Assembly (NCBI RefSeq): GCF_000280055.1
Contig: NZ_ALAB01000028.1
Coordinates: forward strand, 62,001-126,000
DNA length: 64,000 nt
Direction of reading: 5' to 3'
Origin: Alishewanella aestuarii B11
GTDB lineage: Bacteria; Pseudomonadota; Gammaproteobacteria; Enterobacterales; Alteromonadaceae
Shown: positions 1-64,000 of the stretch, in pieces
Position numbering within the stretch: position 1 is the stretch's first letter
Layout: each line of letters begins with the position of its first letter
Notes under the pieces: model-generated
Told to the model about the DNA's origin: nothing
The model's input: only the letters and a program-made list of their open reading frames with translations
Database searches by the model: none
Position numbers and translations under genes: made by a program

Positions 1-80
1 TCAAGCAATAGCAAAAGCTAGTGCCAAAACTAAGCCTTATCAGAGGCAAAATACCGACCCTACCCGATGAGGAACACAAG

Positions 81-578
81 ATGACAACTTTAGCTAACCC
101 ACTGCAGCAGGAGCTGCATATCCAGCAGCAAATCCAATTGATCACCGAGCTGAACCAACAGCATGTGCGCCAGGTCATGGATTACTCAAAAGGTTTTCTG
201 GACAAAACCTTCCCACTGGCCCGGGGTTCGCATAAAGATGTCGCCAGCTATGTGGTGTACTACCAGCAACTACTGGCGTTTTTTCATGATGGCAGTACCA
301 GCGGTTTAAAAGAACCGGCACAATTTATTGCCCTGATTGGCCACCGCGAATCACCAGAAGCGCTGTTGCTGCAGAATGAAGAGCGCCATGTTGAATTGAT
401 CCTGAACCGGCGTGGGCTACAGGGTAGTCAGGATCCGGCTGGCATTGACGATATTCAGCTGCAAACCACCACGCCGGACTGCAATTGGTTTAGCCTGATC
501 AGTGGCCGGCAGATCAGCTGCCGCAGCCGTGCGGAAAAAAGCTTTACCGCCAAAGATGGTCAACCCTTTCAACTTTAA
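81..578 (+). CDS. Stand-alone malate synthase G-like fragment protein (165 aa)
   Basis: The protein aligns by eye with the middle of malate synthase G (GlcB): FLDKTFPL..GSHKDV, EPAQFIALIGH and QDPAGIDDIQL correspond to GlcB FLDESLPLENGSYQDV, TPAQFVGYRG and KDDPAHINDVIVE. It then jumps to a segment like GlcB YTAADGSEISL (here FTAKDGQPF) and stops. The TIM-barrel core and the DCEDSVAAVDAED stretch that carries active-site residues are absent, so catalysis of glyoxylate plus acetyl-CoA to malate is not expected. I chose ATG 81 because GAGGAA lies about 10 bases upstream; an in-frame GTG at 21 has no such signal. No frameshift is visible inside. It may be a decayed paralogue or a retained binding domain. 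metR follows 91 bases downstream. Confidence 0.7.
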   Translation: MTTLANPLQQELHIQQQIQLITELNQQHVRQVMDYSKGFLDKTFPLARGSHKDVASYVVYYQQLLAFFHDGSTSGLKEPAQFIALIGHRESPEALLLQNEERHVELILNRRGLQGSQDPAGIDDIQLQTTTPDCNWFSLISGRQISCRSRAEKSFTAKDGQPFQL

Positions 579-669
579 GCTGCTCCGGCAACCTGCTGCG
601 GTTGCCGGCGTCTTACTCCGGGGTTAAGCTGTGTGCATCTGCTTGTCGTGAGATCTGGCCTAACCCTGA

Positions 670-1581
670 ATGCTTGAACTTAAACACCTGAAAACACTAA
701 CAACACTGGCAAAAACCGGTAGTTTACAGGCGGCGGCGCTGGAACTCTGTGTTACCCAATCCGCCCTCTCCCATCAACTGGGTCAGTTAGAGCAACGGCT
801 TGGGCAAAGGTTATTTCAGCGTAAAAGTCAGCCGCTACAGTTTACGGCTAGCGGCCAGGCGTTGCTGGAATTGGCACAGCGGGTGCTGCCTGATGTGGCA
901 CACACACTCAGACAGTTACAGCAGCCTGGCGACGCAAACGCCACTTTAGTATTAAGTGTGGAGTGTCATGCCTGTTTTCACTGGATCCTGCCGGCACTGC
1001 GTCTGTATCGGCAGCAGAATCCGGCACTGACCATCACCCTCAGCCATGAAATTGAGCATGATGCTGTCACCAGTTTATTAACTGGCGAGCTGGATATTGT
1101 GCTAACCACCGATCTGCGCCATGCCGACAAGTTGCAGCTTTATCCGTTATTTGAGCTGGAGTTAGTGTTGTTGGTGAGCCCGGATCATCCGTTGGCTCAG
1201 GCAGAGCAGATTACACCGGCGCTGCTGCAGCATGAGGTGATCCTAAGCTACCCGATCCCAGCTGAGCGGCAGGACTTATTCCGCTGTTTTATGCCGGATC
1301 TCAGCTTTAAAGGTCAACTCAAAGCCGTCGCCCAAGGCAGCCAAATTGTGCAATTGGTCGCAGCGGGCCAGGGCATTGCTGCCCTGCCGCGCTGGATGGC
1401 GGAACCCTTTGCCAGTCAAGGCCTGTTGGTTAGCAAAACCCTGGGTACTGCTGGCTTATGGCGCCCGATGTATTTGCTACACCGGCCTAATCAGGCCCCT
1501 GCCAGCGCACTTGCTGCTCTGGCAGAGGTGTTCCGGCAAGCCGCACCAGAGTCAACCCGCCCGGTTCAACTCCCAAAATAA
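670..1581 (+). CDS. metR: LysR-family transcriptional regulator MetR
   Basis: A 303-residue LysR-type regulator. The N-terminal winged helix (residues 1-60, with the TQSALSHQL recognition segment) and the effector domain match E. coli MetR in order: LSVECHACFHWILPAL (MetR: LAIECHSCIQWLTPAL), GELDIVLTTD, AAGQGIAALPRW and GLLVSKTLG. MetR is homocysteine-responsive and controls methionine-synthesis genes such as metE and metH; no met gene is present here, so regulation would act elsewhere. The gene is monocistronic and converges on the gene at 1632, with a hairpin between them. Confidence 0.88.
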   Translation: MLELKHLKTLTTLAKTGSLQAAALELCVTQSALSHQLGQLEQRLGQRLFQRKSQPLQFTASGQALLELAQRVLPDVAHTLRQLQQPGDANATLVLSVECHACFHWILPALRLYRQQNPALTITLSHEIEHDAVTSLLTGELDIVLTTDLRHADKLQLYPLFELELVLLVSPDHPLAQAEQITPALLQHEVILSYPIPAERQDLFRCFMPDLSFKGQLKAVAQGSQIVQLVAAGQGIAALPRWMAEPFASQGLLVSKTLGTAGLWRPMYLLHRPNQAPASALAALAEVFRQAAPESTRPVQLPK

Positions 1582-1583
1582 TT

Positions 1584-1603
1584 CAGGCTCCCGCAGGAGC
1601 CTG
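1584..1603. terminator. Probable bidirectional terminator between metR and the 1632 gene
   Basis: An 8-bp perfect stem, CAGGCTCC / GGAGCCTG, with a CGCA loop lies in the 50-base convergent gap. The minus-strand side is followed by AATTATTTT, the plus-strand side by a weak ATTGCTAAAT, so it should work better for the leftward gene. Confidence 0.6.
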
Positions 1604-1631
1604 ATTGCTAAATCGGTTATTACAACAGACT

Positions 1632-2156
1632 TTATTCCGCAGCCTGCTGCGCAACCTGCGTTGACGCAATACCGTTGATGCTCATGGTCAGGCGTTGCAG
1701 ATTTGCCACCGTCAGCTCTGAATTGTCCAGCTTAACCGCCAGCATCAGATCCTGCAGCGCAGCCACTTTATCACCGGCCATCAGGTTCATTACGGCTCTG
1801 TTATTCAGTGCCAGTGCCCGCATCTCGCGTTTAGCGGAGCGCGGCACGGCCTGCAAAGTACCGGCACGCTGCACGGCGTCAGTACAGGCTGCCTCGGCTG
1901 ATGCGAAGTCAGCAGTGCGGCTGTACGCGACACACAGGCTTAACTGGCGGAAGAACGGATCCGTATCGGCCTGACGGGGGCTCACCGCCTGTTCGATCCC
2001 CGCTTTAAACTGCCCGGCTTTAATTAACTCGGCGCCCGGTGCTTCTTCCGGCAATCCCATCTGGTACGCATTACCCGCCGCAGAAGCGAGCAATGGACTT
2101 GACGACAACATTACTACCGCCAAACCGGCTAATAATTTACGCGTTGAAAAGGTCAT
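1632..2156 (-). CDS. Exported TPR-like hypothetical protein
   Basis: A 174-residue protein of unknown function. A signal peptide is clear (basic MTFSTRK, hydrophobic core to about residue 25, cleavage near ASA-AG). The mature part is alpha-helical and looks like one or two degenerate TPR units: FRQLSLCVAYSRTADFASAE and ALALNNRAVMNLMAGDKVAA, the latter resembling the tetratricopeptide consensus. Two cysteines (in SLCVAY and EAACTDA) could form a disulfide. ATG 2156 is chosen because GGAGAG sits 7 bases upstream; a TTG at 2174 overlaps that site. Likely periplasmic; no partner is evident. Confidence 0.7.
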   Translation of the reverse strand: MTFSTRKLLAGLAVVMLSSSPLLASAAGNAYQMGLPEEAPGAELIKAGQFKAGIEQAVSPRQADTDPFFRQLSLCVAYSRTADFASAEAACTDAVQRAGTLQAVPRSAKREMRALALNNRAVMNLMAGDKVAALQDLMLAVKLDNSELTVANLQRLTMSINGIASTQVAQQAAE

Positions 2157-2692
2157 GTCTGGTCTCTCCTGCAAAATTGATTTCAGTGCCTGCTTAGTGG
2201 CACGTAATAAAATTACAAGATCACGCTATTTCTGACAAACGAGAAGAACTAAACGAACAGGTTAGAAAATTTAACTTATCCGACCACCTGACGCAAAAGC
2301 AACAAAGACAAACAGCCACAATGAAATAAAATCAAAGACATAGGGCGCTTCAGCCCAGAAAGAATGGATATACAGCACGCTAAACAAAGCAATACAAACT
2401 GTAATTTTATTACAAAAATAATAGTGGCAAGCGCTAGTGATGGCGCTCAGACGCTTGGTCAGGACTGGTGGTTGCTTTTACTGGCTACTCTGCTATGGTA
2501 TGCGCAAGCTGGCACTCTGCCAGCTGTACTTTAACGGAGTATCGTCTTGTTCAGGCCCATCCGGTCGTCTTTAAAGAGTTTTAGTACCGCCTTCCAGCTT
2601 TAAGCCGGGTGCGCGCTGTCGCGCCCGGATCCAATACCAGCTTGTTAGCCCATACCCTTATTCGCCAACAAATTTGATCTATGGAGAGCCCG
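2157..2692. other. Long intergenic region with a GC-rich hairpin
   Basis: No ORF with coding character is seen in these 536 bases, which separate divergent genes. The left part is A-rich and probably holds the promoter of the leftward gene. At 2605-2628 there is a stable hairpin (CCGGGTGCGCG, loop CTGT, CGCGCCCGG) without a T-tract, so a 5' leader structure of the 2693 gene is more likely than a terminator. No known riboswitch or tRNA was recognised. Confidence 0.4.
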
Positions 2693-3088
2693 ATGACAGG
2701 TCGCGCCACCCTGAAGAATTTTCCGCTATCGCGCCTGGAACGCTATTTACTTAGTGCCAGCTGGTTCCCGCTGCACAAAGCACGTAAACCAACCACTCTG
2801 TTGCGGACACTGGGTACACCTCAGGTGCCTCGCGGTGATAAAGGTCAGCTTAGCGCCGCACCCGGCCATTCAATACAACTGATCGCGCTACCCGAAGGCG
2901 AAAGTTGTTGGGTAACACTCAGCACAGAGCATACGGCCAGCACAGATGATAACCCGCTGTCGATTTGGTCGCCACTCGGGCAGGCGCTACTGGGCAAAAC
3001 CTGTGGTGACCTGGTGCAGGTAAAAGTATTTCGCCGCACTTTGACGTTTATCGTCGGCGACATTCTGAGAGTCAAGCAAACCGATTGA
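2693..3088 (+). CDS. GreA/GreB C-terminal-domain-like protein
   Basis: A 131-residue protein. Residues from about 45 to the end resemble the FKBP-like C-terminal domain of GreA/GreB/Rnk: GHSIQLIAL, ESCWVTLST, and especially SPLGQALLGKTCGDLVQV, which matches the GreA-type SPLGRALLGKKVGDEV signature. The N-terminal coiled coil that reaches into the RNA polymerase secondary channel is replaced by about 40 basic residues, so transcript-cleavage activity is not expected; an RNA-polymerase-binding or Rnk-like role is inference. ATG 2693 is preferred over ATG 2681 because GGAG lies 6 bases before it. Confidence 0.65.
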   Translation: MTGRATLKNFPLSRLERYLLSASWFPLHKARKPTTLLRTLGTPQVPRGDKGQLSAAPGHSIQLIALPEGESCWVTLSTEHTASTDDNPLSIWSPLGQALLGKTCGDLVQVKVFRRTLTFIVGDILRVKQTD

Positions 3089-3219
3089 GGTTAAAACCCG
3101 GGAGGATAGTGCCATGCAGTCTTTAACAGTCGCAGCTAAAGGTTTTGATATCACCGCACCTACCGTCTGTAGATTGCTGCGACCTCAGAGCAGGGGTGTC
3201 ATCTGTTTAAGGATTTACC

Positions 3220-3309
3220 ATGAGCAAAGAAACCAGCAAAAAGCAGCCAAAGCATGACATCAAAGAAAAACGCCGGCTGAAAAAGCAAAAGCGCCAGCAA
3301 CAGAGCTAA
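3220..3309 (+). CDS. Very small lysine/arginine-rich peptide (29 aa)
   Basis: A short ORF of 29 codons begins at ATG 3220 with AAGGA six bases upstream and ends just before a strong terminator, the arrangement of a genuine short gene. About half of the residues are K, R or Q (KEKRRLKKQKRQQQ near the end), so the product is extremely basic and probably unstructured, perhaps nucleic-acid binding. I do not recognise the family. It may be co-transcribed with the 2693 gene. Confidence 0.5.
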   Translation: MSKETSKKQPKHDIKEKRRLKKQKRQQQS

Positions 3310-3320
3310 GATGGCGACCC

Positions 3321-3348
3321 GCAGGCTGCCAGCAGGCAGCCTGCTTTA
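3321..3348 (+). terminator. Rho-independent terminator
   Basis: Perfect 10-bp stem GCAGGCTGCC / GGCAGCCTGC with an AGCA loop followed by TTTAATT, 11 bases after the small basic ORF. The minus-strand side lacks a T-tract, so it ends the rightward transcript. Confidence 0.8.
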
Positions 3349-3357
3349 ATTGTGGCT

Positions 3358-3744
3358 TTAATCCAACAGTAGCTGTAACTCTGGCGGTAAAAACGGCTTG
3401 CCGCTTGCATTAACGGCGGTACCGGTAATAAAGGCATCCAGCATCAGCTTCTGATCGCGACTGCGCCACACTTGTTGCTTAAAACCAAAGCGTAAGCGCG
3501 ACACCGGCTGATACTGGGTAGTGATATAAAACTGATCGCCACTGGTTAACGATGCCTTGTAGTCCAGTTCGGCACGCACCACTACCAAATTAACTTCGGC
3601 TCTGGCTAAGGCGGCAAAATCAATTTGCCGGCTGGCTAAAAACTCATGCCTGGCATGCTCCAGATAATTAAAATAGACGGCATTATTCACTATACCCTGC
3701 ATATCGCATTCGTAATCGCGGACTTTAAACTCAGTTTTATGCAT
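3358..3744 (-). CDS. Acyl-CoA thioesterase, 4HBT (YbgC-like) family
   Basis: A 128-residue hotdog-fold protein. The N-terminal VRDYECDMQGIVNNAVYFNYLEHAR is the family signature: the Asp of DMQGIVNN is the predicted catalytic residue, corresponding to D-x-x-G-x-V-x-x in 4-hydroxybenzoyl-CoA thioesterases. Length fits the family (about 130 aa). It should hydrolyse acyl-CoA thioesters in the cytoplasm; the substrate cannot be told. It is transcribed leftward after the patatin gene, 57 bases downstream of it, so the two may share a transcript with a lipid-turnover theme. Confidence 0.85.
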   Translation of the reverse strand: MHKTEFKVRDYECDMQGIVNNAVYFNYLEHARHEFLASRQIDFAALARAEVNLVVVRAELDYKASLTSGDQFYITTQYQPVSRLRFGFKQQVWRSRDQKLMLDAFITGTAVNASGKPFLPPELQLLLD

Positions 3745-3801
3745 CAGCAGCTCCCTGGTTGCAAAAGCTGAATGCTAACAGTCAGCCGCACAATCTCCAA
3801 G

Positions 3802-4677
3802 TCAGGCCAGTTTGGGTGACAAACCAACCGGTGCCACTGGCAGAAACAGCTGCGGTAATTTACGTGGTACTATATCCAGTGCCGTTTTATAGCCCTGCAG
3901 ATACAGCAATTGCTTCTGTGCCACCGTCAATTCAAAGTTCACCGCTGATACCTCACCGGTATTTACCACCACCGTATTGTGCCAGTATTCGGCATGGACA
4001 TATTCACGTGACACGGCATTCATAAAGGTTTGGATCAGCATCTGCATATAAGACACGACCGGCAGGTAGCGGCTGGTGCGGATAGGCCGGGTTTCAGATT
4101 CACTTTTCAGCCGGAAGCAAACCAGTGGCAGCCCCTGCCCCGACCAATCGCGGTGCAGCGCATCCTCAGACAGGATCACGCCATCAGTCAGCACCTTGTC
4201 GCGATAACTTTTAAACGAGAAAAACAACGGGATCGACATCGAATAGCGGATTGCGGCCGATACTCTGACCTCCGGCGTCAACTGGCGGTTAAAAATCACC
4301 GGCCCACCGCCACTGATATCCGTTGCCAGCACATGCAAATCCAGCTCAAGATCGGCAAAGGTACGCTGCTCTAAAAGTGCATCCAGCCACTGTTCAAAGC
4401 GGTTACCATTACAGAGGCCGCCGGTGCGTAATAAGGTAGTAAGCGAGATCCCTTTGAAGTAACGAAAGTCTGTATCCAATGCCAACTGTTCAATCCGCTT
4501 TAACGGCCAGCCGGCCGCATAAAAAGCCGCCACGATACTGCCACCCGATACGCCAACTAAATGCCGGTAACTCAGATTCAGCTCATTCAGGGCTTGCAGA
4601 ATGCCGATATGGCAACTCAGACGGGTACCACCACCGGACAAAATAGGGACAATTTCTGACACATTCAGCACTGACAT
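3802..4677 (-). CDS. Patatin-like phospholipase
   Basis: A 291-residue protein with the patatin Ser-Asp dyad: the oxyanion loop SGGGTRLSCHIGIL near the N-terminus, the nucleophile motif GVSGGS (Ser about residue 44), and the Asp in LTDGVI, here DG as in bacterial patatins. There is no signal peptide, so the enzyme is cytoplasmic or membrane-associated. I chose ATG 4677, which has AAGGTGG five bases upstream; GTG 4686 overlaps that site. It is divergent from the ECF sigma gene. The likely activity is phospholipase A or acyl hydrolase; the target is unknown. Confidence 0.85.
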   Translation of the reverse strand: MSVLNVSEIVPILSGGGTRLSCHIGILQALNELNLSYRHLVGVSGGSIVAAFYAAGWPLKRIEQLALDTDFRYFKGISLTTLLRTGGLCNGNRFEQWLDALLEQRTFADLELDLHVLATDISGGGPVIFNRQLTPEVRVSAAIRYSMSIPLFFSFKSYRDKVLTDGVILSEDALHRDWSGQGLPLVCFRLKSESETRPIRTSRYLPVVSYMQMLIQTFMNAVSREYVHAEYWHNTVVVNTGEVSAVNFELTVAQKQLLYLQGYKTALDIVPRKLPQLFLPVAPVGLSPKLA

Positions 4678-4815
4678 CAAAGCCACCTTAGCAGCAGTAT
4701 TTCTTCAAGTATGGTGAAACATTGGAGGCTGTCCAGTAACAGATATTTTTTGCAGCCACTAAACCTTTGCCATAAGGTGGACGACTAAGCAAGAAACCCA
4801 TAATTAGTATCAGGC

Positions 4816-5337
4816 ATGCCTGCAACAGAACAAACGTTATTACAACGAGCCCAACAAGGTGATCAAAGCGCCTTCGCCCAACTCTACCAGCAGGGTGTTG
4901 GCCGGGTTTATGCGATCGCCTGGCGTTTGCTGGCAAACCGCGCCCGGGCAGAAGAGGCGGTGCAGGAGACCTTTTTAAGGGTCTGGCAACAATTGCCTGG
5001 CTTTCGGGGCGAGAGTGCCTTTAGCAGTTGGCTACACCGCCTGGCCGTCGGAACCAGTATCGATCTCTGGCGCAAGGATAAAGGCTTAAGGCTGGAAGAC
5101 GGCGAGTCGCTGCCGGAGCTCGGTTATTGCCCCGCCGAACAAGGTGAACAGCAACAGCAATTGGAAAGTGCGATTCAACGTTTACCAGCCCAGGCCAGAG
5201 CCGTTTTTGTGTTGTACGCATTGGAGGGTTATCCCCATCAGGAGATCGCCACCTTACTGAATATTGCCGAAGGCAGCAGTAAAGCCCACTACCACCGCGC
5301 CCGGCAATTATTGCAGGAGTATCTGAATGAGCACTAA
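4816..5337 (+). CDS. ECF-type RNA polymerase sigma factor (sigma-70 family)
   Basis: A 173-residue ECF sigma factor. Region 2 (AEEAVQETFLRVWQQLPGFRG, binding the -10 element and core polymerase) lies at residues 37-67, and region 4 (LPAQARAVFVLYALEGYPHQEIA with helix-turn-helix LNIAEGSSKAHYHRAR) at the end. Regions 1.1 and 3 are absent, as usual for ECF sigmas. Its stop codon overlaps the start of the 5327 gene by 11 bases, indicating translational coupling with a membrane protein in the usual anti-sigma position. It is probably autoregulated; the promoter would lie in 4687-4815, shared with the divergent patatin gene. Confidence 0.92.
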   Translation: MPATEQTLLQRAQQGDQSAFAQLYQQGVGRVYAIAWRLLANRARAEEAVQETFLRVWQQLPGFRGESAFSSWLHRLAVGTSIDLWRKDKGLRLEDGESLPELGYCPAEQGEQQQQLESAIQRLPAQARAVFVLYALEGYPHQEIATLLNIAEGSSKAHYHRARQLLQEYLNEH

Positions 5338-5770
5338 GCAACTCGATGATTTGCTCGCCACCCTGCCACGTGAGCGGCAACCCGAACGGGATCTGTGGCC
5401 TGAAATAGCCGTCCGGCTTGCACCACGGCCACAGTCGCGTCACTTCGGCAAACTGGCAATAGCCGCGTCGGTACTGCTGATGCTGCTCTTTAGCTGGCAA
5501 TGGCCAGAGCGCACCGAACCTGTGCTGGCCTGGCAGCAGCAGGAACAGCAATGGCAACAGGCGCTAAGCCAACAACTGGCAGAGCTGCAACAGGTCAATC
5601 CGGCCTTTGGCGACTGGCAATGGCAGTTGCAGCTGTGGCAGCAAGCCATCAATCAGGTGAAAGTGGCACTGAATTTTTACCCGGACGATCCCGGTCTGCA
5701 ACACAAACTGGCCTCACTCTATCAACAACAGCTGTCTTATGTTGACTGGTTGGCCTCGACATCTTACTAA
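5327..5770 (+). CDS. Putative anti-sigma-position single-pass membrane protein
   Basis: A 147-residue protein overlapping the sigma gene by 11 bases. The first 40 residues are cytoplasmic and charged, one membrane span follows (LAIAASVLLMLLFSW, about 45-60), and the periplasmic part is glutamine-rich (WQQQEQQWQQALSQQLAEL) and likely coiled coil. The zinc-binding HxxxCxxC of ZAS anti-sigma factors is absent, so identification as the anti-sigma factor rests on position and topology only. Similar sigma-membrane protein-DUF4097 trios occur in Gammaproteobacteria. Confidence 0.65.
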   Translation: MSTKQLDDLLATLPRERQPERDLWPEIAVRLAPRPQSRHFGKLAIAASVLLMLLFSWQWPERTEPVLAWQQQEQQWQQALSQQLAELQQVNPAFGDWQWQLQLWQQAINQVKVALNFYPDDPGLQHKLASLYQQQLSYVDWLASTSY

Positions 5771-5781
5771 AGGAGAACACC

Positions 5782-6741
5782 ATGAAACTGATACAACTCG
5801 GCGCCAGCCTTTGTTTACTGCTTGCCAGTAGTCTAAGCCTGGCCGACAGCCGGCAAAGTATTAACGAAGTCCGCACCGTCAGCCCGAATGAGCAGATCAG
5901 CCTGGAGGTAATGCGCGGCAAGGTTGAAATCCGTGGCACCAATAGCAACCAGTTCCGGGTGTCCGGTAAACTGGATGAAAAAGCGGAAGGCTTTACCCTC
6001 GATTCCAAGGGCGGCTTTACCGGCTTTATCGTGCAGATGCCCCGACAGTTAAGAGAGCAACATCAAGAAAAAGTCCAGGGTTCAGAGCTTGTTATCGAAT
6101 TACCGGTGGGTAGCTCCGTATCCTTTAAAGGCGTGAATGTCGATGTCAGCCTGACCCAGGTGAACGGCGGCGTGGAAATCAATACCGTCAATGGTGATAT
6201 CACAGCAGCGCAATTGGATGGCCGGGTCGAGTTGGCGACCGTAAACGGTGCCATTAAAAGCCAGGCATTAAATGGTCAACTGCGCCTGCGGTCGGTAAAC
6301 GGTAAAATCAGTGATCAAGGCGCGACCGGGCGTCTGAGTGTGGAATCCGTAAACGGCGAAATAGCGCTCAAGAGCAAACCACAAGAGCTGATGGTAACCG
6401 TCGTGAATGGCGAAGTGGATTTGGAGTTAACCGATACCGCGCAACTGGAAATCTCTTCGGTAAATGGTAACGTCGAACTGGAGCTAAAAAACCAGAATGC
6501 GCCACGTATTAAAGGCTCTTCAGTTAGTGGCAAATTCGAGCTGAAGCTACCTGCCAATCTGGATGCCGCAGTCAGCCTGAAAACATCCGCTGGCGGCAGT
6601 ATTAAAAACAGCCTGACCGCCGATCAACCGAGTCGCGCTAAATACGGCCCGGCCAGCGGCCTGCAATTTACCAGCGGCAAGGGCCTGGGCGTGATTGACA
6701 TTAATACCGTCAGTGGCCGCATTGAGCTAAAGAAAAACTAA
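5782..6741 (+). CDS. DUF4097-type beta-repeat exported protein
   Basis: A 319-residue protein with a signal peptide (cleavage near LSLA-DS, residue 21). From about residue 115 it consists of short repeats each carrying V-N-G or similar (QVNGGVEI, TVNGDITA, TVNGAIKS, SVNGKISD, SVNGEIAL, VVNGEVDL, SVNGNVEL) every 18-20 residues, typical of DUF4097 single-stranded beta-helix proteins. Start is supported by AAGGAGA 8 bases upstream. It is the third gene of the sigma operon, 11 bases after the 5327 gene, so it is the probable envelope effector or sensor of that system. Its molecular function is unknown. Confidence 0.82.
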   Translation: MKLIQLGASLCLLLASSLSLADSRQSINEVRTVSPNEQISLEVMRGKVEIRGTNSNQFRVSGKLDEKAEGFTLDSKGGFTGFIVQMPRQLREQHQEKVQGSELVIELPVGSSVSFKGVNVDVSLTQVNGGVEINTVNGDITAAQLDGRVELATVNGAIKSQALNGQLRLRSVNGKISDQGATGRLSVESVNGEIALKSKPQELMVTVVNGEVDLELTDTAQLEISSVNGNVELELKNQNAPRIKGSSVSGKFELKLPANLDAAVSLKTSAGGSIKNSLTADQPSRAKYGPASGLQFTSGKGLGVIDINTVSGRIELKKN

Positions 6742-7138
6742 TGTCGCCTTATGTTTAGGAATACCGCATAACGCATTACCTGCAGGCCTAACCCAAAACG
6801 GTTAGGCCTGCACTGGATGCCGAACCCAATACAGCCACCTTTTTAAAACACTTTTGAAATAAGATATTACATTTAGTTATATTTAAATGCTGTACACAAA
6901 AAGTAACAGCACTTATTACAGCTAGGTTACCGGCTGATGATGTTTTTTTGACCATAGTAAAAAAAACCTTTTTCGGAAACGCTGTGCCGATCATGGTGTA
7001 ACCCGAAGTCGACTGACTATTTTTCGTCCATTTACAGCTCCCCGCCTTTTCTTTTAAAACTAGTAACAGATGTTGCTGTGGTTTTACAGCATGCAGTCAT
7101 CCTTCCAGGGAACTCATAACAAGAAACAAGGTAATACT
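6742..7138. other. AT-rich intergenic region before the subtilisin gene
   Basis: No gene is seen. The left edge contains the 6781-6812 hairpin. The rest is strikingly AT-rich compared with the flanking genes and includes a T7 run near 6943 and an A8 run near 6960, a typical context for the promoter of a secreted-protease gene. No operator was recognised. Confidence 0.45.
6781..6812 (+). terminator. Strong hairpin ending the sigma operon
   Basis: Perfect 13-bp inverted repeat TGCAGGCCTAACC / GGTTAGGCCTGCA with a CAAAAC loop, 40 bases after the DUF4097 gene. A T-tract is missing, so termination may be Rho-assisted or the hairpin may protect the mRNA 3' end. Confidence 0.55.
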
Positions 7139-8887
7139 ATGCCGAAGAAATATTTCAAACTAAATGCGTTTGCACTGCTGTGCCTACCCGCAGCATTGTT
7201 AACAAATGCCGCAAACGCAGACGATAACAACCAATATCAGGATGGCCCGGTTACCCGGGTTATTGTTAAGTATAAAGAAAGCCAGACCGATAATCTGACA
7301 CGCAGTCTGCCGGCAGCCGTCGCTCAGCAGCGCCGGGCTGAGCGGATGCAGGCCAAAGCTGAGCGTTTTAGTCAGCGTGCCGGCAAGTCAGTGAAGTTTG
7401 TGCGGGAAACCGCATTGGAACGCCATGCGGTATTTAGCGCCGACCGTCGCCTGTCGGCCAAGGAAACAGCGGCACTGCTCAGCCAATTAGCAGCAGATGA
7501 CGAAGTAGAATTAGTCGAAGAAGATGTGCTGCTACAAGCAGCTCTGACTCCAAACGATACCCAGTATGCCAACCAATGGCATTACTATGAGAATACCGGC
7601 GGTATTCGCGCCCCGGCAGCCTGGGACAGAGCCACGGGTCAGGGCGTAGTCGTGGCGGTACTGGATACCGGCTACCGGCCACATGCCGATCTGAATGCCA
7701 ATATTCTGCCCGGCTACGATATGATTTCCGATACCTTTATCGCCAATGATGGCGGCGGCCGTGACAGCGATGCCCGCGATCCGGGAGACTGGACCAATGC
7801 CGGCGAGTGTGGCGGCGGTCAACCAACCTCCTTCCGCGCTTCCAGCTGGCACGGTACGCACGTGGCCGGTACCATTGCAGCTGTTACCAACAATAACACC
7901 GGGGTTGCCGGCGTTGCTTATAACGCCAAGATCGTACCGGTGCGGGTATTAGGTAAGTGCGGTGGTTATACCTCTGATATCGCTGACGGTATTATCTGGG
8001 CAGCCGGTGGCACTGTGTCGGGCGTACCGGCTAATGCGAATCCAGCCAGTGTTATCAATATGAGTCTGGGTGGCTCTGGTAGCTGTTCTACCACCACTCA
8101 GAATGCGATTAACCAGGCGCGCAGCCGTGGTGCTGTCGTTGTTGTTGCCGCCGGTAACAGTAACTCAAACGCCAATAACTTTAACCCGGGTAACTGTGCC
8201 GGCGTGGTTAACGTCGCCGCAACCAACCGTCAGGGCGGTCGCGCCAGCTACTCTAATACTGGTACCAGCGTTGATGTCGCAGCACCGGGTGGCCAGATGA
8301 CCTCAGCCAATGACCCGAATGGCGTACTGTCTACCTATAACTCTGGCAGCACTACGCCGGGCAATGACAGCTACGGCTACAGTCAGGGTACCTCTATGGC
8401 GGCGCCACACGTGGCCGGTGTTGCAGCGCTGATTAAGCAGGTGAAACCCTCTGCCACCCCGGATGAAATTGAGACCATCCTGAAAAATACCGCTCGCAGC
8501 TTCCCGGCAACCTGCAGTGGCTGTGGTACCGGCATTGTTGATGCCAATGCCGCAGTGCAAGCTGCTCAGGGTTCAGGTGGCACCGGCGGTGGCGGCACTG
8601 TGTCCAACCTGTCGGCTACTACCAATAACTGGCTACACTACACTGTCACGGTACCTGCTGGTATGCGGACGCTCACCGCCAGTATTTCCGGTGGCACCGG
8701 CGATGCCGATCTCTATGTTCGTCGCGGCGCCAGACCGACTACCACAACCTATACCTGTCGTCCGTATCTGCAAGGTAACAATGAAACTTGCAATATCAGC
8801 AATCCAGCTGCAGACGTATGGCACGTTAGTATCCGTGCTTACAGCAGTTTCAGCGGTGTGACCCTGACAGTGAGTTACAATCCGTAA
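7139..8887 (+). CDS. Secreted S8 subtilisin-like serine protease with PPC domain
   Basis: A 582-residue extracellular protease. Order: signal peptide (1 to about 27, ending NANA-DD), I9-like propeptide (about 38-132), S8 catalytic domain with Asp176 (VAVLDTGY), His238 (SWHGTHVAG), oxyanion Asn340 (AAGN) and Ser419 (QGTSMAAPHVAG), a Gly-rich linker, and a C-terminal pre-peptidase (PPC) domain (about 485-582, DADLYVRRG). Cysteine pairs fit an exported enzyme. ATG 7139 is preceded by AAGG and gives a proper signal peptide; an ATG 23 codons upstream does not. Export is probably Sec plus type II secretion. It is monocistronic and ends in a strong terminator. Substrate range cannot be read. Confidence 0.95.
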   Translation: MPKKYFKLNAFALLCLPAALLTNAANADDNNQYQDGPVTRVIVKYKESQTDNLTRSLPAAVAQQRRAERMQAKAERFSQRAGKSVKFVRETALERHAVFSADRRLSAKETAALLSQLAADDEVELVEEDVLLQAALTPNDTQYANQWHYYENTGGIRAPAAWDRATGQGVVVAVLDTGYRPHADLNANILPGYDMISDTFIANDGGGRDSDARDPGDWTNAGECGGGQPTSFRASSWHGTHVAGTIAAVTNNNTGVAGVAYNAKIVPVRVLGKCGGYTSDIADGIIWAAGGTVSGVPANANPASVINMSLGGSGSCSTTTQNAINQARSRGAVVVVAAGNSNSNANNFNPGNCAGVVNVAATNRQGGRASYSNTGTSVDVAAPGGQMTSANDPNGVLSTYNSGSTTPGNDSYGYSQGTSMAAPHVAGVAALIKQVKPSATPDEIETILKNTARSFPATCSGCGTGIVDANAAVQAAQGSGGTGGGGTVSNLSATTNNWLHYTVTVPAGMRTLTASISGGTGDADLYVRRGARPTTTTYTCRPYLQGNNETCNISNPAADVWHVSIRAYSSFSGVTLTVSYNP

Positions 8888-8914
8888 CTTAAGTCAGTAC
8901 CAGATAAGTAAGTG

Positions 8915-8945
8915 ACAACGGTAGCGCAAGCTACCGTTGTTTTTT
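8915..8945 (+). terminator. Rho-independent terminator of the protease gene
   Basis: Perfect 11-bp stem ACAACGGTAGC / GCTACCGTTGT with a GCAA tetraloop followed by TTTTT, 28 bases after the stop codon. It lies between convergent genes. Confidence 0.92.
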
Positions 8946-8965
8946 AGAGCAAAGGTAAAGGCTCC

Positions 8966-10168
8966 CTAGTCAGCAAAGCTGATCTTACCCACAGTAATGG
9001 CCGGCATAGCTTCACTGGTAGCAGTAAAGGTGTCAGAGCTGCCGGCGACACTTTCATTCGCCAGCACGGCAAATAATACGGCTTCTTTGGCGTCCGGCAA
9101 AATCGCCAACTCAGCGGTAGTTCGCAGCGGAAACTGTGGCAGTTGCTGCTGAATTTGCTGCATTAACAGCGGGTTATGGATGCCGCCGCCACTGGCGTAA
9201 ATAACAGTAGGCTGTGCTGCTACCGTTAGCTGCTGTACTACACGCACAATGGCTGTTGCACTAAAGCAGTTTAACGTGGCCAGCACATCTGCCGGGCTTA
9301 GCGCAGTGCAACCACTTTGTTGCTGCGCCTGCTGCAGGTACTGCAAATTAAACACCTCAGGCCCGGTGGTTTTGGGCAAACTCAGGCTGAAAAACGGATG
9401 CTGCAGTAACGCCGCCAATAATGCCGGCGCCACCTTGCCACTGCTGGCGATTCTGGCATCGGCATCATATTGCAAGGCCGGATAGTACTGCCGGACATAG
9501 GCATCCATCATGGTATTACCCGGGCCGAGATCCGTACTAAACACCTTGTTCAGATCGGCATCTGCCGGCAAATAGGTAAGATTAGCAATGCCGCCAATAT
9601 TCAGCAGAATACGGTTTTCCTGAGCGGAGCCAAAGAGTAAATAATCACCATAGGCCGCCAGTGGTGCGCCTTCGCCGCCAGCCGCGATATGTTTTTGCCG
9701 AAAGTCACTGACGGTAATAATGCCGGTATGCACCGCAAGGTGATCACCATCTCCCAGTTGCAAGGTCGCGTTGCCCCACGCCGGATCCTGATGCTGCCGC
9801 AACGGGCAGTGATAGACGGTCTGACCGTGACTGGCGATCAGGTCCACCTCTGACGCCGGCACCTGCCAGTCGCGTAATGCCTGATTGATCATAGCCGCAT
9901 GCTGCAGGGCAATCCATGGATGCAATAATGTCAGTTGCTGTAAATCAACCTGCCGTTTGGCAAATACCGCCTGCACCCGGCTGCGAAATTCATCCTGATA
10001 AGGCACGGTGATAAACTGCTCGACGGTGACGCTGGTATGCTGGCCGCTACCACTAATTAAGCACAGCGCGATATCCAGCCCATCTAACGAAGTCCCACTC
10101 ATTAAACCGATAATGCGGCGGCTGGGTTTGGCGGCCAGTTGATATAACTTGGTTATGTGACTATGCAT
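8966..10168 (-). CDS. anmK: Anhydro-N-acetylmuramic acid kinase AnmK
   Basis: A 400-residue ASKHA-fold kinase. The N-terminal IGLMSGTSLDGLDIALCLI is the AnmK signature; LLNIGGIANLTYL, DLGPGNTMMDAYV and YASGGGIHNPLL are the other phosphate and sugar-binding segments. AnmK hydrolyses the 1,6-anhydro bond of anhydroMurNAc and phosphorylates it, giving MurNAc-6-P, the substrate of MurQ (37423). The protein is a little longer than E. coli AnmK (369 aa), mostly at both ends. AAGGA lies about 10 bases before ATG 10168. It is monocistronic here, separate from the other muramic-acid genes at 31.7-39.5 kb. Confidence 0.94.
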   Translation of the reverse strand: MHSHITKLYQLAAKPSRRIIGLMSGTSLDGLDIALCLISGSGQHTSVTVEQFITVPYQDEFRSRVQAVFAKRQVDLQQLTLLHPWIALQHAAMINQALRDWQVPASEVDLIASHGQTVYHCPLRQHQDPAWGNATLQLGDGDHLAVHTGIITVSDFRQKHIAAGGEGAPLAAYGDYLLFGSAQENRILLNIGGIANLTYLPADADLNKVFSTDLGPGNTMMDAYVRQYYPALQYDADARIASSGKVAPALLAALLQHPFFSLSLPKTTGPEVFNLQYLQQAQQQSGCTALSPADVLATLNCFSATAIVRVVQQLTVAAQPTVIYASGGGIHNPLLMQQIQQQLPQFPLRTTAELAILPDAKEAVLFAVLANESVAGSSDTFTATSEAMPAITVGKISFAD

Positions 10169-10294
10169 GCGTAGCGCATCCTTAATTTTTTTCTAAAACA
10201 ACAACACCAGGCGCCGCTTTCGTTCGTATACTTACGCCGAACACTGTTATCACTCAGTGCCCATACTAACCCAGAACCATGAACGGAGAAAATG

Positions 10295-10666
10295 ATGATT
10301 AGTTATGTAACCTTAGGTGTCAGTGATCTTGCTGCAGCCCGCAAGTTTTATGGTGATTTACTGGCTGAGCTTGGTGCCAAAACCTTGTTAAATATGGATC
10401 GGATCACCTTTTTTGGTAAGAGCATGAAAGAACCCATGCTGGCTGTATGTATTCCGTTCAATCAGCAAGCCGCAGCGCCAGGTAATGGCAATATGGTGTC
10501 TTTGGCTCCAGGCTCAAAAGCAGCGGTTGATCAGCTGTATCATAAAGCCATTGCGCTGGGTGCCACTTGCGATGGTGCACCGGGTCAACGCATTCCAAAT
10601 ACCTTCTACGGTGCCTATGTAAAGGATGCCGATGGTAATAAACTTTGCTTTTGTCATTTCGGTTAA
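10295..10666 (+). CDS. VOC (glyoxalase/bleomycin resistance) family protein
   Basis: A 123-residue single VOC-domain protein: two beta-alpha-beta-beta-beta modules, the first starting YVTLGVSDLAAARKFYGDLL, the second with YHKAIALGATCDG and ending YVKDADGNKLCFCHF. The C-terminal GNKLCF is the usual metal-binding position, although the Glu ligand expected in the last strand is not evident. The second of two tandem ATGs is chosen since GGAG lies 6 bases upstream. It is followed after 2 bases by the bicupin gene, so the two are co-transcribed. No function can be assigned. Confidence 0.82.
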   Translation: MISYVTLGVSDLAAARKFYGDLLAELGAKTLLNMDRITFFGKSMKEPMLAVCIPFNQQAAAPGNGNMVSLAPGSKAAVDQLYHKAIALGATCDGAPGQRIPNTFYGAYVKDADGNKLCFCHFG

Positions 10667-10668
10667 GC

Positions 10669-11364
10669 ATGCAGATTAACGCCGATTTTAGTGCCCGGGT
10701 AGTGCTGTTGCCGGGCCAACAACAATTTGTGCCATCCCCTCTGCCCGGTGTAAGCCGGGTGATGTTAGACCGTGCTGGTGACGAAGTCGCACGCGCTACC
10801 AGTCTGGTACGTTATGCAGCAGGCTCGGGTTATAGCAGCCATCGCCATGATGGCGGTGAAGAAATACTGGTGCTGGACGGCATCTTTTCAGATGAACACG
10901 GCCACTATCCTGCTGGCAGCTACCTGCGTAATCCACCGGGCAGTAGCCACCAGCCATACTCTGAGCAGGGTTGTCTGCTGCTGGTAAAACTTTGGCAATT
11001 TGCCGCTGACGATCACACTAAGCTGGTCATTGATACCAATAATAGGAGCTGGCTCCCCGGTTTAGTGCCTGGGCTAAGTGTACTGCCTTTACATGAGCAT
11101 AACGGTGTTAACACCGCCTTAGTGCGCTGGGCCGCCAATACCCAATTTAACCGCCACACCCATCCCGGTGGCGAGGAAATCCTGGTGCTGGACGGTGTTT
11201 TCCGCGATGAGTTTGCGGAATATCCCAAGGGTACTTGGTTGCGCAATCCCCGCTATAGCAGCCATACCCCTTTTACTGGCGAGACTGGCGCCCTGATCTA
11301 TGTTAAAACCGGACACTTAGGCGCTAATTTACTGGGTGACAAATTTATCGCTGCCTTTAGTTAA
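10669..11364 (+). CDS. Duplicated ChrR-like cupin protein (bicupin)
   Basis: A 232-residue protein made of two homologous ChrR-type cupin domains (about 1-115 and 116-232). Both carry the metal-binding pattern: SSHRHDGGEEILVLDGIF...SSHQP in the first and NRHTHPGGEEILVLDGVF...SSHTP in the second. ChrR cupins are usually the C-terminal, zinc-binding half of an anti-sigma factor that senses singlet oxygen; here the anti-sigma domain is missing and no sigma gene is adjacent, so a dioxygenase-like or binding role is possible. It lies 2 bases after the VOC gene. Confidence 0.82.
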   Translation: MQINADFSARVVLLPGQQQFVPSPLPGVSRVMLDRAGDEVARATSLVRYAAGSGYSSHRHDGGEEILVLDGIFSDEHGHYPAGSYLRNPPGSSHQPYSEQGCLLLVKLWQFAADDHTKLVIDTNNRSWLPGLVPGLSVLPLHEHNGVNTALVRWAANTQFNRHTHPGGEEILVLDGVFRDEFAEYPKGTWLRNPRYSSHTPFTGETGALIYVKTGHLGANLLGDKFIAAFS

Positions 11365-11433
11365 GGTCGTGATTGCCAGCTGTTGCTTTTTTGTGCTAGA
11401 TTTTGCGCCCTTTTCTGATAAAGCTAGCCTGTG

Positions 11434-12621
11434 ATGGATTTGTTAACACTCACTATTGTCAATGCCTTTATCGCGCTGGTGGCAACCGCCGTGCTGGTAT
11501 TGCAGGATAGTGCAGATCGGCAATTCCGTTACCAGCGCTATTTTGTGTTGGCCGGCCTGTGCATGCTGCTAAACGCCAGTTTCAGCGCCTTGCGCTATGC
11601 CGGTTACCCCCTGCCGTACTGGTTGTTTCCAGCCCTGACCAACAGCCTGAGTGTTGGCGCCAGCCTGGCATTGGCTGCAGGTATTCACCGCCATTTGCAA
11701 AAACCCGGTAAACGCTTTGGTTTATTGCTGGTGTTTATGCTGATTTATGCCCTGCATTTTGTCGACTATATCAGCAACAACCTTGGGTACCGGATGCTTC
11801 TCAATATCCCGATAGTACTGCTGGTTAATTTCTGGTGTATTGCCATGCTTTGGCAGGCCCGGCATTCAGAACTGGGTAAGGTCTATCTGGCGTTTATGGC
11901 GACCTTTATCTTTAATATCCTGCAATTTGGTGGGCGATCTACTTACCTGCTACTGGAGCAAACCCAGGTTCTTAATACAAACTATAGCGCTCTGGTGCAT
12001 AGCATAGGTTTTTTCTGCCTGACGGTTTTCGCCATTCTGATTTTTTGCTGCATTATTATGCTTAGCCACCGGCAACAAAAACTGATGTTACAGCAGCTAT
12101 CTGAGCGCGATGCGCTAACCGGCTTATTAAACCGCCGCACCCTGGACCTCAGGCTGGCAGCCGAATTTAATCGTTGTCAGCGCAAGGGCAGCAGCTTAAG
12201 TTTGCTGTTGCTGGATGCTGATCACTTCAAGAAAATTAACGATACCCTTGGCCATGCTGCCGGCGATCAGGCAGTACAGCATATCGCGCGGATCGCCGAT
12301 CAACAGCTACGCGATTATGATCTGTTGTTTCGCTTTGGTGGCGAAGAGTTCTTACTTTGCTTACCGGATACCGACCATTCTACAGCGCTACAGATCGCTG
12401 AGCGGCTGCGTCACAGCATCGAAAAGCAAGCAGTGCAGGCAACAGAGCCCTTTACGCTCACCGTGAGTATTGGCGTGGCCAGTAGCCCGGGAACGGCAGA
12501 TTGGCAAAGCTTGCTAAAGCATGCCGATCAAGCGCTTTATATGGCAAAGTTCCGCGGCCGCAATCAGGTACAAAGCTTTTCCGCCGTCAAATTAGAACAT
12601 GCCACTGCTATCTCGGACTAA
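11434..12621 (+). CDS. Membrane diguanylate cyclase (GGDEF)
   Basis: A 395-residue protein. About 215 N-terminal residues form roughly seven membrane spans (first: LTLTIVNAFIALVATAVLVL), followed by a GGDEF domain starting ERDALTGLLNRRTLD. The catalytic signature is GGEEF (FRFGGEEFLLC), active in many cyclases, and an inhibitory I-site RDYD lies five residues upstream, so product inhibition by c-di-GMP is expected. GTG 11431 or ATG 11434 can start; neither has a clear ribosome binding site. A deleted copy follows at 12749. Confidence 0.9.
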   Translation: MDLLTLTIVNAFIALVATAVLVLQDSADRQFRYQRYFVLAGLCMLLNASFSALRYAGYPLPYWLFPALTNSLSVGASLALAAGIHRHLQKPGKRFGLLLVFMLIYALHFVDYISNNLGYRMLLNIPIVLLVNFWCIAMLWQARHSELGKVYLAFMATFIFNILQFGGRSTYLLLEQTQVLNTNYSALVHSIGFFCLTVFAILIFCCIIMLSHRQQKLMLQQLSERDALTGLLNRRTLDLRLAAEFNRCQRKGSSLSLLLLDADHFKKINDTLGHAAGDQAVQHIARIADQQLRDYDLLFRFGGEEFLLCLPDTDHSTALQIAERLRHSIEKQAVQATEPFTLTVSIGVASSPGTADWQSLLKHADQALYMAKFRGRNQVQSFSAVKLEHATAISD

Positions 12622-12748
12622 TCACAGCCAAAATCCAGCAGCAAATGTTTCTTTTTTAGAAAAATGAGCTAAGATACCTCTTATTAAGCACAGCATTAAT
12701 TATCTTATTCTGTTAGTCTTGGATTGATCTAACAGGGGTACTACGTAT

Positions 12749-13024
12749 ATGGACATACTCACCCTCGCCATGGTGAACTTTTTTGTAAAAGGCACTGCCG
12801 CCGACGAGGCACTAAAAGTCGCAGAGCGTTTGCGCCAACATATCGAAAATAGCATTATTGACGAGTTACCAGCGCTCAAACTCACCGTCAGTATTGGCAT
12901 TAGCACCCTGGTTTCAGGGCAAAATTTCCACGAGCTGGTCCAGCAGGCAGATCAGGCTCTTTATAGCGCCAAGCAACAAGGGCGTAATCAGAGCCTGCAC
13001 TTTCAGGCAGCAAACTGTGATTAA
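12749..13024 (+). pseudogene. Internally deleted GGDEF paralogue
   Basis: A 91-codon ORF whose first 11 residues (MDILTLAMVNF) match the start of the preceding diguanylate cyclase (MDLLTLTIVNA) and whose last 70 (KVAERLRQHIE, LTVSIGIS, ADQALYSAKQQGRNQ) match its end. The membrane part and the GGDEF motif are missing, so it cannot make c-di-GMP. The simplest reading is a tandem duplicate that lost about 900 bases in frame. The ORF is still open and could be translated. Confidence 0.75.
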
Positions 13025-13145
13025 TCGCAAAGACCGGCTACAGGGTGGCGTACAGCCGCCTGAATTAAAGTTGACCGCATGCCAATTTAGGTTAATTATT
13101 AGGCAACGCGCACTGTGCCGCGCCCCTCTTATCAGGCGGATAACT

Positions 13146-13901
13146 ATGCAAAAATACGCCTTACTTGCGCTGTTGCTATTATGTCGGCCCGTCTTTGCTC
13201 ATTCCCCTTTACTGCTCTGTTATGAATTACAGGAAAATTCGACCGTAGAAACCAGCCTGGGGATTGGACTGGAACAGATTTTTGAGTTTCAGGCCAAGGT
13301 TGTCGCTGATGCCTTACAAAGCCTGGCCGTGCCCTATCAATTACAACGACTGCCCTGGCGCCGCTGCCTGGCGGCGGTAAGCCGCGGTGAGCTGGATGGC
13401 GTGATCGGTGTCGGCTGGACTGCAGAACGCGATCAGGCATACCACTTCCCAAGATCAGAGCTGGAGCCAGATCCAACTAAGCGATTACTGCACCTGAGTT
13501 ACTCTATCTATACCCGTTATGACAGCCCGCTGCAGTGGGATGGTCAGCAGCTGACAGGTATCGCACATGGCCTGGCGGCTCCGAAAGGTTATGTCGCCGA
13601 ACAGCGCCTGCAACAGCTGGGCGTTTGGCGTGAACTGGATGCAACCCTGGACTCTGGCATTGATCTGGTTTTAAAACACCGGCTGGATGGTTATGTACTG
13701 CCGGATGAGGTGGCAGCAACCCAACTTAAAGGCCACCCCGAGGCCGACAAAATCCGCAAGCTTGAACCGCGGTTTATGGCACAGCCGCTGTTTTTGGCAT
13801 TCAGCCGCCAAAGCAGCAAACTTAACGACGAGCGACGCGCCAAGCTCTGGCAACAAATTGAATTATCGCGGGAAAAGTTACTCAGTCAGGAAACGCAGTA
13901 G
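13146..13901 (+). CDS. Periplasmic solute-binding protein (SBP_bac_3-like)
   Basis: A 251-residue exported protein with signal peptide (MQKYALLALLLLCRPVFA, about 18 residues). It resembles family-3 amino-acid-binding or transporter substrate-binding domains: VADALQSLAVPYQLQRLPWRRCLAAVSRGELDGVIG is the typical first-lobe pattern, with PLFLAFSRQS in the second. No ABC permease or ATPase is adjacent, so it may act as a sensor or an orphan binding protein. ATG 13146 gives the signal peptide; longer in-frame extensions overlap the preceding fragment. Confidence 0.78.
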   Translation: MQKYALLALLLLCRPVFAHSPLLLCYELQENSTVETSLGIGLEQIFEFQAKVVADALQSLAVPYQLQRLPWRRCLAAVSRGELDGVIGVGWTAERDQAYHFPRSELEPDPTKRLLHLSYSIYTRYDSPLQWDGQQLTGIAHGLAAPKGYVAEQRLQQLGVWRELDATLDSGIDLVLKHRLDGYVLPDEVAATQLKGHPEADKIRKLEPRFMAQPLFLAFSRQSSKLNDERRAKLWQQIELSREKLLSQETQ

Positions 13902-13930
13902 GCTGCAGCTGACACAAGTAGTGCCAGCCG

Positions 13931-14410
13931 CTAGCGACTGCGCAACCAAAGCCCCAGCGCTGTACTGTAGCCCAAGGATTTCGCCGTGACCTGCCCCTGA
14001 GCATCCAGCACATAGTAGGTTGGAAACGCCTGGATCTGATAATCGACCGCTAGCTGTTGATTACCCAACAATACCGGCACCTGTAAATCCAGATCGGCGA
14101 CAAAGTCTGCCACCTGCTCTGCCGAATCATACTGTAAGGCAATGGCATAAACGGCCAGTCCGTCGTTATCGGCTTGCAGGTACTTCAGGTTAGGCATACT
14201 TAAGCGGCAGATGCCGCACCAGGGCGCAAAAAAATATAACAGGGTTTGCTTACCCTCCAGCTCAGCAGAGCGGAACAAAGCGCCGTCGGCCGCAATGGCA
14301 ATAAAGGCTGGCGCGGGCGTACCGCTGGCTAATAATGGCCGCTCTTTATACCAGCTTAGGCCAAAAAAAATCGCCAGCGCCAATACGATACTTAGAATCC
14401 AGGATTTCAT
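13931..14410 (-). CDS. Membrane-anchored TlpA/redoxin-like thioredoxin protein
   Basis: A 159-residue protein with one N-terminal membrane span (WILSIVLALAIFFGLSWY) and a periplasmic thioredoxin fold carrying the active site WCGIC (FFAPWCGICRLSMPNL) and the cis-proline segment QAFPTYYVLD. It probably reduces or isomerises disulfides in the periplasm, for example in cytochrome or copper-protein maturation. ATG 14410 removes an unlikely 35-residue extension. It is divergent from a PCu(A)C chaperone across a palindrome, which supports a metal or redox theme. Confidence 0.86.
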   Translation of the reverse strand: MKSWILSIVLALAIFFGLSWYKERPLLASGTPAPAFIAIAADGALFRSAELEGKQTLLYFFAPWCGICRLSMPNLKYLQADNDGLAVYAIALQYDSAEQVADFVADLDLQVPVLLGNQQLAVDYQIQAFPTYYVLDAQGQVTAKSLGYSTALGLWLRSR

Positions 14411-14506
14411 GCACAACTCGGCCAGACAACAATCATAGTCAGACTGTAGCCTGCTTTGCTGATCAAGATCCAGCCTGCCCCAGACAATTGGCTGAAGGCA
14501 ATAGCA

Positions 14507-14525
14507 GTGCGACATATTGTCGCAC
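14507..14525. promoter_or_regulatory. Perfect 19-bp palindrome, candidate operator
   Basis: GTGCGACA-TAT-TGTCGCAC is perfectly symmetric and lies between the divergent redoxin (start 14410) and PCu(A)C (start 14605) genes. There is no T-tract, and the position suits a dimeric regulator controlling both. The cognate factor is unknown. Confidence 0.5.
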
Positions 14526-14604
14526 CCGCTGGCTCATCACTTGTCAGGGCGCCGCTTTATCGCTACCGTAGGCAGGATATGGCTTACTCTATCAAGGACC
14601 TGTT

Positions 14605-15036
14605 ATGCGTTTTCTGCCCGCTTTGATCTTGCTGCTTGGTTTCACGTCACCCCTTGTTGCCGCCGCACCCTTAGTATTAAAACAGGGCGAAGTACGGCTG
14701 CCGATGCCGGGCAGAACCCTCACCGCCGGTTACTTTACCGCAGAAAACAGTGCCAGCCATGAAGTGGAGCTGGTTAAGGCCAGCAGCCCGGCCTTTGCCC
14801 GGGTGGAATTGCACCAACATATCCGCCAGGACGACGTGATGCGGATGGTGGAAGTCGAGTCGATTAGTCTCGAGCCCGGTGCTACCCTGGTGTTTCAACC
14901 CGGTGGTTTGCATCTGATGCTATTCGAACCTCAGGTCGAGCTGCGCCTGGGCGACAGCGTCCGGGTTTCGCTGTACTTCGCCGATGGCAGCAGCCAGGAC
15001 TTTGAGCTGCCGCTGGCCGAAATGCCGCGCCGCTAG
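14605..15036 (+). CDS. PCu(A)C periplasmic copper chaperone
   Basis: A 143-residue protein with a signal peptide (cleavage near VAA-AP, residue 21) and the PCu(A)C copper site: a His-Met pattern HQHIRQDDVMRM followed about 20 residues later by GGLHLML. Such proteins deliver Cu(I) to the CuA or CuB centre of cytochrome oxidase from the periplasm. Neighbours are a divergent thioredoxin-like gene and a PepSY membrane protein 44 bases downstream, which fits a small copper or respiratory cluster. Confidence 0.88.
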   Translation: MRFLPALILLLGFTSPLVAAAPLVLKQGEVRLPMPGRTLTAGYFTAENSASHEVELVKASSPAFARVELHQHIRQDDVMRMVEVESISLEPGATLVFQPGGLHLMLFEPQVELRLGDSVRVSLYFADGSSQDFELPLAEMPRR

Positions 15037-15080
15037 ACATTTTAACGCCCAAGGCCCTCTTTCGCGCCGCAGGATGCCGC

Positions 15081-15791
15081 ATGCTTAAAATTTGCCGTTG
15101 GCTACATAACTGGCTGGGCCTAATCCTGGTCATTCAGATTATCTGCTGGTTTTTGAGCGGCCTGGTGATGGCCATTATGCCGATTGAACAGGTGCGGGGT
15201 GAACATCTGCGCCAAACCCTGGCCAGCGACTGGCAAAGCGCTGCACTGGCTCCCGCCGCTGTGTTGGCGAAACATCAGGCCGGTGCCGGCCTGACGCTGA
15301 GCCAGCGACTTATACTGCAGGAGCAGCAACTCGCCGCTATACCCGTCTATCTGGTGGCAGATCAGGGACAGTTATATCGCTATCACGCGGCCACAGGTGC
15401 CATGCTGGAACCATTAACCGAGCCGCAGATCCGGCAATTGGCAGCCGCCCAATATCTTGGCGCTGGCCAGTTACGACAAAGCCATTTGCTATCGCAGCTG
15501 CCAGCAGAAGTGAAAAATCTGACACCACCGCTGTGGCAGGTACAGTTTAGCGATGCCGACCACACCACCTTTTATCTGGATCCGGCAACCGGCGTAGTGC
15601 AGCGGGTCAGAACCCAGGGCTGGCGCATCTTCGACTTTTTCTGGATGCTGCATATTATGGATTACCGCGACCGCAGTAACTTTAATAACCCGCTGTTAAT
15701 TAGCAGCGCGGCCGCAGCTTTGCTATTTACCCTCACCGGCCTGGTACTACTCTGGCAGCGGCTGCGCCCAAGACGGCGCTATACCGCATAG
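15081..15791 (+). CDS. PepSY domain membrane protein
   Basis: A 236-residue protein with an N-terminal membrane span (WLGLILVIQIICWFLSGLVM), a periplasmic PepSY-like region (VQFSDADHTTFYLDPATGVV) and a C-terminal span (LLISSAAAALLFTLTGLVLLW). The N-terminal RWLHNWLGL and the WMLHIMDY...N pattern are typical of PepSY-associated TM proteins linked to iron or copper uptake and reductases. It probably forms an operon with the PCu(A)C gene. Confidence 0.82.
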   Translation: MLKICRWLHNWLGLILVIQIICWFLSGLVMAIMPIEQVRGEHLRQTLASDWQSAALAPAAVLAKHQAGAGLTLSQRLILQEQQLAAIPVYLVADQGQLYRYHAATGAMLEPLTEPQIRQLAAAQYLGAGQLRQSHLLSQLPAEVKNLTPPLWQVQFSDADHTTFYLDPATGVVQRVRTQGWRIFDFFWMLHIMDYRDRSNFNNPLLISSAAAALLFTLTGLVLLWQRLRPRRRYTA

Positions 15792-15903
15792 CACCCGGGC
15801 GTTTTACCGGCACCACTGCGCTTATCCGGGCTGATAAATGAGCTTGAGTGCGCTGCCGGCATTGCCTACAATGCCGCATCGCAATTTTAATGGCAGAATC
15901 AAG

Positions 15904-16152
15904 ATGACCGACAGCAGCTCCCGCCCGACCTTACCAGACCGTTTATCAGTAAATCCACGCAGCAAATTCTATGATGCGGCAATTTTCGAACACGAAGTTG
16001 GCATCAAACTTAACGGTAAAGAGCGTTTTGACGTAGAAGAATATTGCATCAGCGAAGGCTGGGTAAAGGTCGCCTCCGCCAAAGCACTGGATCGCCGTGG
16101 CCAGCCATTATTACTGACCGTAAAAGGCACAGTAGAAGCCTTTTACCGCTAA
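15904..16152 (+). CDS. DUF3297 family protein
   Basis: An 82-residue protein, small and soluble, with the DUF3297 pattern: [40 protein letters not shown] and VKGTVEAFY at the end. The function is unknown. ATG 15904 is chosen over an upstream ATG because the family begins here. Its 3' end overlaps the 3' end of the broken map gene by 4 bases (convergent). Confidence 0.87.
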
Positions 16153-16860
16153 TCAGCCGTTGCTAACTGCTGCGCCAGCTCCTCCGGGCGCAGCGTTAAT
16201 ACCTCTACCCCGTTTTCTGTTACCGCCACGGTATGCTCCCACTGTGCCGATAATTTCTTATCGCGGGTGACCACAGTCCAGCCATCTTTTTTGGTTTTCA
16301 CCTTGGCGCTACCCTGATTAAGCATCGGCTCAATCGTAAATACCATGCCGGGCTTTAACAGCATACCGCTACCGGCGGCGGCTTAAGGCAAACTGCTCAA
16401 TGGCAAAACCAATATCGCCCAGCCGGGCGCCGGGCTTAACCGCTTTAATACCCAGCCACAACGCCTGATAACAGTCGGCCACCAACTGCCGGGCTGCCGG
16501 TGTCACCTCGCCAATCAGATACATCTTACTGGAATCGGCAATAAAGCCATGTTTTTCCAGTGTAATATCGACGTTAATAATATCGCCGTTTTTTAAGCGT
16601 TGGCTGGCCGACGGCACGCCGTGACACACCACCTCGTTCACCGAGGTATTTAGCACATAGGCAAAGCCATACTGCCCCTTACTGGCCGGGCGGGCTTGTA
16701 ACTCATCGACGATATAGCGCTCAGCCAGTTCATTAATTTGCAGGGTTGAAATTCCGGCCGTGATCGCGGTATCCAGCATCGCAAACACCCGGGTTAACAA
16801 CCGGCCAGCCTCGCGCTGTAATGCCAGCTCGGCTGCCGTTTTAAGCTGAACGCCGCTCAT
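16149..16860 (-). pseudogene. map: Methionine aminopeptidase type I, disrupted by deletion and frameshift
   Basis: The first 160 codons (from 16860) encode MAP with metal ligands in DITLEKHGFIADSS, up to GDIGFAIEQFA; then the frame runs into LSRRR and a stop. A second frame resumes at [17 protein letters not shown] and continues to 16149 with [20 protein letters not shown]. By comparison with E. coli MAP about 28-30 residues are missing at the join, including the EYCGHGIG segment with a metal-ligand histidine. The product cannot be active. It was probably a second MAP, paired with the upstream ParD-like gene (20-base overlap); the essential copy should be elsewhere. Confidence 0.85.
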
Positions 16861-17059
16861 CCAGGCCCCCCGCCCATTTCACATCAGCCTGCTGTAACAA
16901 CATCACTACCAATTGCTGATAATTAAGGGTCGGATGCAGCTCAGCCAGCATGCCCATTTTTAGCCAAAACTCCGCCTGCGCATTAATCGAGCGCGACATA
17001 GCGCCACTGGCTTTGCGAATTTCTTCGTGTAGCTCATCAGCAATTTTTACAATACCCAA
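16841..17059 (-). CDS. ParD-like family protein (map-associated)
   Basis: A 72-residue protein resembling ParD-like proteins often found directly upstream of type I map genes: a short beta strand then helices (GIVKIADELHEEIRKASG, SRSINAQAEFWLKMGMLAE), compatible with a ribbon-helix-helix fold. Start is TTG 17059, with AGGAG and a further AGGA just upstream; the family normally begins M-G-I-V-K. The 3' end overlaps map by 20 bases, so the two form an operon. No ParE-type toxin is present. An inverted repeat lies in the promoter. Confidence 0.72.
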   Translation of the reverse strand: MGIVKIADELHEEIRKASGAMSRSINAQAEFWLKMGMLAELHPTLNYQQLVVMLLQQADVKWAGGLDERRSA

Positions 17060-17088
17060 GTTCCTGACTCCTGCAGTTCGCAATATAC

Positions 17089-17112
17089 GAATTATATATG
17101 AAGTATATATTC
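17089..17112. promoter_or_regulatory. AT-rich imperfect palindrome upstream of the ParD-like gene
   Basis: Near-symmetric GAATTATATATG / AAGTATATATTC, 30 bases before the TTG start, in an otherwise GC-balanced region. It may be the -10 region and an autoregulatory site of the ParD-like protein; this is inference. Confidence 0.35.
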
Positions 17113-17308
17113 ATTCCTAGCGCAATAATCGCAAGCGCCTTAAGCCGCGATCCAACCGGATGCAGATCCGCGCTGCCTGCGCCAAAAGTCGCTATTATGA
17201 TGTAAAGGCCACTCTGACATAGCGCGGTCAGCCTGGGCCAGAAAAATCGTCGCCGTTATAGTTAAAGACTAAGGAGCCAGGGTGCGGCCACTAAAGCGCA
17301 AAGTAGTT

Positions 17309-17353
17309 ATGCATAAAATAGTTATGCACAAAATAGTTATGCACAAAATAGTT
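17309..17353 (+). repeat. Three tandem 15-bp repeats, each with an in-frame ATG
   Basis: Three direct copies of ATGCAcAAAATAGTT (first copy has T for C at position 6), ending at the ATG at 17354. The unit is a multiple of three, so all the ATGs share the reading frame of the 17369 gene. The repeats would encode M-H-K-I-V three times if translated. Confidence 0.9.
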
Positions 17354-17368
17354 ATGGGGAGAGCATTG

Positions 17369-17980
17369 ATGCAGAAAGTTTTGATACCAAGAGTGTTGAT
17401 ACTGTTAATCTGGCTACCCTTGCTACTATTAAGCGGCTGCAGCGCCACCATTAGCTTGCCGGCACAGGTGGCAGAGCCGCGTGAAGTGCAGTTACTGCTG
17501 CATGGTCGCCATAGCTCTATTCTGCTAACCGCCGCCGATCAAAGCCGGCTGCGTTATTCCTTTGGTGACTGGGCCTGGTATGTTGCGAACGAGCAAAGCC
17601 TGGCCAGTGGCAGCCGGGCGTTATTTCTGGACAGTAAAGGCGCATTGGGTCGGCAACAGATCGCCCCGGCCAGTGCCGGAGAAAACCTCGAAGCGCAAAT
17701 CGGCGTTGGTATTGGTCAGCGCTGGCAATTTCAAGTTGAAGCCGCCAAAGTCGATGCCCTGATCCAAACCCTGGAGCAACAATTTCAACATAGTCAGACC
17801 GCGCCTTTTTATAGCTCTGAGCGCCATCTTAGTTTTATCCCCAGCGATAAGCCCTATACCATGCACTATAACTCCAACCATCAGGCCGCCGACTGGTTAA
17901 GAGCGCTGGGGCTTAAGGTAGAGGGTAACCCGGTATGGGGCAATTGGCAGGTTAAGAATGCAGAACCTACGCAGCGTTAG
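17369..17980 (+). CDS. DUF2459-like putative lipoprotein
   Basis: A 203-residue protein. ATG 17369 has GGGGAGAG five bases upstream and yields a lipoprotein signal (MQKVLIPRVLILLIWLPLLL then LSGC lipobox, Cys about 24). The mature part has short matches to DUF2459/TIGR02117 proteins: LLLHGRHSSILL, YSFGDWAWY and a final NSNHQAADWLRALGL where the family has a thiol or His active-site-like motif. In-frame upstream ATGs in tandem repeats could extend the N-terminus by up to 29 residues. The function is unknown; the assignment to the family is tentative. Confidence 0.62.
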   Translation: MQKVLIPRVLILLIWLPLLLLSGCSATISLPAQVAEPREVQLLLHGRHSSILLTAADQSRLRYSFGDWAWYVANEQSLASGSRALFLDSKGALGRQQIAPASAGENLEAQIGVGIGQRWQFQVEAAKVDALIQTLEQQFQHSQTAPFYSSERHLSFIPSDKPYTMHYNSNHQAADWLRALGLKVEGNPVWGNWQVKNAEPTQR

Positions 17981-17983
17981 CCG

Positions 17984-18106
17984 TTATCGTAACGATGCAC
18001 TGGCGAGCTGAATAAACTGAAAGACCTGTAAAAATTGCCGCTGCACTAATACCCGCTGCAATACATCGACGCTAAAATTTAAATAATCGTGCACCAGCGC
18101 ACTTAA
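17984..18106 (-). pseudogene. 3' remnant of a HEPN (HepT-type) toxin gene
   Basis: Reading leftward in the frame shifted relative to the preceding MNT gene, 40 codons give LSALVHDYLNFSVDVLQRV and so on to LASASLR and stop. This matches the C-terminus of HepT toxins (R-N-x-x-V-H-D-Y then two helices). The His of the R-x4-6-H RNase/AMPylation motif is kept (VHDY), but the Arg and the first 90 or so residues are gone. It begins inside the stop codon of the MNT gene, so a deletion joined the two genes. Confidence 0.72.
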
Positions 18107-18495
18107 CCAAAGTGCCTCTTATGGTAAAGATAATCAATTTCCCACTTTGACAGCGTGCGGCGTTCAAACTCCAGCCGGGCAAAATCATCGCGGCAATACA
18201 GTAAGGTATTGTCGCTTACTACAGTAAAAGCCAGTGGTAGTGGCACTTGCTGCACATCAAGCACAGATAATTGAATATCCGGTAGCTCGCTTTGCCAATC
18301 CAACGCCAGTAACTCCGGCGCCAAACGACGCTCAACCGGATCGTTTTGATAGTCAGCAAACAGTACCGCCAAATCGTAGTCACTGGCGTCACCAGCAGTG
18401 CCCCGCGCACGCGAGCCGTATAGCCACAATGCCGCTATCTGAGAATTGGCGGCTGCCAGCGATACTAAACGATTAAGCACAGCGGCTTGCTGCAT
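18103..18495 (-). CDS. MNT-type minimal nucleotidyltransferase (MntA-like antitoxin)
   Basis: A 130-residue protein with the minimal nucleotidyltransferase signature: GSRARGTAGDASDYDLAV, with the two Asp of DYD as metal ligands (the GSx10DxD pattern), and a second half with VQQVPLPLAFTVV and LLYCRD. In HEPN-MNT systems the MNT protein neutralises HepT by adding AMP to it. The partner toxin here is reduced to a fragment (17984-18106), so this is an orphan antitoxin. Length is slightly short, so its own last few residues may have been altered by the same deletion. Confidence 0.85.
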   Translation of the reverse strand: MQQAAVLNRLVSLAAANSQIAALWLYGSRARGTAGDASDYDLAVLFADYQNDPVERRLAPELLALDWQSELPDIQLSVLDVQQVPLPLAFTVVSDNTLLYCRDDFARLEFERRTLSKWEIDYLYHKRHFG

Positions 18496-18597
18496 AAAAA
18501 CACCTTAAAAATCACGCATCAGGTTTATGTATAAGTTAACATACTTTCAGCAAAATGGTGAGCAAGGCCCCAGCGAGCTAAGGCAAGGACAACCGCT

Positions 18598-19095
18598 ATG
18601 AAATATCTGATTAAACAAAAACTGCTTAGCCTAAGCGATAGCTTTAGCATTGAAGATGAGCGCGGCCGCGCGGCTTATCTGGTAAAAGGTAAAGTCTTTA
18701 GCTTTAGCAGCAGCCAAACGCTATTTAATGCCAGCGCCCAGCCACTACTAAAGATCCGCCGCAAATACCTGACGCTGTTACCCGCCTGCCGGATTGTTAA
18801 TAACGATGGCAGCGAATGGCTGGTGCGCAAGCGGTTCTGGGCGTTTTTAAAAAGCCGCTTTGTGGTGGAAACGCCGCACGGGCAACTAGAAATGACCGGC
18901 AATTTCTGGCAACACGAATACGAAATCCGCCAACAGGGCCAGCTGATTGCCAGTATTTCAAAAAAATGGTTTAGCTGGTCTGATACCTATGCGGTGCAGA
19001 TCCTAAAACCGGAGTGGACAGCGCAACTCTTGGCCGTAGTAATAGTGATTGACCGCTTACAGCATAGTGATCGTAATTCGGGTGTGGGGGATTAG
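18598..19095 (+). CDS. LURP-one-related family protein
   Basis: A 165-residue protein with a Tubby-like beta-barrel: FSIEDERGRAAYLVKGK, LLKIRRKYLTLLPACRI, FVVETPHGQLEMTGNFWQHEYEI, ASISKKWFSWSDTYAVQI. These are the successive strands of LURP-one-related (DUF567) proteins, whose exact role in bacteria is unknown; phospholipid scramblase-like proteins share the fold. It is cytoplasmic by sequence, monocistronic, and converges on the 19106 gene with a 10-base gap. Confidence 0.85.
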   Translation: MKYLIKQKLLSLSDSFSIEDERGRAAYLVKGKVFSFSSSQTLFNASAQPLLKIRRKYLTLLPACRIVNNDGSEWLVRKRFWAFLKSRFVVETPHGQLEMTGNFWQHEYEIRQQGQLIASISKKWFSWSDTYAVQILKPEWTAQLLAVVIVIDRLQHSDRNSGVGD

Positions 19096-19105
19096 TGATT
19101 TACCA

Positions 19106-19558
19106 CTAATCCAAATCCCACAACTCATCATCAGCCGCCCACAGCGCCAGCAACTGCGCCTGACGGCTAAGTTGTTTTGCCTTGGCGGCCAAATCGCCGC
19201 TAAGCTCCGGGCTGCCTTGCCAGGCTATACCTTTATTGGCGGCTGCGGCAAGCGTGGTCCATTTACGCGCAAAGGCGGCCATCGCATCACGGGGCTCGGG
19301 TAAATCAGTGGCGCTAAGATGGTCAAACGGCACAGGTTGGGGCTGAGCGCCGGTGCTATCGCCAGCCAGGATCCAGTGTCCAACAAACCCCGGATCTTCA
19401 GGGTTTTCTACTGCCCATAACCCAACATAAGGTGCGGTATACCATTCCGGCCAGTCGCAAATCATACCATGCGGGATTTGCTGGGTTTTTACGTAAGTTT
19501 CAATGGCCGCAAACTGGCTGTCACACCAGACCCAGTCTTGCGCATCGTCTAAATCCAT
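19106..19558 (-). CDS. DUF4826 family protein
   Basis: A 150-residue soluble acidic protein with many tryptophans. It shows the DUF4826 layout: an N-terminal helix, YVGLWAVENPEDPGFVGHWILAGD, then PFDHLSATDLPEPRDAMAAFARKW, and a C-terminal helix ending in ELWDLD. The function is unknown. Its upstream region carries a 10-bp palindrome (19582-19610). Confidence 0.7.
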   Translation of the reverse strand: MDLDDAQDWVWCDSQFAAIETYVKTQQIPHGMICDWPEWYTAPYVGLWAVENPEDPGFVGHWILAGDSTGAQPQPVPFDHLSATDLPEPRDAMAAFARKWTTLAAAANKGIAWQGSPELSGDLAAKAKQLSRQAQLLALWAADDELWDLD

Positions 19559-19581
19559 CTTTAAGCTCCAACATTGAATAG

Positions 19582-19610
19582 AGTTGTTACCTGTAGCTAT
19601 GGTAACAACT
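19582..19610. promoter_or_regulatory. Perfect 10-bp inverted repeat upstream of the DUF4826 gene
   Basis: AGTTGTTACC and GGTAACAACT, separated by 9 bases, lie about 25 bases upstream of the 19558 start. No T-tract follows on either strand, so an operator or 5' leader hairpin is likelier than a terminator. Confidence 0.45.
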
Positions 19611-19732
19611 TCTACCTAACTTTACTGCGCAAGCTAACGACTTTCGGAATACTGTTCGCCTAATTGGACAAGTTACCCAGGGTTACAGCTGTTCCAGCAT
19701 TTTGCTGTGGGTTTCTCGGGATCCAGCTAGCT

Positions 19733-20128
19733 TTAAAATTTTTGCCGGAACAATTGTGCCATTACGCCAAGTTGATACATCACTTGGTTTGACCTTGCCA
19801 GCTGATGCGCGTTGGGTTGCAGAATCGCCATCAGTAGATAGCAGTTATCGTTACGAAAGCCTCGACAATACGCCAGATGGGTATCACTGGTTCGTTTCAT
19901 CTGAGTAAGTAATACCGGGAAGCCGACGCTGCTTTCAGCTAAGTGAATATGCCTAACTTGCTCCTGTTTAATTACATCAAGGTTAAAAGCATGATCGTAG
20001 GGCACATCTTTGCCAAACGCCGCAGGCAAGATCCCGGCTTTATATTGCTTAAAGTCGGCAATTAACGCCTGCCGTTCCTCTGGCGTCAGCGCTTCAACCA
20101 ATAGCTTACTGGTAAAAACCCGAATCAC
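19733..20128 (-). CDS. yafO: Type II toxin YafO (mRNA interferase)
   Basis: A 131-residue protein matching YafO in length and order: start MIRVFTSKLL, DFKQYKAGILPAAFGKDVPYD, VRHIHLAES and the SDTHLAYCRGFRNDNCYLLMAILQPNAHQ segment. YafO is a ribosome-dependent mRNA endonuclease. Its start overlaps the end of the antitoxin gene by 4 bases, the standard antitoxin-first operon. No disruption is seen, so the module should be functional. Confidence 0.9.
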   Translation of the reverse strand: MIRVFTSKLLVEALTPEERQALIADFKQYKAGILPAAFGKDVPYDHAFNLDVIKQEQVRHIHLAESSVGFPVLLTQMKRTSDTHLAYCRGFRNDNCYLLMAILQPNAHQLARSNQVMYQLGVMAQLFRQKF

Positions 20129-20418
20129 TCGCTAAATTCACCCAACTTAGCTGCATCTGCCTCTAACAACAACTGTTCGCTAAGACGGCTAATCTCTTTT
20201 AGCCTTGCCGCACCAGGTCGAAATAAACCGGGTTCAGCAACGCCTGATGCTTCAATAATCCGCAGCATTTTTTCGTATAACTCAGCACTTAGCATATAGC
20301 CTGTTGGCTTGTTATTAGATAACACCGCCACTGGCTCATCAGTAAAGTACTGGCTCAAGTTTTTGCGGGCTTCCGATACCGAAACTGCTTTTTCCGCCAA
20401 AATAGCATGTGACGCCAT
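20125..20418 (-). CDS. yafN: Antitoxin YafN
   Basis: A 97-residue antitoxin, the same length as E. coli YafN, with matching motifs: ILAEKAVSVSEARKNLSQYF, EPVAVLSNNKPTGYMLSAEL (YafN: QPVAVLSNNRPAGYLLSAS), RPGAARLKEI. The N-terminal Phd/YefM-like fold binds DNA, the C-terminal helix covers YafO. ATG 20418 has GAGG upstream. A palindrome at 20432-20447, just before the gene, is the probable autoregulatory operator. Confidence 0.92.
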   Translation of the reverse strand: MASHAILAEKAVSVSEARKNLSQYFTDEPVAVLSNNKPTGYMLSAELYEKMLRIIEASGVAEPGLFRPGAARLKEISRLSEQLLLEADAAKLGEFSE

Positions 20419-20431
20419 ACAACACCTCAAA

Positions 20432-20447
20432 GTACATAGTCATGTAC
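20432..20447. promoter_or_regulatory. Candidate YafN(O) operator
   Basis: GTACAT-AGTC-ATGTAC is a perfect 6-bp inverted repeat starting 14 bases upstream of the yafN start codon. The Phd/YefM family binds short palindromes of the TGTACA type at its own promoter, which fits. Confidence 0.6.
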
Positions 20448-20497
20448 ATAATTTAGCACTCTGATAGTATGATACTTAGCCCGGCAGATTACAAGCT

Positions 20498-20533
20498 GAC
20501 AAAAACAACAAAGGCCGCATTCGCGGCCTTTGT
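20498..20533 (-). terminator. Rho-independent terminator of lpdA
   Basis: Perfect 11-bp stem ACAAAGGCCGC / GCGGCCTTTGT around ATTC, followed on the minus strand by TGTTTTTG. It ends the leftward pyruvate dehydrogenase transcript 20 bases after the lpdA stop. Confidence 0.92.
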
Positions 20534-20553
20534 CTTATCAAAACTCAGAAAAA

Positions 20554-21963
20554 TTACTTCTTCTTCGCTTTTGGATTTGGCAGGTCGGTGATAGAACCTT
20601 CGTAGATCTCTGCTGCTAAGCCGATAGACTCGTTTAGCGTTGGGTGAGCGTGGATGGTTAACGCGATATCTTCGGCGTCGGCACCCATTTCTACTGCTAA
20701 GCAGATCTCGCCCAGCATTTCACCGGCGTTAATACCAACAATGGCGCCACCTAAAATGCGGTGGGTTTCTTTGTCGAAAATTAACTTAGTGAAGCCTTCA
20801 GTGCGGGCTGAGGCGATAGCGCGGCCAGAGGCTGCCCATGGGAAGGTAGCGGTTTCTACTGCGATGCCCTTCTCTTTTGCTTCTTTCTCGGTGACACCCA
20901 CCCAAGCCATTTCTGGATCGGTATAGGCTACTGATGGAATGCAGCGTGGATCGAAAAAGTGCTTTAAGCCAGAGATCACTTCAGCCGCTACGTGGCCTTC
21001 GTGTACCGCTTTGTGCGCTAACATTGGCTGGCCGATCACGTCACCGATAGCATAGATATGCGGTACGTTGGTGCGCAGTTGCTTATCAACATTGATAAAG
21101 CCACGCTCATCGACGTTAACACCGGCTTTCGCCGCGTCTAACAGGTTGCCGTTTGGCTTACGGCCAACCGCAACTAAGATCTTGTCGTAACGTACCGGGT
21201 TAGCCGGGGCGTTTTTGCCTTCAAACGTCACATATAAACCATCTTTCTTGGCTTCTACTGCTGTTACCTTGGTTGACAGCATAATATTGAAGTTTTTGCT
21301 GTTGTACTTGGTGTAGGCTTTAACGATATCGGCATCAGCGGCTGGTACTAACTGATCAGCAAATTCTACTACTGATACTTTAGAACCCAGCGCACGGTAT
21401 ACAGTACCCATTTCCAGGCCGATAATACCACCACCTAATACCAGCATTTCGCCTGGGATATCTTTTAATTCCAGCGCGCCGGTAGAGTCGATTACGCGGT
21501 CATCTTTTGGAATAAATGGCAGCGCCACTGGCTCTGAACCGGCTGCAATAATAACGTGTTCGAAGGTAATGGTAGTATCGCCAACCTGTAAGGTGTTCGC
21601 GCCGGTAAATTTACCGTAGCCGTTAACTACCTTAACTTTACGCATTTTCGCCATGCCGCCCAGGCCGTTGGTCAGCTGACCAATTACCTTGTCTTTCCAG
21701 GCACGGATTTTATCTAAATCAATTTCCGGTGCGCCAAAGGTTACGCCGTGTGAGGCCATTTCTTTGGCATCGTCGATCACTTTTGCAACGTGCAGCAGTG
21801 CTTTAGATGGGATACAACCCACGTTTAAGCACACGCCACCTAAGGTGCTGCGTGCTTCAACCAGTGTTACTTCTAAGCCTAAGTCTGCGGCACGGAAGGC
21901 TGCAGAGTAACCGCCAGGGCCTGCGCCCAGCACTACCACTTGGGTTTTGATTTCGTTGCTCAT
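20554..21963 (-). CDS. lpdA: Dihydrolipoamide dehydrogenase (E3)
   Basis: A 469-residue flavoprotein, close to E. coli Lpd throughout. FAD-binding GAGPGGYSAAFRAAD at residues 13-28, redox-active disulfide GGVCLNVGCIPSKAL near 42-56, NAD-binding GGGIIGLEMGTVY near 180-192, and the C-terminal interface with catalytic His-Glu (HAHPTLNES). It reoxidises the lipoyl groups of AceF and of 2-oxoglutarate dehydrogenase and reduces NAD. M7 of the longest frame (ATG 21963) is chosen as AAGG lies 7 bases upstream. A terminator precedes it after aceF, so it may also have its own promoter in 21964-22090. Confidence 0.97.
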   Translation of the reverse strand: MSNEIKTQVVVLGAGPGGYSAAFRAADLGLEVTLVEARSTLGGVCLNVGCIPSKALLHVAKVIDDAKEMASHGVTFGAPEIDLDKIRAWKDKVIGQLTNGLGGMAKMRKVKVVNGYGKFTGANTLQVGDTTITFEHVIIAAGSEPVALPFIPKDDRVIDSTGALELKDIPGEMLVLGGGIIGLEMGTVYRALGSKVSVVEFADQLVPAADADIVKAYTKYNSKNFNIMLSTKVTAVEAKKDGLYVTFEGKNAPANPVRYDKILVAVGRKPNGNLLDAAKAGVNVDERGFINVDKQLRTNVPHIYAIGDVIGQPMLAHKAVHEGHVAAEVISGLKHFFDPRCIPSVAYTDPEMAWVGVTEKEAKEKGIAVETATFPWAASGRAIASARTEGFTKLIFDKETHRILGGAIVGINAGEMLGEICLAVEMGADAEDIALTIHAHPTLNESIGLAAEIYEGSITDLPNPKAKKK

Positions 21964-22090
21964 CATTTTACCTTTTATCATCAGTAAATTTTTCCAACAG
22001 CCAAGTGTAGGGCAAGGGCTGTCAGGCGAAAAAATTGGCGGAATTTTAACATCAGAGCCGCCGCTCTGTAACCATAGATTGCATGGCTGA

Positions 22091-22121
22091 GTGAAAATTA
22101 CGCCACTTTTCGTGGCGTAAT
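22091..22121 (-). terminator. Rho-independent terminator between aceF and lpdA
   Basis: Perfect 10-bp stem ATTACGCCAC / GTGGCGTAAT, loop TTTTC, followed on the minus strand by TTTTCAC. It lies 8 bases after the aceF stop and suggests partial termination before lpdA. Confidence 0.85.
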
Positions 22122-22128
22122 GGCTTTT

Positions 22129-24063
22129 TTACATAATAATTTGCCGGATGTCGGCCAGATAACTGGCTAAGGTGGCAGTAAAGCGCGCCGCCAGAGCACC
22201 GTCAATTACCCTATGGTCGTAGGATACCGATAACGGCAGCATCAGCTTAGGCTCAAACTCTTTGCCATTCCATTTTGGTTTGATGTCAGATTTCGAGACA
22301 CCCAAAATGGCCACTTCCGGCGCGTTAACAATAGGGGTAAAAGCAGTACCGCCGATGCCACCCAGGCTGGAGATAGTAAAGCAGCCGCCCTGCATATCGC
22401 TGGCAGTCAGTTTACCTTCGCGCGCCTTCACCGAAATGTCCTGCAGCTCGCGGGATAATTCGATAATGCCTTTTTTGTTAACATCCCGTACTACCGGCAC
22501 CACCAGGCCATTTGGCGTATCAACGGCAATGCCTAAATGCACATACTTTTTCAGGATCAGGCTGGCGCCATCTTCTGATAAAGAGCTGTTAAAGGTTGGG
22601 AACTCTTCCAGCGCCTTGGCCACCGCTTTCATAATAAAGACCAGCGGGGTGTATTTAACGCCCATCTTTTTCTTATCCGCCAGCGCATTCTGCTCTTTGC
22701 GGAAGTCTTCCAGGCCAGTGATATCGGCTTCGTCAAACTGGGTGACATGCGGAATGCGTACCCAGTTGCGATGCAGATTGGCACCAGAGATTTTCTGGAT
22801 CCGTGACAGCGGTTTCTCTTCTACGGCACCAAACTTGGCAAAATCGACTTTTGGCCAGGCCAGTAAGTCAAAGCCCATATTGTTACCACCGGTAGAGGCT
22901 GAGGCAGCAGCCGGTGCCGCACCGCTTTCTACCTGCTTCACTAACTGCTTCACGTAGTTTTGCACGTCTTCTTTCACGATGCGGCCTTTACGGCCAGTGC
23001 CTGTTACCTTGGCCAGGTTAATGCCAAACTCACGCGCTAAGCGGCGGATCACCGGCGAAGCATGAGCATAGGCACTATTGGCCACAAAGCCATCAGCCGC
23101 TGCCGTTGTTGCTGGCGCAGCCGCTGGGCTGGCGCTAGCTGTTGGTGCGGTAGCAGTGGTAGCAGCTGCACTGGCAGCGGCAGGCGCGGCCGCTTTGGCG
23201 GCACCAGCCACTTCGAATACCATAATCAGGCTGCCGGTTTTCACCTTGCTACCGGTTTGTACCTTAATTTCTTTTACCACACCGGCGAACGGCGCTGGCA
23301 CTTCCATCGAGGCCTTGTCACCTTCAACGCTAAGCAGTGACTGATCAGCCGCAACGGTATCGCCCACCTTGACCATAATCTCGGTCACTTCAACTTCGTC
23401 GCCACCGATATCTGGTACCTTAACGTCTTTTTGCTCTGTGCTGGCAGGAGCCGGCGCAGCCGCAGCCGGAGCACTGGCTGGAGCCGCAGCGGCCGGCGCT
23501 TTGCCGCTGCCGGCAACGTCGAACAGCATGATCAGGCTGCCGGTTTTCACCTTGCTACCAGTTTGCACCTTAATTTCTTTTACCACACCGGCGAACGGCG
23601 CTGGCACTTCCATCGAGGCCTTGTCACCTTCGACGCTGAGCAATGACTGATCGGCCGTGACGCTATCGCCAACCTTAACCATAATCTCGGTGACTTCGAC
23701 TTCATCGCCACCGATATCCGGCACCTGCACTTCTTTTACCTCGGCGCTTGTTACCTCGGCACTGGCCGCTGCTGCGGGTGCCGGGGCTGCTGGCGCTGGT
23801 GCAGCCTTGGCTTCGGTTTTGGCTTCGGCACCATCACCGGCAAAGACCATAATCAGGCTACCGGTTTTAACTTTATCGCCTACCTTAACCTTAATTTCCT
23901 GCACTGTGCCGGCCACGGCAGCGGGTACTTCCATTGAAGCCTTGTCACCTTCTACGCTTAACAGCGACTGGTCGGCAGCAACAACGTCACCCACCTTTAC
24001 CAGGATCTCGGTCACTTCTACTTCATCGGTACCAATATCTGGTACTTTAATTTCAATCGTCAT
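22129..24063 (-). CDS. aceF: Pyruvate dehydrogenase dihydrolipoyl acetyltransferase (E2)
   Basis: A 644-residue E2 with three lipoyl domains at the N-terminus (lipoyl Lys in [10 protein letters not shown] near residues 41, 150 and 252), each followed by an Ala/Pro-rich hinge, then the peripheral-subunit-binding domain ([18 protein letters not shown], about 340-375) and the catalytic domain with HRVIDGA (His and Asp of HxxxDG) near the end. It transfers acetyl from lipoate to CoA. The second and third lipoyl modules are almost identical at DNA level (306-bp offset). Encoded 11 bases after aceE. Confidence 0.97.
23227..23726. repeat. Near-identical 306-bp-offset duplication within aceF (lipoyl domains 2 and 3)
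   Basis: Bases 23227-23420 and 23533-23726 differ at only a handful of positions, mostly synonymous, whereas lipoyl domain 1 (about 23850-24060) differs more. This indicates a recent in-frame duplication or ongoing gene conversion. Confidence 0.85.
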
Positions 24064-24074
24064 GACAAATCCTC

Positions 24075-26741
24075 TTATGCGTACAGCGGGTTGGTTTTGT
24101 CGGCGTCAATGCCAAATTTCTTAATCGCTTCGGCCACTACCGCTTTTTTCAGCTCGCCTTGCTTCGCCAGTTCGTTTAGCGCTGCTACCACGATATAGCC
24201 GGCGTTAACTTCAAAATGGCGACGCAGGTTTTCGCGGCTATCCGAGCGACCGTAACCGTCGGTACCCAGTACCTTGTAGCTATTGGCCGGGATAAAGGCA
24301 CGGATCTGTTCGGCGTAGTTTTTCATATAGTCGGTGGCTGCAATCGCCGGCGCCTTGTTCAGCACCTGCGCCACAAATGGTACCTTTTCGGCCGCTTCCG
24401 GATGCAGCATATTGAAACGCTCGCAATCCTGACCATCGCGCGCCAGCTCGTTAAAGGAAGTCACAGAGTACACATCTGAAGCGACATCATAGTCTTTACT
24501 CAGAATATCAGCCGCTTTGCGTACTTCGTTCAGGATGGTACCTGAGCCCAGTAACTGCACCTTACCGCGACCACCGTTGTACGACTCCAGCTTATAAATA
24601 CCTTTGCGGATACCTTCTTCAGCTCCCTTTGGCATGGCCGGATGATGGTAGCTTTCGTTCATTAAGGTAATGTAGTAATAGATATTTTCCTGCTCCGGAC
24701 CATACATACGACGGATACCGTCTTGTAGAATCACCGCCAGCTCATAGGCATAGGTCGGATCATAAGAAATACAGTTCGGTACTGTGCTGGCCAGAATATG
24801 GCTGTGACCATCTTCGTGCTGTAAGCCTTCACCATTTAGCGTGGTACGACCGGCGGTGGCACCTAACAGGAAACCACGCGCCTGCTGGTCACCCGCCAGC
24901 CAGGCCATATCGCCAACGCGCTGGAAGCCGAACATCGAATAATAGATATAGAACGGGATCATCGGCAGATCATTGGTGCTATACGAGGTTGCCGCCGCTA
25001 CCCAGGACGACATGGCACCCAGCTCGTTGATACCCTCTTGCAGTACCTGACCCGCGGTATCTTCTTTGTAGTAAGACACTACTGAGCGGTCTTCCGGCGT
25101 ATAGTTCTGACCATGCGGGTTATAGATACCGATCTGACGGAATAAGCCTTCCATACCAAAGGTACGGGCTTCGTCGGCAATAATTGGCACGATACGCTGA
25201 CCAATATGCTGATCTTTCAGCAGGATATTCAGCGCCCGCACATAAGCCAGCGTAGTGGATATTTCGCGCTTTTGCTCTTCCAGCAGCGAATCAAAGGCCG
25301 ACAGCTCTGGCAGTGTCAGAGTTTCGCTGAACTTCGGCAAGCGCACCGGCGTATAGCCATGTAAGGCTTTACGGCGATCATGCAGATATTGCAGTTCTGG
25401 CGAGCCTTCTGGCAGCTTGATATAAGGTAAATCGGCAACCTGCTCTTCGCTGATATAGTCTTCTAAACCCAGGCGGGTACGCAGTTGCTTAACATGCGTC
25501 AGGTCCATCTTCTTGACCTGGTGCGCAATGTTCTTACCTTCGGCGGCGTCACCCATGCCGTAACCTTTAACGGTTTTCGCCAGAATAACCGTTGGCTTAT
25601 CGGTGCAGGCCTGGGCTGCTTTAAAGGCCGCATACAGCTTCGATGGTTCATGACCGCCGCGTTTTAAGGCGAAGATCTCTTCGTCGGTCATGTCGGCAAC
25701 CAGTGCCGCCGTTTCCGGGTAACGGCCAAAGAAATGCTCGCGTACATAGGCGCCATCTTTGGCTTTGTACGTCTGGTAGTCACCGTCTACGGTTTCGTTC
25801 ATCAGCTGCAGTAACTTACCGGTGGTATCCTTGGCCAGCAGCTTGTCCCAACCACGGCCCCACACCACTTTGATCACGTTCCAGCCGGCGCCGCGGAATA
25901 ACCCTTCCAGTTCCTGGATAATCTTACCGTTACCCATTACCGGGCCATCAAGGCGCTGCAGGTTACAGTTGACCAGGAAGCACAGGTTGCCCAGTTTTTC
26001 ACGGGCCGCAAACGAAATGGCACCGCGTGATTCCGGCTCGTCCATCTCACCGTCACCGAGGAAGGCATAAACGCGCTGCGCGCTGGTGTCTTTTAAACCA
26101 CGACCATTTAAGTACTTTAAGAAACGCGCCTGATAAATGGCGGTAATTGGGCCTAAACCCATAGAAACGGTCGGAAATTGCCAGAATTCCGGCATCAGTT
26201 TCGGGTGCGGGTAGCTCGACAGGCCCTTACCATCCACTTCCTGGCGGAAGTTATCCAGCTGCTCGGCGGTTAAACGGCCTTCAACAAAGGCACGGGCATA
26301 GATACCCGGTGAAATATGACCCTGATAGTACACCAAGTCGCCGCCGTCTTTTTCGTTCGGCGCGCGGAAGAAGTGGTTAAAGCAGGTTTCATAGAAGGCG
26401 GCAGAAGACTGGAACGACGCCATATGGCCACCCAGTTCCAGATCTTTTTTCGAGCCACGCAGCACGATCATTATGGCGTTCCAGCGGATCACCGAGCGAA
26501 TACGCCGCTCCAGGTTCACATCGCCCGGATAGGCCGGCTCTTGTTGCGGTGGAATAGTATTGATGTAGTTGGTGGTGACACCGGTCGGCATATCGACGCC
26601 TTCCAGCCGGGCCTGCTCCAGTACCTGCTCCAGCAAAAACTGCGCCCGCTCTACCCCTTCGGTACGCACCACCGACTCCAACGCTTCCAGCCACTCTTTG
26701 GTTTCCAGAGCGTCGATGTCAACCTTACTGACTTCAGACAT
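24075..26741 (-). CDS. aceE: Pyruvate dehydrogenase E1 (homodimeric type)
   Basis: An 888-residue protein, one residue longer than E. coli AceE. TPP-binding motif in [17 protein letters not shown]...[11 protein letters not shown] (about 228-262), and the homodimeric-E1 features [26 protein letters not shown] and [12 protein letters not shown] (about 640). It decarboxylates pyruvate and acetylates the E2 lipoyl group. It is the first enzyme gene of the operon, 48 bases after pdhR, and 11 bases before aceF. Expression is expected to be repressed by PdhR at the boxes upstream of pdhR. Confidence 0.98.
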
Positions 26742-26789
26742 ATCGAGGTTTCCTTTGGTTAATCACGCCGAGGCGTGCTGCAAAAATAA

Positions 26790-27548
26790 TTATGCCTGCT
26801 GCGACCGTCGCAACGAGCGCTCAATACGGGAGCGCTCTTTGCTCACTTCCAGCAAAGCTTCTTCTATATAAGCTAAATGCCCGTTACTGGCCTGACGGGC
26901 CAGTTCGGGCTCCCTGCTAATTACCGCCTGCATTAACCGGCGCCGATGCTCATTTAATTTGTCGGCGTAGCCGTCACGCTGTTGCAAGGCGGCTAAGTTT
27001 AAGCGGATATTCTGTTCGGTCAGCGGCGTCAGGCTTCTGACCAGATGTAACAACACGATATTGTGTGACGCTTCCGCCACCGCCAGATAAAACTGGGTCA
27101 CGGCTTTGGCTTCGGCATCACTGTCCTGCAACTGCTGCTGCAGGCAGATATCCTCGTACGAGGCTTTAATCTTTTTATGATCGGCTTCAGTGCCACGCAA
27201 TGCCGCGTAATAGGCGCAAATGCCTTCCAGCGCGTGGCGAAATTCCAGAAAGTCGAACTGCGAGTCCGGATATTGCGCCAGCAGCATAAACAGCGGGTCA
27301 GTCAGCTGCTTGACCATATTGTCGCAGACGTAAGTCCCCCCCCCCTGGCGCCGGTTGACTAGGCCCTTGGCTTCCAGCTTTTGGATAGCTTCACGCAGCG
27401 ATGGACGCGATACCGCAAAGCGCTCAGCCAGCTCGCGCTCTGAAGGTAGCTTCTGGCCAGGCTTAAAGCTGCCCTCCAGTAGTAAATGTTCCAGCTGCGC
27501 CACTATCTGGTCGGATAATTTGGCAGGCTTAATTTTTAAATCAGCCAT
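26790..27548 (-). CDS. pdhR: Pyruvate dehydrogenase complex repressor PdhR (GntR/FadR family)
   Basis: A 252-residue GntR-type repressor. The winged helix (residues 10-75) contains LPSERELAERFAVSRPSLREAIQKLEAKGLVNRRQGGGT, then the FadR-type C-terminal domain (about 90-235) that binds pyruvate. It represses its own operon; two matching operators lie upstream. The Gly-Gly-Gly of the wing is encoded by a run of ten G (27336-27345 on the plus strand as C). AAGGA lies upstream of ATG 27548. Confidence 0.95.
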   Translation of the reverse strand: MADLKIKPAKLSDQIVAQLEHLLLEGSFKPGQKLPSERELAERFAVSRPSLREAIQKLEAKGLVNRRQGGGTYVCDNMVKQLTDPLFMLLAQYPDSQFDFLEFRHALEGICAYYAALRGTEADHKKIKASYEDICLQQQLQDSDAEAKAVTQFYLAVAEASHNIVLLHLVRSLTPLTEQNIRLNLAALQQRDGYADKLNEHRRRLMQAVISREPELARQASNGHLAYIEEALLEVSKERSRIERSLRRSQQA

Positions 27549-27605
27549 ATGAGTGGCAGAGATCCTTTATTTGCACGCCAGGCTAGCTACAATTTTGCGC
27601 CCGGT

Positions 27606-27624
27606 AAATTGGTCTTACCAATTT
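27606..27624. promoter_or_regulatory. PdhR operator 1
   Basis: AAATTGGT-CTT-ACCAATTT, a perfect palindrome matching the known PdhR consensus ATTGGTnnnACCAAT. It is 58 bases upstream of the pdhR start. Confidence 0.9.
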
Positions 27625-27753
27625 TCAACATTTGGGCAGCAGGCTAGCATTTTCTGCACAGCTTGTAAATAAAGCAGAATTTTTCGGGGCTGGCAAGCGC
27701 GATTTTGTTAGAGTAATTACTCAATAATTGGCAAATATTTCAATACTGAAATA

Positions 27754-27770
27754 AATTGGTCTGACCAATT
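27754..27770. promoter_or_regulatory. PdhR operator 2
   Basis: AATTGGT-CTG-ACCAATT, a second perfect match to the PdhR consensus, about 146 bases upstream of operator 1. Paired sites suggest looping or a second promoter. Confidence 0.87.
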
Positions 27771-27802
27771 GCGCAAAATGTTTACTATGCCTTGTTATGA
27801 GC

Positions 27803-27832
27803 AAGAAATAAGGCGCCAAACGGCGCCTTATT
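27803..27832 (-). terminator. Terminator of the ampD-ampE transcript
   Basis: Perfect 11-bp stem AATAAGGCGCC / GGCGCCTTATT with a four-base loop, followed on the minus strand by TCTTGC after TTATT; T-tract short. It lies 25 bases past the ampE stop. Confidence 0.75.
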
Positions 27833-27856
27833 ATGAGAAAATTCCCGCTGCCTGTT

Positions 27857-28903
27857 CTAACCCAACCAACCGGTTAACGTTAAAATCGCGGTAAAGGCCA
27901 GGAAGAACAGCATATTGCGTTTGGCCAGTTGTACCATGCTGCTGGTATCTTCAATACCGTTTACGACTTCTTCCGGTAAGGGTTCAGCGGCACGCGCCAC
28001 ATCCTTTACCACCTGTTCGTTGCTGGCGGTAAAATCCAAAAAGTAACCGAGCAAGGCATTCGAGGCGCGGGAGAAATGTCCCACCAGCGCAAAACCCAAA
28101 CCAAATAGCCGTGCTGGGAACCAGTCTGCCCAATGCAGCATGCAATTAAGCGCATCCCTGGCGGCGGGCGCTGACACTGGCTCAGCACTCAGACTCTCGG
28201 TATCGCTGTCGATAGCAGCATCCATAGTGACCGGCTCAGCACTGTTATCAGCGCCATTGCTGTCAGCACTGATATCATCGGCAGTGCTGTAGTCAGTTTG
28301 GCTGTAATCCGCACTGTAGCCCGCAGCAGTTTCACTTTCTGCCAGCGGATCGCTGTGCTCGTCTACCACCTTAGCCGCTGCCGCTTGTTCGGTTGCGGTT
28401 TGTTCATTCAGATGCCGGAGCAAGGCATAGGTAATCACCCCAAAGGCGCCCAGAATTAAGAACCAAAACACCACAGCGGCATAATAGCGGAAGTTTAACC
28501 AAACCAGGGTTAGCCCCTGACTGCTGTCTACCGTACTGCGGCTATCCTGACTGATCTGCTGCATGGCCAGGTGCGCCGCCTCGGCATCGCCGCGCTCCTG
28601 GGCATTTAAATACTGTTTATACAACTGCCGGTAATGCCAGCAACCAATCCCCACCAGCAGCACCAGTGTATTCACTACTAATGTCAGCAGGCGGTTATCC
28701 AGCAGATGCAGTAATACGGCCACCAGCAGGCCGGGCAGCAGGATCCACAGGTAACGGCCATATTGATGCTCAGCCAGTTGTTTCAGGCCGGAACCAGCGG
28801 TCAGTTTCAGATAGGCCTGACAATAAGGGCGGGCTTGCCAGGCGTCACTACGCACCGCCAGTCGCTCAATAATTAATGCCAGTAACATACTTATCAGGGT
28901 CAT
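27857..28903 (-). CDS. ampE: Regulatory signalling modulator protein AmpE
   Basis: A 348-residue inner-membrane protein with the AmpE N-terminus (LISMLLALIIERLAV), several membrane spans (about 48-65, 70-88, 130-155) and the conserved end (WADWFPARLFGLGFALVGHF, SMVQLAKRNMLFFLAF). It is paired with ampD, overlapping it by 4 bases, as in enterobacteria; AmpE is linked to beta-lactamase induction and peptidoglycan sensing, role unclear. Unusual: an acidic, Asp/Ser/Ala-rich stretch of about 80 residues (around 175-255) makes it longer than E. coli AmpE (284 aa). Confidence 0.9.
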   Translation of the reverse strand: MTLISMLLALIIERLAVRSDAWQARPYCQAYLKLTAGSGLKQLAEHQYGRYLWILLPGLLVAVLLHLLDNRLLTLVVNTLVLLVGIGCWHYRQLYKQYLNAQERGDAEAAHLAMQQISQDSRSTVDSSQGLTLVWLNFRYYAAVVFWFLILGAFGVITYALLRHLNEQTATEQAAAAKVVDEHSDPLAESETAAGYSADYSQTDYSTADDISADSNGADNSAEPVTMDAAIDSDTESLSAEPVSAPAARDALNCMLHWADWFPARLFGLGFALVGHFSRASNALLGYFLDFTASNEQVVKDVARAAEPLPEEVVNGIEDTSSMVQLAKRNMLFFLAFTAILTLTGWLG

Positions 28904-29457
28904 GCCTTGTTCTCCTTTAGCGCCGTTTTATAGCGGGCCCAATCAAAAGCCGGGCCGGGGTCAGTTTTGCGACCGGGCGCGATATCGCAATGGCCAACAA
29001 TCCGCTCCGCGGTGATGGCAGGGTACTGCGCCAACAAATAACGGCTTAGCTGAAGCAAGCTGCTATATTGTTGTTCAGTATAGGGTATATTGTCGGTGCC
29101 CTCTAACTCAATACCGATCGAAAAGTCATTACAGCGTTCGCGACCAGCAAACTGGCTGACACCGGCATGCCAGGCGCGTTTTTCAAACGGCACATACTGA
29201 AAGATCTGACCATCGCGCCAGATCACACAATGCGCCGCGACTCTGAGGTTGGCTAAGTCACTGAAACTCGGATGCGCGCTGCAATCCAGCTGGCCGCAAA
29301 ATAGCGCATCGACATAACTCTGCTCCGGGCGGGCCGCAAATTCACCGGCGGGTAAACTGATATTGTGGATCACCAGTAAACTGATATCGGTGGGGTCAGG
29401 ACGCTCATCAAAATGCGCGCTGAGGCGGAGGATCAGCGGTGGCTTGGCTGCAATCAT
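28900..29457 (-). CDS. ampD: 1,6-anhydro-N-acetylmuramyl-L-alanine amidase AmpD
   Basis: A 185-residue cytoplasmic zinc amidase (E. coli 183). Zinc ligands: His31 in LVIHNIS, and His and Asp in IVGHCDIAPGRKTDPGP near residues 150-165; the catalytic Glu is in SIGIELEGTDN. It cleaves the stem peptide from anhydroMurNAc during cell-wall recycling, so it sits upstream of AnmK and MurQ in the same pathway. First gene of the ampD-ampE pair; divergent from the 29526 gene. Confidence 0.95.
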   Translation of the reverse strand: MIAAKPPLILRLSAHFDERPDPTDISLLVIHNISLPAGEFAARPEQSYVDALFCGQLDCSAHPSFSDLANLRVAAHCVIWRDGQIFQYVPFEKRAWHAGVSQFAGRERCNDFSIGIELEGTDNIPYTEQQYSSLLQLSRYLLAQYPAITAERIVGHCDIAPGRKTDPGPAFDWARYKTALKENKA

Positions 29458-29525
29458 CGGGAATTTTGCCGTAGCGCTCTGGTCTTAGTACACTGTAAGC
29501 CTATTGTCGATGCTGGGGATCTTTT

Positions 29526-30044
29526 ATGCAAGCACCTGAAGTCAGTTCTTCCTTTGGTCGGATCTTTCATATCCTGGCCTGGATAGTGCTGCTGGTTGTG
29601 CTGTTCTGGTTCTTTCAGGATTATCTGGCAAAGCAGCAAAACCCGAATCAGCAACTGCAAAGCAGCCGCGGTAATGGCGAAATTATTACCCAGCTAACCC
29701 GCAATCGGGCCGGCCATTATCTCGGCGTGGCACTGATTAACGGTCAGCGTGCCGAATTTTTACTGGATACCGGCGCAACCACAGTCGCGGTCTCAGAGCG
29801 CAGTGCGGCCTTACTTGGCATGCAAAAGGGCCAGCCAATTCGGGTCGCCACTGCCAATGGCATCAGTAACGCCTGGCGCAGTGAAATCGCCGAGCTGCAG
29901 CTGGGCGATATTGTGCTGTATCAGGTACCGGCCAGCATAGTGCCAAATTTAGGTGGCACTGAGATTTTGTTAGGTATGAGCGCCCTAAAACAGTTAGAAT
30001 TTCGCCAGCAAGGAAATCAGTTAACGCTGATCCAACGTTTGTAG
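29526..30044 (+). CDS. Retropepsin-like aspartic protease (TIGR02281 family)
   Basis: A 172-residue single-pass membrane protein. An N-terminal span (ILAWIVLLVVLFWFFQDYL, about 16-35) anchors a periplasmic aspartyl protease-like domain with the active-site triplet FLLDTGATTVAVS (D-T-G) and the flap/second-half motif GGTEILLGMSAL typical of clan AA. Retropepsins of this group act as dimers since each carries one D-T-G. The substrate is unknown. It is divergent from ampD. Confidence 0.88.
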   Translation: MQAPEVSSSFGRIFHILAWIVLLVVLFWFFQDYLAKQQNPNQQLQSSRGNGEIITQLTRNRAGHYLGVALINGQRAEFLLDTGATTVAVSERSAALLGMQKGQPIRVATANGISNAWRSEIAELQLGDIVLYQVPASIVPNLGGTEILLGMSALKQLEFRQQGNQLTLIQRL

Positions 30045-30130
30045 CCGCATCGCATTGCTCAAGTCAGATTGTTCAAGTCGCATTCAGCTTCGGCGTTGTA
30101 TACCCTTTTCTAAACCGGATAGTGACCTAA

Positions 30131-31015
<885 letters not shown>

Positions 31016-31070
31016 GAATGCGCCCGTGCTCTGCTACACTTAAACCTTGGGTGCGCCGGGAGTGTGGCAG

Positions 31071-31718
31071 ATGCAGCTGACAGGTAAGGTAGTATTCTGG
31101 CAGGATAAAAAGGGCTTCGGCTTTTTGCTGTGTCAGCAAACTGAGCAGAAGCTGTTTTTTCATATCCGGGATTTTACCGACAGTAAAAGCCGCCCGGCTG
31201 AAGGTGATGAGCTGCAGTTTAGTATCGGCACCGATAAACAGGGCCGGCCTATTGCCACTCAGCTGAGCATCCTAAGCGCCAACCCGGCGGCCCGGCAACA
31301 CCCTTTACCACGGCTGAGCAGCGTTGATTTGGATTATACCCAGGATGTGGCGCTGTATTTTCGCGCCGCCTTTTTGATGCTGGTGATTATTGCGCTGCTG
31401 TTCGGTACCCTGCCCTACCTGTTACCTATCTTATATCTGGAAGCCAGCCTCTTTACCTACTGGTTGTATCAGGCCGATAAAAATGCCGCTGTGGCCCGGC
31501 AAACCCAACGCCTGCCGGAAGAAAGTCTGCAAATGTTTAGTCTGATTGGCGGCTGGCCCGGCGCGCTGGTGGCGCAAAAAAAACTGGCGCATAAGCGCAG
31601 TAAAGCGTTATTTCAGCGGGAGTTCTGGTTAGTGGTACTGGGTAACTGCCTGTTACTGTTATGGCTGATGTCGCAACATGGCCAGCAGTTTTTAAGCCGG
31701 CTGGCCTTATTCAGTTAG
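31071..31718 (+). CDS. Cold-shock-domain plus DUF1294 membrane protein
   Basis: A 215-residue protein: an N-terminal CSD-like domain (residues 1-65, GKVVFWQDKKGFGFLLCQQTEQKLFFHIRDF is its RNP-like core, split here) and a C-terminal DUF1294 region with membrane spans (LMLVIIALLFGTLPYLLPIL, FWLVVLGNCLLLLWLM) and the DUF1294 signature FSLIGGWPGALVAQKKLAHK. ATG 31071 follows GGGAG; a longer frame starts 8 codons earlier. It may couple RNA binding to the membrane, but the role is unknown. Confidence 0.85.
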   Translation: MQLTGKVVFWQDKKGFGFLLCQQTEQKLFFHIRDFTDSKSRPAEGDELQFSIGTDKQGRPIATQLSILSANPAARQHPLPRLSSVDLDYTQDVALYFRAAFLMLVIIALLFGTLPYLLPILYLEASLFTYWLYQADKNAAVARQTQRLPEESLQMFSLIGGWPGALVAQKKLAHKRSKALFQREFWLVVLGNCLLLLWLMSQHGQQFLSRLALFS

Positions 31719-31721
31719 CTG

Positions 31722-32906
31722 CTACACCTTAAAAATCCAGCCGCGACGATAGCAGTAAAGCATACCGATATAAGACAACAGCAAAAAGCAGATGGCGTAG
31801 GCTAACGAGCCGTTATAGTCACCAAACAGTGGCTGAAAAGCACTGCGGTACAGCCAGTTACCCAGCGTGGTGCCGACAACTGGTACCATCGATAACACCC
31901 GCGCCGCCACCCCGGCCAGCATAAAGAATAAAATGGCATTAACACCAAATACCAGCAGCGGCGCCGTCCAGAGCCGGTAGCGCTTCATTTCCGTTAACCA
32001 CAGAAACAGCGCCAGCATTAACGCAGTGAAACCGCTACTTAGCAGCACAAAGGTCGGTGTCCACAGCATTTTGTTAATCGGCAAGGCCGGATGCGCCAGC
32101 TCGGCGATCCAAACCGCCGCCAGACCGGATAGCAACAGCACCCGCAGCTTAAATGCCAGCTCCGCCTGACTCTGCAGCAGCTGCGCCATTAATACCCCGC
32201 TTAAACAGCTGGCAATCGCTGGCAGGGTGCTCAAAATGCCCTCAGGATCGAAGGCAAAGGGCGTGGCGCTACGAAAATACACATGATTTGGCCCCAGCAG
32301 CTGATGATCAAGCCAGGCCGCCAGATTGTTACCGTGCTCCCACAAACCAACAAAGGTATGGCCGTAGTTATCGCGGTAGGGCACAAACTGCATCAGCAAA
32401 AAATATAACAGGCATAACCCGCTTAACCACAGAATGCGGCCGCGGGTCCCGCTGTACAGCACAATCACTAAAGTACAAAAATAGACAATACCAATGCGTT
32501 GTAATACACCGGACCAGCGCACTGTCAGCAGTTTCTGTTGCAGATAGCTGTAATTGGGGTCACGGAAATTATAGTAAAACAGCACCAGAAACAGCCCCAA
32601 CAGATACAGCTTTAGTGCCCGGATGGCGCCCTGGCGGATCAGCTCCGCTTTGGGTAGCAGCTGCCGGCCAGCCAGGCTGTAGGGGATCGCCATCCCCACC
32701 ATTACCAGAAAAGCCGGGAAAATCAGATCGGTGGGCGTCCAGCCATGCCACTCGGCATGTAACAACGGCGGGTAGACATACTGCCAGCTGCCCGGATTAT
32801 TCACCAGTATCATCGCCAGGATCGCCAGCCCGCGCAGCGCATCCAGCGCCAGCATGCGGTTGGCCGGTTGCTGGGTTAAGATCTGCTGACAGTGTCGCAA
32901 TAGCAT
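31722..32906 (-). CDS. nagX: NagX-like membrane acyltransferase (DUF5009/HGSNAT family)
   Basis: A 394-residue polytopic membrane protein (10-11 spans). The N-terminal RMLALDALRGLAILAMILVNNPGSW and HAEWHGWTPTDLIFPAFLVMVG segments are the family signature, shared with heparan-alpha-glucosaminide N-acetyltransferase. NagX lies in chitin/GlcNAc loci of Shewanella and relatives and is thought to act on amino sugars, though its reaction is not settled. It follows the GH3 gene by a single base and is part of the amino-sugar locus. Confidence 0.82.
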   Translation of the reverse strand: MLLRHCQQILTQQPANRMLALDALRGLAILAMILVNNPGSWQYVYPPLLHAEWHGWTPTDLIFPAFLVMVGMAIPYSLAGRQLLPKAELIRQGAIRALKLYLLGLFLVLFYYNFRDPNYSYLQQKLLTVRWSGVLQRIGIVYFCTLVIVLYSGTRGRILWLSGLCLLYFLLMQFVPYRDNYGHTFVGLWEHGNNLAAWLDHQLLGPNHVYFRSATPFAFDPEGILSTLPAIASCLSGVLMAQLLQSQAELAFKLRVLLLSGLAAVWIAELAHPALPINKMLWTPTFVLLSSGFTALMLALFLWLTEMKRYRLWTAPLLVFGVNAILFFMLAGVAARVLSMVPVVGTTLGNWLYRSAFQPLFGDYNGSLAYAICFLLLSYIGMLYCYRRGWIFKV

Positions 32907-32907
32907 C

Positions 32908-34776
32908 TCAGTTTTCCGGTTGCGCCACCAGCGTCACCGGTAAGCGGCCGGTTGCTTTACTCTGACCTAACAACACCTCGGCTAATGCCTGATACACCGG
33001 GCTAACCCAGTTGCCTGCGTCATCCTGCCAGCCATGATAGGCATAGGTTGCCAGTGTCCGCTCGGCATAGGGGGCATACAGGCTGATCTCATAAGGCGAG
33101 CGCAGACTGACAAAGGTCTGCGGTTTTTTCAGCGCCGCACCGTACTGCAGCAGTTGTAAAAAATACTGCTGCTGTTGTTGATAAGCCTCGCCCAGATTGC
33201 GAATGCCGGATAAATCATCCATGCCACCGATCTCCGCCAGCGATTGCATCGGTGAAATAAAGCCCGCGATCACCTGATCGGCGGCGGCAATTTGCTGCTT
33301 CGCCTGATCCAAATTCAGCCGTTGCAGGCTAATCAGCTCAATGTTACCGGCATTGGGAGCGAGCTGCTTAAGGTAATTTTTCAGCAAGGTGCCCTTGCTC
33401 AGATCCGGCATCAACAGCACTGTGGTTTTATTAGTTAAATTCAGCGGCAAGCTGGATTCGCCTTTCACCACGGTCACGGCCGCCCGCGCCAATGCCAGTT
33501 CACTGGCCCGGTGTAACGGATTAGCCAGCACAGTGCGGGCCAAACGGGCATCCGGCCTGGCCTGGCTTTGCAGCGGCTGCTTGGCGGCCACTATCCGCTG
33601 ATAGGAGGCTTGCAGTTCGCGCTGCGATAACTTGCCGCTTTGTACCGCCGCCTCCAGCTCGTCAAGTAACGCCGCCAGATTGGCCAGCTCCGCCGGGCTT
33701 TGCAGCTTTACCGGCATCAGGGCAATATCCGCCCCGGCTGCAAAGGTTTCAATCACCGCCTGTGGCACCGTAAAGAAATGGCTGATCCCGGCCATATCCA
33801 GCGCATCGGTCACAATCAGGCCCTGATAATTCAGCTGTTCACGCAGTACGCCGGTCAGGATGCTGCGCGACAACGTTGCCGGCTTAATCATCTGCTCGCC
33901 GTTTTTGCTGCTAAAAGTACTGCTATCCAGCGCCGGGAACTGGATATGCGCGGTCATAATCATCGCCGGCGCAGCTTCTTTGATAATCTGGGCAAAAGGC
34001 AGTAAGTCGACGCGGGCGATCTGCTCTTTACTGTGATCGACCCGCGGTAAACCGAGATGACTGTCGACATGGGTATCGCCGTGACCGGGGAAATGTTTTA
34101 GTGATACCAGCAAGCCTTTTTGCTGCATGGCTTTGGTCATGGCGCTGCCCAGCACCGCGACCTTATGCGGCTCTTCACCAAAGGAGCGCACATTGATTAC
34201 CGGGTTCTGTGGATTCACGTTGACATCAACAGTGGGCGCAAAGTTAACGTTAATGCCCAGGCTAAGCAATTCCGTGGCCAGGATCTGCCCAACCTCAGTG
34301 GCAAAGCGGTTGCCATGCTGGGCAAAGGTTGCGCCTATCGCCATATTGCCACTAAAGGAGGTGGATTGTTGCCGTGGTAAGCGGGCTACCCGCCCTCCTT
34401 CCTGATCAATTCCAATAAATAACGGCAAAGCGCCGGCTTTAGCGGCAGCCTGCTGTAAATCCAGATTCAGTTTAACGATTTGCTCCGGATCCTGCAGATT
34501 CTCGGCAAACAGGATCACCCCGCCGATATGATGTTGGGTGATCAGCTCTGCCAACGCTGGCGGTAACTGGGTTAGCGGAGTGCGACAGGCACCGGGTGCC
34601 ACCGGCTGCTCGCAATAATAACGCAGGTCCAGCATTAATTTCTGGCCCAGCATCTGCCGCACTGGCGGCGTTTTTTGTTTGGCCGCGGCCTCTGTCAGAC
34701 TACTGGCGCCAAGACTACAAATCATCATTACACTCCCCAGCCATTTACCTAAGCCAGCTTTGCTTACTACCGCCAC
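32908..34776 (-). CDS. nagZ: Exported GH3 beta-N-acetylhexosaminidase (two-domain NagZ type)
   Basis: A 622-residue exported protein with a signal peptide (cleavage near TEA-AA, about 30). The GH3 TIM barrel (about 40-400) carries FIGIDQEGGRVARLPR, the His-dyad loop KHFPGHGDTHVDSHLGLP, and the nucleophile Asp in IVTDALDMAGI. A second domain (about 410-622) follows, as in Bacillus NagZ (YbbD), unlike the single-domain cytoplasmic E. coli NagZ. It should release GlcNAc from peptidoglycan fragments outside the cytoplasm. GTG start with AGGGGG eight bases upstream. It is divergent from the symporter gene. Confidence 0.88.
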   Translation of the reverse strand: MAVVSKAGLGKWLGSVMMICSLGASSLTEAAAKQKTPPVRQMLGQKLMLDLRYYCEQPVAPGACRTPLTQLPPALAELITQHHIGGVILFAENLQDPEQIVKLNLDLQQAAAKAGALPLFIGIDQEGGRVARLPRQQSTSFSGNMAIGATFAQHGNRFATEVGQILATELLSLGINVNFAPTVDVNVNPQNPVINVRSFGEEPHKVAVLGSAMTKAMQQKGLLVSLKHFPGHGDTHVDSHLGLPRVDHSKEQIARVDLLPFAQIIKEAAPAMIMTAHIQFPALDSSTFSSKNGEQMIKPATLSRSILTGVLREQLNYQGLIVTDALDMAGISHFFTVPQAVIETFAAGADIALMPVKLQSPAELANLAALLDELEAAVQSGKLSQRELQASYQRIVAAKQPLQSQARPDARLARTVLANPLHRASELALARAAVTVVKGESSLPLNLTNKTTVLLMPDLSKGTLLKNYLKQLAPNAGNIELISLQRLNLDQAKQQIAAADQVIAGFISPMQSLAEIGGMDDLSGIRNLGEAYQQQQQYFLQLLQYGAALKKPQTFVSLRSPYEISLYAPYAERTLATYAYHGWQDDAGNWVSPVYQALAEVLLGQSKATGRLPVTLVAQPEN

Positions 34777-34798
34777 AGTTGTGCCCCCTGTGTAGAAA

Positions 34799-34815
34799 GT
34801 TGAACGTCGTCCAAC
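34799..34815. promoter_or_regulatory. Near-perfect palindrome between divergent amino-sugar operons
   Basis: GTTGAACG-T-CGTCCAAC, symmetric except for one position pair and centred near CG, as LacI-family operators often are. It lies between the GH3 start (34776) and the symporter start (34947), where both divergent promoters must be. Confidence 0.45.
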
Positions 34816-34851
34816 ATAATTTATTCATGAATTTTTCGCAAACACGAATAG

Positions 34852-34882
34852 TTTACACTGTTCATCGCTTAGCAGTTATGCT
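34852..34882 (+). promoter_or_regulatory. Candidate sigma-70 promoter for the symporter operon
   Basis: TTTACA (34852-34857) matches TTGACA at 5 of 6 positions; TATGCT at 34877-34882 is a weak -10, giving a 19-base spacer (18 if TTATGC is used). Confidence 0.3.
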
Positions 34883-34946
34883 TTACTGCTGCTTAAAAAC
34901 TGCCCCTCAGCTGACGGGGCCCAGTAAAACCACGGACTTGCCGCTT

Positions 34947-36542
34947 ATGCAGCTCACCTTAGTAGATTGGCTGGTCTTTTGCAGCTATTTTTTTGTGCTC
35001 GCCCTGCTTGCCTGGTGGGTTAATCAAAAGCGGGCGCAAAATAGCAGCGATTACTTTCTGGGTGCCAACACCATGCCCGCTGCCCTGGTGGCCATTTCAG
35101 TGCTGGCGACCTCACAGTCTGCCGCAACCTTTTTGGGCGGCCCGGATCTGGGCTTTCGCGGCAACCTGAGTTATCTGGCCTCGAATATCGGCGCCGTGCT
35201 GGCGGCATTCTTTGTGATGCGCTTTCTGATCCCGCGCTATTACGCCCTGAAAGTCACCACCGTCTATGAGTTGCTGGAACAGCGCTTTAGTGCCAGTGCC
35301 AAAAGTCATGCCGGTCAGATGTACTTATTCGGCCGGGTCTTTGCCAGCGGTGCCCGCTTATTTATGGCGGCGCTGGCGGTATCTATGCTGCTATTTAACC
35401 ATATCGACGCCAGTGGTGTAATGGTCTCGGTGGCGCTGCTGGCTGGCATTGGCCTGCTGTGTACCATGGCGGGTGGTATCCGTTCGGTGATCTATACCGA
35501 TGCGCTGCAATGTTTGGTCTATGTTACTGCTGCGCTGGTGGTGCTGGTATATCTGTACAGCAGTTTAAGCCTGCCCTGGCCGGTATTACTGGAGGCCCTG
35601 CGTCATCCGCTGGAGCAGGACGGTTCGAAATTATTGCTGTTGGATTTTTCGGTCGATTTTAGCAGTAGTGGCGTCTTTAATATCTGGTCGGCACTGACTG
35701 GCTTTGTGCTGCTGAATATTGCCGCCTTTGGTTTGGATCAGGATATGACGCAGCGGGTGCTGACCTGCAAAACCCCGCAGCAAGGTGCTAAGGCGCTGCT
35801 TTCTTCTGCATTGCTGGTGATCCCGGTGATGCTGGTCTTTATCTTAATTGGCTTTTTGCTGTATATCTTTTATCAGCGCGCCGATCTGCATCAGGGCAGC
35901 GCCCTGTTAGCCGATAGCTTTCAGGGCGAGAAGGTTACGGTCTTTATGTACTATGTGCTGAACGAACTGCCCTCCGGCCTGCGCGGTCTGGTCGTAGTGG
36001 GCGTGATAGCAGCAGCACTGTCGACCATTACCTCGGGCCTGAACTCAATGGCCTCGGTACTGGTGGCGGATCTTTATGCTCCCTGGTGGCGCAAACGGCA
36101 AAGTGCTGGTATTGCACAGCAAAGCGCTGGCAGTGAGCGGCATCTGGTGCGGGCCGGGCAGCTGGCAATGTTGCTCACTGCCCTGGCGCTGTCACTGATG
36201 GCGGTGCTGTGTTACTACTGGCAACAATATTCCGATATGCCGCTGCTGGCCTTTGCGTTAAGCGTGATGGTGTTTTCCTACAGCGGTTTACTTGGCGTGT
36301 TTTTTACCGCGCTCTTTACCCGTCGCGGCAATAGCCGTTCGGTAACTGCGGCGCTGCTAACCGGCTTTGGCGTGACCTTGGTGCTACAACCTTATGTGTT
36401 GCAGCAAATCAGCCCAACGCTGGCCGTGCTGGATCTCGGCTTTACCTGGCAACTCTGCCTCGGTAGTCTGGTCGCCTTTTTAGTTTGTGTCAGTGGTTCG
36501 CCCGCCAAAGTGGCGGCGGATGCGCTGACAACCTCCCGTTAA
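34947..36542 (+). CDS. SSS-family sodium:solute symporter, probable MurNAc/amino-sugar transporter
   Basis: A 531-residue polytopic protein (13-14 spans) of the sodium/solute symporter family: first span LVFCSYFFVLALLAWWV, then SSDYFLGANTMPAALVAISVLATSQSAATFLGG, the canonical SSS N-terminus, and GVIAAALSTITSGLNSMASVLVAD in the Na-binding region. It is the first gene of a run of four with kinase, MurQ and NamZ, which points to MurNAc or GlcNAc as substrate; an SSS transporter (MurT) plays this role in Tannerella forsythia. ATG 34947 fits the family start; the upstream in-frame extension is not typical. Confidence 0.82.
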   Translation: MQLTLVDWLVFCSYFFVLALLAWWVNQKRAQNSSDYFLGANTMPAALVAISVLATSQSAATFLGGPDLGFRGNLSYLASNIGAVLAAFFVMRFLIPRYYALKVTTVYELLEQRFSASAKSHAGQMYLFGRVFASGARLFMAALAVSMLLFNHIDASGVMVSVALLAGIGLLCTMAGGIRSVIYTDALQCLVYVTAALVVLVYLYSSLSLPWPVLLEALRHPLEQDGSKLLLLDFSVDFSSSGVFNIWSALTGFVLLNIAAFGLDQDMTQRVLTCKTPQQGAKALLSSALLVIPVMLVFILIGFLLYIFYQRADLHQGSALLADSFQGEKVTVFMYYVLNELPSGLRGLVVVGVIAAALSTITSGLNSMASVLVADLYAPWWRKRQSAGIAQQSAGSERHLVRAGQLAMLLTALALSLMAVLCYYWQQYSDMPLLAFALSVMVFSYSGLLGVFFTALFTRRGNSRSVTAALLTGFGVTLVLQPYVLQQISPTLAVLDLGFTWQLCLGSLVAFLVCVSGSPAKVAADALTTSR

Positions 36543-36553
36543 GAGGAATCTGT

Positions 36554-37423
36554 ATGTCGTATCTTCTGGCCATCGATGGCGGTGGTACCAAAACAGCCGG
36601 TGTGCTGCAAGCTGTGGTTAGTGGTCAGCGCTGGCAAGCCGTCAGTGGCCCGGCTCAATTGACCAATGATTTACAACAAGCGCTGATTAATGTGCGCTCA
36701 CTGGTACAGGATCTGTGTCGTCAGGCCGGCATCAGCCCGGCCGGGATCACCGCGGTAATTGGTCTGGCCGGTGCCGGCAATCCGGCATTGCATAAAGCCT
36801 TTAGTCAACAACTGGCCTTACCCTTTGCCAGATGGCAACTCACCACCGATGCCCGAACCTCATTGTATGGCGCTAATCAGGGCAAACCTGTGGCGGTGGT
36901 CGCTATCGGTACCGGTTCAGTAGCGATGCGCTTAGAAGCCGATGGCACCGAGCTGCAGGTAGGTGGCTGGGGTTTTAATATCGGTGACGAGGGCGGCGGC
37001 GCCTGGCTGGGCCGGGAATTGGTGCGGGAACTGTTATGGCAACTGGATTGGCAAAAGCCGTTCACTCCACTGTTCTCGGCAGTGGCCGCGCGCTGCGGCA
37101 AAGATGCTGCCAGCCTGCTGCCCTGGTTGAAACAAGCAACGGCCAGTGACTTTGCTGCCCTGGCGCCGCTGGTATACCAATATGCCAGTGAGCCGGCAGC
37201 CCAACGCCTGCAGGCCCGTCAGGCCGATGCCATTAATCAGCTGGCGTTATGCTGTCTGGCCGGCCAGGACTTGCCCCTGGTGTTGCTGGGCGGGCTGGCA
37301 ACCGCCTGCGCGGCGCAGCTGTCACCCTTATTACAACAGCGGTTACAAGCCGCCAGCGGCGATGCCCTGACCGGCGGTCTGGTGCTGGCACAGGCCTTAG
37401 CAACTGCACCTTCGGAGGCCTGA
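36554..37423 (+). CDS. BadF/BcrA-type amino-sugar kinase, probable MurNAc/GlcNAc kinase (MurK-like)
   Basis: A 289-residue ASKHA kinase with phosphate-1 loop LLAIDGGGTKTAG, GLAGAGNPALHKAF, VAIGTGSVAMRLE (phosphate-2) and GDEGGGAWLGRELVRELL. The family includes eukaryotic GlcNAc kinase and bacterial MurK, which phosphorylates MurNAc at O6. Placed between the symporter (11-base gap) and murQ (stop and start overlap as TGATG), it likely supplies MurNAc-6-P. The exact sugar specificity cannot be told from sequence. RBS AAGAGGAA upstream of ATG 36554. Confidence 0.83.
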   Translation: MSYLLAIDGGGTKTAGVLQAVVSGQRWQAVSGPAQLTNDLQQALINVRSLVQDLCRQAGISPAGITAVIGLAGAGNPALHKAFSQQLALPFARWQLTTDARTSLYGANQGKPVAVVAIGTGSVAMRLEADGTELQVGGWGFNIGDEGGGAWLGRELVRELLWQLDWQKPFTPLFSAVAARCGKDAASLLPWLKQATASDFAALAPLVYQYASEPAAQRLQARQADAINQLALCCLAGQDLPLVLLGGLATACAAQLSPLLQQRLQAASGDALTGGLVLAQALATAPSEA

Positions 37424-38343
37424 TGAGTACCAGTACCTTGCTTGCCCAATTAGCCACAATGAGCACAGAAGCACGTAACACCGCAAGTCGGAACCTGGAT
37501 CAGCTCAGTAGCCTGCAGCTGGTTCAACTGATTAATCAGGCGGATCAACAAGTAGCCAACAGCATCACGCCGGCACTGCCGCAGATCGCTCAGGCGGTAG
37601 AACAGATAGTGCAGGCCTTTGCCAAAGGTGGCCGGCTGATTTATCTGGGGGCCGGCACCAGTGGCCGGCTCGGCATTCTGGATGCCGTTGAATGTCCGCC
37701 GACCTATAGCGTGCCAGACTCCCAGGTCATTGGCCTGATCGCCGGTGGCGCTAATGCCATCTATAAAGCGGTCGAAGGTGCCGAAGATAATCCGCAACTG
37801 GCGGAGCAGGATCTGCAGCAGATCGGCTTTCAGCCGCAGGATATTCTGGTTGGCATCGCCGCCAGTGGCCGCACACCCTATGTACTGGGCGGCCTGGCCT
37901 ACGCCCGCCGCTGTGGTGCAGTAACCGTTGCCATCAGTTGCAATGCCGGTGCGCCTATTCTGGCGGCCGCTGATATCGCGATCTGTGCCGAAGTCGGCCC
38001 GGAAGTGGTAACCGGCTCTACTCGGATGAAAGCCGGTAGCGCCCAGAAAATGATTTTAAATATGCTCAGCACCGCTGCTATGGTGTTAAGCGGCAAGGTG
38101 TATCAGAATTTGATGGTTGATCTGCATGCCAGTAATCAAAAACTGGTGGCGCGCGCCGTGCGCATTGTGATGCAGGCCACCGACTGCGATCAGCCAACTG
38201 CCGAGCAGGCACTGGCGCGTTGTGAACAGAGTGCTAAGCTGGCGATATTGCATTTACTCAGCGGCCAGCCGGTCGAGGCCTGTCGGGCACAACTGCTGGC
38301 AGAGGGAGGTTTTGTGCGTAAAGCTCTGGAGGCGCTGCAATGA
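37423..38343 (+). CDS. murQ: N-acetylmuramic acid 6-phosphate etherase MurQ
   Basis: A 306-residue SIS-domain lyase (E. coli 298). Motifs: NRNLDQLSS-like SRNLDQLSSLQLV, RLIYLGAGTSGRLGILDAVECPPTYSV (Glu of the EC/PPTY segment), GCIAASGRTPY-like VGIAASGRTPYVLGG, and ICAEVGPEVVTGSTRMKAGSAQK. It cleaves D-lactate from MurNAc-6-P giving GlcNAc-6-P. Start ATG 37423 overlaps the kinase stop; its 3' end overlaps namZ by 4 bases. Confidence 0.96.
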   Translation: MSTSTLLAQLATMSTEARNTASRNLDQLSSLQLVQLINQADQQVANSITPALPQIAQAVEQIVQAFAKGGRLIYLGAGTSGRLGILDAVECPPTYSVPDSQVIGLIAGGANAIYKAVEGAEDNPQLAEQDLQQIGFQPQDILVGIAASGRTPYVLGGLAYARRCGAVTVAISCNAGAPILAAADIAICAEVGPEVVTGSTRMKAGSAQKMILNMLSTAAMVLSGKVYQNLMVDLHASNQKLVARAVRIVMQATDCDQPTAEQALARCEQSAKLAILHLLSGQPVEACRAQLLAEGGFVRKALEALQ

Positions 38344-39506
38344 AACAGCTGCTATTGGTCCTGTTATGGTTAGTGCTATGTAGTGGCCAGCCGGCGCTGG
38401 CTGACAGTGCAGCCATTCGCACCGGTGCCGAGCAACCGGAGCGCTATTTGCCGCTGCTGGCCGGTAAAAAAGTGGGCTTACTGGTTAATCAAACCTCCAG
38501 AGTCGGCGAACAGCATCTGGTCGATTTCCTGTTACAGCAACAAGTGCAGGTGGTCGGCATCTTTGCACCTGAACATGGTTTTCGCGGCGATTACGACGCC
38601 GGCGCCCGGGTCGGTGATAGCCGCGATCCCCGCACCGGCCTGCCGATCTGGTCAATGTATGGCGCCAGTAAAAAACCGGATCTGAGTTTACTGCAGCAAC
38701 TGGACCTGGTGATCTTTGATATTCAGGATGTCGGGGTGCGCTATTACACCTACATCAGCTCAATGCACTATATGATGGAGGCTGCCGCCGCTGCCGGGGT
38801 TGCGATGCTGATCCTGGACCGGCCAAACCCGAATGGTGCTTATCTGGATGGTCCGGTACTGGATCTAAAATTTCAGTCCTTTGTTGGCATGCACCCGATC
38901 CCGCTGTTACATGGCATGACGGTTGGCGAGCTGGCACTGATGATCAAAGGCGAGCAGTGGATCGCCAATGCGGAAAAGCTGCAGTTAACGGTGATCCCAA
39001 ATGCCAATTATCAGCGCGATCTGCCATACGAATTACCAATCCCACCCAGCCCGAATTTACCCAATGCCCAGGCGGTCCGGCTCTACCCTTCGCTGGGCTT
39101 TTTTGAAGCCACACCCCTGTCGGTCGGGCGCGGTACCCCCTTTCCGTTTCAGGTGCTGGGTTATGATCAGTTTGCCAGCGACGAGTTTAGCTTTGTCCCG
39201 GTCAGCACGCCGGGTGCAGCATTAAATCCGCCGTTAAAAGATAAAAGAGTCTATGGTGAAGATCTGCGTCAGGTCAGCACAGACGGCTTAACCCTGAGCT
39301 ATCTGATGCGCTGGCAACAGCTGTTTGCCAGCCACGCCAAAGTGATGTTCACGGCGCCGGACTTTATGGATAAGCTGGCCGGCACCGATCAGTTGCGGTT
39401 ACAAATTGAACGTGGTGACAGTGAGCCACAGATCCGTGATAGCTGGCAAAGTGCGTTGCAGCAGTTCAGGCTGCAACGCCAACCGTATTTACTCTATCCG
39501 GAATGA
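38340..39506 (+). CDS. namZ: Exported exo-beta-N-acetylmuramidase NamZ-like (DUF1343, GH171)
   Basis: A 388-residue exported protein: signal peptide (MKQLLLVLLWLVLCSG to ALA-DS, residue 22), then DUF1343: GKKVGLLVNQTSRVG, FAPEHGFRGDYDAG, SMYGASKKPDLS, DLVIFDIQDVGVRYYTYISS, DRPNPNGAYLDGPVLD and FFEATPLSVGRGTPFPF. The family was identified as exo-beta-N-acetylmuramidase (NamZ, GH171), releasing MurNAc from non-reducing ends of peptidoglycan glycans; together with the GH3 enzyme it would degrade the sugar backbone. It overlaps murQ by 4 bases and abuts the convergent lipoprotein gene. Confidence 0.9.
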   Translation: MKQLLLVLLWLVLCSGQPALADSAAIRTGAEQPERYLPLLAGKKVGLLVNQTSRVGEQHLVDFLLQQQVQVVGIFAPEHGFRGDYDAGARVGDSRDPRTGLPIWSMYGASKKPDLSLLQQLDLVIFDIQDVGVRYYTYISSMHYMMEAAAAAGVAMLILDRPNPNGAYLDGPVLDLKFQSFVGMHPIPLLHGMTVGELALMIKGEQWIANAEKLQLTVIPNANYQRDLPYELPIPPSPNLPNAQAVRLYPSLGFFEATPLSVGRGTPFPFQVLGYDQFASDEFSFVPVSTPGAALNPPLKDKRVYGEDLRQVSTDGLTLSYLMRWQQLFASHAKVMFTAPDFMDKLAGTDQLRLQIERGDSEPQIRDSWQSALQQFRLQRQPYLLYPE

Positions 39507-40343
39507 TTATTCCGCCGCCGCTGTTACGCTAAAGCGTGCCAGCGGCGCCATCCGGGCTTTGTTCAGGCTCAGCTCGCCATTTGCCAGCGTATAATTATCT
39601 GCCAGCGCCAGCTGCGCTAAAAACGCCTGCTCCAGTGCCATTTTATCTTCGGCACAAGCCATCATAGTACCGGCAAGCTGCCCCACTTGGATCCGATAGG
39701 CTGAACCCTGCCAGCTGCCACTAAAGCGGTTACAACCAGAGCGGCCCCAGACTTTGCCATCGGCCGCAAAATGGATAAAGGCGCCACTATCGGCAGCCAC
39801 TGCCTGCCCCTGCAGCTCTGTCAGTTGCCAATCGCGGTCAAGCAAATCTGGCTGCACGGCTTCACCGGCCGTCACCGCTGCCACCTCTGTCGCGACCTTA
39901 GCCAAACGATAATGCTCGGCCAGGTCGCCAGTAATCAGCTCGCCCTGCTGATCCAGCTGCCGCACCGCATTTTCTTCAACCCGAAACCAGCGATTTTCCT
40001 GACTTTCGCTCTCCAGCCGGATTTTGCCGCCACTGGTATCCCAGCTAAAACGCCCCGTTTCGTTAAATTCATTATCCGGCTCTTCACCAAGATAAATACT
40101 TTGCAGCTGGAATTGACCATCGGCGCTTAGCGTCAGCGTGGTTTTAATCCCTTCACAACTGGCGCAGGGTAAGATCCCCTGATAGCTACCGGCCCAGTCC
40201 AGCGAGTCACGGCTATTACTGCTCAGTTGCATGCTGCCGGCTCCCGGTTGCACAGTGGTGTTGGCCGGCTCAGGTGAACAGGCCGTCAGAAGTACCAAGC
40301 TGCTGGCAAGTAACAGTGGTAAATACAGGTATGGTTTGCGCAT
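39507..40343 (-). CDS. NlpE-META two-domain lipoprotein
   Basis: A 278-residue lipoprotein. The signal ends with LLTAC (Cys about 22). Domain 1 (about 48-165) is NlpE-N-like: YQGILPCASCEGIKTTLTL matches the NlpE CxxC segment, with Cx2C kept. Domain 2 (about 170-270) is META/HslJ-like: DRDWQLTELQG, RSGCNRFSGSW, GTMMACAEDKMALEQAFL. Such proteins monitor the outer membrane or copper stress (NlpE activates Cpx in E. coli). Likely in one transcript with the M14 peptidase gene 30 bases upstream. Confidence 0.87.
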   Translation of the reverse strand: MRKPYLYLPLLLASSLVLLTACSPEPANTTVQPGAGSMQLSSNSRDSLDWAGSYQGILPCASCEGIKTTLTLSADGQFQLQSIYLGEEPDNEFNETGRFSWDTSGGKIRLESESQENRWFRVEENAVRQLDQQGELITGDLAEHYRLAKVATEVAAVTAGEAVQPDLLDRDWQLTELQGQAVAADSGAFIHFAADGKVWGRSGCNRFSGSWQGSAYRIQVGQLAGTMMACAEDKMALEQAFLAQLALADNYTLANGELSLNKARMAPLARFSVTAAAE

Positions 40344-40373
40344 AGTAAGTTCCTTTTTTGGCTAGTTAACGCC

Positions 40374-41780
40374 CTAAGTCCCCAGAGGATTCTTTAATTC
40401 CAGGTTGGCTAAGTGTAGCAGCTGGCCGTTTAACAGTACCTGAACCACCTCACCCTGGCTATTCAGTAGTAAAAAGGTCGCACCTTGCCGCAACTGTGGC
40501 GAACTTTGTGTTGGCCGCAGCGGATTAACAAGTACCGGTAACCGGGTTTGTCGCTGCAGCAATTTGGCGTCACCGCTAAAGTGGGTATAACCTTGCCGTA
40601 GTAGTTGCTGATAACGCTGATCATCCAACAGTAATGGCTCGCTCAGCGGATAGGCACGGCCTTGCTGATAACGCAGCCCAGTCACGTCGAACAGATGGTA
40701 GGCGCCATAGCCACTCAGATCGCCCAGCTCATGGATCCGGGCATAGCTATCGCCTTCGGTATGAAAATTCACGCCGATATCCAGCACCGCCTCAGTGTCC
40801 GCAACCCGGACCTGCAGATTTTTCAGGATCAAATCTTTTAAGCCACCACTGCGGTTAAAGGGGATCGCTTCATAATCACTGAGTGGGGCCGCACGATAAC
40901 TGCCGCTGGCAATCGCATTTAACCAGGCCACATACAACTGGAAATTCAGCCGCCGTGCCACCTGGCGATTATCGTCGGCACGATGGCCTCCGGCCTCGAC
41001 TAACACCGTACTGATGCCCATACCGGCAAAGGTATCGCCAAAGGAGCGTGGCGACCAGGTATCGTTATAGCGGCCCAGATGTTCCGGGATCTGAGTATCC
41101 AACCAGGGTTTGATATGCGCAATCAGCTGCATCGCACGCCGGCGGCTGTCGTTGATGTCGCGTGCTGCATTATAGGCCGGTGCCAGCAGTGAAATGGTTG
41201 CCGGGTTCGGGGCCTCACCTGCGGCATGAAAGCGGTTCTGATCATGCAAGTTAAAGCCATAATCTGGCTGGATTTGCCGCGCCAGCTGCATCAGCAGGCG
41301 GCCTTCCGGACTCTGTAGCGCAAGCGCATCACGGTTAATATCTATGCCCTGGGCATTAACCCGGCTGTTCCGGGCAGCACCATCAGGGTTCAGCATGGGC
41401 ACCAGATACAGGGTGATTTCGGAAAACCACTGCTCGCGCCAGGCCTGTTGCTCCGGTGCCAGCGTATAGCGCAATAAATCAAATAAGGCAGCGGTTGCGG
41501 TATGTTCATCGCCATGCATCTGCGACCAGGCCAGCACGCGTTTTTTGCCTTGCCCGAGCTTAAGTAAATAGATTGGCCGGTTTTCCACCGAGCGGCCCAG
41601 CTCGGTCACCGTTACTGCCGGATCGCTGGCATACTGCTTAATTAAAGGTTCAATATCAGCCAGTTGCAATCTGGGCTTATCGAAGCCCGGTTGCAGGTAA
41701 GGTTGATAATGTTCAAGTGTCGTTGCCTGTGCCATCGTCATGCCAGCCACCCAGAGTAAGATCAGTAACCATTTATTCAT
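40374..41780 (-). CDS. M14 family zinc carboxypeptidase, exported
   Basis: A 468-residue exported protein with signal peptide (cleavage near AQA-TT, residue 20). M14 zinc site: HGDE in SQMHGDEHTATAALF, His in GFNLHDQN, and catalytic Glu in VLVEAGGH. A C-terminal beta domain (about 340-468) follows. It should remove C-terminal residues from peptides in the periplasm or outside; a peptidoglycan stem-peptide role is possible but not shown. ATG 41780 is chosen for the signal peptide and AAGGGG upstream. Confidence 0.88.
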   Translation of the reverse strand: MNKWLLILLWVAGMTMAQATTLEHYQPYLQPGFDKPRLQLADIEPLIKQYASDPAVTVTELGRSVENRPIYLLKLGQGKKRVLAWSQMHGDEHTATAALFDLLRYTLAPEQQAWREQWFSEITLYLVPMLNPDGAARNSRVNAQGIDINRDALALQSPEGRLLMQLARQIQPDYGFNLHDQNRFHAAGEAPNPATISLLAPAYNAARDINDSRRRAMQLIAHIKPWLDTQIPEHLGRYNDTWSPRSFGDTFAGMGISTVLVEAGGHRADDNRQVARRLNFQLYVAWLNAIASGSYRAAPLSDYEAIPFNRSGGLKDLILKNLQVRVADTEAVLDIGVNFHTEGDSYARIHELGDLSGYGAYHLFDVTGLRYQQGRAYPLSEPLLLDDQRYQQLLRQGYTHFSGDAKLLQRQTRLPVLVNPLRPTQSSPQLRQGATFLLLNSQGEVVQVLLNGQLLHLANLELKNPLGT

Positions 41781-42005
41781 AATAAACCCCTTGCCGCTGC
41801 AATACTTATTCAGGCACAAATACAAAAGGTTGTAAAGACAATAACCTGGCAGCACCAAATGTCTGACAGACAAGCCTTGCAGCGCCGTCGTTTCCCCTGT
41901 ATAAAATCTTAACAAAAGAAACTGTCAGCGCCAGGGTACCCTACCCCACTATCGGCTCAGTACCCCGGCAAATAAGGCAGACCGACCCCGCCAACGGAGG
42001 ATTTC

Positions 42006-43397
42006 GTGTCAGACTGGCTTACCCTGTTACCGGCAATCGTCGCTATTGCCGTGGTGTTGTGGCGCAAGGAAGTGATCCTGGCGCTGTTGTTGTCGCTTTG
42101 TACTGCGGAATTGCTGATCTTTATCCAGCAAGGCCAGGGACTGGGCGCCAGTTTACTGTTAAACGGCAGTATCCAGACCCTGGAGCGGATTGTCGAGGTT
42201 ACGGCGGATGCCGGTAATGCCCGTATTCTGATGTTCTCGTTACTGGTCGGCAGCTTACTGGCCTATTTACGCTATTCCGGTGGGGTAACGGCGACGGTGG
42301 AGCTGTTGATCCGCAAAGGGGTAGCCCGCACCGGACGCCAGGCCGGTTTGCTAACCTTTGGCATCAGCTTCTTTACCTTTATTGAATCGAATTTAAGCTC
42401 GCTGACCAAGGGGATCAGTACCCGTGGCCTGTTTGATAAATTTGGCATGAGCCGGGCCCGGCTGGCTTATATTATCGACAGTACCAGCTCGCCAATTTGT
42501 ATCATTATTTTGCTCAATGGCTGGGGTGCCTATGTGCTGGGGCTGCTTAGCACCTATGAATTATCGGTGCCGGCTGTGTCTGTGCTGCTGGGCACTATTC
42601 CACTGAACTTTTATGCGCTGTTTACGCTGGCAGTGGTGCTGTACACCATTATTAGCGGTAAGGTGTATGGCCCACTGCGCCGCGCTGAGCAGCAGCAAAA
42701 CCGGCTGGCCGATCATACCGAAATTGACACCCCCGCCAGTCACCCGTCTTATATGTTGGTGCCGTTATTAACACTGGTGTTTTCGATGGTCGCCTTTATG
42801 CTGCTAACCGGTAACGGTAATCTGGTGCAGGGTTCAGGTTCCAAATCGGTGCTGTATGCAACTGTGTTGGCGTGTCTGGTGGCATATAGCATGATGCTGT
42901 TTAGCCGGCGCTTTCAGCACCAGCAGTTGGTGAATATCGGTTTTAAAGGCATCTCAGAGCTATTACCTGTGGTTACCATAGTACTGCTGTCGATGGCGCT
43001 GGGTACCAGTTTAAAGATGTTAGGTACCGGCGCCGTGATCGCTGGCATGGTTGATCAGAGTGTGCCGCATTTTCTGATCCCGGCATTGCTGTTCCTGGCC
43101 GGTTCACTGATCTCCGTCACTACCGGCACCAGCTGGGGGACCTTTGCGATCCTGGTACCTATTGGTATGCCAATGGTGACTTTGCTGGAGTTACCACCCC
43201 AGTTGGTATTAGCGGCCATTTTAAGTGGCGGCATTTTCGGCGATCACTGCTCACCAATCTCAGACAGTACCGCAGTCAGCTCGGTTGCTGCCGGCTGTGA
43301 TTTGCTGGAGCACGTAAAAACCCAGCTGCCTTATGCGCTGTTTTGTGGCCTGCTGGCCCTGCTCGCCTTTACCCTGACTGGCTGGATGATGATTTAA
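42006..43397 (+). CDS. NhaC-family Na+/H+ antiporter
   Basis: A 463-residue protein with about 11 membrane spans. The NhaC signature IFGDHCSPISDSTAVSS is near residue 410, with FIESNLSSLTKG and IDSTSSPICIIILLNGWG in the first half. It probably exchanges Na+ or an organic acid for H+. GTG 42006 follows GGAGG by 8 bases. It is monocistronic, with M14 divergent upstream and TetR downstream. Confidence 0.9.
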   Translation: MSDWLTLLPAIVAIAVVLWRKEVILALLLSLCTAELLIFIQQGQGLGASLLLNGSIQTLERIVEVTADAGNARILMFSLLVGSLLAYLRYSGGVTATVELLIRKGVARTGRQAGLLTFGISFFTFIESNLSSLTKGISTRGLFDKFGMSRARLAYIIDSTSSPICIIILLNGWGAYVLGLLSTYELSVPAVSVLLGTIPLNFYALFTLAVVLYTIISGKVYGPLRRAEQQQNRLADHTEIDTPASHPSYMLVPLLTLVFSMVAFMLLTGNGNLVQGSGSKSVLYATVLACLVAYSMMLFSRRFQHQQLVNIGFKGISELLPVVTIVLLSMALGTSLKMLGTGAVIAGMVDQSVPHFLIPALLFLAGSLISVTTGTSWGTFAILVPIGMPMVTLLELPPQLVLAAILSGGIFGDHCSPISDSTAVSSVAAGCDLLEHVKTQLPYALFCGLLALLAFTLTGWMMI

Positions 43398-43483
43398 GCC
43401 GTGCCGCGCCCCGGTATTAGTGTCCGCCACGACAACGTGCTACACTGCCGGGGCCGTTGTTAAAAAGTCAAGAAGTCCTGTCT

Positions 43484-44101
43484 ATGGCCCGTAAAACCAA
43501 AGCTGAAGCCGAAGCCACCCGCGAACTGATTCTGGATGCGGCTGAACAGTTGTTTTTTCAGCATGGCGTATCCCGTACCACGCTGGAAAAAATTGCCGCC
43601 GCTGCCGGCGTCACCCGCGGTGCTATTTACTGGCATTTTGAGAATAAGTCAGCACTGTTCAGCGCCATGCTGGAGCGGATCCGGCTGCCCTTTCAGCAAA
43701 TGCTCGGCCAGCTCGATATGCTGCAGCAGGGCGATCCGCTGGCACAACTGCGCGATTTTCTGATCCGGTCGTTAACGTTGATCAGCAGCAGTGAACGGCA
43801 CTTCCGGGTCTTATCGATCGTATTCTTACGCTGTGAATATATTGATGAGCTAAATCCGGCGGTGTCGCGCCAGGAGGAGCTGGATAAAACAGCCAATGCC
43901 ATTATCAGCCGCGCCTTACAACGTGCCCGGAGTGCCGGCATGTTGCAAGCCGATGTCGATCCGGATCTGGCGGCCTGTGCCATTCATGCCTATCTGGGTG
44001 GTCTGATCCGTAAATATCTGCTGAAACCCGATTTCTGCGATCTGAAGCAGGCTGCGGCCTTTATCGATCTGATGCTAAACGGCATAAAAAAGCCAGTCTG
44101 A
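43484..44101 (+). CDS. TetR-family repressor, probable regulator of the RND pump
   Basis: A 205-residue TetR/AcrR-type repressor. The helix-turn-helix (residues 12-58) reads AAEQLFFQHGVSRTTLEKIAAAAGVTRGAIYWHFENKSAL, then a TetR_C-like ligand domain. It resembles AcrR and TtgR, which bind the acrAB promoter. The gene is convergent with the pump operon, and an AcrR-like palindrome is found upstream of the pump (48464-48481). ATG 43484 fits the family start. Its last codons lie inside the operon terminator. Confidence 0.9.
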   Translation: MARKTKAEAEATRELILDAAEQLFFQHGVSRTTLEKIAAAAGVTRGAIYWHFENKSALFSAMLERIRLPFQQMLGQLDMLQQGDPLAQLRDFLIRSLTLISSSERHFRVLSIVFLRCEYIDELNPAVSRQEELDKTANAIISRALQRARSAGMLQADVDPDLAACAIHAYLGGLIRKYLLKPDFCDLKQAAAFIDLMLNGIKKPV

Positions 44102-44134
44102 AAGCTGGGAATCCTTCCCGCTAAACAGACTGGC
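44086..44134 (-). terminator. Terminator of the RND operon, overlapping the TetR 3' end
   Basis: GCCAGTCTG / CAGACTGGC (44092-44100, 44126-44134) encloses a second stem GGGAA/TTCCC. On the minus strand it is followed by CTTTTTT. The stem overlaps the TetR stop codon (44099-44101), so it could end both transcripts. Confidence 0.82.
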
Positions 44135-44165
44135 AAAGGTACAAACCTTTAAGTCGTGACACGCT

Positions 44166-47100
44166 TTACGCGAGACGCGGCTTAGCCGCAAAGAAGCGCA
44201 TCACCACGTAGTAAAATATCGGCACCAGAAACACCGCCAACACAGTCGCAGAGATCATGCCGCCGAGTACACCGGTACCAATCGCATTGCGACTGGCAGA
44301 GCCGGCGCCACTACTGATCACCAACGGCAGTACCCCTAATGAGAACGCCATTGACGTCATAATAATGGGCCTTAAGCGTAAGCGGACAGCTTCGATAATG
44401 GCGGCTTTTAGTTCACGGCCCTGTTGCTGCAGCTCGCGGGCAAACTCGACAATCAGAATGGCGTTTTTCGAGGCCAGCCCCATAGTGGTTAATAACCCGA
44501 CCTGAAAATAGACATCATTGCCCAGACCACGCAAATAGGCGGCACAGAGCGCGCCGAAAATCCCCAGCGGTACCACTAAGATCACGGCAAAAGGCACCGA
44601 CCAACTCTCATACAGCGCCGCCAGACAGAGGAAGACCACCAGGATCGACAGTGCATATAAGGCCGGTGCCTGCGAGCCAGACAGCTTTTCCTGATACGAG
44701 GTTGCAGTCCATTCAAAGTCGATACCGGCCGGTAATTGCCGCACCAGTTGCGCCATGGTCGCCATCGCATCGCCTGAGCTGACGCCAGGCGCCGGCTCCC
44801 CCTGAATTTCCATGGCGCTGACCCCGTTATAGCGTTCCAGACGCTGCGGACCATACTCCCAACGGCTGCTGGCAAAGGAGCTAAAGTTCACCATCTGGCC
44901 CTGCTTATTGCGGACATACCATTTGTTCAGATCTTCCGGCGTCATCCGGAATTCCGGCTCAGCCTGTACATAGACCTTTTTCACCCGGCCGCGGTCGACG
45001 AAATCATTGATATAGGCCGAGCCCCAGCCAATGGCCAACGTTTGGTTAATTTCGCTTAGCGATACACCCAACGCCTGAGCTTTTAGCTGATCCACGTCAA
45101 TTTGTAACTGGGCCGCATCTTCCATACCATTTGGCCGCACCTGCATTAACGTCGGCTCTTTTGCCGCCATGCCCAATAACTGATTACGGGCATTAAGCAG
45201 CGCTTCATGGCCAAGGCCACCGCGGTCCTGTAAATACAGATTAAAACCGGTCGCCCGTCCTAACTCTGAGATCGGTGGTAAGTTAAAGGCAAACACCTGC
45301 GCCTCTTTAATGGTGCTGAAAAAACCATAGGCTCGCCCTATTACGGCCTGCACACTATCTTCCGGCCCACGTTCAGACCAGTCTTTTAACCGTACGAAGG
45401 CTAAACCAACGTTCTGCCCCCGGCCGGCGAAACTAAAGCCGCTGACGGTAAACGCAGAAATAACGGCCGGATCCTGCTGATAGTGTTGGCTGATTTTATC
45501 CATTACCGCCTCGGTGCGCTCCAGACTGGCACCTGTTGGTAACTGCACTATGCTAAGAAAAATGCCCTGATCTTCTTCCGGCAAAAAGGAGGTCGGCAAG
45601 CGTACAAACATTACCGCCATAATGGCCACTATGGCGCCATATACCAGCATCGAGCGGCCGGGCCGCTGTAACATGCCGGCCACGCCGCGCTGATAGCCTT
45701 TGTTACTGCGTTCAAAGTTGCGGTTAAACCAACCGAAGAACCCCTTATTGGGCGGTAAGTGGCCAGCTTTGAGCATGGTGGCGCACAGCGCCGGGGTAAA
45801 GATCAACGCTACCAGTACCGACAGCGCCATCGCCGTAACGATAGTAATCGAGAACTGCTTATAGATAGCGCCGGTGGCGCCACCAAAGAACGCCATCGGC
45901 ACAAAGACTGCCGACAATACCAGACCAATGCCAATCAACGCGCCGGTGATCTGCCCCATCGATTTACGGGTTGCTTCCTCCGGTGGCAGGCCTTCTTCAG
46001 TCATTACCCGCTCAACGTTTTCCACCACCACGATTGCATCATCAACCAGCAAGCCGATGGCCAACACCATACCAAACATGGTCAGGGTATTAATCGAAAA
46101 GCCAAAGGCGGCCATCACGCCAAAGGTGCCGAGTAACACCACCGGCACTGCCAGGGTTGGGATCAGGGTCGCGCGGAAATTCTGCAGGAACAGGTACATC
46201 ACCAAAAACACCAGAATCACTGCTTCAATCAGCGTTTGCACCACTGAGGTAATGGAAATTTCGACAAAGGGTGTGGTGTCATACGGAATTTCGGTGACCA
46301 GGCCAGCCGGAAAGTAAGGTTTTAACTCTTCCAACCGCTGCCGCACTGCTGCTGCCGTATCCAGAGCATTAGCGCCGGTGGCCAGCTCAATCGCAATGCC
46401 GGTGGCTTCCTGACCATTAAAGCGGCCCATAACGGCGTAGTTCTCGCCACCCAGCTCAACCCGGGCCACATCAGCCAGTTTCACGGTAGAGCCATCAGCA
46501 TTCACCCGCAGCAGAATATCGGCAAATTCTTCGGCTGAGGTTAAGCGGGTTTGCGCCAGTATTGGGGCATTAAACTGCTGGCCAGCTAAAGCCGGTGCGC
46601 CGCCTAACTGGCCGGCAGTGACCTGATTATTTTGCACCCTCACCGCCGCTGTAACATCAGCCGGTGTCAGATTAAACTGGTTTAACTTAGCGGCATCCAG
46701 CCAGATCCGCATCGCATACTGACTACCAAATACTGTGACATTACCGACGCCGGGGGTACGGCTGAGCGGATCCCGTACGTTAGCGACCACATAGTCAGCA
46801 ATATCATCGCGGTTCAGACTACCATCGGCCGAGATAAAGGCCACCACCATCAAAAAAGCGCCGTTGGACTTGGCTACCCGCACCCCTTGTTGCTGCACTT
46901 CCTGCGGCAATAATGGAATGGCCTGCTGTAGCTTGTTCTGTACCTGGACCTGCGCAATATCGGCGTTAGTGCCAGTTTCAAAAGTCAGGGTTAAACTGAT
47001 ATTACCGGACGAATCACTTTGCGCCGACATATACATCAGGTTATCCAGGCCGGTCATCGCCTGCTCGATCACCTGAGTTACTGCATCTTCCGCGGTTTGC

Positions 47101-47261
47101 GCTGAGGCGCCCGGATAGCTGGCGGAAATGGTTACCGCCGGTGGCGCGATCCGAGGATACTGCTCTACCGGCAGCTGCATTATCGATAAGGCACCACCCA
47201 GCATAATTACAATGGCGATAACCCAGGCAAAGATCGGCCGGCTGATAAAGAAATTTGCCAT
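44166..47261 (-). CDS. RND efflux pump permease, HAE1 (AcrB-like) family
   Basis: A 1031-residue inner-membrane proton-driven transporter. The AcrB-type N-terminus [19 protein letters not shown] is intact, as are the proton-relay region [23 protein letters not shown] (about 405-430, Asp-Asp) and [14 protein letters not shown] near residue 935. It pumps hydrophobic drugs or bile-like compounds out together with the adaptor encoded 3 bases upstream; the outer-membrane channel must be supplied from elsewhere. Confidence 0.95.
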
Positions 47262-47264
47262 TGG

Positions 47265-48395
47265 TTACTCCTGCACCACTACCGCTTTCACCTGAGCACC
47301 CGGCTGTACTTTTTGTAAGCCGGCGACAATCACCTGCTCACCGGCGGCCAGCCCTTCCTGCACGACCCAGTAATGCTGATAACTGCGACCGAGGGTAACT
47401 TGTCGGGCTTCAACCTGTTGCTGATTATTCACCACTAATACCTGAGTTGCGCCCTTAGGCAAACGCTTTACTGCCGCTTGCGGTACCAGTACCGCATTCG
47501 TCTGTCCGGCCTGTGCCAGACTGGCGCGGACAAACATGCCGGGTAATAGCAGCCCATCCGGATTGGGGAATACTGCCCTTAAGGTCACCATACCGGTGCT
47601 GGGGTCGACACTGGCTTCGGAGAACTGCAATTCGCCCTGTGCCGGATATTGACTACCATCTTCCAGCTCCAGGCTTACGCTGACAATCTGCTGCCCGTCA
47701 TGCTGAATTTGTCGCCGCAATTGCAGCATTTCACTACTTGATTGCGTTAAATCAACGTAGATAGGCTCAAGTTGTCGGATAGTAGCTAATACTTCGCTCT
47801 GATTTGCAGTTAACAGCGCGCCCTCGGTGACCAGCGAGCGGCCAATTTGACCGGCAATAGGCGCAGTAATGCGGGTGTAGTTCAGGTTAATCTGTGCCAC
47901 CTGCCGCTGCGCTGTTGCGGCTTGCACTTCGGCCGCAGCTTGCAATAAGGTGGCGCGCGCATCATCGACATCCTGCTGACTGACCACTTGCGAAGCGAGC
48001 AGCCCCTGTAACCGTTTCAGACGCTGCTCAGCATTGGTTGCGGCTGCCTGCGCCCGGCTTAAATTGGCCTCTGCGGTGGCAAGTGCCGCCTGATAAGGCG
48101 CCGGATCAATCTGATATAACAGTTCACCGGCAGCCACCTGCTGGCCTTCAGTAAAATGCCGTTTTTGCAGGATACCGCTGACCTGCGGCCGGATTTCTGC
48201 CTGTCGGAAGTCGGTGGTACGGCCGGGTAATTCCGTAACTTGAGTTAATGACTGCGATTGAACCTGATAGACCCCGACCTCCGGTAACCCGGGAGCGGCT
48301 AACGCTTGCGGAGCCGGTTCACTGCAACCAGTTAACAGGCCAATTAGGATCACGAAAACGCTGCTATTGCGCAGAATAACTTGAAATTGCCGCAT
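47265..48395 (-). CDS. RND efflux periplasmic adaptor (AcrA/MexA-like)
   Basis: A 376-residue lipoprotein: signal with lipobox LLTGCSE (Cys about 24), lipoyl/barrel half (VAAGELLYQIDPAPYQAAL), coiled-coil hairpin (ANLSRAQAAATNAEQRLKRLQGLL...), and the second half (IAPI... RITAPIAGQIGRSLV) typical of the membrane-fusion family. First gene of the pump operon, 3 bases before the permease gene. Probably repressed by the TetR protein at 43484. Confidence 0.93.
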   Translation of the reverse strand: MRQFQVILRNSSVFVILIGLLTGCSEPAPQALAAPGLPEVGVYQVQSQSLTQVTELPGRTTDFRQAEIRPQVSGILQKRHFTEGQQVAAGELLYQIDPAPYQAALATAEANLSRAQAAATNAEQRLKRLQGLLASQVVSQQDVDDARATLLQAAAEVQAATAQRQVAQINLNYTRITAPIAGQIGRSLVTEGALLTANQSEVLATIRQLEPIYVDLTQSSSEMLQLRRQIQHDGQQIVSVSLELEDGSQYPAQGELQFSEASVDPSTGMVTLRAVFPNPDGLLLPGMFVRASLAQAGQTNAVLVPQAAVKRLPKGATQVLVVNNQQQVEARQVTLGRSYQHYWVVQEGLAAGEQVIVAGLQKVQPGAQVKAVVVQE

Positions 48396-48463
48396 GCTTG
48401 CCCTTGCAGATGGAAGAATTAATCAATGGTAGGTTTTACCTGCCCTAGTTTACCCAACAATAT

Positions 48464-48481
48464 ACATACAGGTTTGTATGT
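48464..48481. promoter_or_regulatory. TetR/AcrR-type operator upstream of the RND operon
   Basis: ACATACA-GGTT-TGTATGT, a perfect 7-bp inverted repeat about 70 bases upstream of the adaptor start. It closely resembles the E. coli AcrR site (TACATACA...TGTATGTA). Confidence 0.78.
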
Positions 48482-48569
48482 TTTCAAGCGCAGAAAATCC
48501 GTGCTGCGTTTAATGGCGTTAAGTGCGGGATAAAGTGTAGCAGCGAGTCTGTTGACCCGCTGTACGATC

Positions 48570-49604
48570 TTAGGCCAATGAACTGACTAAGCGGCGTTGC
48601 TCCACCAATCCCATGCTAATGACAAAGGGAGAGTCTGCCTGCTGCGCCTGACTAAAATCGGCTTTGCTTTGCCAGTTGTGCCAGTTAATCGCAATCAGAC
48701 TTTGTGCGACGGCGCCACCAAGGCTACTGCCAGGGCCCAGTAAGATCAGGTGATCCGGCGCAAACTCTTTTACTGCTACCTCAATAGCCTTGCTAAAGTG
48801 ATAGGTCTGACAGACCTGATCGCCAAGGGTATAGGCTTTTAGTGCCGCGGCCTGGGCTAAACCGGCCGGCCAAATCTGACCGCGGCCATCAATCAGCGGG
48901 ATTTGCGGCGGGTGAAACAGTGGCTCGGCAAAGCGACTCATCGCCTGATCTGAGGCCGGTTGCATCAGTGGACTATGAAAGGCGGCATGGCCGGGTAACA
49001 ATAGCGGAAAACGCTCATCACAGGGCGGCAGGGCCTGCATCGCGGCTTGTACCGCCTGCTGCGTTCCCGCCAGCACCGCGTAACCGCCATACACTATCGA
49101 CATAAAGAGCGCGCCCTGATGTTGCCATAGCTGCTCTGCTACGGCGCGTTGTTTTGCGGCATCGGGCTGCCAGTCGCTATTAACCAGCGGATAGATAAAC
49201 TGCGCCCCGGCCGCCTCCGCCGTCAGCTGCGCCATACCGGTGACCAGCTGCATCTGACTGTCGCCCTGCCAGACACCAGCACAGCCGAGCGCAGTATACC
49301 AACCCATCGAATTGCCGGTTACCGCCACGATCTCCAGCTGTTCGCGATCAATGGCCGCAAAATCAGCGATACCACAGCTATAAATCAACGCTGCTGCATT
49401 CTCGGCTTTTAAATGCTCGCGACTACTAAAGGCCGGCGCCTGATCCAGCGCCGTTACCGTGCTTAACCCGAGCTGCTCCCGCACCGCATCAAATTGCTTA
49501 AGCCAGCGACTGTCGGCGGCGACCTGCTTGAGATAGCCCAGCTCAGTGCGGTTATAGCTGCCACGACCGGGGCAAACAACGACGGCGGTTTTTTTACCAC
49601 TCAT
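48570..49604 (-). CDS. FabD-like acyltransferase (malonyl-CoA:ACP transacylase fold)
   Basis: A 344-residue protein with the acyltransferase fold: AVVVCPGRGSYN, nucleophile in VTGNSMGWYTALG (GxSxG as GNSMG, Ser near residue 97), and the second catalytic His in LLPGHAAFHSPLM, as in malonyl-CoA:ACP transacylases. The usual Arg-bearing motif for malonate is not obvious, so the acyl group is uncertain. It overlaps the E1 gene by 4 bases, so it works with the E1 fusion and glutaryl-CoA dehydrogenase; the acceptor is not known. Confidence 0.7.
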   Translation of the reverse strand: MSGKKTAVVVCPGRGSYNRTELGYLKQVAADSRWLKQFDAVREQLGLSTVTALDQAPAFSSREHLKAENAAALIYSCGIADFAAIDREQLEIVAVTGNSMGWYTALGCAGVWQGDSQMQLVTGMAQLTAEAAGAQFIYPLVNSDWQPDAAKQRAVAEQLWQHQGALFMSIVYGGYAVLAGTQQAVQAAMQALPPCDERFPLLLPGHAAFHSPLMQPASDQAMSRFAEPLFHPPQIPLIDGRGQIWPAGLAQAAALKAYTLGDQVCQTYHFSKAIEVAVKEFAPDHLILLGPGSSLGGAVAQSLIAINWHNWQSKADFSQAQQADSPFVISMGLVEQRRLVSSLA

Positions 49605-51802
49605 ACTAACACCTCCGCAGTCAGTAACTGCTGCATGGCACTGCTGATTTGCGCTTTCGATGGCAGCACCTGATAGGCGGCTGCCCCCAGTGGAATAAAG
49701 CTATCTTCAGCGGTAATACGCTGGATCTGATACAACCCGAGCCGCGCTTCATGTAGCAGTGTAAACAGCTCTTCGCTCAGTGAACCGCGACGGCGGCATT
49801 CATCCACCAGCAGAATTTTGCGACAAGGGCCCAGCGCCTGAATAATGGCGTCGATATGCAGCGGCACCAGACAGCGCAGGTCAAGTAAGCGGATGTCCGC
49901 TGCCTGCTGCGGTAATTCCGCTAACGCCTGGCGACTTAAGTAATAACCATTGGCATAGCTAATTACCGCCAGCTGCTCCCCCTCACCATACACGCCCGGC
50001 TCGCCGAGCGCAGGCAACGGCTGATCTGGCTCTGGGTATTGGCAAAGCCATAAGCCATCGCCTGGGTGTAACAGATCCCGCGTCATATAGAGCGCGATCG
50101 GCTCAAGCAGGATCACCAACCGCTTTTGCTGGTAGGCCAGCTGAACCGCCTGGCGCAGCAGCAGCACCGCATCAGCGCCGTTAGACGGACAGAGCAGAAT
50201 AATGCCCGGAATGTCGCGAAACACCGCAAAGGAATTATCATTGTGAAAGTGACCACCAAAGCCGCGCTGATAGGCCAGACCCGCTATGCGGATCACCATC
50301 GCATTATGGTACTGGCCATTGGAGAAAAACGGCAGCGTTGCCGCTTCGCCACGGATCTGATCCTCGGCATTATGCACATAGGCCAGAAACTGAATTTCCG
50401 GAATAGGCAAAAAGCCCTGCTGCGCCAAGCCAATCGCCAGCCCAAGAATACTTTGCTCATCGAGCAGGGTATTAATCACCCTGTTGGCGCCAAAAGCATG
50501 GACCAAATGCTGCGATACGCCATAAACACCGCCTTTTTTGCCGACATCTTCGCCAAATAGCAGAGTTTGTGGATATTGCGCAAAGAGATCGTGCAGCGCC
50601 CAGTTTAACAGCTTGGCTAAATGCTGGCCTTTACCCAGGTTATGCTGGTCAAAGGCAAATAACGCCTGTCGCACAGCTGGCAGCGGCAACGGCGGTGTCG
50701 GTAAAGCGGGATAATTCGGCGCAATCGAGGCCATCACGGCGGCAGCGCTGGTTAGTTTGGGCCGGCTACTGGCCACGGCAGCAACGCGGGCAATTTGCGC
50801 CGCCAACTGCTGCACACTTTGTAACAACGCGGCCTGCGATAAGATACCACGACTGAGTAGCATACCGCTGCTGGCTAATAACGGGTCCTGCTCCAGCTCG
50901 GTTTCAATTTGCTGTTTGCTGCGATAGGCCACTTCTGCATCGGCGCCGGCGTGACCAAATAAGCGTACCGTCGATAGATGCAGCAGTGCCGGTGCGCGTT
51001 TGCTGCGGACATAGTGTGCGGCCGCCTTGGCGACGCGCAGTGTTTCGGCTAAATCACTGCCATCAGCAGCAAAGTAGCGCAGCTCTGGCCGCTCAGCCAG
51101 GCTTTGCTCGATCCAGCCTTGCGGTGTCGGGGTGGAAATCCCTAGGCCATTGTCTTCACAGACCAGCAAAATCGGCAGCGGCACATGCTGATAGGCCGCC
51201 CAACAGGCTGAGTTAATGGCGCCCTGTGCCGTCGAGTGGTTGGCCGAAGCATCACCAAAGCTACAGACCACTATGGCATCTTCCGGCCAGTTACCGGGCT
51301 GGCCAAGCCGCTTACTAAGATCAATGGCAAAAGCAGTTCCGACCGCTTTTGGTAATTGCGAAGCAATGGTACTGGTTTGCGGCGGAATATTCAGTGCCAG
51401 GCTACCCAGCACTTTATGCCGGCCGCCTGAGATCGGATCTTCACTGGAAGCGCAGAACGACAACAACATATCGTACAGCGGCGTGCTACCGGGTAACTGC
51501 TTGCTACGCTCAATAAAAAAGGCGCCGCTGCGGTAATGTAAAAATGCCGGATCGCTCAGGCGCAGCGCAGCGGCCACCGCAGCATTAGCCTCATGGCCAG
51601 CACTGCCAATGGTATAAAAACTTTGGCCCTTGGCCTGCAGTAAGCGTGACTGTAAATCCAGTAACCGGCTACAAAGCTGACTGTGCCACAGCCGGTACAG
51701 ATCGCTATCGCTCAGGCTGTCCGGCCAGTGTGGTGTGGGTAAGGCGCCTTGTTCGATGCGCGCCAAAAACCCCTGCAACCAGGGGTGCAAGGCTTCGGTC
51801 AT
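49601..51802 (-). CDS. Fused E1 alpha-beta thiamine-dependent 2-oxoacid dehydrogenase
   Basis: A 733-residue fusion. The alpha half (about 30-350) has the TPP pocket segment CSFGDASANHSTAQGAIN...VCEDNGLGIS, with E1 alpha start GSAGHEANAAV. The beta half (about 390-720) has TLLFGEDVGKKGGVYGVS, LLDEQSILGLAIGLAQQG and LVDECRRRGSLSEELF. Such enzymes decarboxylate 2-oxoacids and pass the acyl group to a lipoyl E2, which is not encoded nearby. GDASAN replaces the usual GDG at the metal site, a known variant in this subfamily. It is 13 bases after the glutaryl-CoA dehydrogenase gene. Confidence 0.85.
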   Translation of the reverse strand: MTEALHPWLQGFLARIEQGALPTPHWPDSLSDSDLYRLWHSQLCSRLLDLQSRLLQAKGQSFYTIGSAGHEANAAVAAALRLSDPAFLHYRSGAFFIERSKQLPGSTPLYDMLLSFCASSEDPISGGRHKVLGSLALNIPPQTSTIASQLPKAVGTAFAIDLSKRLGQPGNWPEDAIVVCSFGDASANHSTAQGAINSACWAAYQHVPLPILLVCEDNGLGISTPTPQGWIEQSLAERPELRYFAADGSDLAETLRVAKAAAHYVRSKRAPALLHLSTVRLFGHAGADAEVAYRSKQQIETELEQDPLLASSGMLLSRGILSQAALLQSVQQLAAQIARVAAVASSRPKLTSAAAVMASIAPNYPALPTPPLPLPAVRQALFAFDQHNLGKGQHLAKLLNWALHDLFAQYPQTLLFGEDVGKKGGVYGVSQHLVHAFGANRVINTLLDEQSILGLAIGLAQQGFLPIPEIQFLAYVHNAEDQIRGEAATLPFFSNGQYHNAMVIRIAGLAYQRGFGGHFHNDNSFAVFRDIPGIILLCPSNGADAVLLLRQAVQLAYQQKRLVILLEPIALYMTRDLLHPGDGLWLCQYPEPDQPLPALGEPGVYGEGEQLAVISYANGYYLSRQALAELPQQAADIRLLDLRCLVPLHIDAIIQALGPCRKILLVDECRRRGSLSEELFTLLHEARLGLYQIQRITAEDSFIPLGAAAYQVLPSKAQISSAMQQLLTAEVLV

Positions 51803-51815
51803 GCTGGCCTCCGGC

Positions 51816-52991
51816 TTAGCTAAAGGCTTGCAAGCCGGTCTGGGCCCGGCCCAGGATCAGCGCATGCACATCATGGGTACCTTCGTAGGTATTCACCGCT
51901 TCCAGGTTCATCACATGGCGAATAACATGGTATTCATCGGCAATACCATTACCGCCGTGCATATCGCGGGCGATACGGGCAATCTCCAGTGCTTTGCCAC
52001 AGGAATTACGTTTAATCAGCGAAATGGTCTCGGGTGGCAGCAAACCGGCATCCATTAAACGGCCGGCCTGTAAGCAGGCCAGTAAGCCAATGCTAATCTC
52101 GGTTTGCATATCGGCCAGTTTCTTTTGTACCAGTTGGGTTTGCGCCAGCGGCCGGCCAAACTGGATCCGATCCAGCGTATATTGCCGCGCCGCATGCCAG
52201 CAGAACTCGGCCGCACCCAGTGCGCCCCAGGCAATGCCGTAACGGGCTTTATTCAGACAGCCAAAGGGGCCTTTCAGGCCACTGACATTAGGTAGTAAGG
52301 CATCTTCCGGCACGGCGACATTATCCATCACAATTTCACCGGTAATGGAGGCGCGCAATGAGAACTTGCCTTCAATTTTTGGTGCCGACAAACCGGCCAT
52401 GCCTTTTTCCAGCACAAAGCCGCGAATTTCACCGTCCAGCTTAGCCCAAACCACAAACACATCGGCGATCGGGCTATTGGTGATCCACATCTTGCTGCCG
52501 TTAAGCAGATAACCGCCGTCAATCCGTTTGGCGGTAGTGCGCATACTGGCCGGATCGGAGCCGGCATCCGGTTCGGTTAAACCAAAGCAGCCTACCCACT
52601 CACCGCTCGCCAGCTTGGGCAGATATTTCAGTCGCTGTGCTTCGGTGCCGTATTCATGAATGGGATGCATCACCAGCGAGGATTGCACACTCATGGCGCT
52701 GCGATAACCGCTATCAACCCGCTCCACTTCGCGCGCGACCAGACCATAGCTAACGTAGTTAACCGCTGAGCAGCCATATTTTTCCGGCAAGGTCGCGCCA
52801 AGCAAGCCGAGTTCGCCGAGCTCATTCATAATTTCACGGTGAAAATGTTCTTCGCGGTTGGCCATTAACACCCGGGTTTGTAAGCGTTCCTGACAATACT
52901 GATGGGCGGTATCACGGATCAGCCGCTCCTCTTCGGTTAACAGTTGGGAGAATTGAAACGGATCTTGCCAATCAAATTGTGGACGCGCCAT
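51816..52991 (-). CDS. gcdH: Glutaryl-CoA dehydrogenase-like acyl-CoA dehydrogenase
   Basis: A 391-residue flavoprotein. It fits glutaryl-CoA dehydrogenases: [44 protein letters not shown], then [19 protein letters not shown], and the C-terminal [19 protein letters not shown] with the catalytic Glu in TYEGT. It oxidises and decarboxylates glutaryl-CoA to crotonyl-CoA (lysine and tryptophan breakdown). ATG 52991 has GAGG upstream and matches the family start. First gene of a three-gene operon, divergent from a LysR regulator. Confidence 0.9.
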
Positions 52992-53140
52992 CTTACACCT
53001 CATTATGTCATGGGAAACGCCTGACATTCGCTGTAATAACCGACAGTTAACGCCAAAACGTCTTACTCTGTTGCTCACTCTACTGCGGCCTGATATAAAG
53101 TTAAAATATATTAATTCTGTATATGCTATAGCTTTTAACT

Positions 53141-53980
53141 ATGGATATTCGCCAACTCAAATACTTTGTCGCAGTCTATGAACAGCGCAGTATCAGCGCC
53201 GCAGCGCGCCAATGCTGTGTCGCCCAACCCTCGTTATCGGCGGCCCTGTTGCAGTTAGAGCAGGAGCTGGGAGTAAGTTTATTTCTGCGCCTGCCCAAAG
53301 GGGTTACCCCAACGGAGGAAGGCGATAAGCTGTATGGCCATGCCGGAAAGTTACTGGCACAGCTGGCCTCGCTAAAAGCCTCGTTTCAGGCCCCGGCCGC
53401 CAAGGTACGCTTTCGCCTCGGTTTAATTCGCGCCTTAGGCGTCGAGCGGATGAGTGCGCTGCTGCGTGAATTTAGCCAGCAGGTACCGGGGCTGGAGCTG
53501 CACCTGGTCGAGCCGGATGCGCCTTGCGACGCGCGGATTATTACCCCGGCGCAGCAACAAGGTGGTGAAGTATTACAACCGATCTGGCGGGACCGCTATT
53601 TATTGGCATTGCCACCGGCCTGGCCGCTCAGCCTGCAATCGCAGCTGACGCTGGACGATTTTCAGGAACTGCCACTGATTAAACGCACGCCCTGTGATGC
53701 CTGGGATTTACTGTACCCGCAGCTAAGCCGGCGCAATATTCAGCCGGCTCTGCGCGCCGATATTCAAACCATAGAATATGCCTTGGGCCTGGTATCGGCC
53801 GGGGTGGGCTGTGCACTGGTACCGGATTTTGACAACTTACTAGAGCGTAGTGATGTGGCGTTAAAACCCATTGCTGGCCTGCAGCTGGAGCGCACCATTG
53901 CCCTGGCCTATCGCAGTGACAACGCCCATCCGGCCTTGCCGGTACTGCAGCAGCTTTGTAGCCAGAGTAGTGCGCTTTAA
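53141..53980 (+). CDS. LysR-family regulator divergent from gcdH
   Basis: A 279-residue LysR-type regulator: winged helix MDIRQLKYFVAVYEQRSISAAARQCCVAQPSLSAALLQLEQELG (residues 1-45) and a co-inducer domain (about 90-275). By analogy with GcdR it likely controls the divergent glutaryl-CoA dehydrogenase operon; the 149-base gap with AT-rich TATATTAATTCTGTATAT holds the probable site. The effector is unknown. Confidence 0.88.
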   Translation: MDIRQLKYFVAVYEQRSISAAARQCCVAQPSLSAALLQLEQELGVSLFLRLPKGVTPTEEGDKLYGHAGKLLAQLASLKASFQAPAAKVRFRLGLIRALGVERMSALLREFSQQVPGLELHLVEPDAPCDARIITPAQQQGGEVLQPIWRDRYLLALPPAWPLSLQSQLTLDDFQELPLIKRTPCDAWDLLYPQLSRRNIQPALRADIQTIEYALGLVSAGVGCALVPDFDNLLERSDVALKPIAGLQLERTIALAYRSDNAHPALPVLQQLCSQSSAL

Positions 53981-54027
53981 CACTACACTTAGAAAGTTAT
54001 CAGGATTTAGGCTTAGGATCTTGGAGC

Positions 54028-55818
54028 TCAGGATTTTACTGCCAGCGGCTTTAACCAACGCTCAGCAAACTCTTCTGCCGTTACCGGTTTACCAAAATGG
54101 TAGCCCTGCGCGCGGGCACAGCCGAGCTGCAACAGATAGGCCGCCTGCTCTGCCGTTTCCACCCCTTCGGCAATGGTTAGCATATCCAGGCTTTTTGCCA
54201 TCGCCAGAATGGTTTTAACCACCATATTATGATGGTGATCACCGGGGATATTATTGATAAAGGCGCGGTCAATCTTTAGCGTAGAGGCGCGAAAACGGGT
54301 CAGATAAGCCAGCGAAGAATAGCCGGTGCCAAAATCATCAATGGCCCAGCTGAAACCCATGGCTTCTAACTCGGCCATTTGTCGCAGTGACTGCTCCGGA
54401 TTACGCATAATCAACGATTCGGTGACTTCCAGTTCTATCTGAGTAGGTGTAATACCACTACTGCAAGTCGCAAAATCACTGACCAGTTGTTCATTATCCA
54501 ATTGCCGGGCCGAAACGTTAACTGATAGGCGTCCGGGGAAACGATAACCTCTTTGCTGCCATAAATTCAGTTGCCGGCAGGCGGTTTGCATGACCCAGTT
54601 TCCCAGCTCCGGCATCAGGCCGCGCTCTTCCGCCAGCGGAATAAAGGTATCCGGCCGCACCCAACCCCATTCCTCATCATACCAGCGACACAGCGCCTCG
54701 GCGCCGGAAAGCTGACAACTGGCTAAATCGATCTGCGGCTGATAGTGCAAACTGAGTTTGCCACTGCGTAGCGCCAGCATAAAGCGCTCCAGCACGATTT
54801 GCCGCTGACTCAGTGCCTGGCTCATCGACGGCTCGAATACTTTCAGCCCACCACCACTGCTCTTCGCCTCGGCCAGCGCAATGCTGGCAAACCGCAGCAA
54901 TTCCGGACCATTTAATTCATCGCTGGCAACCAGGGCACAACCCAAATTTACATGCAGCGCAAAATCCTTACCGGCACAATGAAAGGGCCACATAAACAGC
55001 TTTTGCACCTGCCGGCATAATTGCTCCAGCTCCCGCACAGAATACACCGGGCTTAATAAAGCAAACTGATCGGCAGAGTAACGCGCCAGATAACAGTTCT
55101 CCGGTAAATCCTGACGCAGACGGCTGGCAACTGCAGCGAGAAGTTCATCACCGACTTTAAAACTAAACAGGTCATTCAGTTCTTTAAAGCGGCTGATATC
55201 GATTAACGCTAGTCCCAGCGCCGCTGTCGAGACATCAGCTTTCGGCCAGTTTTGTAGTTTTTCCAGCAAATGCGCCCGGTTAGGCAGTTGGGTGACGCTA
55301 TCACGATAGGTCAGTTTACGGATAAAGCGCTCACTTTGGGTGCGCTCGAGCTCGGCACCCACTTGGGCTGCAGCAATCCGCAGTACTTCACGGCCAACAT
55401 CTGGCATTTGCAGTGGTTTGGTCGCCATAATGCTCAGAATACCCAGCTTCTGACCACTGGTGTTTAAAATCGGCATACCAAGATAGCTTTCGACCTTCAG
55501 GTCAACCAGCATTGAGTCGTCCGGGAATACCTGGCAGACGCCTTGCTCATAAACACAAGGCTCGCGCTCCGACACAGTTTCGCAAGGCGTGCCTTGCAGC
55601 GGGTAGGTGATATTATCGAGCAGTTGGCCCTGGCCCCACAGCACTATGGTGCGGGCTTCGGTTGAGGTCGCTGAGGCTTCAGCAATCAGGCAGTATTCAA
55701 CGTCAAGAATTTCGGCCAATCGCTGTACCAAGGTGGCTAAGAAATCCGGATAGCCGCTCTGCGTTAACACATCGGCTAATTGCCGGAAAATTTCCTCGGT
55801 ACTAAAGCGTGCTTGCAT
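54028..55818 (-). CDS. GAF-GGDEF-EAL protein, probable c-di-GMP phosphodiesterase
   Basis: A 596-residue protein with an N-terminal GAF domain (about 15-155), a GGDEF domain (about 165-320) and an EAL domain (about 335-590). The EAL residues look complete: EALCRWYD, SVNVSARQL, LEVTES, DDFGTGYSS, LKIDRAF and AEGVET. The GGDEF signature is lost (SADQF), so synthesis is not expected; the domain may bind GTP and regulate. GTG 55866 or ATG 55818 may start; ATG is chosen. Confidence 0.88.
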   Translation of the reverse strand: MQARFSTEEIFRQLADVLTQSGYPDFLATLVQRLAEILDVEYCLIAEASATSTEARTIVLWGQGQLLDNITYPLQGTPCETVSEREPCVYEQGVCQVFPDDSMLVDLKVESYLGMPILNTSGQKLGILSIMATKPLQMPDVGREVLRIAAAQVGAELERTQSERFIRKLTYRDSVTQLPNRAHLLEKLQNWPKADVSTAALGLALIDISRFKELNDLFSFKVGDELLAAVASRLRQDLPENCYLARYSADQFALLSPVYSVRELEQLCRQVQKLFMWPFHCAGKDFALHVNLGCALVASDELNGPELLRFASIALAEAKSSGGGLKVFEPSMSQALSQRQIVLERFMLALRSGKLSLHYQPQIDLASCQLSGAEALCRWYDEEWGWVRPDTFIPLAEERGLMPELGNWVMQTACRQLNLWQQRGYRFPGRLSVNVSARQLDNEQLVSDFATCSSGITPTQIELEVTESLIMRNPEQSLRQMAELEAMGFSWAIDDFGTGYSSLAYLTRFRASTLKIDRAFINNIPGDHHHNMVVKTILAMAKSLDMLTIAEGVETAEQAAYLLQLGCARAQGYHFGKPVTAEEFAERWLKPLAVKS

Positions 55819-55887
55819 GGTTTGGCTAACTGCTGCCTGTTGATTACCACATATTAGACATCGCACTACACCAATGCAAGCACAGTG

Positions 55888-57397
<1,510 letters not shown>

Positions 57398-57617
57398 CAA
57401 TAGGGTCTCAGTCAGGATCAGGGCGCCGATTTTAACCGGCTATTTTCACCTTGCATTGATCCAGCGCAAGCTTCACCAGCTGACTAAATCACTCTTTCTT
57501 CATATACTGGTCAGTCCAATCTCTGTGTTCACTTCTTAAGCAGCCTTGTTCCAGATCAATAACCCTTAAACTGATACTTTTATACTACCGCCATCTTACT
57601 GCTACATTGAGCAATCT

Positions 57618-60146
57618 ATGTCTGAGCTGTTATTAGGTACTGAAAATACCGACGCCGAGCCGACCATCGCTGAGCTGATTAAAAAGCCCTTGCTAACCTG
57701 CCCGCCACAAACCAGCCTGCAACAAGCGGCAAAGCTGATGCGCAGCCATGGCGTCAGCTGTATTTTGGTAGAAGAGCAAGGTCAGATCACTGGCATCTGG
57801 TCCGAAGCTGACACCCGGAAACTAGACTTTGCCGGCAGCAAACCGTCAGAGATCAAGGTTGGCTCAGTGATGTCATCACCGGTGATCAGTGCCAGTGGTT
57901 TGACCCGGGTTAGCGGTGCAGCCAGTTTAATGCTGAATCATAATATCCGCCGCTTGCTGGTAGTGGACCCACAACAACGGCCGATAGGGTTACTGACGCA
58001 AAGCGATATTATCCGCCAGCAAAAAATTGAATTTTATCTGCGCTTTCGGGACGTTGGCAGCTGTGTTGACAAGGCACCGCTGCATTTGGCTGCCGCCTTG
58101 CCTTTGGCTGAAGCAGTGGCGGAAATGCGCCATCACCGCGCTGACGCCGCCATTATTTGCTTTGGCGCTGATGATTACGGGTTGGTCACTGAACGCGATT
58201 TGGTGCGTTTACTGGCAGAGAACTGTGACGTGTCATCAATAGGCGAGCTGGCCAGCCGACCACTACTAACGGTAGCGCCGGAATTGACGCTGCTGCAAGC
58301 GGTAGAACAGTTAACCGAGCATGGCATTCGTCATCTTGGCGTCACCAAAGATGACAATATTTGTGGTTTACTGTCTTTTAGTGCCATTCTGCGCAATGTT
58401 GAATATGCCTATATTGAACAGCTAAAAACGGAGCTACGCGATCGCGATAACGCACTACGTACTTCGGCCGACTATTTACGGCTGGCACATAAAGTGATTG
58501 ATGCGTCGATGGACGGCATTATGATCACCGATCAGCATGGCTTTATTCAGTCGGTGAATCCCAGCTTTACTAAGCTGACCGGCTACAGCAAGGAAGAGGC
58601 AATGGGTCAAACCCCACGCTTGCTCAGCTCCGGTTTGCATACTACCGATTTTTACCGCCGCATGTGGCAGACTCTGCTCGAGCAAGGCCACTGGCAAGGT
58701 GAAATCTGGAATAAGCGTAAAAATGGCGAGCTTTATCCACAGTGGCTCAGCATTACGGCCATTCGCGCCGAAGATGGCCAGATTACGCAATATGCGTCAA
58801 TTTTTAGCGATATTACCGAGCGCAAACAGCAGGAAGAAAAAATTCACCAACTGGCCTATATGGATGAGCTTACCGGCTTGGCGAACCGGCGGATGTTTTT
58901 CGATCGGCTACAACTGGCACTGGCCAATGCCCATCGCCATCAACACACGCTGGCGGTGATGTTTCTCGATTTAGATTTATTTAAACGGATTAACGATACG
59001 CTGGGGCATCTGGCCGGCGATCAGGCATTAAAAGAAGTAGCAAGGCGCTTACAGGCCACGGTGCGCGAAGGAGAATCGGTGGCGCGTATTGGTGGTGATG
59101 AATTTACTATTTTGATCCCGGAAGTCAGTTGTGTGAAATCGCTGGAGCGGCTGGCACAGCGACTGATTTCGCAGTTTGAACGGCCGGTGCAGTTGCTGGA
59201 ACAAGAGTTTTTCTTAACCACCAGTATTGGCATCAGCGTTTATCCGAAAGATGGTCATAATGCCGAGCTGTTAGTCAAACATGCTGATGTTGCCATGTAT
59301 CAGGCAAAAAGTGCCGGCCGTAATCAGTTTAGTTTTTATCAGGCCAGTAGCGGCTTACAAAATGAAGAAGAACTAAAACTGGAGCAAGCCCTGCGCCTGG
59401 CACTGCGTCAGCAACTGCTACAGGTCTATTATCAGCCCAAATTTGCGTTACAGAGTGGCGATATTATCGGCCTGGAAGCGCTGGTGCGCTGGCAGGATGC
59501 GGAGCTGGGGATGATTTCACCAGCGCTGTTTATTCCACTGGCGGAAAAACTTGGGCTCATTCACCAATTGGGCGAACAGGTATTACGTCAGGTTTGCCAT
59601 CAACTGAGGCGCTGGGGTGAACGGGCGCTGCCGGTGGCAGTCAATATTTCTGCATTACAGCTGGCGGAAATCGATTTTCTGCCACGGCTACGGGCGATTT
59701 TGCAGCAAACTGATATCGATGCTTCCCTGCTGGAGCTGGAGCTAACCGAAAGCTGTTTAATCCCGGAGCACGCGGACTATACCCTGGGAGTACTGACGGA
59801 GCTGAAAGCGCTGGGTTTACGTTTATCAATTGACGACTTTGGTACCGGTTACTCTTCGTTATCTTATCTGCGTCGCCTGCCATTAGATGCATTAAAAATT
59901 GATCGCAGCTTTATCCGCGATTTACCGCAAAGTGAGAGTGATAGTCAGATCACCTTAGCCATTATCGCCATGGCCAAGGCACTGGGCTTAGAAGTGATAG
60001 CCGAGGGTATCGAACAACAGGCGCAACGTGATTTTCTGCTGGCGGCCGGCTGCGACACAGGTCAGGGTTTTCTGGTTTCGCCGGCGGTGCCGGCTGCGGA
60101 GCTAACGCTATTCTCGGCAAAGCGTAACACTACGGCTGAATACTGA
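57618..60146 (+). CDS. Four-CBS, PAS, GGDEF and EAL domain protein
   Basis: An 842-residue cytoplasmic protein: two Bateman modules of CBS pairs (about 12-130 and 145-265), a PAS domain (about 285-400, VIDASMDGIMITDQHGFIQSVNPSFTKLTGYS), GGDEF (about 410-570) with an intact ARIGGDEFTIL motif, and EAL (about 590-840) with LEALVRW, NISALQL, ELELTES, DDFGTGYSS, LKIDRSF and AEGIEQ. It may be bifunctional. The I-site is RxxE rather than RxxD. CBS pairs usually bind adenine nucleotides, so energy state may set c-di-GMP levels. Confidence 0.9.
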   Translation: MSELLLGTENTDAEPTIAELIKKPLLTCPPQTSLQQAAKLMRSHGVSCILVEEQGQITGIWSEADTRKLDFAGSKPSEIKVGSVMSSPVISASGLTRVSGAASLMLNHNIRRLLVVDPQQRPIGLLTQSDIIRQQKIEFYLRFRDVGSCVDKAPLHLAAALPLAEAVAEMRHHRADAAIICFGADDYGLVTERDLVRLLAENCDVSSIGELASRPLLTVAPELTLLQAVEQLTEHGIRHLGVTKDDNICGLLSFSAILRNVEYAYIEQLKTELRDRDNALRTSADYLRLAHKVIDASMDGIMITDQHGFIQSVNPSFTKLTGYSKEEAMGQTPRLLSSGLHTTDFYRRMWQTLLEQGHWQGEIWNKRKNGELYPQWLSITAIRAEDGQITQYASIFSDITERKQQEEKIHQLAYMDELTGLANRRMFFDRLQLALANAHRHQHTLAVMFLDLDLFKRINDTLGHLAGDQALKEVARRLQATVREGESVARIGGDEFTILIPEVSCVKSLERLAQRLISQFERPVQLLEQEFFLTTSIGISVYPKDGHNAELLVKHADVAMYQAKSAGRNQFSFYQASSGLQNEEELKLEQALRLALRQQLLQVYYQPKFALQSGDIIGLEALVRWQDAELGMISPALFIPLAEKLGLIHQLGEQVLRQVCHQLRRWGERALPVAVNISALQLAEIDFLPRLRAILQQTDIDASLLELELTESCLIPEHADYTLGVLTELKALGLRLSIDDFGTGYSSLSYLRRLPLDALKIDRSFIRDLPQSESDSQITLAIIAMAKALGLEVIAEGIEQQAQRDFLLAAGCDTGQGFLVSPAVPAAELTLFSAKRNTTAEY

Positions 60147-60237
60147 CCGCCTACCCCCTAAGGGGTAGCCAAACGCTCCTTCATGGCAATAACAAAAGCT
60201 GCTTCACTACTTTAAGCTTACTACACAACGCCGAAGC

Positions 60238-60342
60238 TACCGGCTCTAACCCTGCCTGCAGGTATGAACGGTGTGCCGTGGTAATAATACCACCGGGTGT
60301 GGCGGGAAACGGCCTCACTTCCCAACCTGGAAAGGTGTCATT
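60238..60342 (+). ncRNA. Probable Moco riboswitch (MOCO RNA motif)
   Basis: The leader contains conserved-looking blocks: CCGGCTCTAACCCTGCC, ATGAACGGTGTGCCG, the pair GTGGT / ACCACCGGGTGTGG, and GGGAAACGGCCTCACTTCCC leading to AACCTGGAAAGGTG. The AAAGGTG that would be the moaA ribosome binding site lies in the last helix, so ligand binding could hide it. Recognition is from memory of the family and by position upstream of moaA. Confidence 0.72.
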
Positions 60343-60345
60343 AGT

Positions 60346-61317
60346 ATGCTTATTGATGCGTATCAGCGCCGTTTTACCTATTTACGGCTCTCCGTTACCG
60401 AAAGTTGTAACTTTCGCTGCACTTACTGCCTACCCGACGGCACCGATTGCGACTCCCGGGCCGGCGAGCTGACGCTGCCGGAAATCCGCCGCCTGGTCAC
60501 TGCCTTTGCCCGCCTCGGCACCCGCAAAGTGCGGATCACCGGTGGTGAACCTTCACTCCGTAAAGACCTAACAAAAATTATCGCCACCTGTAAGGCCGTA
60601 CCCGGTATCGAAAAAGTGGCACTGACGACAAATGGCTACCGCTTAAAGCGTGATGTCGCTGCCTGGCAAGCTGCAGGGTTGGATGCAGTTAATGTCAGTA
60701 TCGATAGCCTGGACGCGGCAACCTTTCATCTGGTCACAGGCCAGGACAAACTGGCCGACATTCTGGCCGGTGTCGCCGCAGCCAAAGCCGTTGGCATTCA
60801 GCAAGTCAAAATCAATACGGTGCTGTTAAAGCAGCATAATGCGTTGGCGTTGCCGGATTTTCTTAGCTTTGTAAAACAGCAGGACGTGTCGCTGCGCTTT
60901 ATCGAGCTGATGCGCACCAATGACAACCTCAACTTCTATCAGCGACAGCATTTAAGCGGCGCCAGCATTCAGCAGCAGTTGGAAACCCAAGGCTGGCAGT
61001 TACTGCCAAAAGGCCTGAGTGATGGCCCGGCGCTGGAATATGCTCATCCGCACTATCAGGGCCGCATCGGCCTGATTATGCCCTACAGCAAAGATTTCTG
61101 TGCCGATTGCAATCGCCTGCGGGTGTCCAGCAAAGGCCAGTTATATCTGTGCCTGTTTACCGACAGCTATCAGGATCTACGCAGCTTACTGCAAAGTGAG
61201 CACAGTGCGCCCCTGGAGCGCTTTCTGCAGCAAGCAGTAGCCGGTAAAGCCGAGAGCCATCAACTGCAACAGCAGCACAGTGGCAGCACCCGGCATTTAG
61301 CGCAAATTGGCGGCTAA
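60346..61317 (+). CDS. moaA: GTP 3',8-cyclase MoaA (radical SAM)
   Basis: A 323-residue radical SAM enzyme (E. coli 329). Cluster 1 motif CNFRCTYC, then GGEPSLRKDL, and C-terminal cluster CADCNRLRVSSKGQLYLCLF; the end is GG. It makes 3',8-cH2GTP, the first step of molybdopterin synthesis, with MoaC next. First gene of a tightly packed operon; the probable riboswitch precedes it. Confidence 0.95.
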   Translation: MLIDAYQRRFTYLRLSVTESCNFRCTYCLPDGTDCDSRAGELTLPEIRRLVTAFARLGTRKVRITGGEPSLRKDLTKIIATCKAVPGIEKVALTTNGYRLKRDVAAWQAAGLDAVNVSIDSLDAATFHLVTGQDKLADILAGVAAAKAVGIQQVKINTVLLKQHNALALPDFLSFVKQQDVSLRFIELMRTNDNLNFYQRQHLSGASIQQQLETQGWQLLPKGLSDGPALEYAHPHYQGRIGLIMPYSKDFCADCNRLRVSSKGQLYLCLFTDSYQDLRSLLQSEHSAPLERFLQQAVAGKAESHQLQQQHSGSTRHLAQIGG

Positions 61318-61352
61318 CACGCGTTTTTGACACTAGACTAGCGGAGTAACTG

Positions 61353-61922
61353 ATGTCATTTAGCGCACTGATTTTAGCCGGCGGTCAATCCCGTCGGATG
61401 GGACAGGATAAAGCCGAGCTGCGCCTGGGTAAGCTAAGCTTGCTGCAACATATGCAGCAACTGGCGCAGCAAGCCGGCGCCAGCCAGATTCTGCTTAGCC
61501 GCAATCAGCCCGGCACCACTTATATTCAGGATCTCCGGCCTGGTCAGGGACCGCTGGCCGGTATCGCTGCCGCCCTGCCTTACTGTACGGAGCCGGTGTT
61601 GCTGGTACTGCCGATTGATTTACCGCTGCTTAACGCCAGCAGCCTGCAACTATTAATGCCCGGCGAAAACGAACAAGCGGTTTGCTTTCGCGATTGGCCG
61701 CTGCCACTGGCGCTGCGCCCCGACCCCAAGCTGGCACTCCTGATCGAACAGCAGCTGGATGCCGGTGAACGCTCAGTTAAAGCCCTGCTGGCAAAACTGC
61801 GCTGCACAGTACGTCCGGCGCCCGCGGCTGAACTATTTAATACCAATACCCCGGCAGAGTGGCAGCAGTGCCTGAGCACACTGCAGCAGGCTGCCGTTTT
61901 GGAGGAACCATGTCATGACTAA
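61353..61922 (+). CDS. mobA: Molybdenum cofactor guanylyltransferase MobA
   Basis: A 189-residue nucleotidyltransferase with the MobA N-terminus LILAGGQSRRMGQDKAEL (GTP-binding), RPGQGPLAGIAAAL and VLPIDLPLL (Asp for Mg). It adds GMP to Moco to form the MGD cofactor for DMSO-reductase-type enzymes. 35 bases after moaA; its stop overlaps the start of the next gene by 8 bases. Confidence 0.93.
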   Translation: MSFSALILAGGQSRRMGQDKAELRLGKLSLLQHMQQLAQQAGASQILLSRNQPGTTYIQDLRPGQGPLAGIAAALPYCTEPVLLVLPIDLPLLNASSLQLLMPGENEQAVCFRDWPLPLALRPDPKLALLIEQQLDAGERSVKALLAKLRCTVRPAPAAELFNTNTPAEWQQCLSTLQQAAVLEEPCHD

Positions 61923-62466
61923 AATTGCCCGGCAATTTTATCCGCTCCAACTGGCGGTATTGACCGTCTCCGACAGCCGTACAGCGGAAAATGACAGCAG
62001 CGGCGATCTGCTGTGTCAGCTGTTAACTCAAGCCGGTCATCAACTGGTAGAGCGTGCGGTACTGCCTAATAACCTCTATCAGCTGCGCGCCTTGCTAAGC
62101 CGCTGGATCGCCAGTACCGAGGTGCAGGTTGTCCTGATCAATGGTGGTACCGGCTATGCCGCCGATAATTGCACCGTTGCTGCTGTCACACCGTTATTGG
62201 ATCAAAGGGTGCCGGGCTTTGGCGAGCTGTTTCGGCAATTATCCTGGCAACAACTCGGCTCAGCGGCGATGCAATCCGGTGCTTTGGCTGGGCTGGCCAA
62301 TGGCACCTTAGTGTTTGCAATGCCGGGCTCAGGCTCCGCCTGCACCCTGGCGATGCAACAACTGATTTTGCCACAGCTGGATGGCCATACCGGCCCCTGT
62401 AATTTTATTCCACACCTGAAAAATAGTCCGGCCAGCGGCTGTACTACTGCGGAGACCGGCGCATGA
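61915..62466 (+). CDS. moaB: Molybdopterin adenylyltransferase/MoaB family protein
   Basis: A 183-residue MoCF_biosynth domain: [66 protein letters not shown] and [23 protein letters not shown]. This is the MoaB/MogA fold. Some usual residues differ (GGTG is followed by YAADNCT where GxxxxDxT is normal, and QSGAL replaces QSRAL), so activity may be altered. MoaB is the closer match by length. Overlaps mobA and moaC. Confidence 0.82.
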
Positions 62467-62963
62467 ATACCCTAACCCATCTCGATCAACAAGGTGCGGC
62501 GGCGATGGTTGATATTAGCACTAAAGCCGACAGCCAACGCCTGGCACGCGCCGGCGCTCTGGTGCAAACCCGCCCCGAGGTAATCCGACTGATTGAACAG
62601 GCACTGCTAAAAAAAGGCGATGTGCTGGCCACTGCGCGCATTGCCGGCATTATGGCGGCAAAAAAAACCAGCGACCTGATCCCGCTCTGTCATCCGCTGC
62701 TGTTAAGCAAAGTCAGTGTCGATTTTCAGCTGGATGCGGCCGCCGGTCAGATCCGTATCGAAGCCTGCTGTCAGCTTAGCGGCAGTACCGGTGTCGAGAT
62801 GGAAGCCCTGACCGCGGCCAGTGTCGCCGCCCTGACCATTTACGATATGTGTAAAGCGGTAGATAAAGCTATGACCATTAGTGATATTCGTTTGTTGGAG
62901 AAAACCGGCGGTAAATCCGGCCATTATAAGTATCAGTCAGCATGGGAGCCTAGCGATGCTTAA
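62463..62963 (+). CDS. moaC: Cyclic pyranopterin monophosphate synthase MoaC
   Basis: A 166-residue protein (E. coli 161). Conserved motifs: [36 protein letters not shown] (His and the active-site region), [28 protein letters not shown] with Lys and Asp of the DMCKA segment. It converts 3',8-cH2GTP to cPMP, working after MoaA. It overlaps moaB by 4 bases and moaD by 8. Confidence 0.96.
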
Positions 62964-63207
62964 GATCTTATTTTTTGCGGCCCTGCGGGAGCGCTTAGGC
63001 TGTGCCAGTACCAACCTGGATCTGCAGGGGCAAGTGCTGACCGCGCGTGACGTCCTAAACCAGCTCGCCAGCCAGTCAACGCAATGGCAACCCCATCTGG
63101 CTGACACCGACCTGCTATGCGCGGTTAATCAGCATCTGGTACCCCTGTCTCATCCGGTGACGGCGGGTGATGAACTGGCGTTTTTCCCACCGGTGACCGG
63201 AGGTTAA
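62956..63207 (+). CDS. moaD: Molybdopterin synthase sulfur carrier subunit MoaD
   Basis: An 83-residue ubiquitin-like protein beginning [15 protein letters not shown] and ending FFPPVTGG, the C-terminal Gly-Gly that is thiocarboxylated. ATG 62956 overlaps the moaC end by 8 bases. It gives sulfur to the MoaE subunit for dithiolene formation. Confidence 0.94.
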
Positions 63208-63208
63208 G

Positions 63209-63658
63209 ATGTCCCTGAGGATAGTGGTGCAACAGCCGGATTTTGCGGTGGCCAGCGAATATGAACGCTTACGGCAAGATGCCCGCTGCGGCGCCGTCGT
63301 CACTTTTACGGGTCTGGTACGGGAGTTGGCAGAGGCAGAGCTGCTAAGCATGACACTGGAACATTATCCGGGCATGACCGAGCAGGCATTAACCCAGATC
63401 GCAACAGCGGCGCAGCAGCGCTGGCAACTGGGCGCGGTTACTATTATTCATCGGGTCGGTACCCTGTTACCGAACGAGCAAATCGTGTTTGTCGGCGTCG
63501 CCAGTGCGCATCGGGCCGCCGGCTTTGCGGCTGGCGAATTTATCATGGATTACCTGAAAAACCGCGCACCGTTCTGGAAAAAAGAACACACGTCCAGCGG
63601 CGAATACTGGGTTGCAGCGAAAGTCAGCGATCAAGCCGCATTAAAGCGCTGGCAATAA
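63209..63658 (+). CDS. moaE: Molybdopterin synthase catalytic subunit MoaE
   Basis: A 149-residue protein (E. coli 150). Motifs: AVVTFTGLVRE, LEHYPGMTEQAL, IHRVGTLLPNEQIVFVGVASAHRAAGFAAGEFIMDYLKNRAPFWKKE, containing the catalytic Lys pair of FWKKE. It forms the MPT synthase heterotetramer with MoaD, whose gene ends 1 base before this start. Confidence 0.95.
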   Translation: MSLRIVVQQPDFAVASEYERLRQDARCGAVVTFTGLVRELAEAELLSMTLEHYPGMTEQALTQIATAAQQRWQLGAVTIIHRVGTLLPNEQIVFVGVASAHRAAGFAAGEFIMDYLKNRAPFWKKEHTSSGEYWVAAKVSDQAALKRWQ

Positions 63659-63691
63659 GCTGTATGCTAAAACAATGACGAGGGCAAACTG

Positions 63692-64000
63692 ATGCAGCTG
63701 ATGTTCCGCTTTATCCTAACCCTGCTCTGCTGGATATGGGCAACCCCTGTCAGCGCGGCAGAGCAGCCAACTACTGAACCACTGCGTATCGCCGTGGCGG
63801 CTAACTTTCACGGTACCCTGCAACAACTGATTAGCCGCTATCAGCAACAACAGTCACAGACCTTTTTACTCAGCGCCGGCTCCTCCGGCGCGCTCTACAC
63901 CCAAATCCGGCAGGATGCGCCCTTTCATCTGTTTTTTTCAGCAGATAGTGAGCGGCCGGCAAGCCTGGAACAGGCCGGGCTCACCCGGTCCGGCTCACGT
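63692..64000 (+). CDS. modA: Molybdate-binding periplasmic protein ModA, 3' end outside the window
   Basis: The first 103 codons of an exported solute-binding protein; the frame is open at the window end. A signal peptide of about 23 residues (LILTLLCWIWATPVSAAE-like, cleavage after SAA) precedes LRIAVAANFHGTLQQL, FLLSAGSSGALYTQIRQ and APFHLFFSADSERPASLE, the ModA signature. It would be followed by modBC and completes the molybdenum theme. It starts 33 bases after moaE with AGGG upstream. Confidence 0.93.
   Translation, partial: MQLMFRFILTLLCWIWATPVSAAEQPTTEPLRIAVAANFHGTLQQLISRYQQQQSQTFLLSAGSSGALYTQIRQDAPFHLFFSADSERPASLEQAGLTRSGSR

What the first reader, a model, noticed from the sequence alone, without database searches (positions are those of the whole stretch)
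31722..39506. PTS-independent N-acetylmuramic acid salvage locus with its own exo-muramidase
Two divergent gene blocks bring together an exported GH3 hexosaminidase and NagX-like protein (minus) and an SSS symporter, BadF-type kinase, MurQ and NamZ-type GH171 muramidase (plus, overlapping or nearly touching). Seen: gene order, signal peptides and family motifs. Known: NamZ releases MurNAc, MurQ makes GlcNAc-6-P, and an SSS transporter and kinase (MurT, MurK) serve Tannerella forsythia, whereas E. coli uses the PTS protein MurP. Inferred: a complete extracellular-to-cytoplasmic MurNAc route without a PTS in this gammaproteobacterium, joined by AnmK (8966) and AmpD (28900).
Basis: partly seen in the sequence, partly recalled or inferred. 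Interest (0 to 1): 0.75.

Follow-up and report, generated by a model that had tools for sequence, protein, structure and literature searches.

The report
PTS-free peptidoglycan-sugar eating gene cluster
An Alishewanella bacterium carries a conserved set of six genes that very probably lets it cut cell-wall sugars from peptidoglycan, import them with a sodium-type transporter and turn them into ordinary sugar phosphate; a known kind of pathway built from a different set of parts, and still untested at the bench.

Summary
Window 31722-39506 holds NagX (-), exported GH3 (-), then SSS symporter, BadF-type kinase, MurQ and exported NamZ (+; the last three touch or overlap). The same six-gene order occurs in 17 of 17 named Alishewanella, Arsukibacterium and Rheinheimera-type loci. 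The own genome has no PTS EIIC match, one NagK-like kinase, this one, no ROK match, and a nagA locus without a kinase.

New evidence links the parts. In three other genera kinase and MurQ are one fused protein; 82 of 120 listed homologues of one fusion carry both domains. Thirty of 31 murQ-linked kinases form one clade apart from nagA-linked NagKs. The SSS stays beside murQ where NagX is missing, so the SSS is the better importer candidate.

Corrections: AnmK and AmpD are not shown to belong to the conserved block here; the family of T. forsythia MurT is described inconsistently in print; the kinase is nearer to NagK-like and Clostridium MurK than to Tannerella MurK and may also serve GlcNAc. 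Verdict: new variant of a known kind. No step is biochemically shown.

The parts
31722..32906 (-). NagX/HGSNAT-like membrane protein (394 aa); proposed to N-acetylate glucosamine-type sugars at the periplasmic face
   Evidence: Pfam HGSNAT_cat 26.5 bits; NCBIfam NagX 140.5 bits, below its 480 cut-off; HAxWHGW motif in 17 of 17 named loci; only NagX-family match in the genome; function from PMC9007349 passages
32908..34776 (-). Exported two-part GH3 beta-N-acetylglucosaminidase of the B. subtilis NagZ (YbbD) type; start uncertain (GTG 34776, or ATG 34728/34725)
   Evidence: Best PDB sequence match 3bmx YbbD, 330 bits over residues 39-616; KHFPGHGDTxVDSH motif shared; N-terminal hydrophobic stretch by eye
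34777..34946 (.). Divergent promoter region; conserved ATTCAT...(A)TGAATA/TTTAC block upstream of the SSS in Rheinheimera and, less exactly, Alishewanella: candidate operator or promoter
   Evidence: Alignment of window plus 17 loci; not tested further
34947..36542 (+). SSS family sodium:solute symporter (531 aa), proposed inner-membrane MurNAc importer
   Evidence: SSF 85 bits; best PDB match 5nv9, 111 bits; in the block of 17 of 17 named loci and beside murQ in 17 of 20 unnamed loci
36554..37423 (+). BadF/NagK-like sugar kinase (289 aa), proposed MurNAc (and GlcNAc) 6-kinase
   Evidence: MurQ-linked clade 100/100; fused to MurQ in L056-L058; AlphaFold model pLDDT 88, nearest folds 1zc6, 2e2q, 8zo3
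37423..38343 (+). MurQ, N-acetylmuramic acid 6-phosphate etherase (306 aa)
   Evidence: TIGR00274 405.6 bits; HI0754 1nri 333 bits
38340..39506 (+). NamZ, exported exo-beta-N-acetylmuramidase (GH171 type, 388 aa)
   Evidence: NamZ_N and NamZ_C; 4jja 362 bits and 4k05 183 bits over the whole mature chain; only NamZ in the genome
40374..41780 (-). Exported M14 carboxypeptidase; possible accessory for murein peptides (lead)
   Evidence: Peptidase_M14 57 bits, weak MpaA hit 26 bits under its 157 cut-off; beside the block in 10 of 17 named loci and in L061, L070, L074
42006..43397 (+). NhaC-type Na+/H+ antiporter family protein; possible accessory, substrate unknown (lead)
   Evidence: Na_H_antiporter 137 bits; near the block in 10 of 17 named loci and in L056, L058, L072, L073

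Best explanation
A PTS-free pathway for eating peptidoglycan sugars. Outside the inner membrane, GH3 (NagZ/YbbD type) removes non-reducing-end GlcNAc and NamZ removes MurNAc from peptidoglycan glycan fragments; NagX may re-acetylate de-acetylated amino sugars. The SSS symporter imports free MurNAc with Na+. The BadF-type kinase makes MurNAc-6-phosphate with ATP. MurQ splits it into GlcNAc-6-phosphate and D-lactate, and NagA/NagB elsewhere in the genome feed glycolysis. Because no other NagK-type or ROK kinase was found in the genome, the kinase probably also phosphorylates GlcNAc brought in by the NagP-like carrier. Shown: gene content, order, conservation, fusion elsewhere, absence of EIIC. 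Inferred from families and context: all enzyme activities, the SSS substrate, Na+ coupling.
For: Families of all six genes. Order kept in 17 of 17 named loci. No PTS_EIIC in the genome. Kinase and MurQ in one ORF in L056, L057, L058 (L057 translated), and 82 of the 120 listed homologues carry both domains. MurQ-linked kinase clade, 30 of 31. SSS kept beside murQ in 17 of 20 unnamed loci, NagX in 2 of 20. Of 18 genomes with an SSS-murQ link seen in the fetched DNA, 13 have no EIIC, while 25 of 25 other murQ genomes (SSS not checked) do. Related loci add alanine racemase, MR_MLE-type enzymes, NlpC/P60 and RpiR-type regulators, all fitting murein use. nagA, NagP-like and nagB present without a kinase. 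Growth of strain ACAM 620 on MurNAc was compared among mutants in PMC9537276 (passages).
Against: No activity was measured. The loop over the sugar site in the kinase model has pLDDT under 50 (residues 139-145), so specificity cannot be read from it. In L070, L072 and L074 the SSS-murQ-namZ block has no adjacent kinase; in L061 the only kinase is 29% identical and a few kb away on the other strand; in L071 and L073 neither SSS nor kinase is adjacent. Five SSS-kinase-AnmK-murQ genomes (family f21) also have 8-13 EIIC matches. The 13-versus-25 contrast is confounded by phylogeny: 11 of the 13 are in the window's own family. The tryptophan at GGWGF is not a specific mark: of 15 kinases with W elsewhere in the class, 11 have a nagA match within about 1.5 kb and 5 a murQ match.
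Confidence: 0.82

Rival explanations
1. The NagX-like protein, not the SSS, is the MurNAc importer (as a distant relative of Tannerella MurT), and the SSS carries GlcNAc or another sugar.
For: PMC9007349 states that NagX is distantly related to TfMurT (passages); NagX is in the block of 17 of 17 named relatives.
Against: NagX is missing from 18 of 20 unnamed related stretches while the SSS is kept in 17 of 20. In five bacteria NagX is involved in glucosamine use, and PMC9007349 argues for acetyl transfer, not transport. HAxWHGW kept in 17 of 17.
Confidence: 0.1
2. The kinase is primarily the genome's GlcNAc kinase; MurNAc-6-P for MurQ comes mainly from AnmK and internal recycling, and co-location is only for shared GlcNAc-6-P handling.
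For: Only NagK-like kinase in the genome, no ROK, nagA locus lacks a kinase; best matches are putative GlcNAc kinases; AnmK present; related kinases elsewhere in the class often sit beside nagA.
Against: Kinase fused to MurQ in other genera and in a murQ-linked clade separate from nagA-linked kinases of the same order; in G050, G068, G138, G172 and G261 separate, stronger NagK matches coexist with the murQ-linked one. A dual role is compatible with both.
Confidence: 0.2
3. The SSS imports a GlcNAc-derived acid such as GlcNAc1A (OngIT-like) or sialic acid, and the locus serves chitin or host glycans.
For: An SSS (OngIT) imports GlcNAc1A in strain ACAM 620 (PMC9537276 passages); the nearest solved SSS is 5nv9 (a sialic-acid symporter, recalled).
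Against: MurQ, NamZ and the kinase-MurQ fusion have no role in those routes; deleting ongIT made no difference to growth on MurNAc, so OngIT itself is not a MurNAc importer model.
Confidence: 0.06

Closest known systems
Tannerella forsythia murTKQ with NamZ1/NamZ2
   Same: PTS-free: transporter, ATP-dependent kinase, MurQ, exo-muramidases
   Different: Kinase here only 14% identical to Tf MurK in the structural alignment; the family of MurT is described inconsistently in print; NamZ1/NamZ2 known to me here only from a reference-list title
Bacillus subtilis murein-sugar operon (nagZ/ybbD, namZ/ybbC, murQ, murP; recalled, not looked up)
   Same: Same exported GH3 type (330 bits to YbbD), NamZ and MurQ together
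   Different: MurP PTS replaced by SSS plus kinase; no amidase and no MurR gene inside the six-gene block
Clostridium acetobutylicum MurK (dual MurNAc/GlcNAc kinase)
   Different: 20% identity; N, not T, before the catalytic D; context of the Clostridium gene not examined
Shewanella nag pathway (NagP, NagK, NagX)
   Same: PTS-free permease plus novel kinase, NagX present (PMC2996990 passages)
   Different: For GlcNAc, not MurNAc; NagK and NagX models match here only far below cut-off (128 of 370, 140 of 480 bits)

Membership tests
MurQ (N-acetylmuramic acid 6-phosphate etherase) | Passes the curated family model over full length | tested here: met
   TIGR00274 405.6 bits, cut-off 302
NamZ (GH171 exo-muramidase) | NamZ_N and NamZ_C over cut-off, exported | tested here: met
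   257 and 92 bits; signal stretch by eye only; no NCBIfam match
NamZ (GH171 exo-muramidase) | Releases MurNAc from non-reducing ends | not testable with these tools
   Needs enzyme assay
NagZ/YbbD-type exported GH3 | Full-length match to YbbD including the His-Asp motif | tested here: met
   330 bits over residues 39-616, KHFPGHGDTxVDSH; NCBIfam PRK05337 204.7 against cut-off 207, just missed
MurK-type MurNAc kinase | BadF/NagK fold kinase linked to murQ | tested here: met
   fusion elsewhere
MurK-type MurNAc kinase | Open sugar pocket where the lactyl group sits (Tf MurK S133-P134-L135, T94) | tested here: inconclusive
   T before the catalytic D as in human NagK and Tf MurK, GG-W as in human NagK and Clostridium MurK; neither is specific; model loop pLDDT under 50
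NagK_SO3507 (GlcNAc kinase equivalog) | Over NCBIfam cut-off | tested here: not met
   128 bits, cut-off 370
NagX_SO_3504 (equivalog) | Over NCBIfam cut-off | tested here: not met
   140.5 bits, cut-off 480; Pfam HGSNAT_cat is met
SSS sodium:solute symporter | SSF Pfam model over cut-off | tested here: met
   85 bits, cut-off 22.8; superfamily model TIGR00813 148 against 184, not reached
T. forsythia MurT | Sequence relation of SSS or NagX to TfMurT | not tested
   TfMurT sequence not obtained; papers disagree

The most novel reading that the evidence does not exclude
A distinct Gammaproteobacterial solution to MurNAc use: a sodium symporter of the SSS family dedicated to MurNAc, coupled to a NagK-like kinase that in several genera is fused to MurQ into one bifunctional MurNAc-to-GlcNAc-6-P enzyme, which with exported NamZ and GH3 allows PTS-less bacteria to feed on foreign peptidoglycan.
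Probability: 0.6. Interest if true: 0.6.

Novelty: new variant of a known kind. Interest (0 to 1): 0.48.

Why it matters
The known MurNAc import route of E. coli depends on the PTS protein MurP. If this holds, PTS-less relatives in the Gammaproteobacteria have a complete alternative, with a clear candidate for an SSS-type MurNAc importer and a naturally fused kinase-etherase. It makes directly testable how environmental bacteria take carbon and nitrogen from dead neighbours' cell walls, and gives better names to proteins that databases list only as 'etherase'.

Tried and rejected
A tryptophan rule for MurNAc kinases: W at GGWGF in 30 of 31 murQ-linked, 0 of 13 nagA-linked and 0 of 8 other kinases, but in a class-wide sample 15 of 22 kinase rows have W, and of those 15, 11 have a nagA match in the short stretch held (L097, L100, L101, L103, L107-L110, L112, L114, L118) against 5 with a murQ match (L098, L102, L103, L105, L110). 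Kept only as 'compatible', not diagnostic.

T94-type threonine before the catalytic D: T in 25 of 31 murQ-linked and 11 of 13 nagA-linked kinases, so useless as a discriminator.

Anabolic AmgK/MurU bypass: 8 APH-family matches at 7 places in the own genome. The surroundings of four (L126-L129) were read: by recalled gene names they look like srkA-dsbA, pnuC-thiamine kinase, fructosamine kinase and mtnK, with no sugar nucleotidyltransferase noticed beside them. Three places were not read, so absence of AmgK is likely but not shown.

L069 was counted as murQ-linked but falls far outside the clade (branch 7.2) and has GGRG; kept as the 1 of 31.

One search mixed several records in one file and then failed; its line is not used (done correctly). 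My guess that the 356-372 aa neighbours are AmgK or LacI was wrong: of seven scanned, six are alanine racemases and one is a mechanosensitive channel.
Full report
WHAT IS THERE. The window is G000:C28:62001-126000 of a 3.59 Mb genome in 43 contigs. The 16 window proteins found in L002 are 97-100% identical to Alishewanella jeotgali KCTC 22429, so I take it as an Alishewanella. Pfam and NCBIfam give NagX/HGSNAT-like, GH3, SSF symporter, BadF-type kinase, MurQ, and NamZ with both its domains. On the plus strand SSS, kinase, MurQ and NamZ lie 11, -1 and -4 bp apart; GH3 and NagX on the minus strand lie 1 bp apart; a 170 bp divergent region separates the two blocks.

CONSERVATION. One scan of named genomes with the kinase gave 18 loci. 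In 17 (L002-L018: Alishewanella, Arsukibacterium, Rheinheimera and one metagenome bin) all six genes are present in the same order and strands, 53-99% identical; the eighteenth (L019, an alphaproteobacterial bin, kinase 28% identical) has no match to any other window protein searched. Flanks vary. The aspartyl protease-NadC-cold-shock genes precede the block in the 3 Alishewanella and 2 Arsukibacterium loci; AmpD is seen in the 3 Alishewanella loci (in Arsukibacterium it would lie past the edge of the stretch) and none of these genes was found in the 12 other loci, one of which (L007) has almost no flank there. AnmK, also searched, hit none of the 17. M14 and NhaC-type genes follow the block in 10 of 17. 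So the six genes are the unit. AnmK of this genome lies about 21.5 kb from NagX.

PTS-FREE. The own genome has no PTS_EIIC match, against matches in 7 of 14 control genomes including E. coli and B. subtilis. It has one NagK-type match, this kinase, no ROK match (12 of 14 controls ring), one NagX, one NamZ and one NagA over cut-off. That nagA, on contig C11, sits beside a NagP-like MFS carrier and nagB, without a kinase (carrier and nagB named by eye, but the same carrier type sits beside nagA in 9 of the 20 comparison stretches). Hence the cassette kinase is the only candidate found for GlcNAc too, and a dual role is predicted.

THE WIDER ORDER. Of 295 genomes of the order, 27 have NamZ: 18 of 25 in the window's family and 9 of 270 elsewhere, one of these below the family cut-off. 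I fetched 20 murQ, kinase or namZ stretches, chosen because searches showed kinase and/or NamZ there, and 20 further stretches around other NagK-like kinases for comparison. In the first 20 (L055-L074) an SSS of the same type is beside murQ (or separated from it only by the kinase and AnmK) in 17 (not in L069, L071, L073), NagX is there in 2 (L055, L057), and a kinase is next to murQ or separated from it only by AnmK in 14. In L056, L057 and L058, three genera, kinase and MurQ are one ORF of 615-626 aa with both Pfam domain sets. A protein search with the L057 fusion lists the 120 best homologues; 82, counted by eye, carry the kinase domain plus MurQ-type domains at 600 aa or more, and 70 of these 82 align over at least 84% of the query, the other 12 only over the MurQ half. 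Source names include Thalassotalea, Psychrosphaera and Rheinheimera, and most printed names are 'N-acetylmuramic acid 6-phosphate etherase'. Fusion of an enzyme to the maker of its substrate is strong evidence that the kinase makes MurNAc-6-P. In five genomes of family f21 the order is SSS-kinase-AnmK-MurQ (L063-L067), and the one divergent regulator gene tested there (L063) is RpiR-type. Other loci contain RpiR-type regulators (2 further proteins tested), alanine racemases (6 of 7 candidates tested), MR_MLE enzymes, the family of Ala-Glu epimerases (3 proteins), and NlpC/P60 peptidases (2 proteins): the tool-kit for murein peptides. No regulator gene is in the window's six-gene block.

KINASE TREE. 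In a tree of 52 kinases (51 different), 30 of 31 murQ-linked ones form one clade (support 100/100) separate from 13 nagA-linked and 8 other kinases of the same order; the exception, L069, is a very long branch. Eighteen of the 31 come from the window's close kin. At the position next to the lactyl group in the published Tannerella MurK structure (PMC10465942, part 1 of section 8 and section 10 read; the correspondence worked out by me through human NagK) they have W in 30 of 31, against H in 10, Q in 2 and Y in 1 of 13 nagA-linked kinases. Human NagK and Clostridium MurK also have GGWG. But in a class-wide sample W is common (15 of 22 kinase rows), and 11 of these 15 have a nagA match close by against 5 with murQ, so it marks at most a permissive pocket, not MurNAc specificity.

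PTS CONTRAST. Of 46 genomes compared, 18 have an SSS-murQ link that I saw in the fetched stretches: 13 have no EIIC, 5 (all f21) have 8-13. Three more (G113, G193, G203) have namZ beside murQ but I did not look for the SSS; they have no EIIC. Of 25 other murQ genomes, not checked for an SSS, 25 have EIIC. In G158 and G210 an EIIC match lies right beside murQ and about 3 kb from namZ (coordinates): the PTS version of the same locus. Eleven of the 13 EIIC-free genomes belong to one family, so this is a pattern, not independent events.

NAGX OR SSS AS IMPORTER. PMC9007349 (passages) reports from fitness data in five bacteria that NagX is involved in glucosamine use, proposes that it acetylates periplasmic glucosamine, and remarks that NagX is distantly related to TfMurT. 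PMC5790795 (passages) places TfMurT in the sodium symporter superfamily in one passage and the major facilitator superfamily in another; PMC7670621 (passages) calls it a novel family. The original 2016 paper is not held. Here the SSS is the constant partner of murQ and NagX is not, so I take the SSS as the importer (about 0.8).

LITERATURE. Searches in the held library. Among the listings and the passages read, none describes this cassette, an SSS-type MurNAc importer in Gammaproteobacteria, or the kinase-MurQ fusion; no search was aimed at the fusion by name, and most subscription journals are not held, so this is weak evidence of absence. PMC9537276 (passages) reports that deleting another SSS gene (ongIT) in marine strain ACAM 620 (a Pseudoalteromonas, recalled) made no difference to growth on MurNAc, which suggests that the strain uses MurNAc, and that this SSS carries the acidic amino-sugar derivative GlcNAc1A.

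VERDICT. A real, conserved, PTS-free peptidoglycan-sugar salvage cassette; a new variant of a known kind, functionally parallel to murTKQ plus NamZ of Tannerella and to the B. subtilis murein operon (the latter recalled). Every activity remains inferred from family membership and context.

Noticed in passing
L056:6611-8491, L057:7790-9637, L058:7641-9494: Kinase and MurQ are fused in one ORF in three other genera; database names for such proteins are mostly just MurNAc-6-P etherase.
   Followed up: yes
L063-L067: Family f21 genomes carry SSS-kinase-AnmK-MurQ in one block, so AnmK has joined the operon there although these genomes also have PTS proteins.
   Followed up: partly
G158:C1:2391555-2396055 and G210:C1:1226596-1231099 (not fetched as loci): A PTS EIIC match lies beside murQ and near namZ: apparently the PTS version of the same salvage locus (coordinates).
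   Followed up: no
window 42006-43397: NhaC-type transporter recurs near murQ-namZ loci in several genera; MurQ releases D-lactate and some NhaC relatives exchange lactate (recalled), so a lactate or Na+ role is a guess.
   Followed up: no
window 40374-41780: Exported M14 carboxypeptidase beside NamZ, also near namZ in L061, L070, L074; possible murein peptide trimming.
   Followed up: no
window 34777-34946 and upstream regions of L003-L018: Conserved ATTCAT...ATGAATA/TTTAC block before the SSS gene in Rheinheimera, weaker in Alishewanella, different in Arsukibacterium; no regulator gene linked in the window.
   Followed up: partly
L070, L071, L072, L073, L074: murQ-namZ loci without an adjacent kinase, four of them (not L072) with alanine racemase next door; which kinase serves MurQ there is unknown.
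   Followed up: partly
window 43457-48395: TetR-type repressor, AcrB-type RND pump and membrane-fusion protein: an ordinary efflux set.
   Followed up: no
window 31047-31718: Cold-shock domain joined to a DUF1294 domain in one ORF, next to NagX.
   Followed up: no
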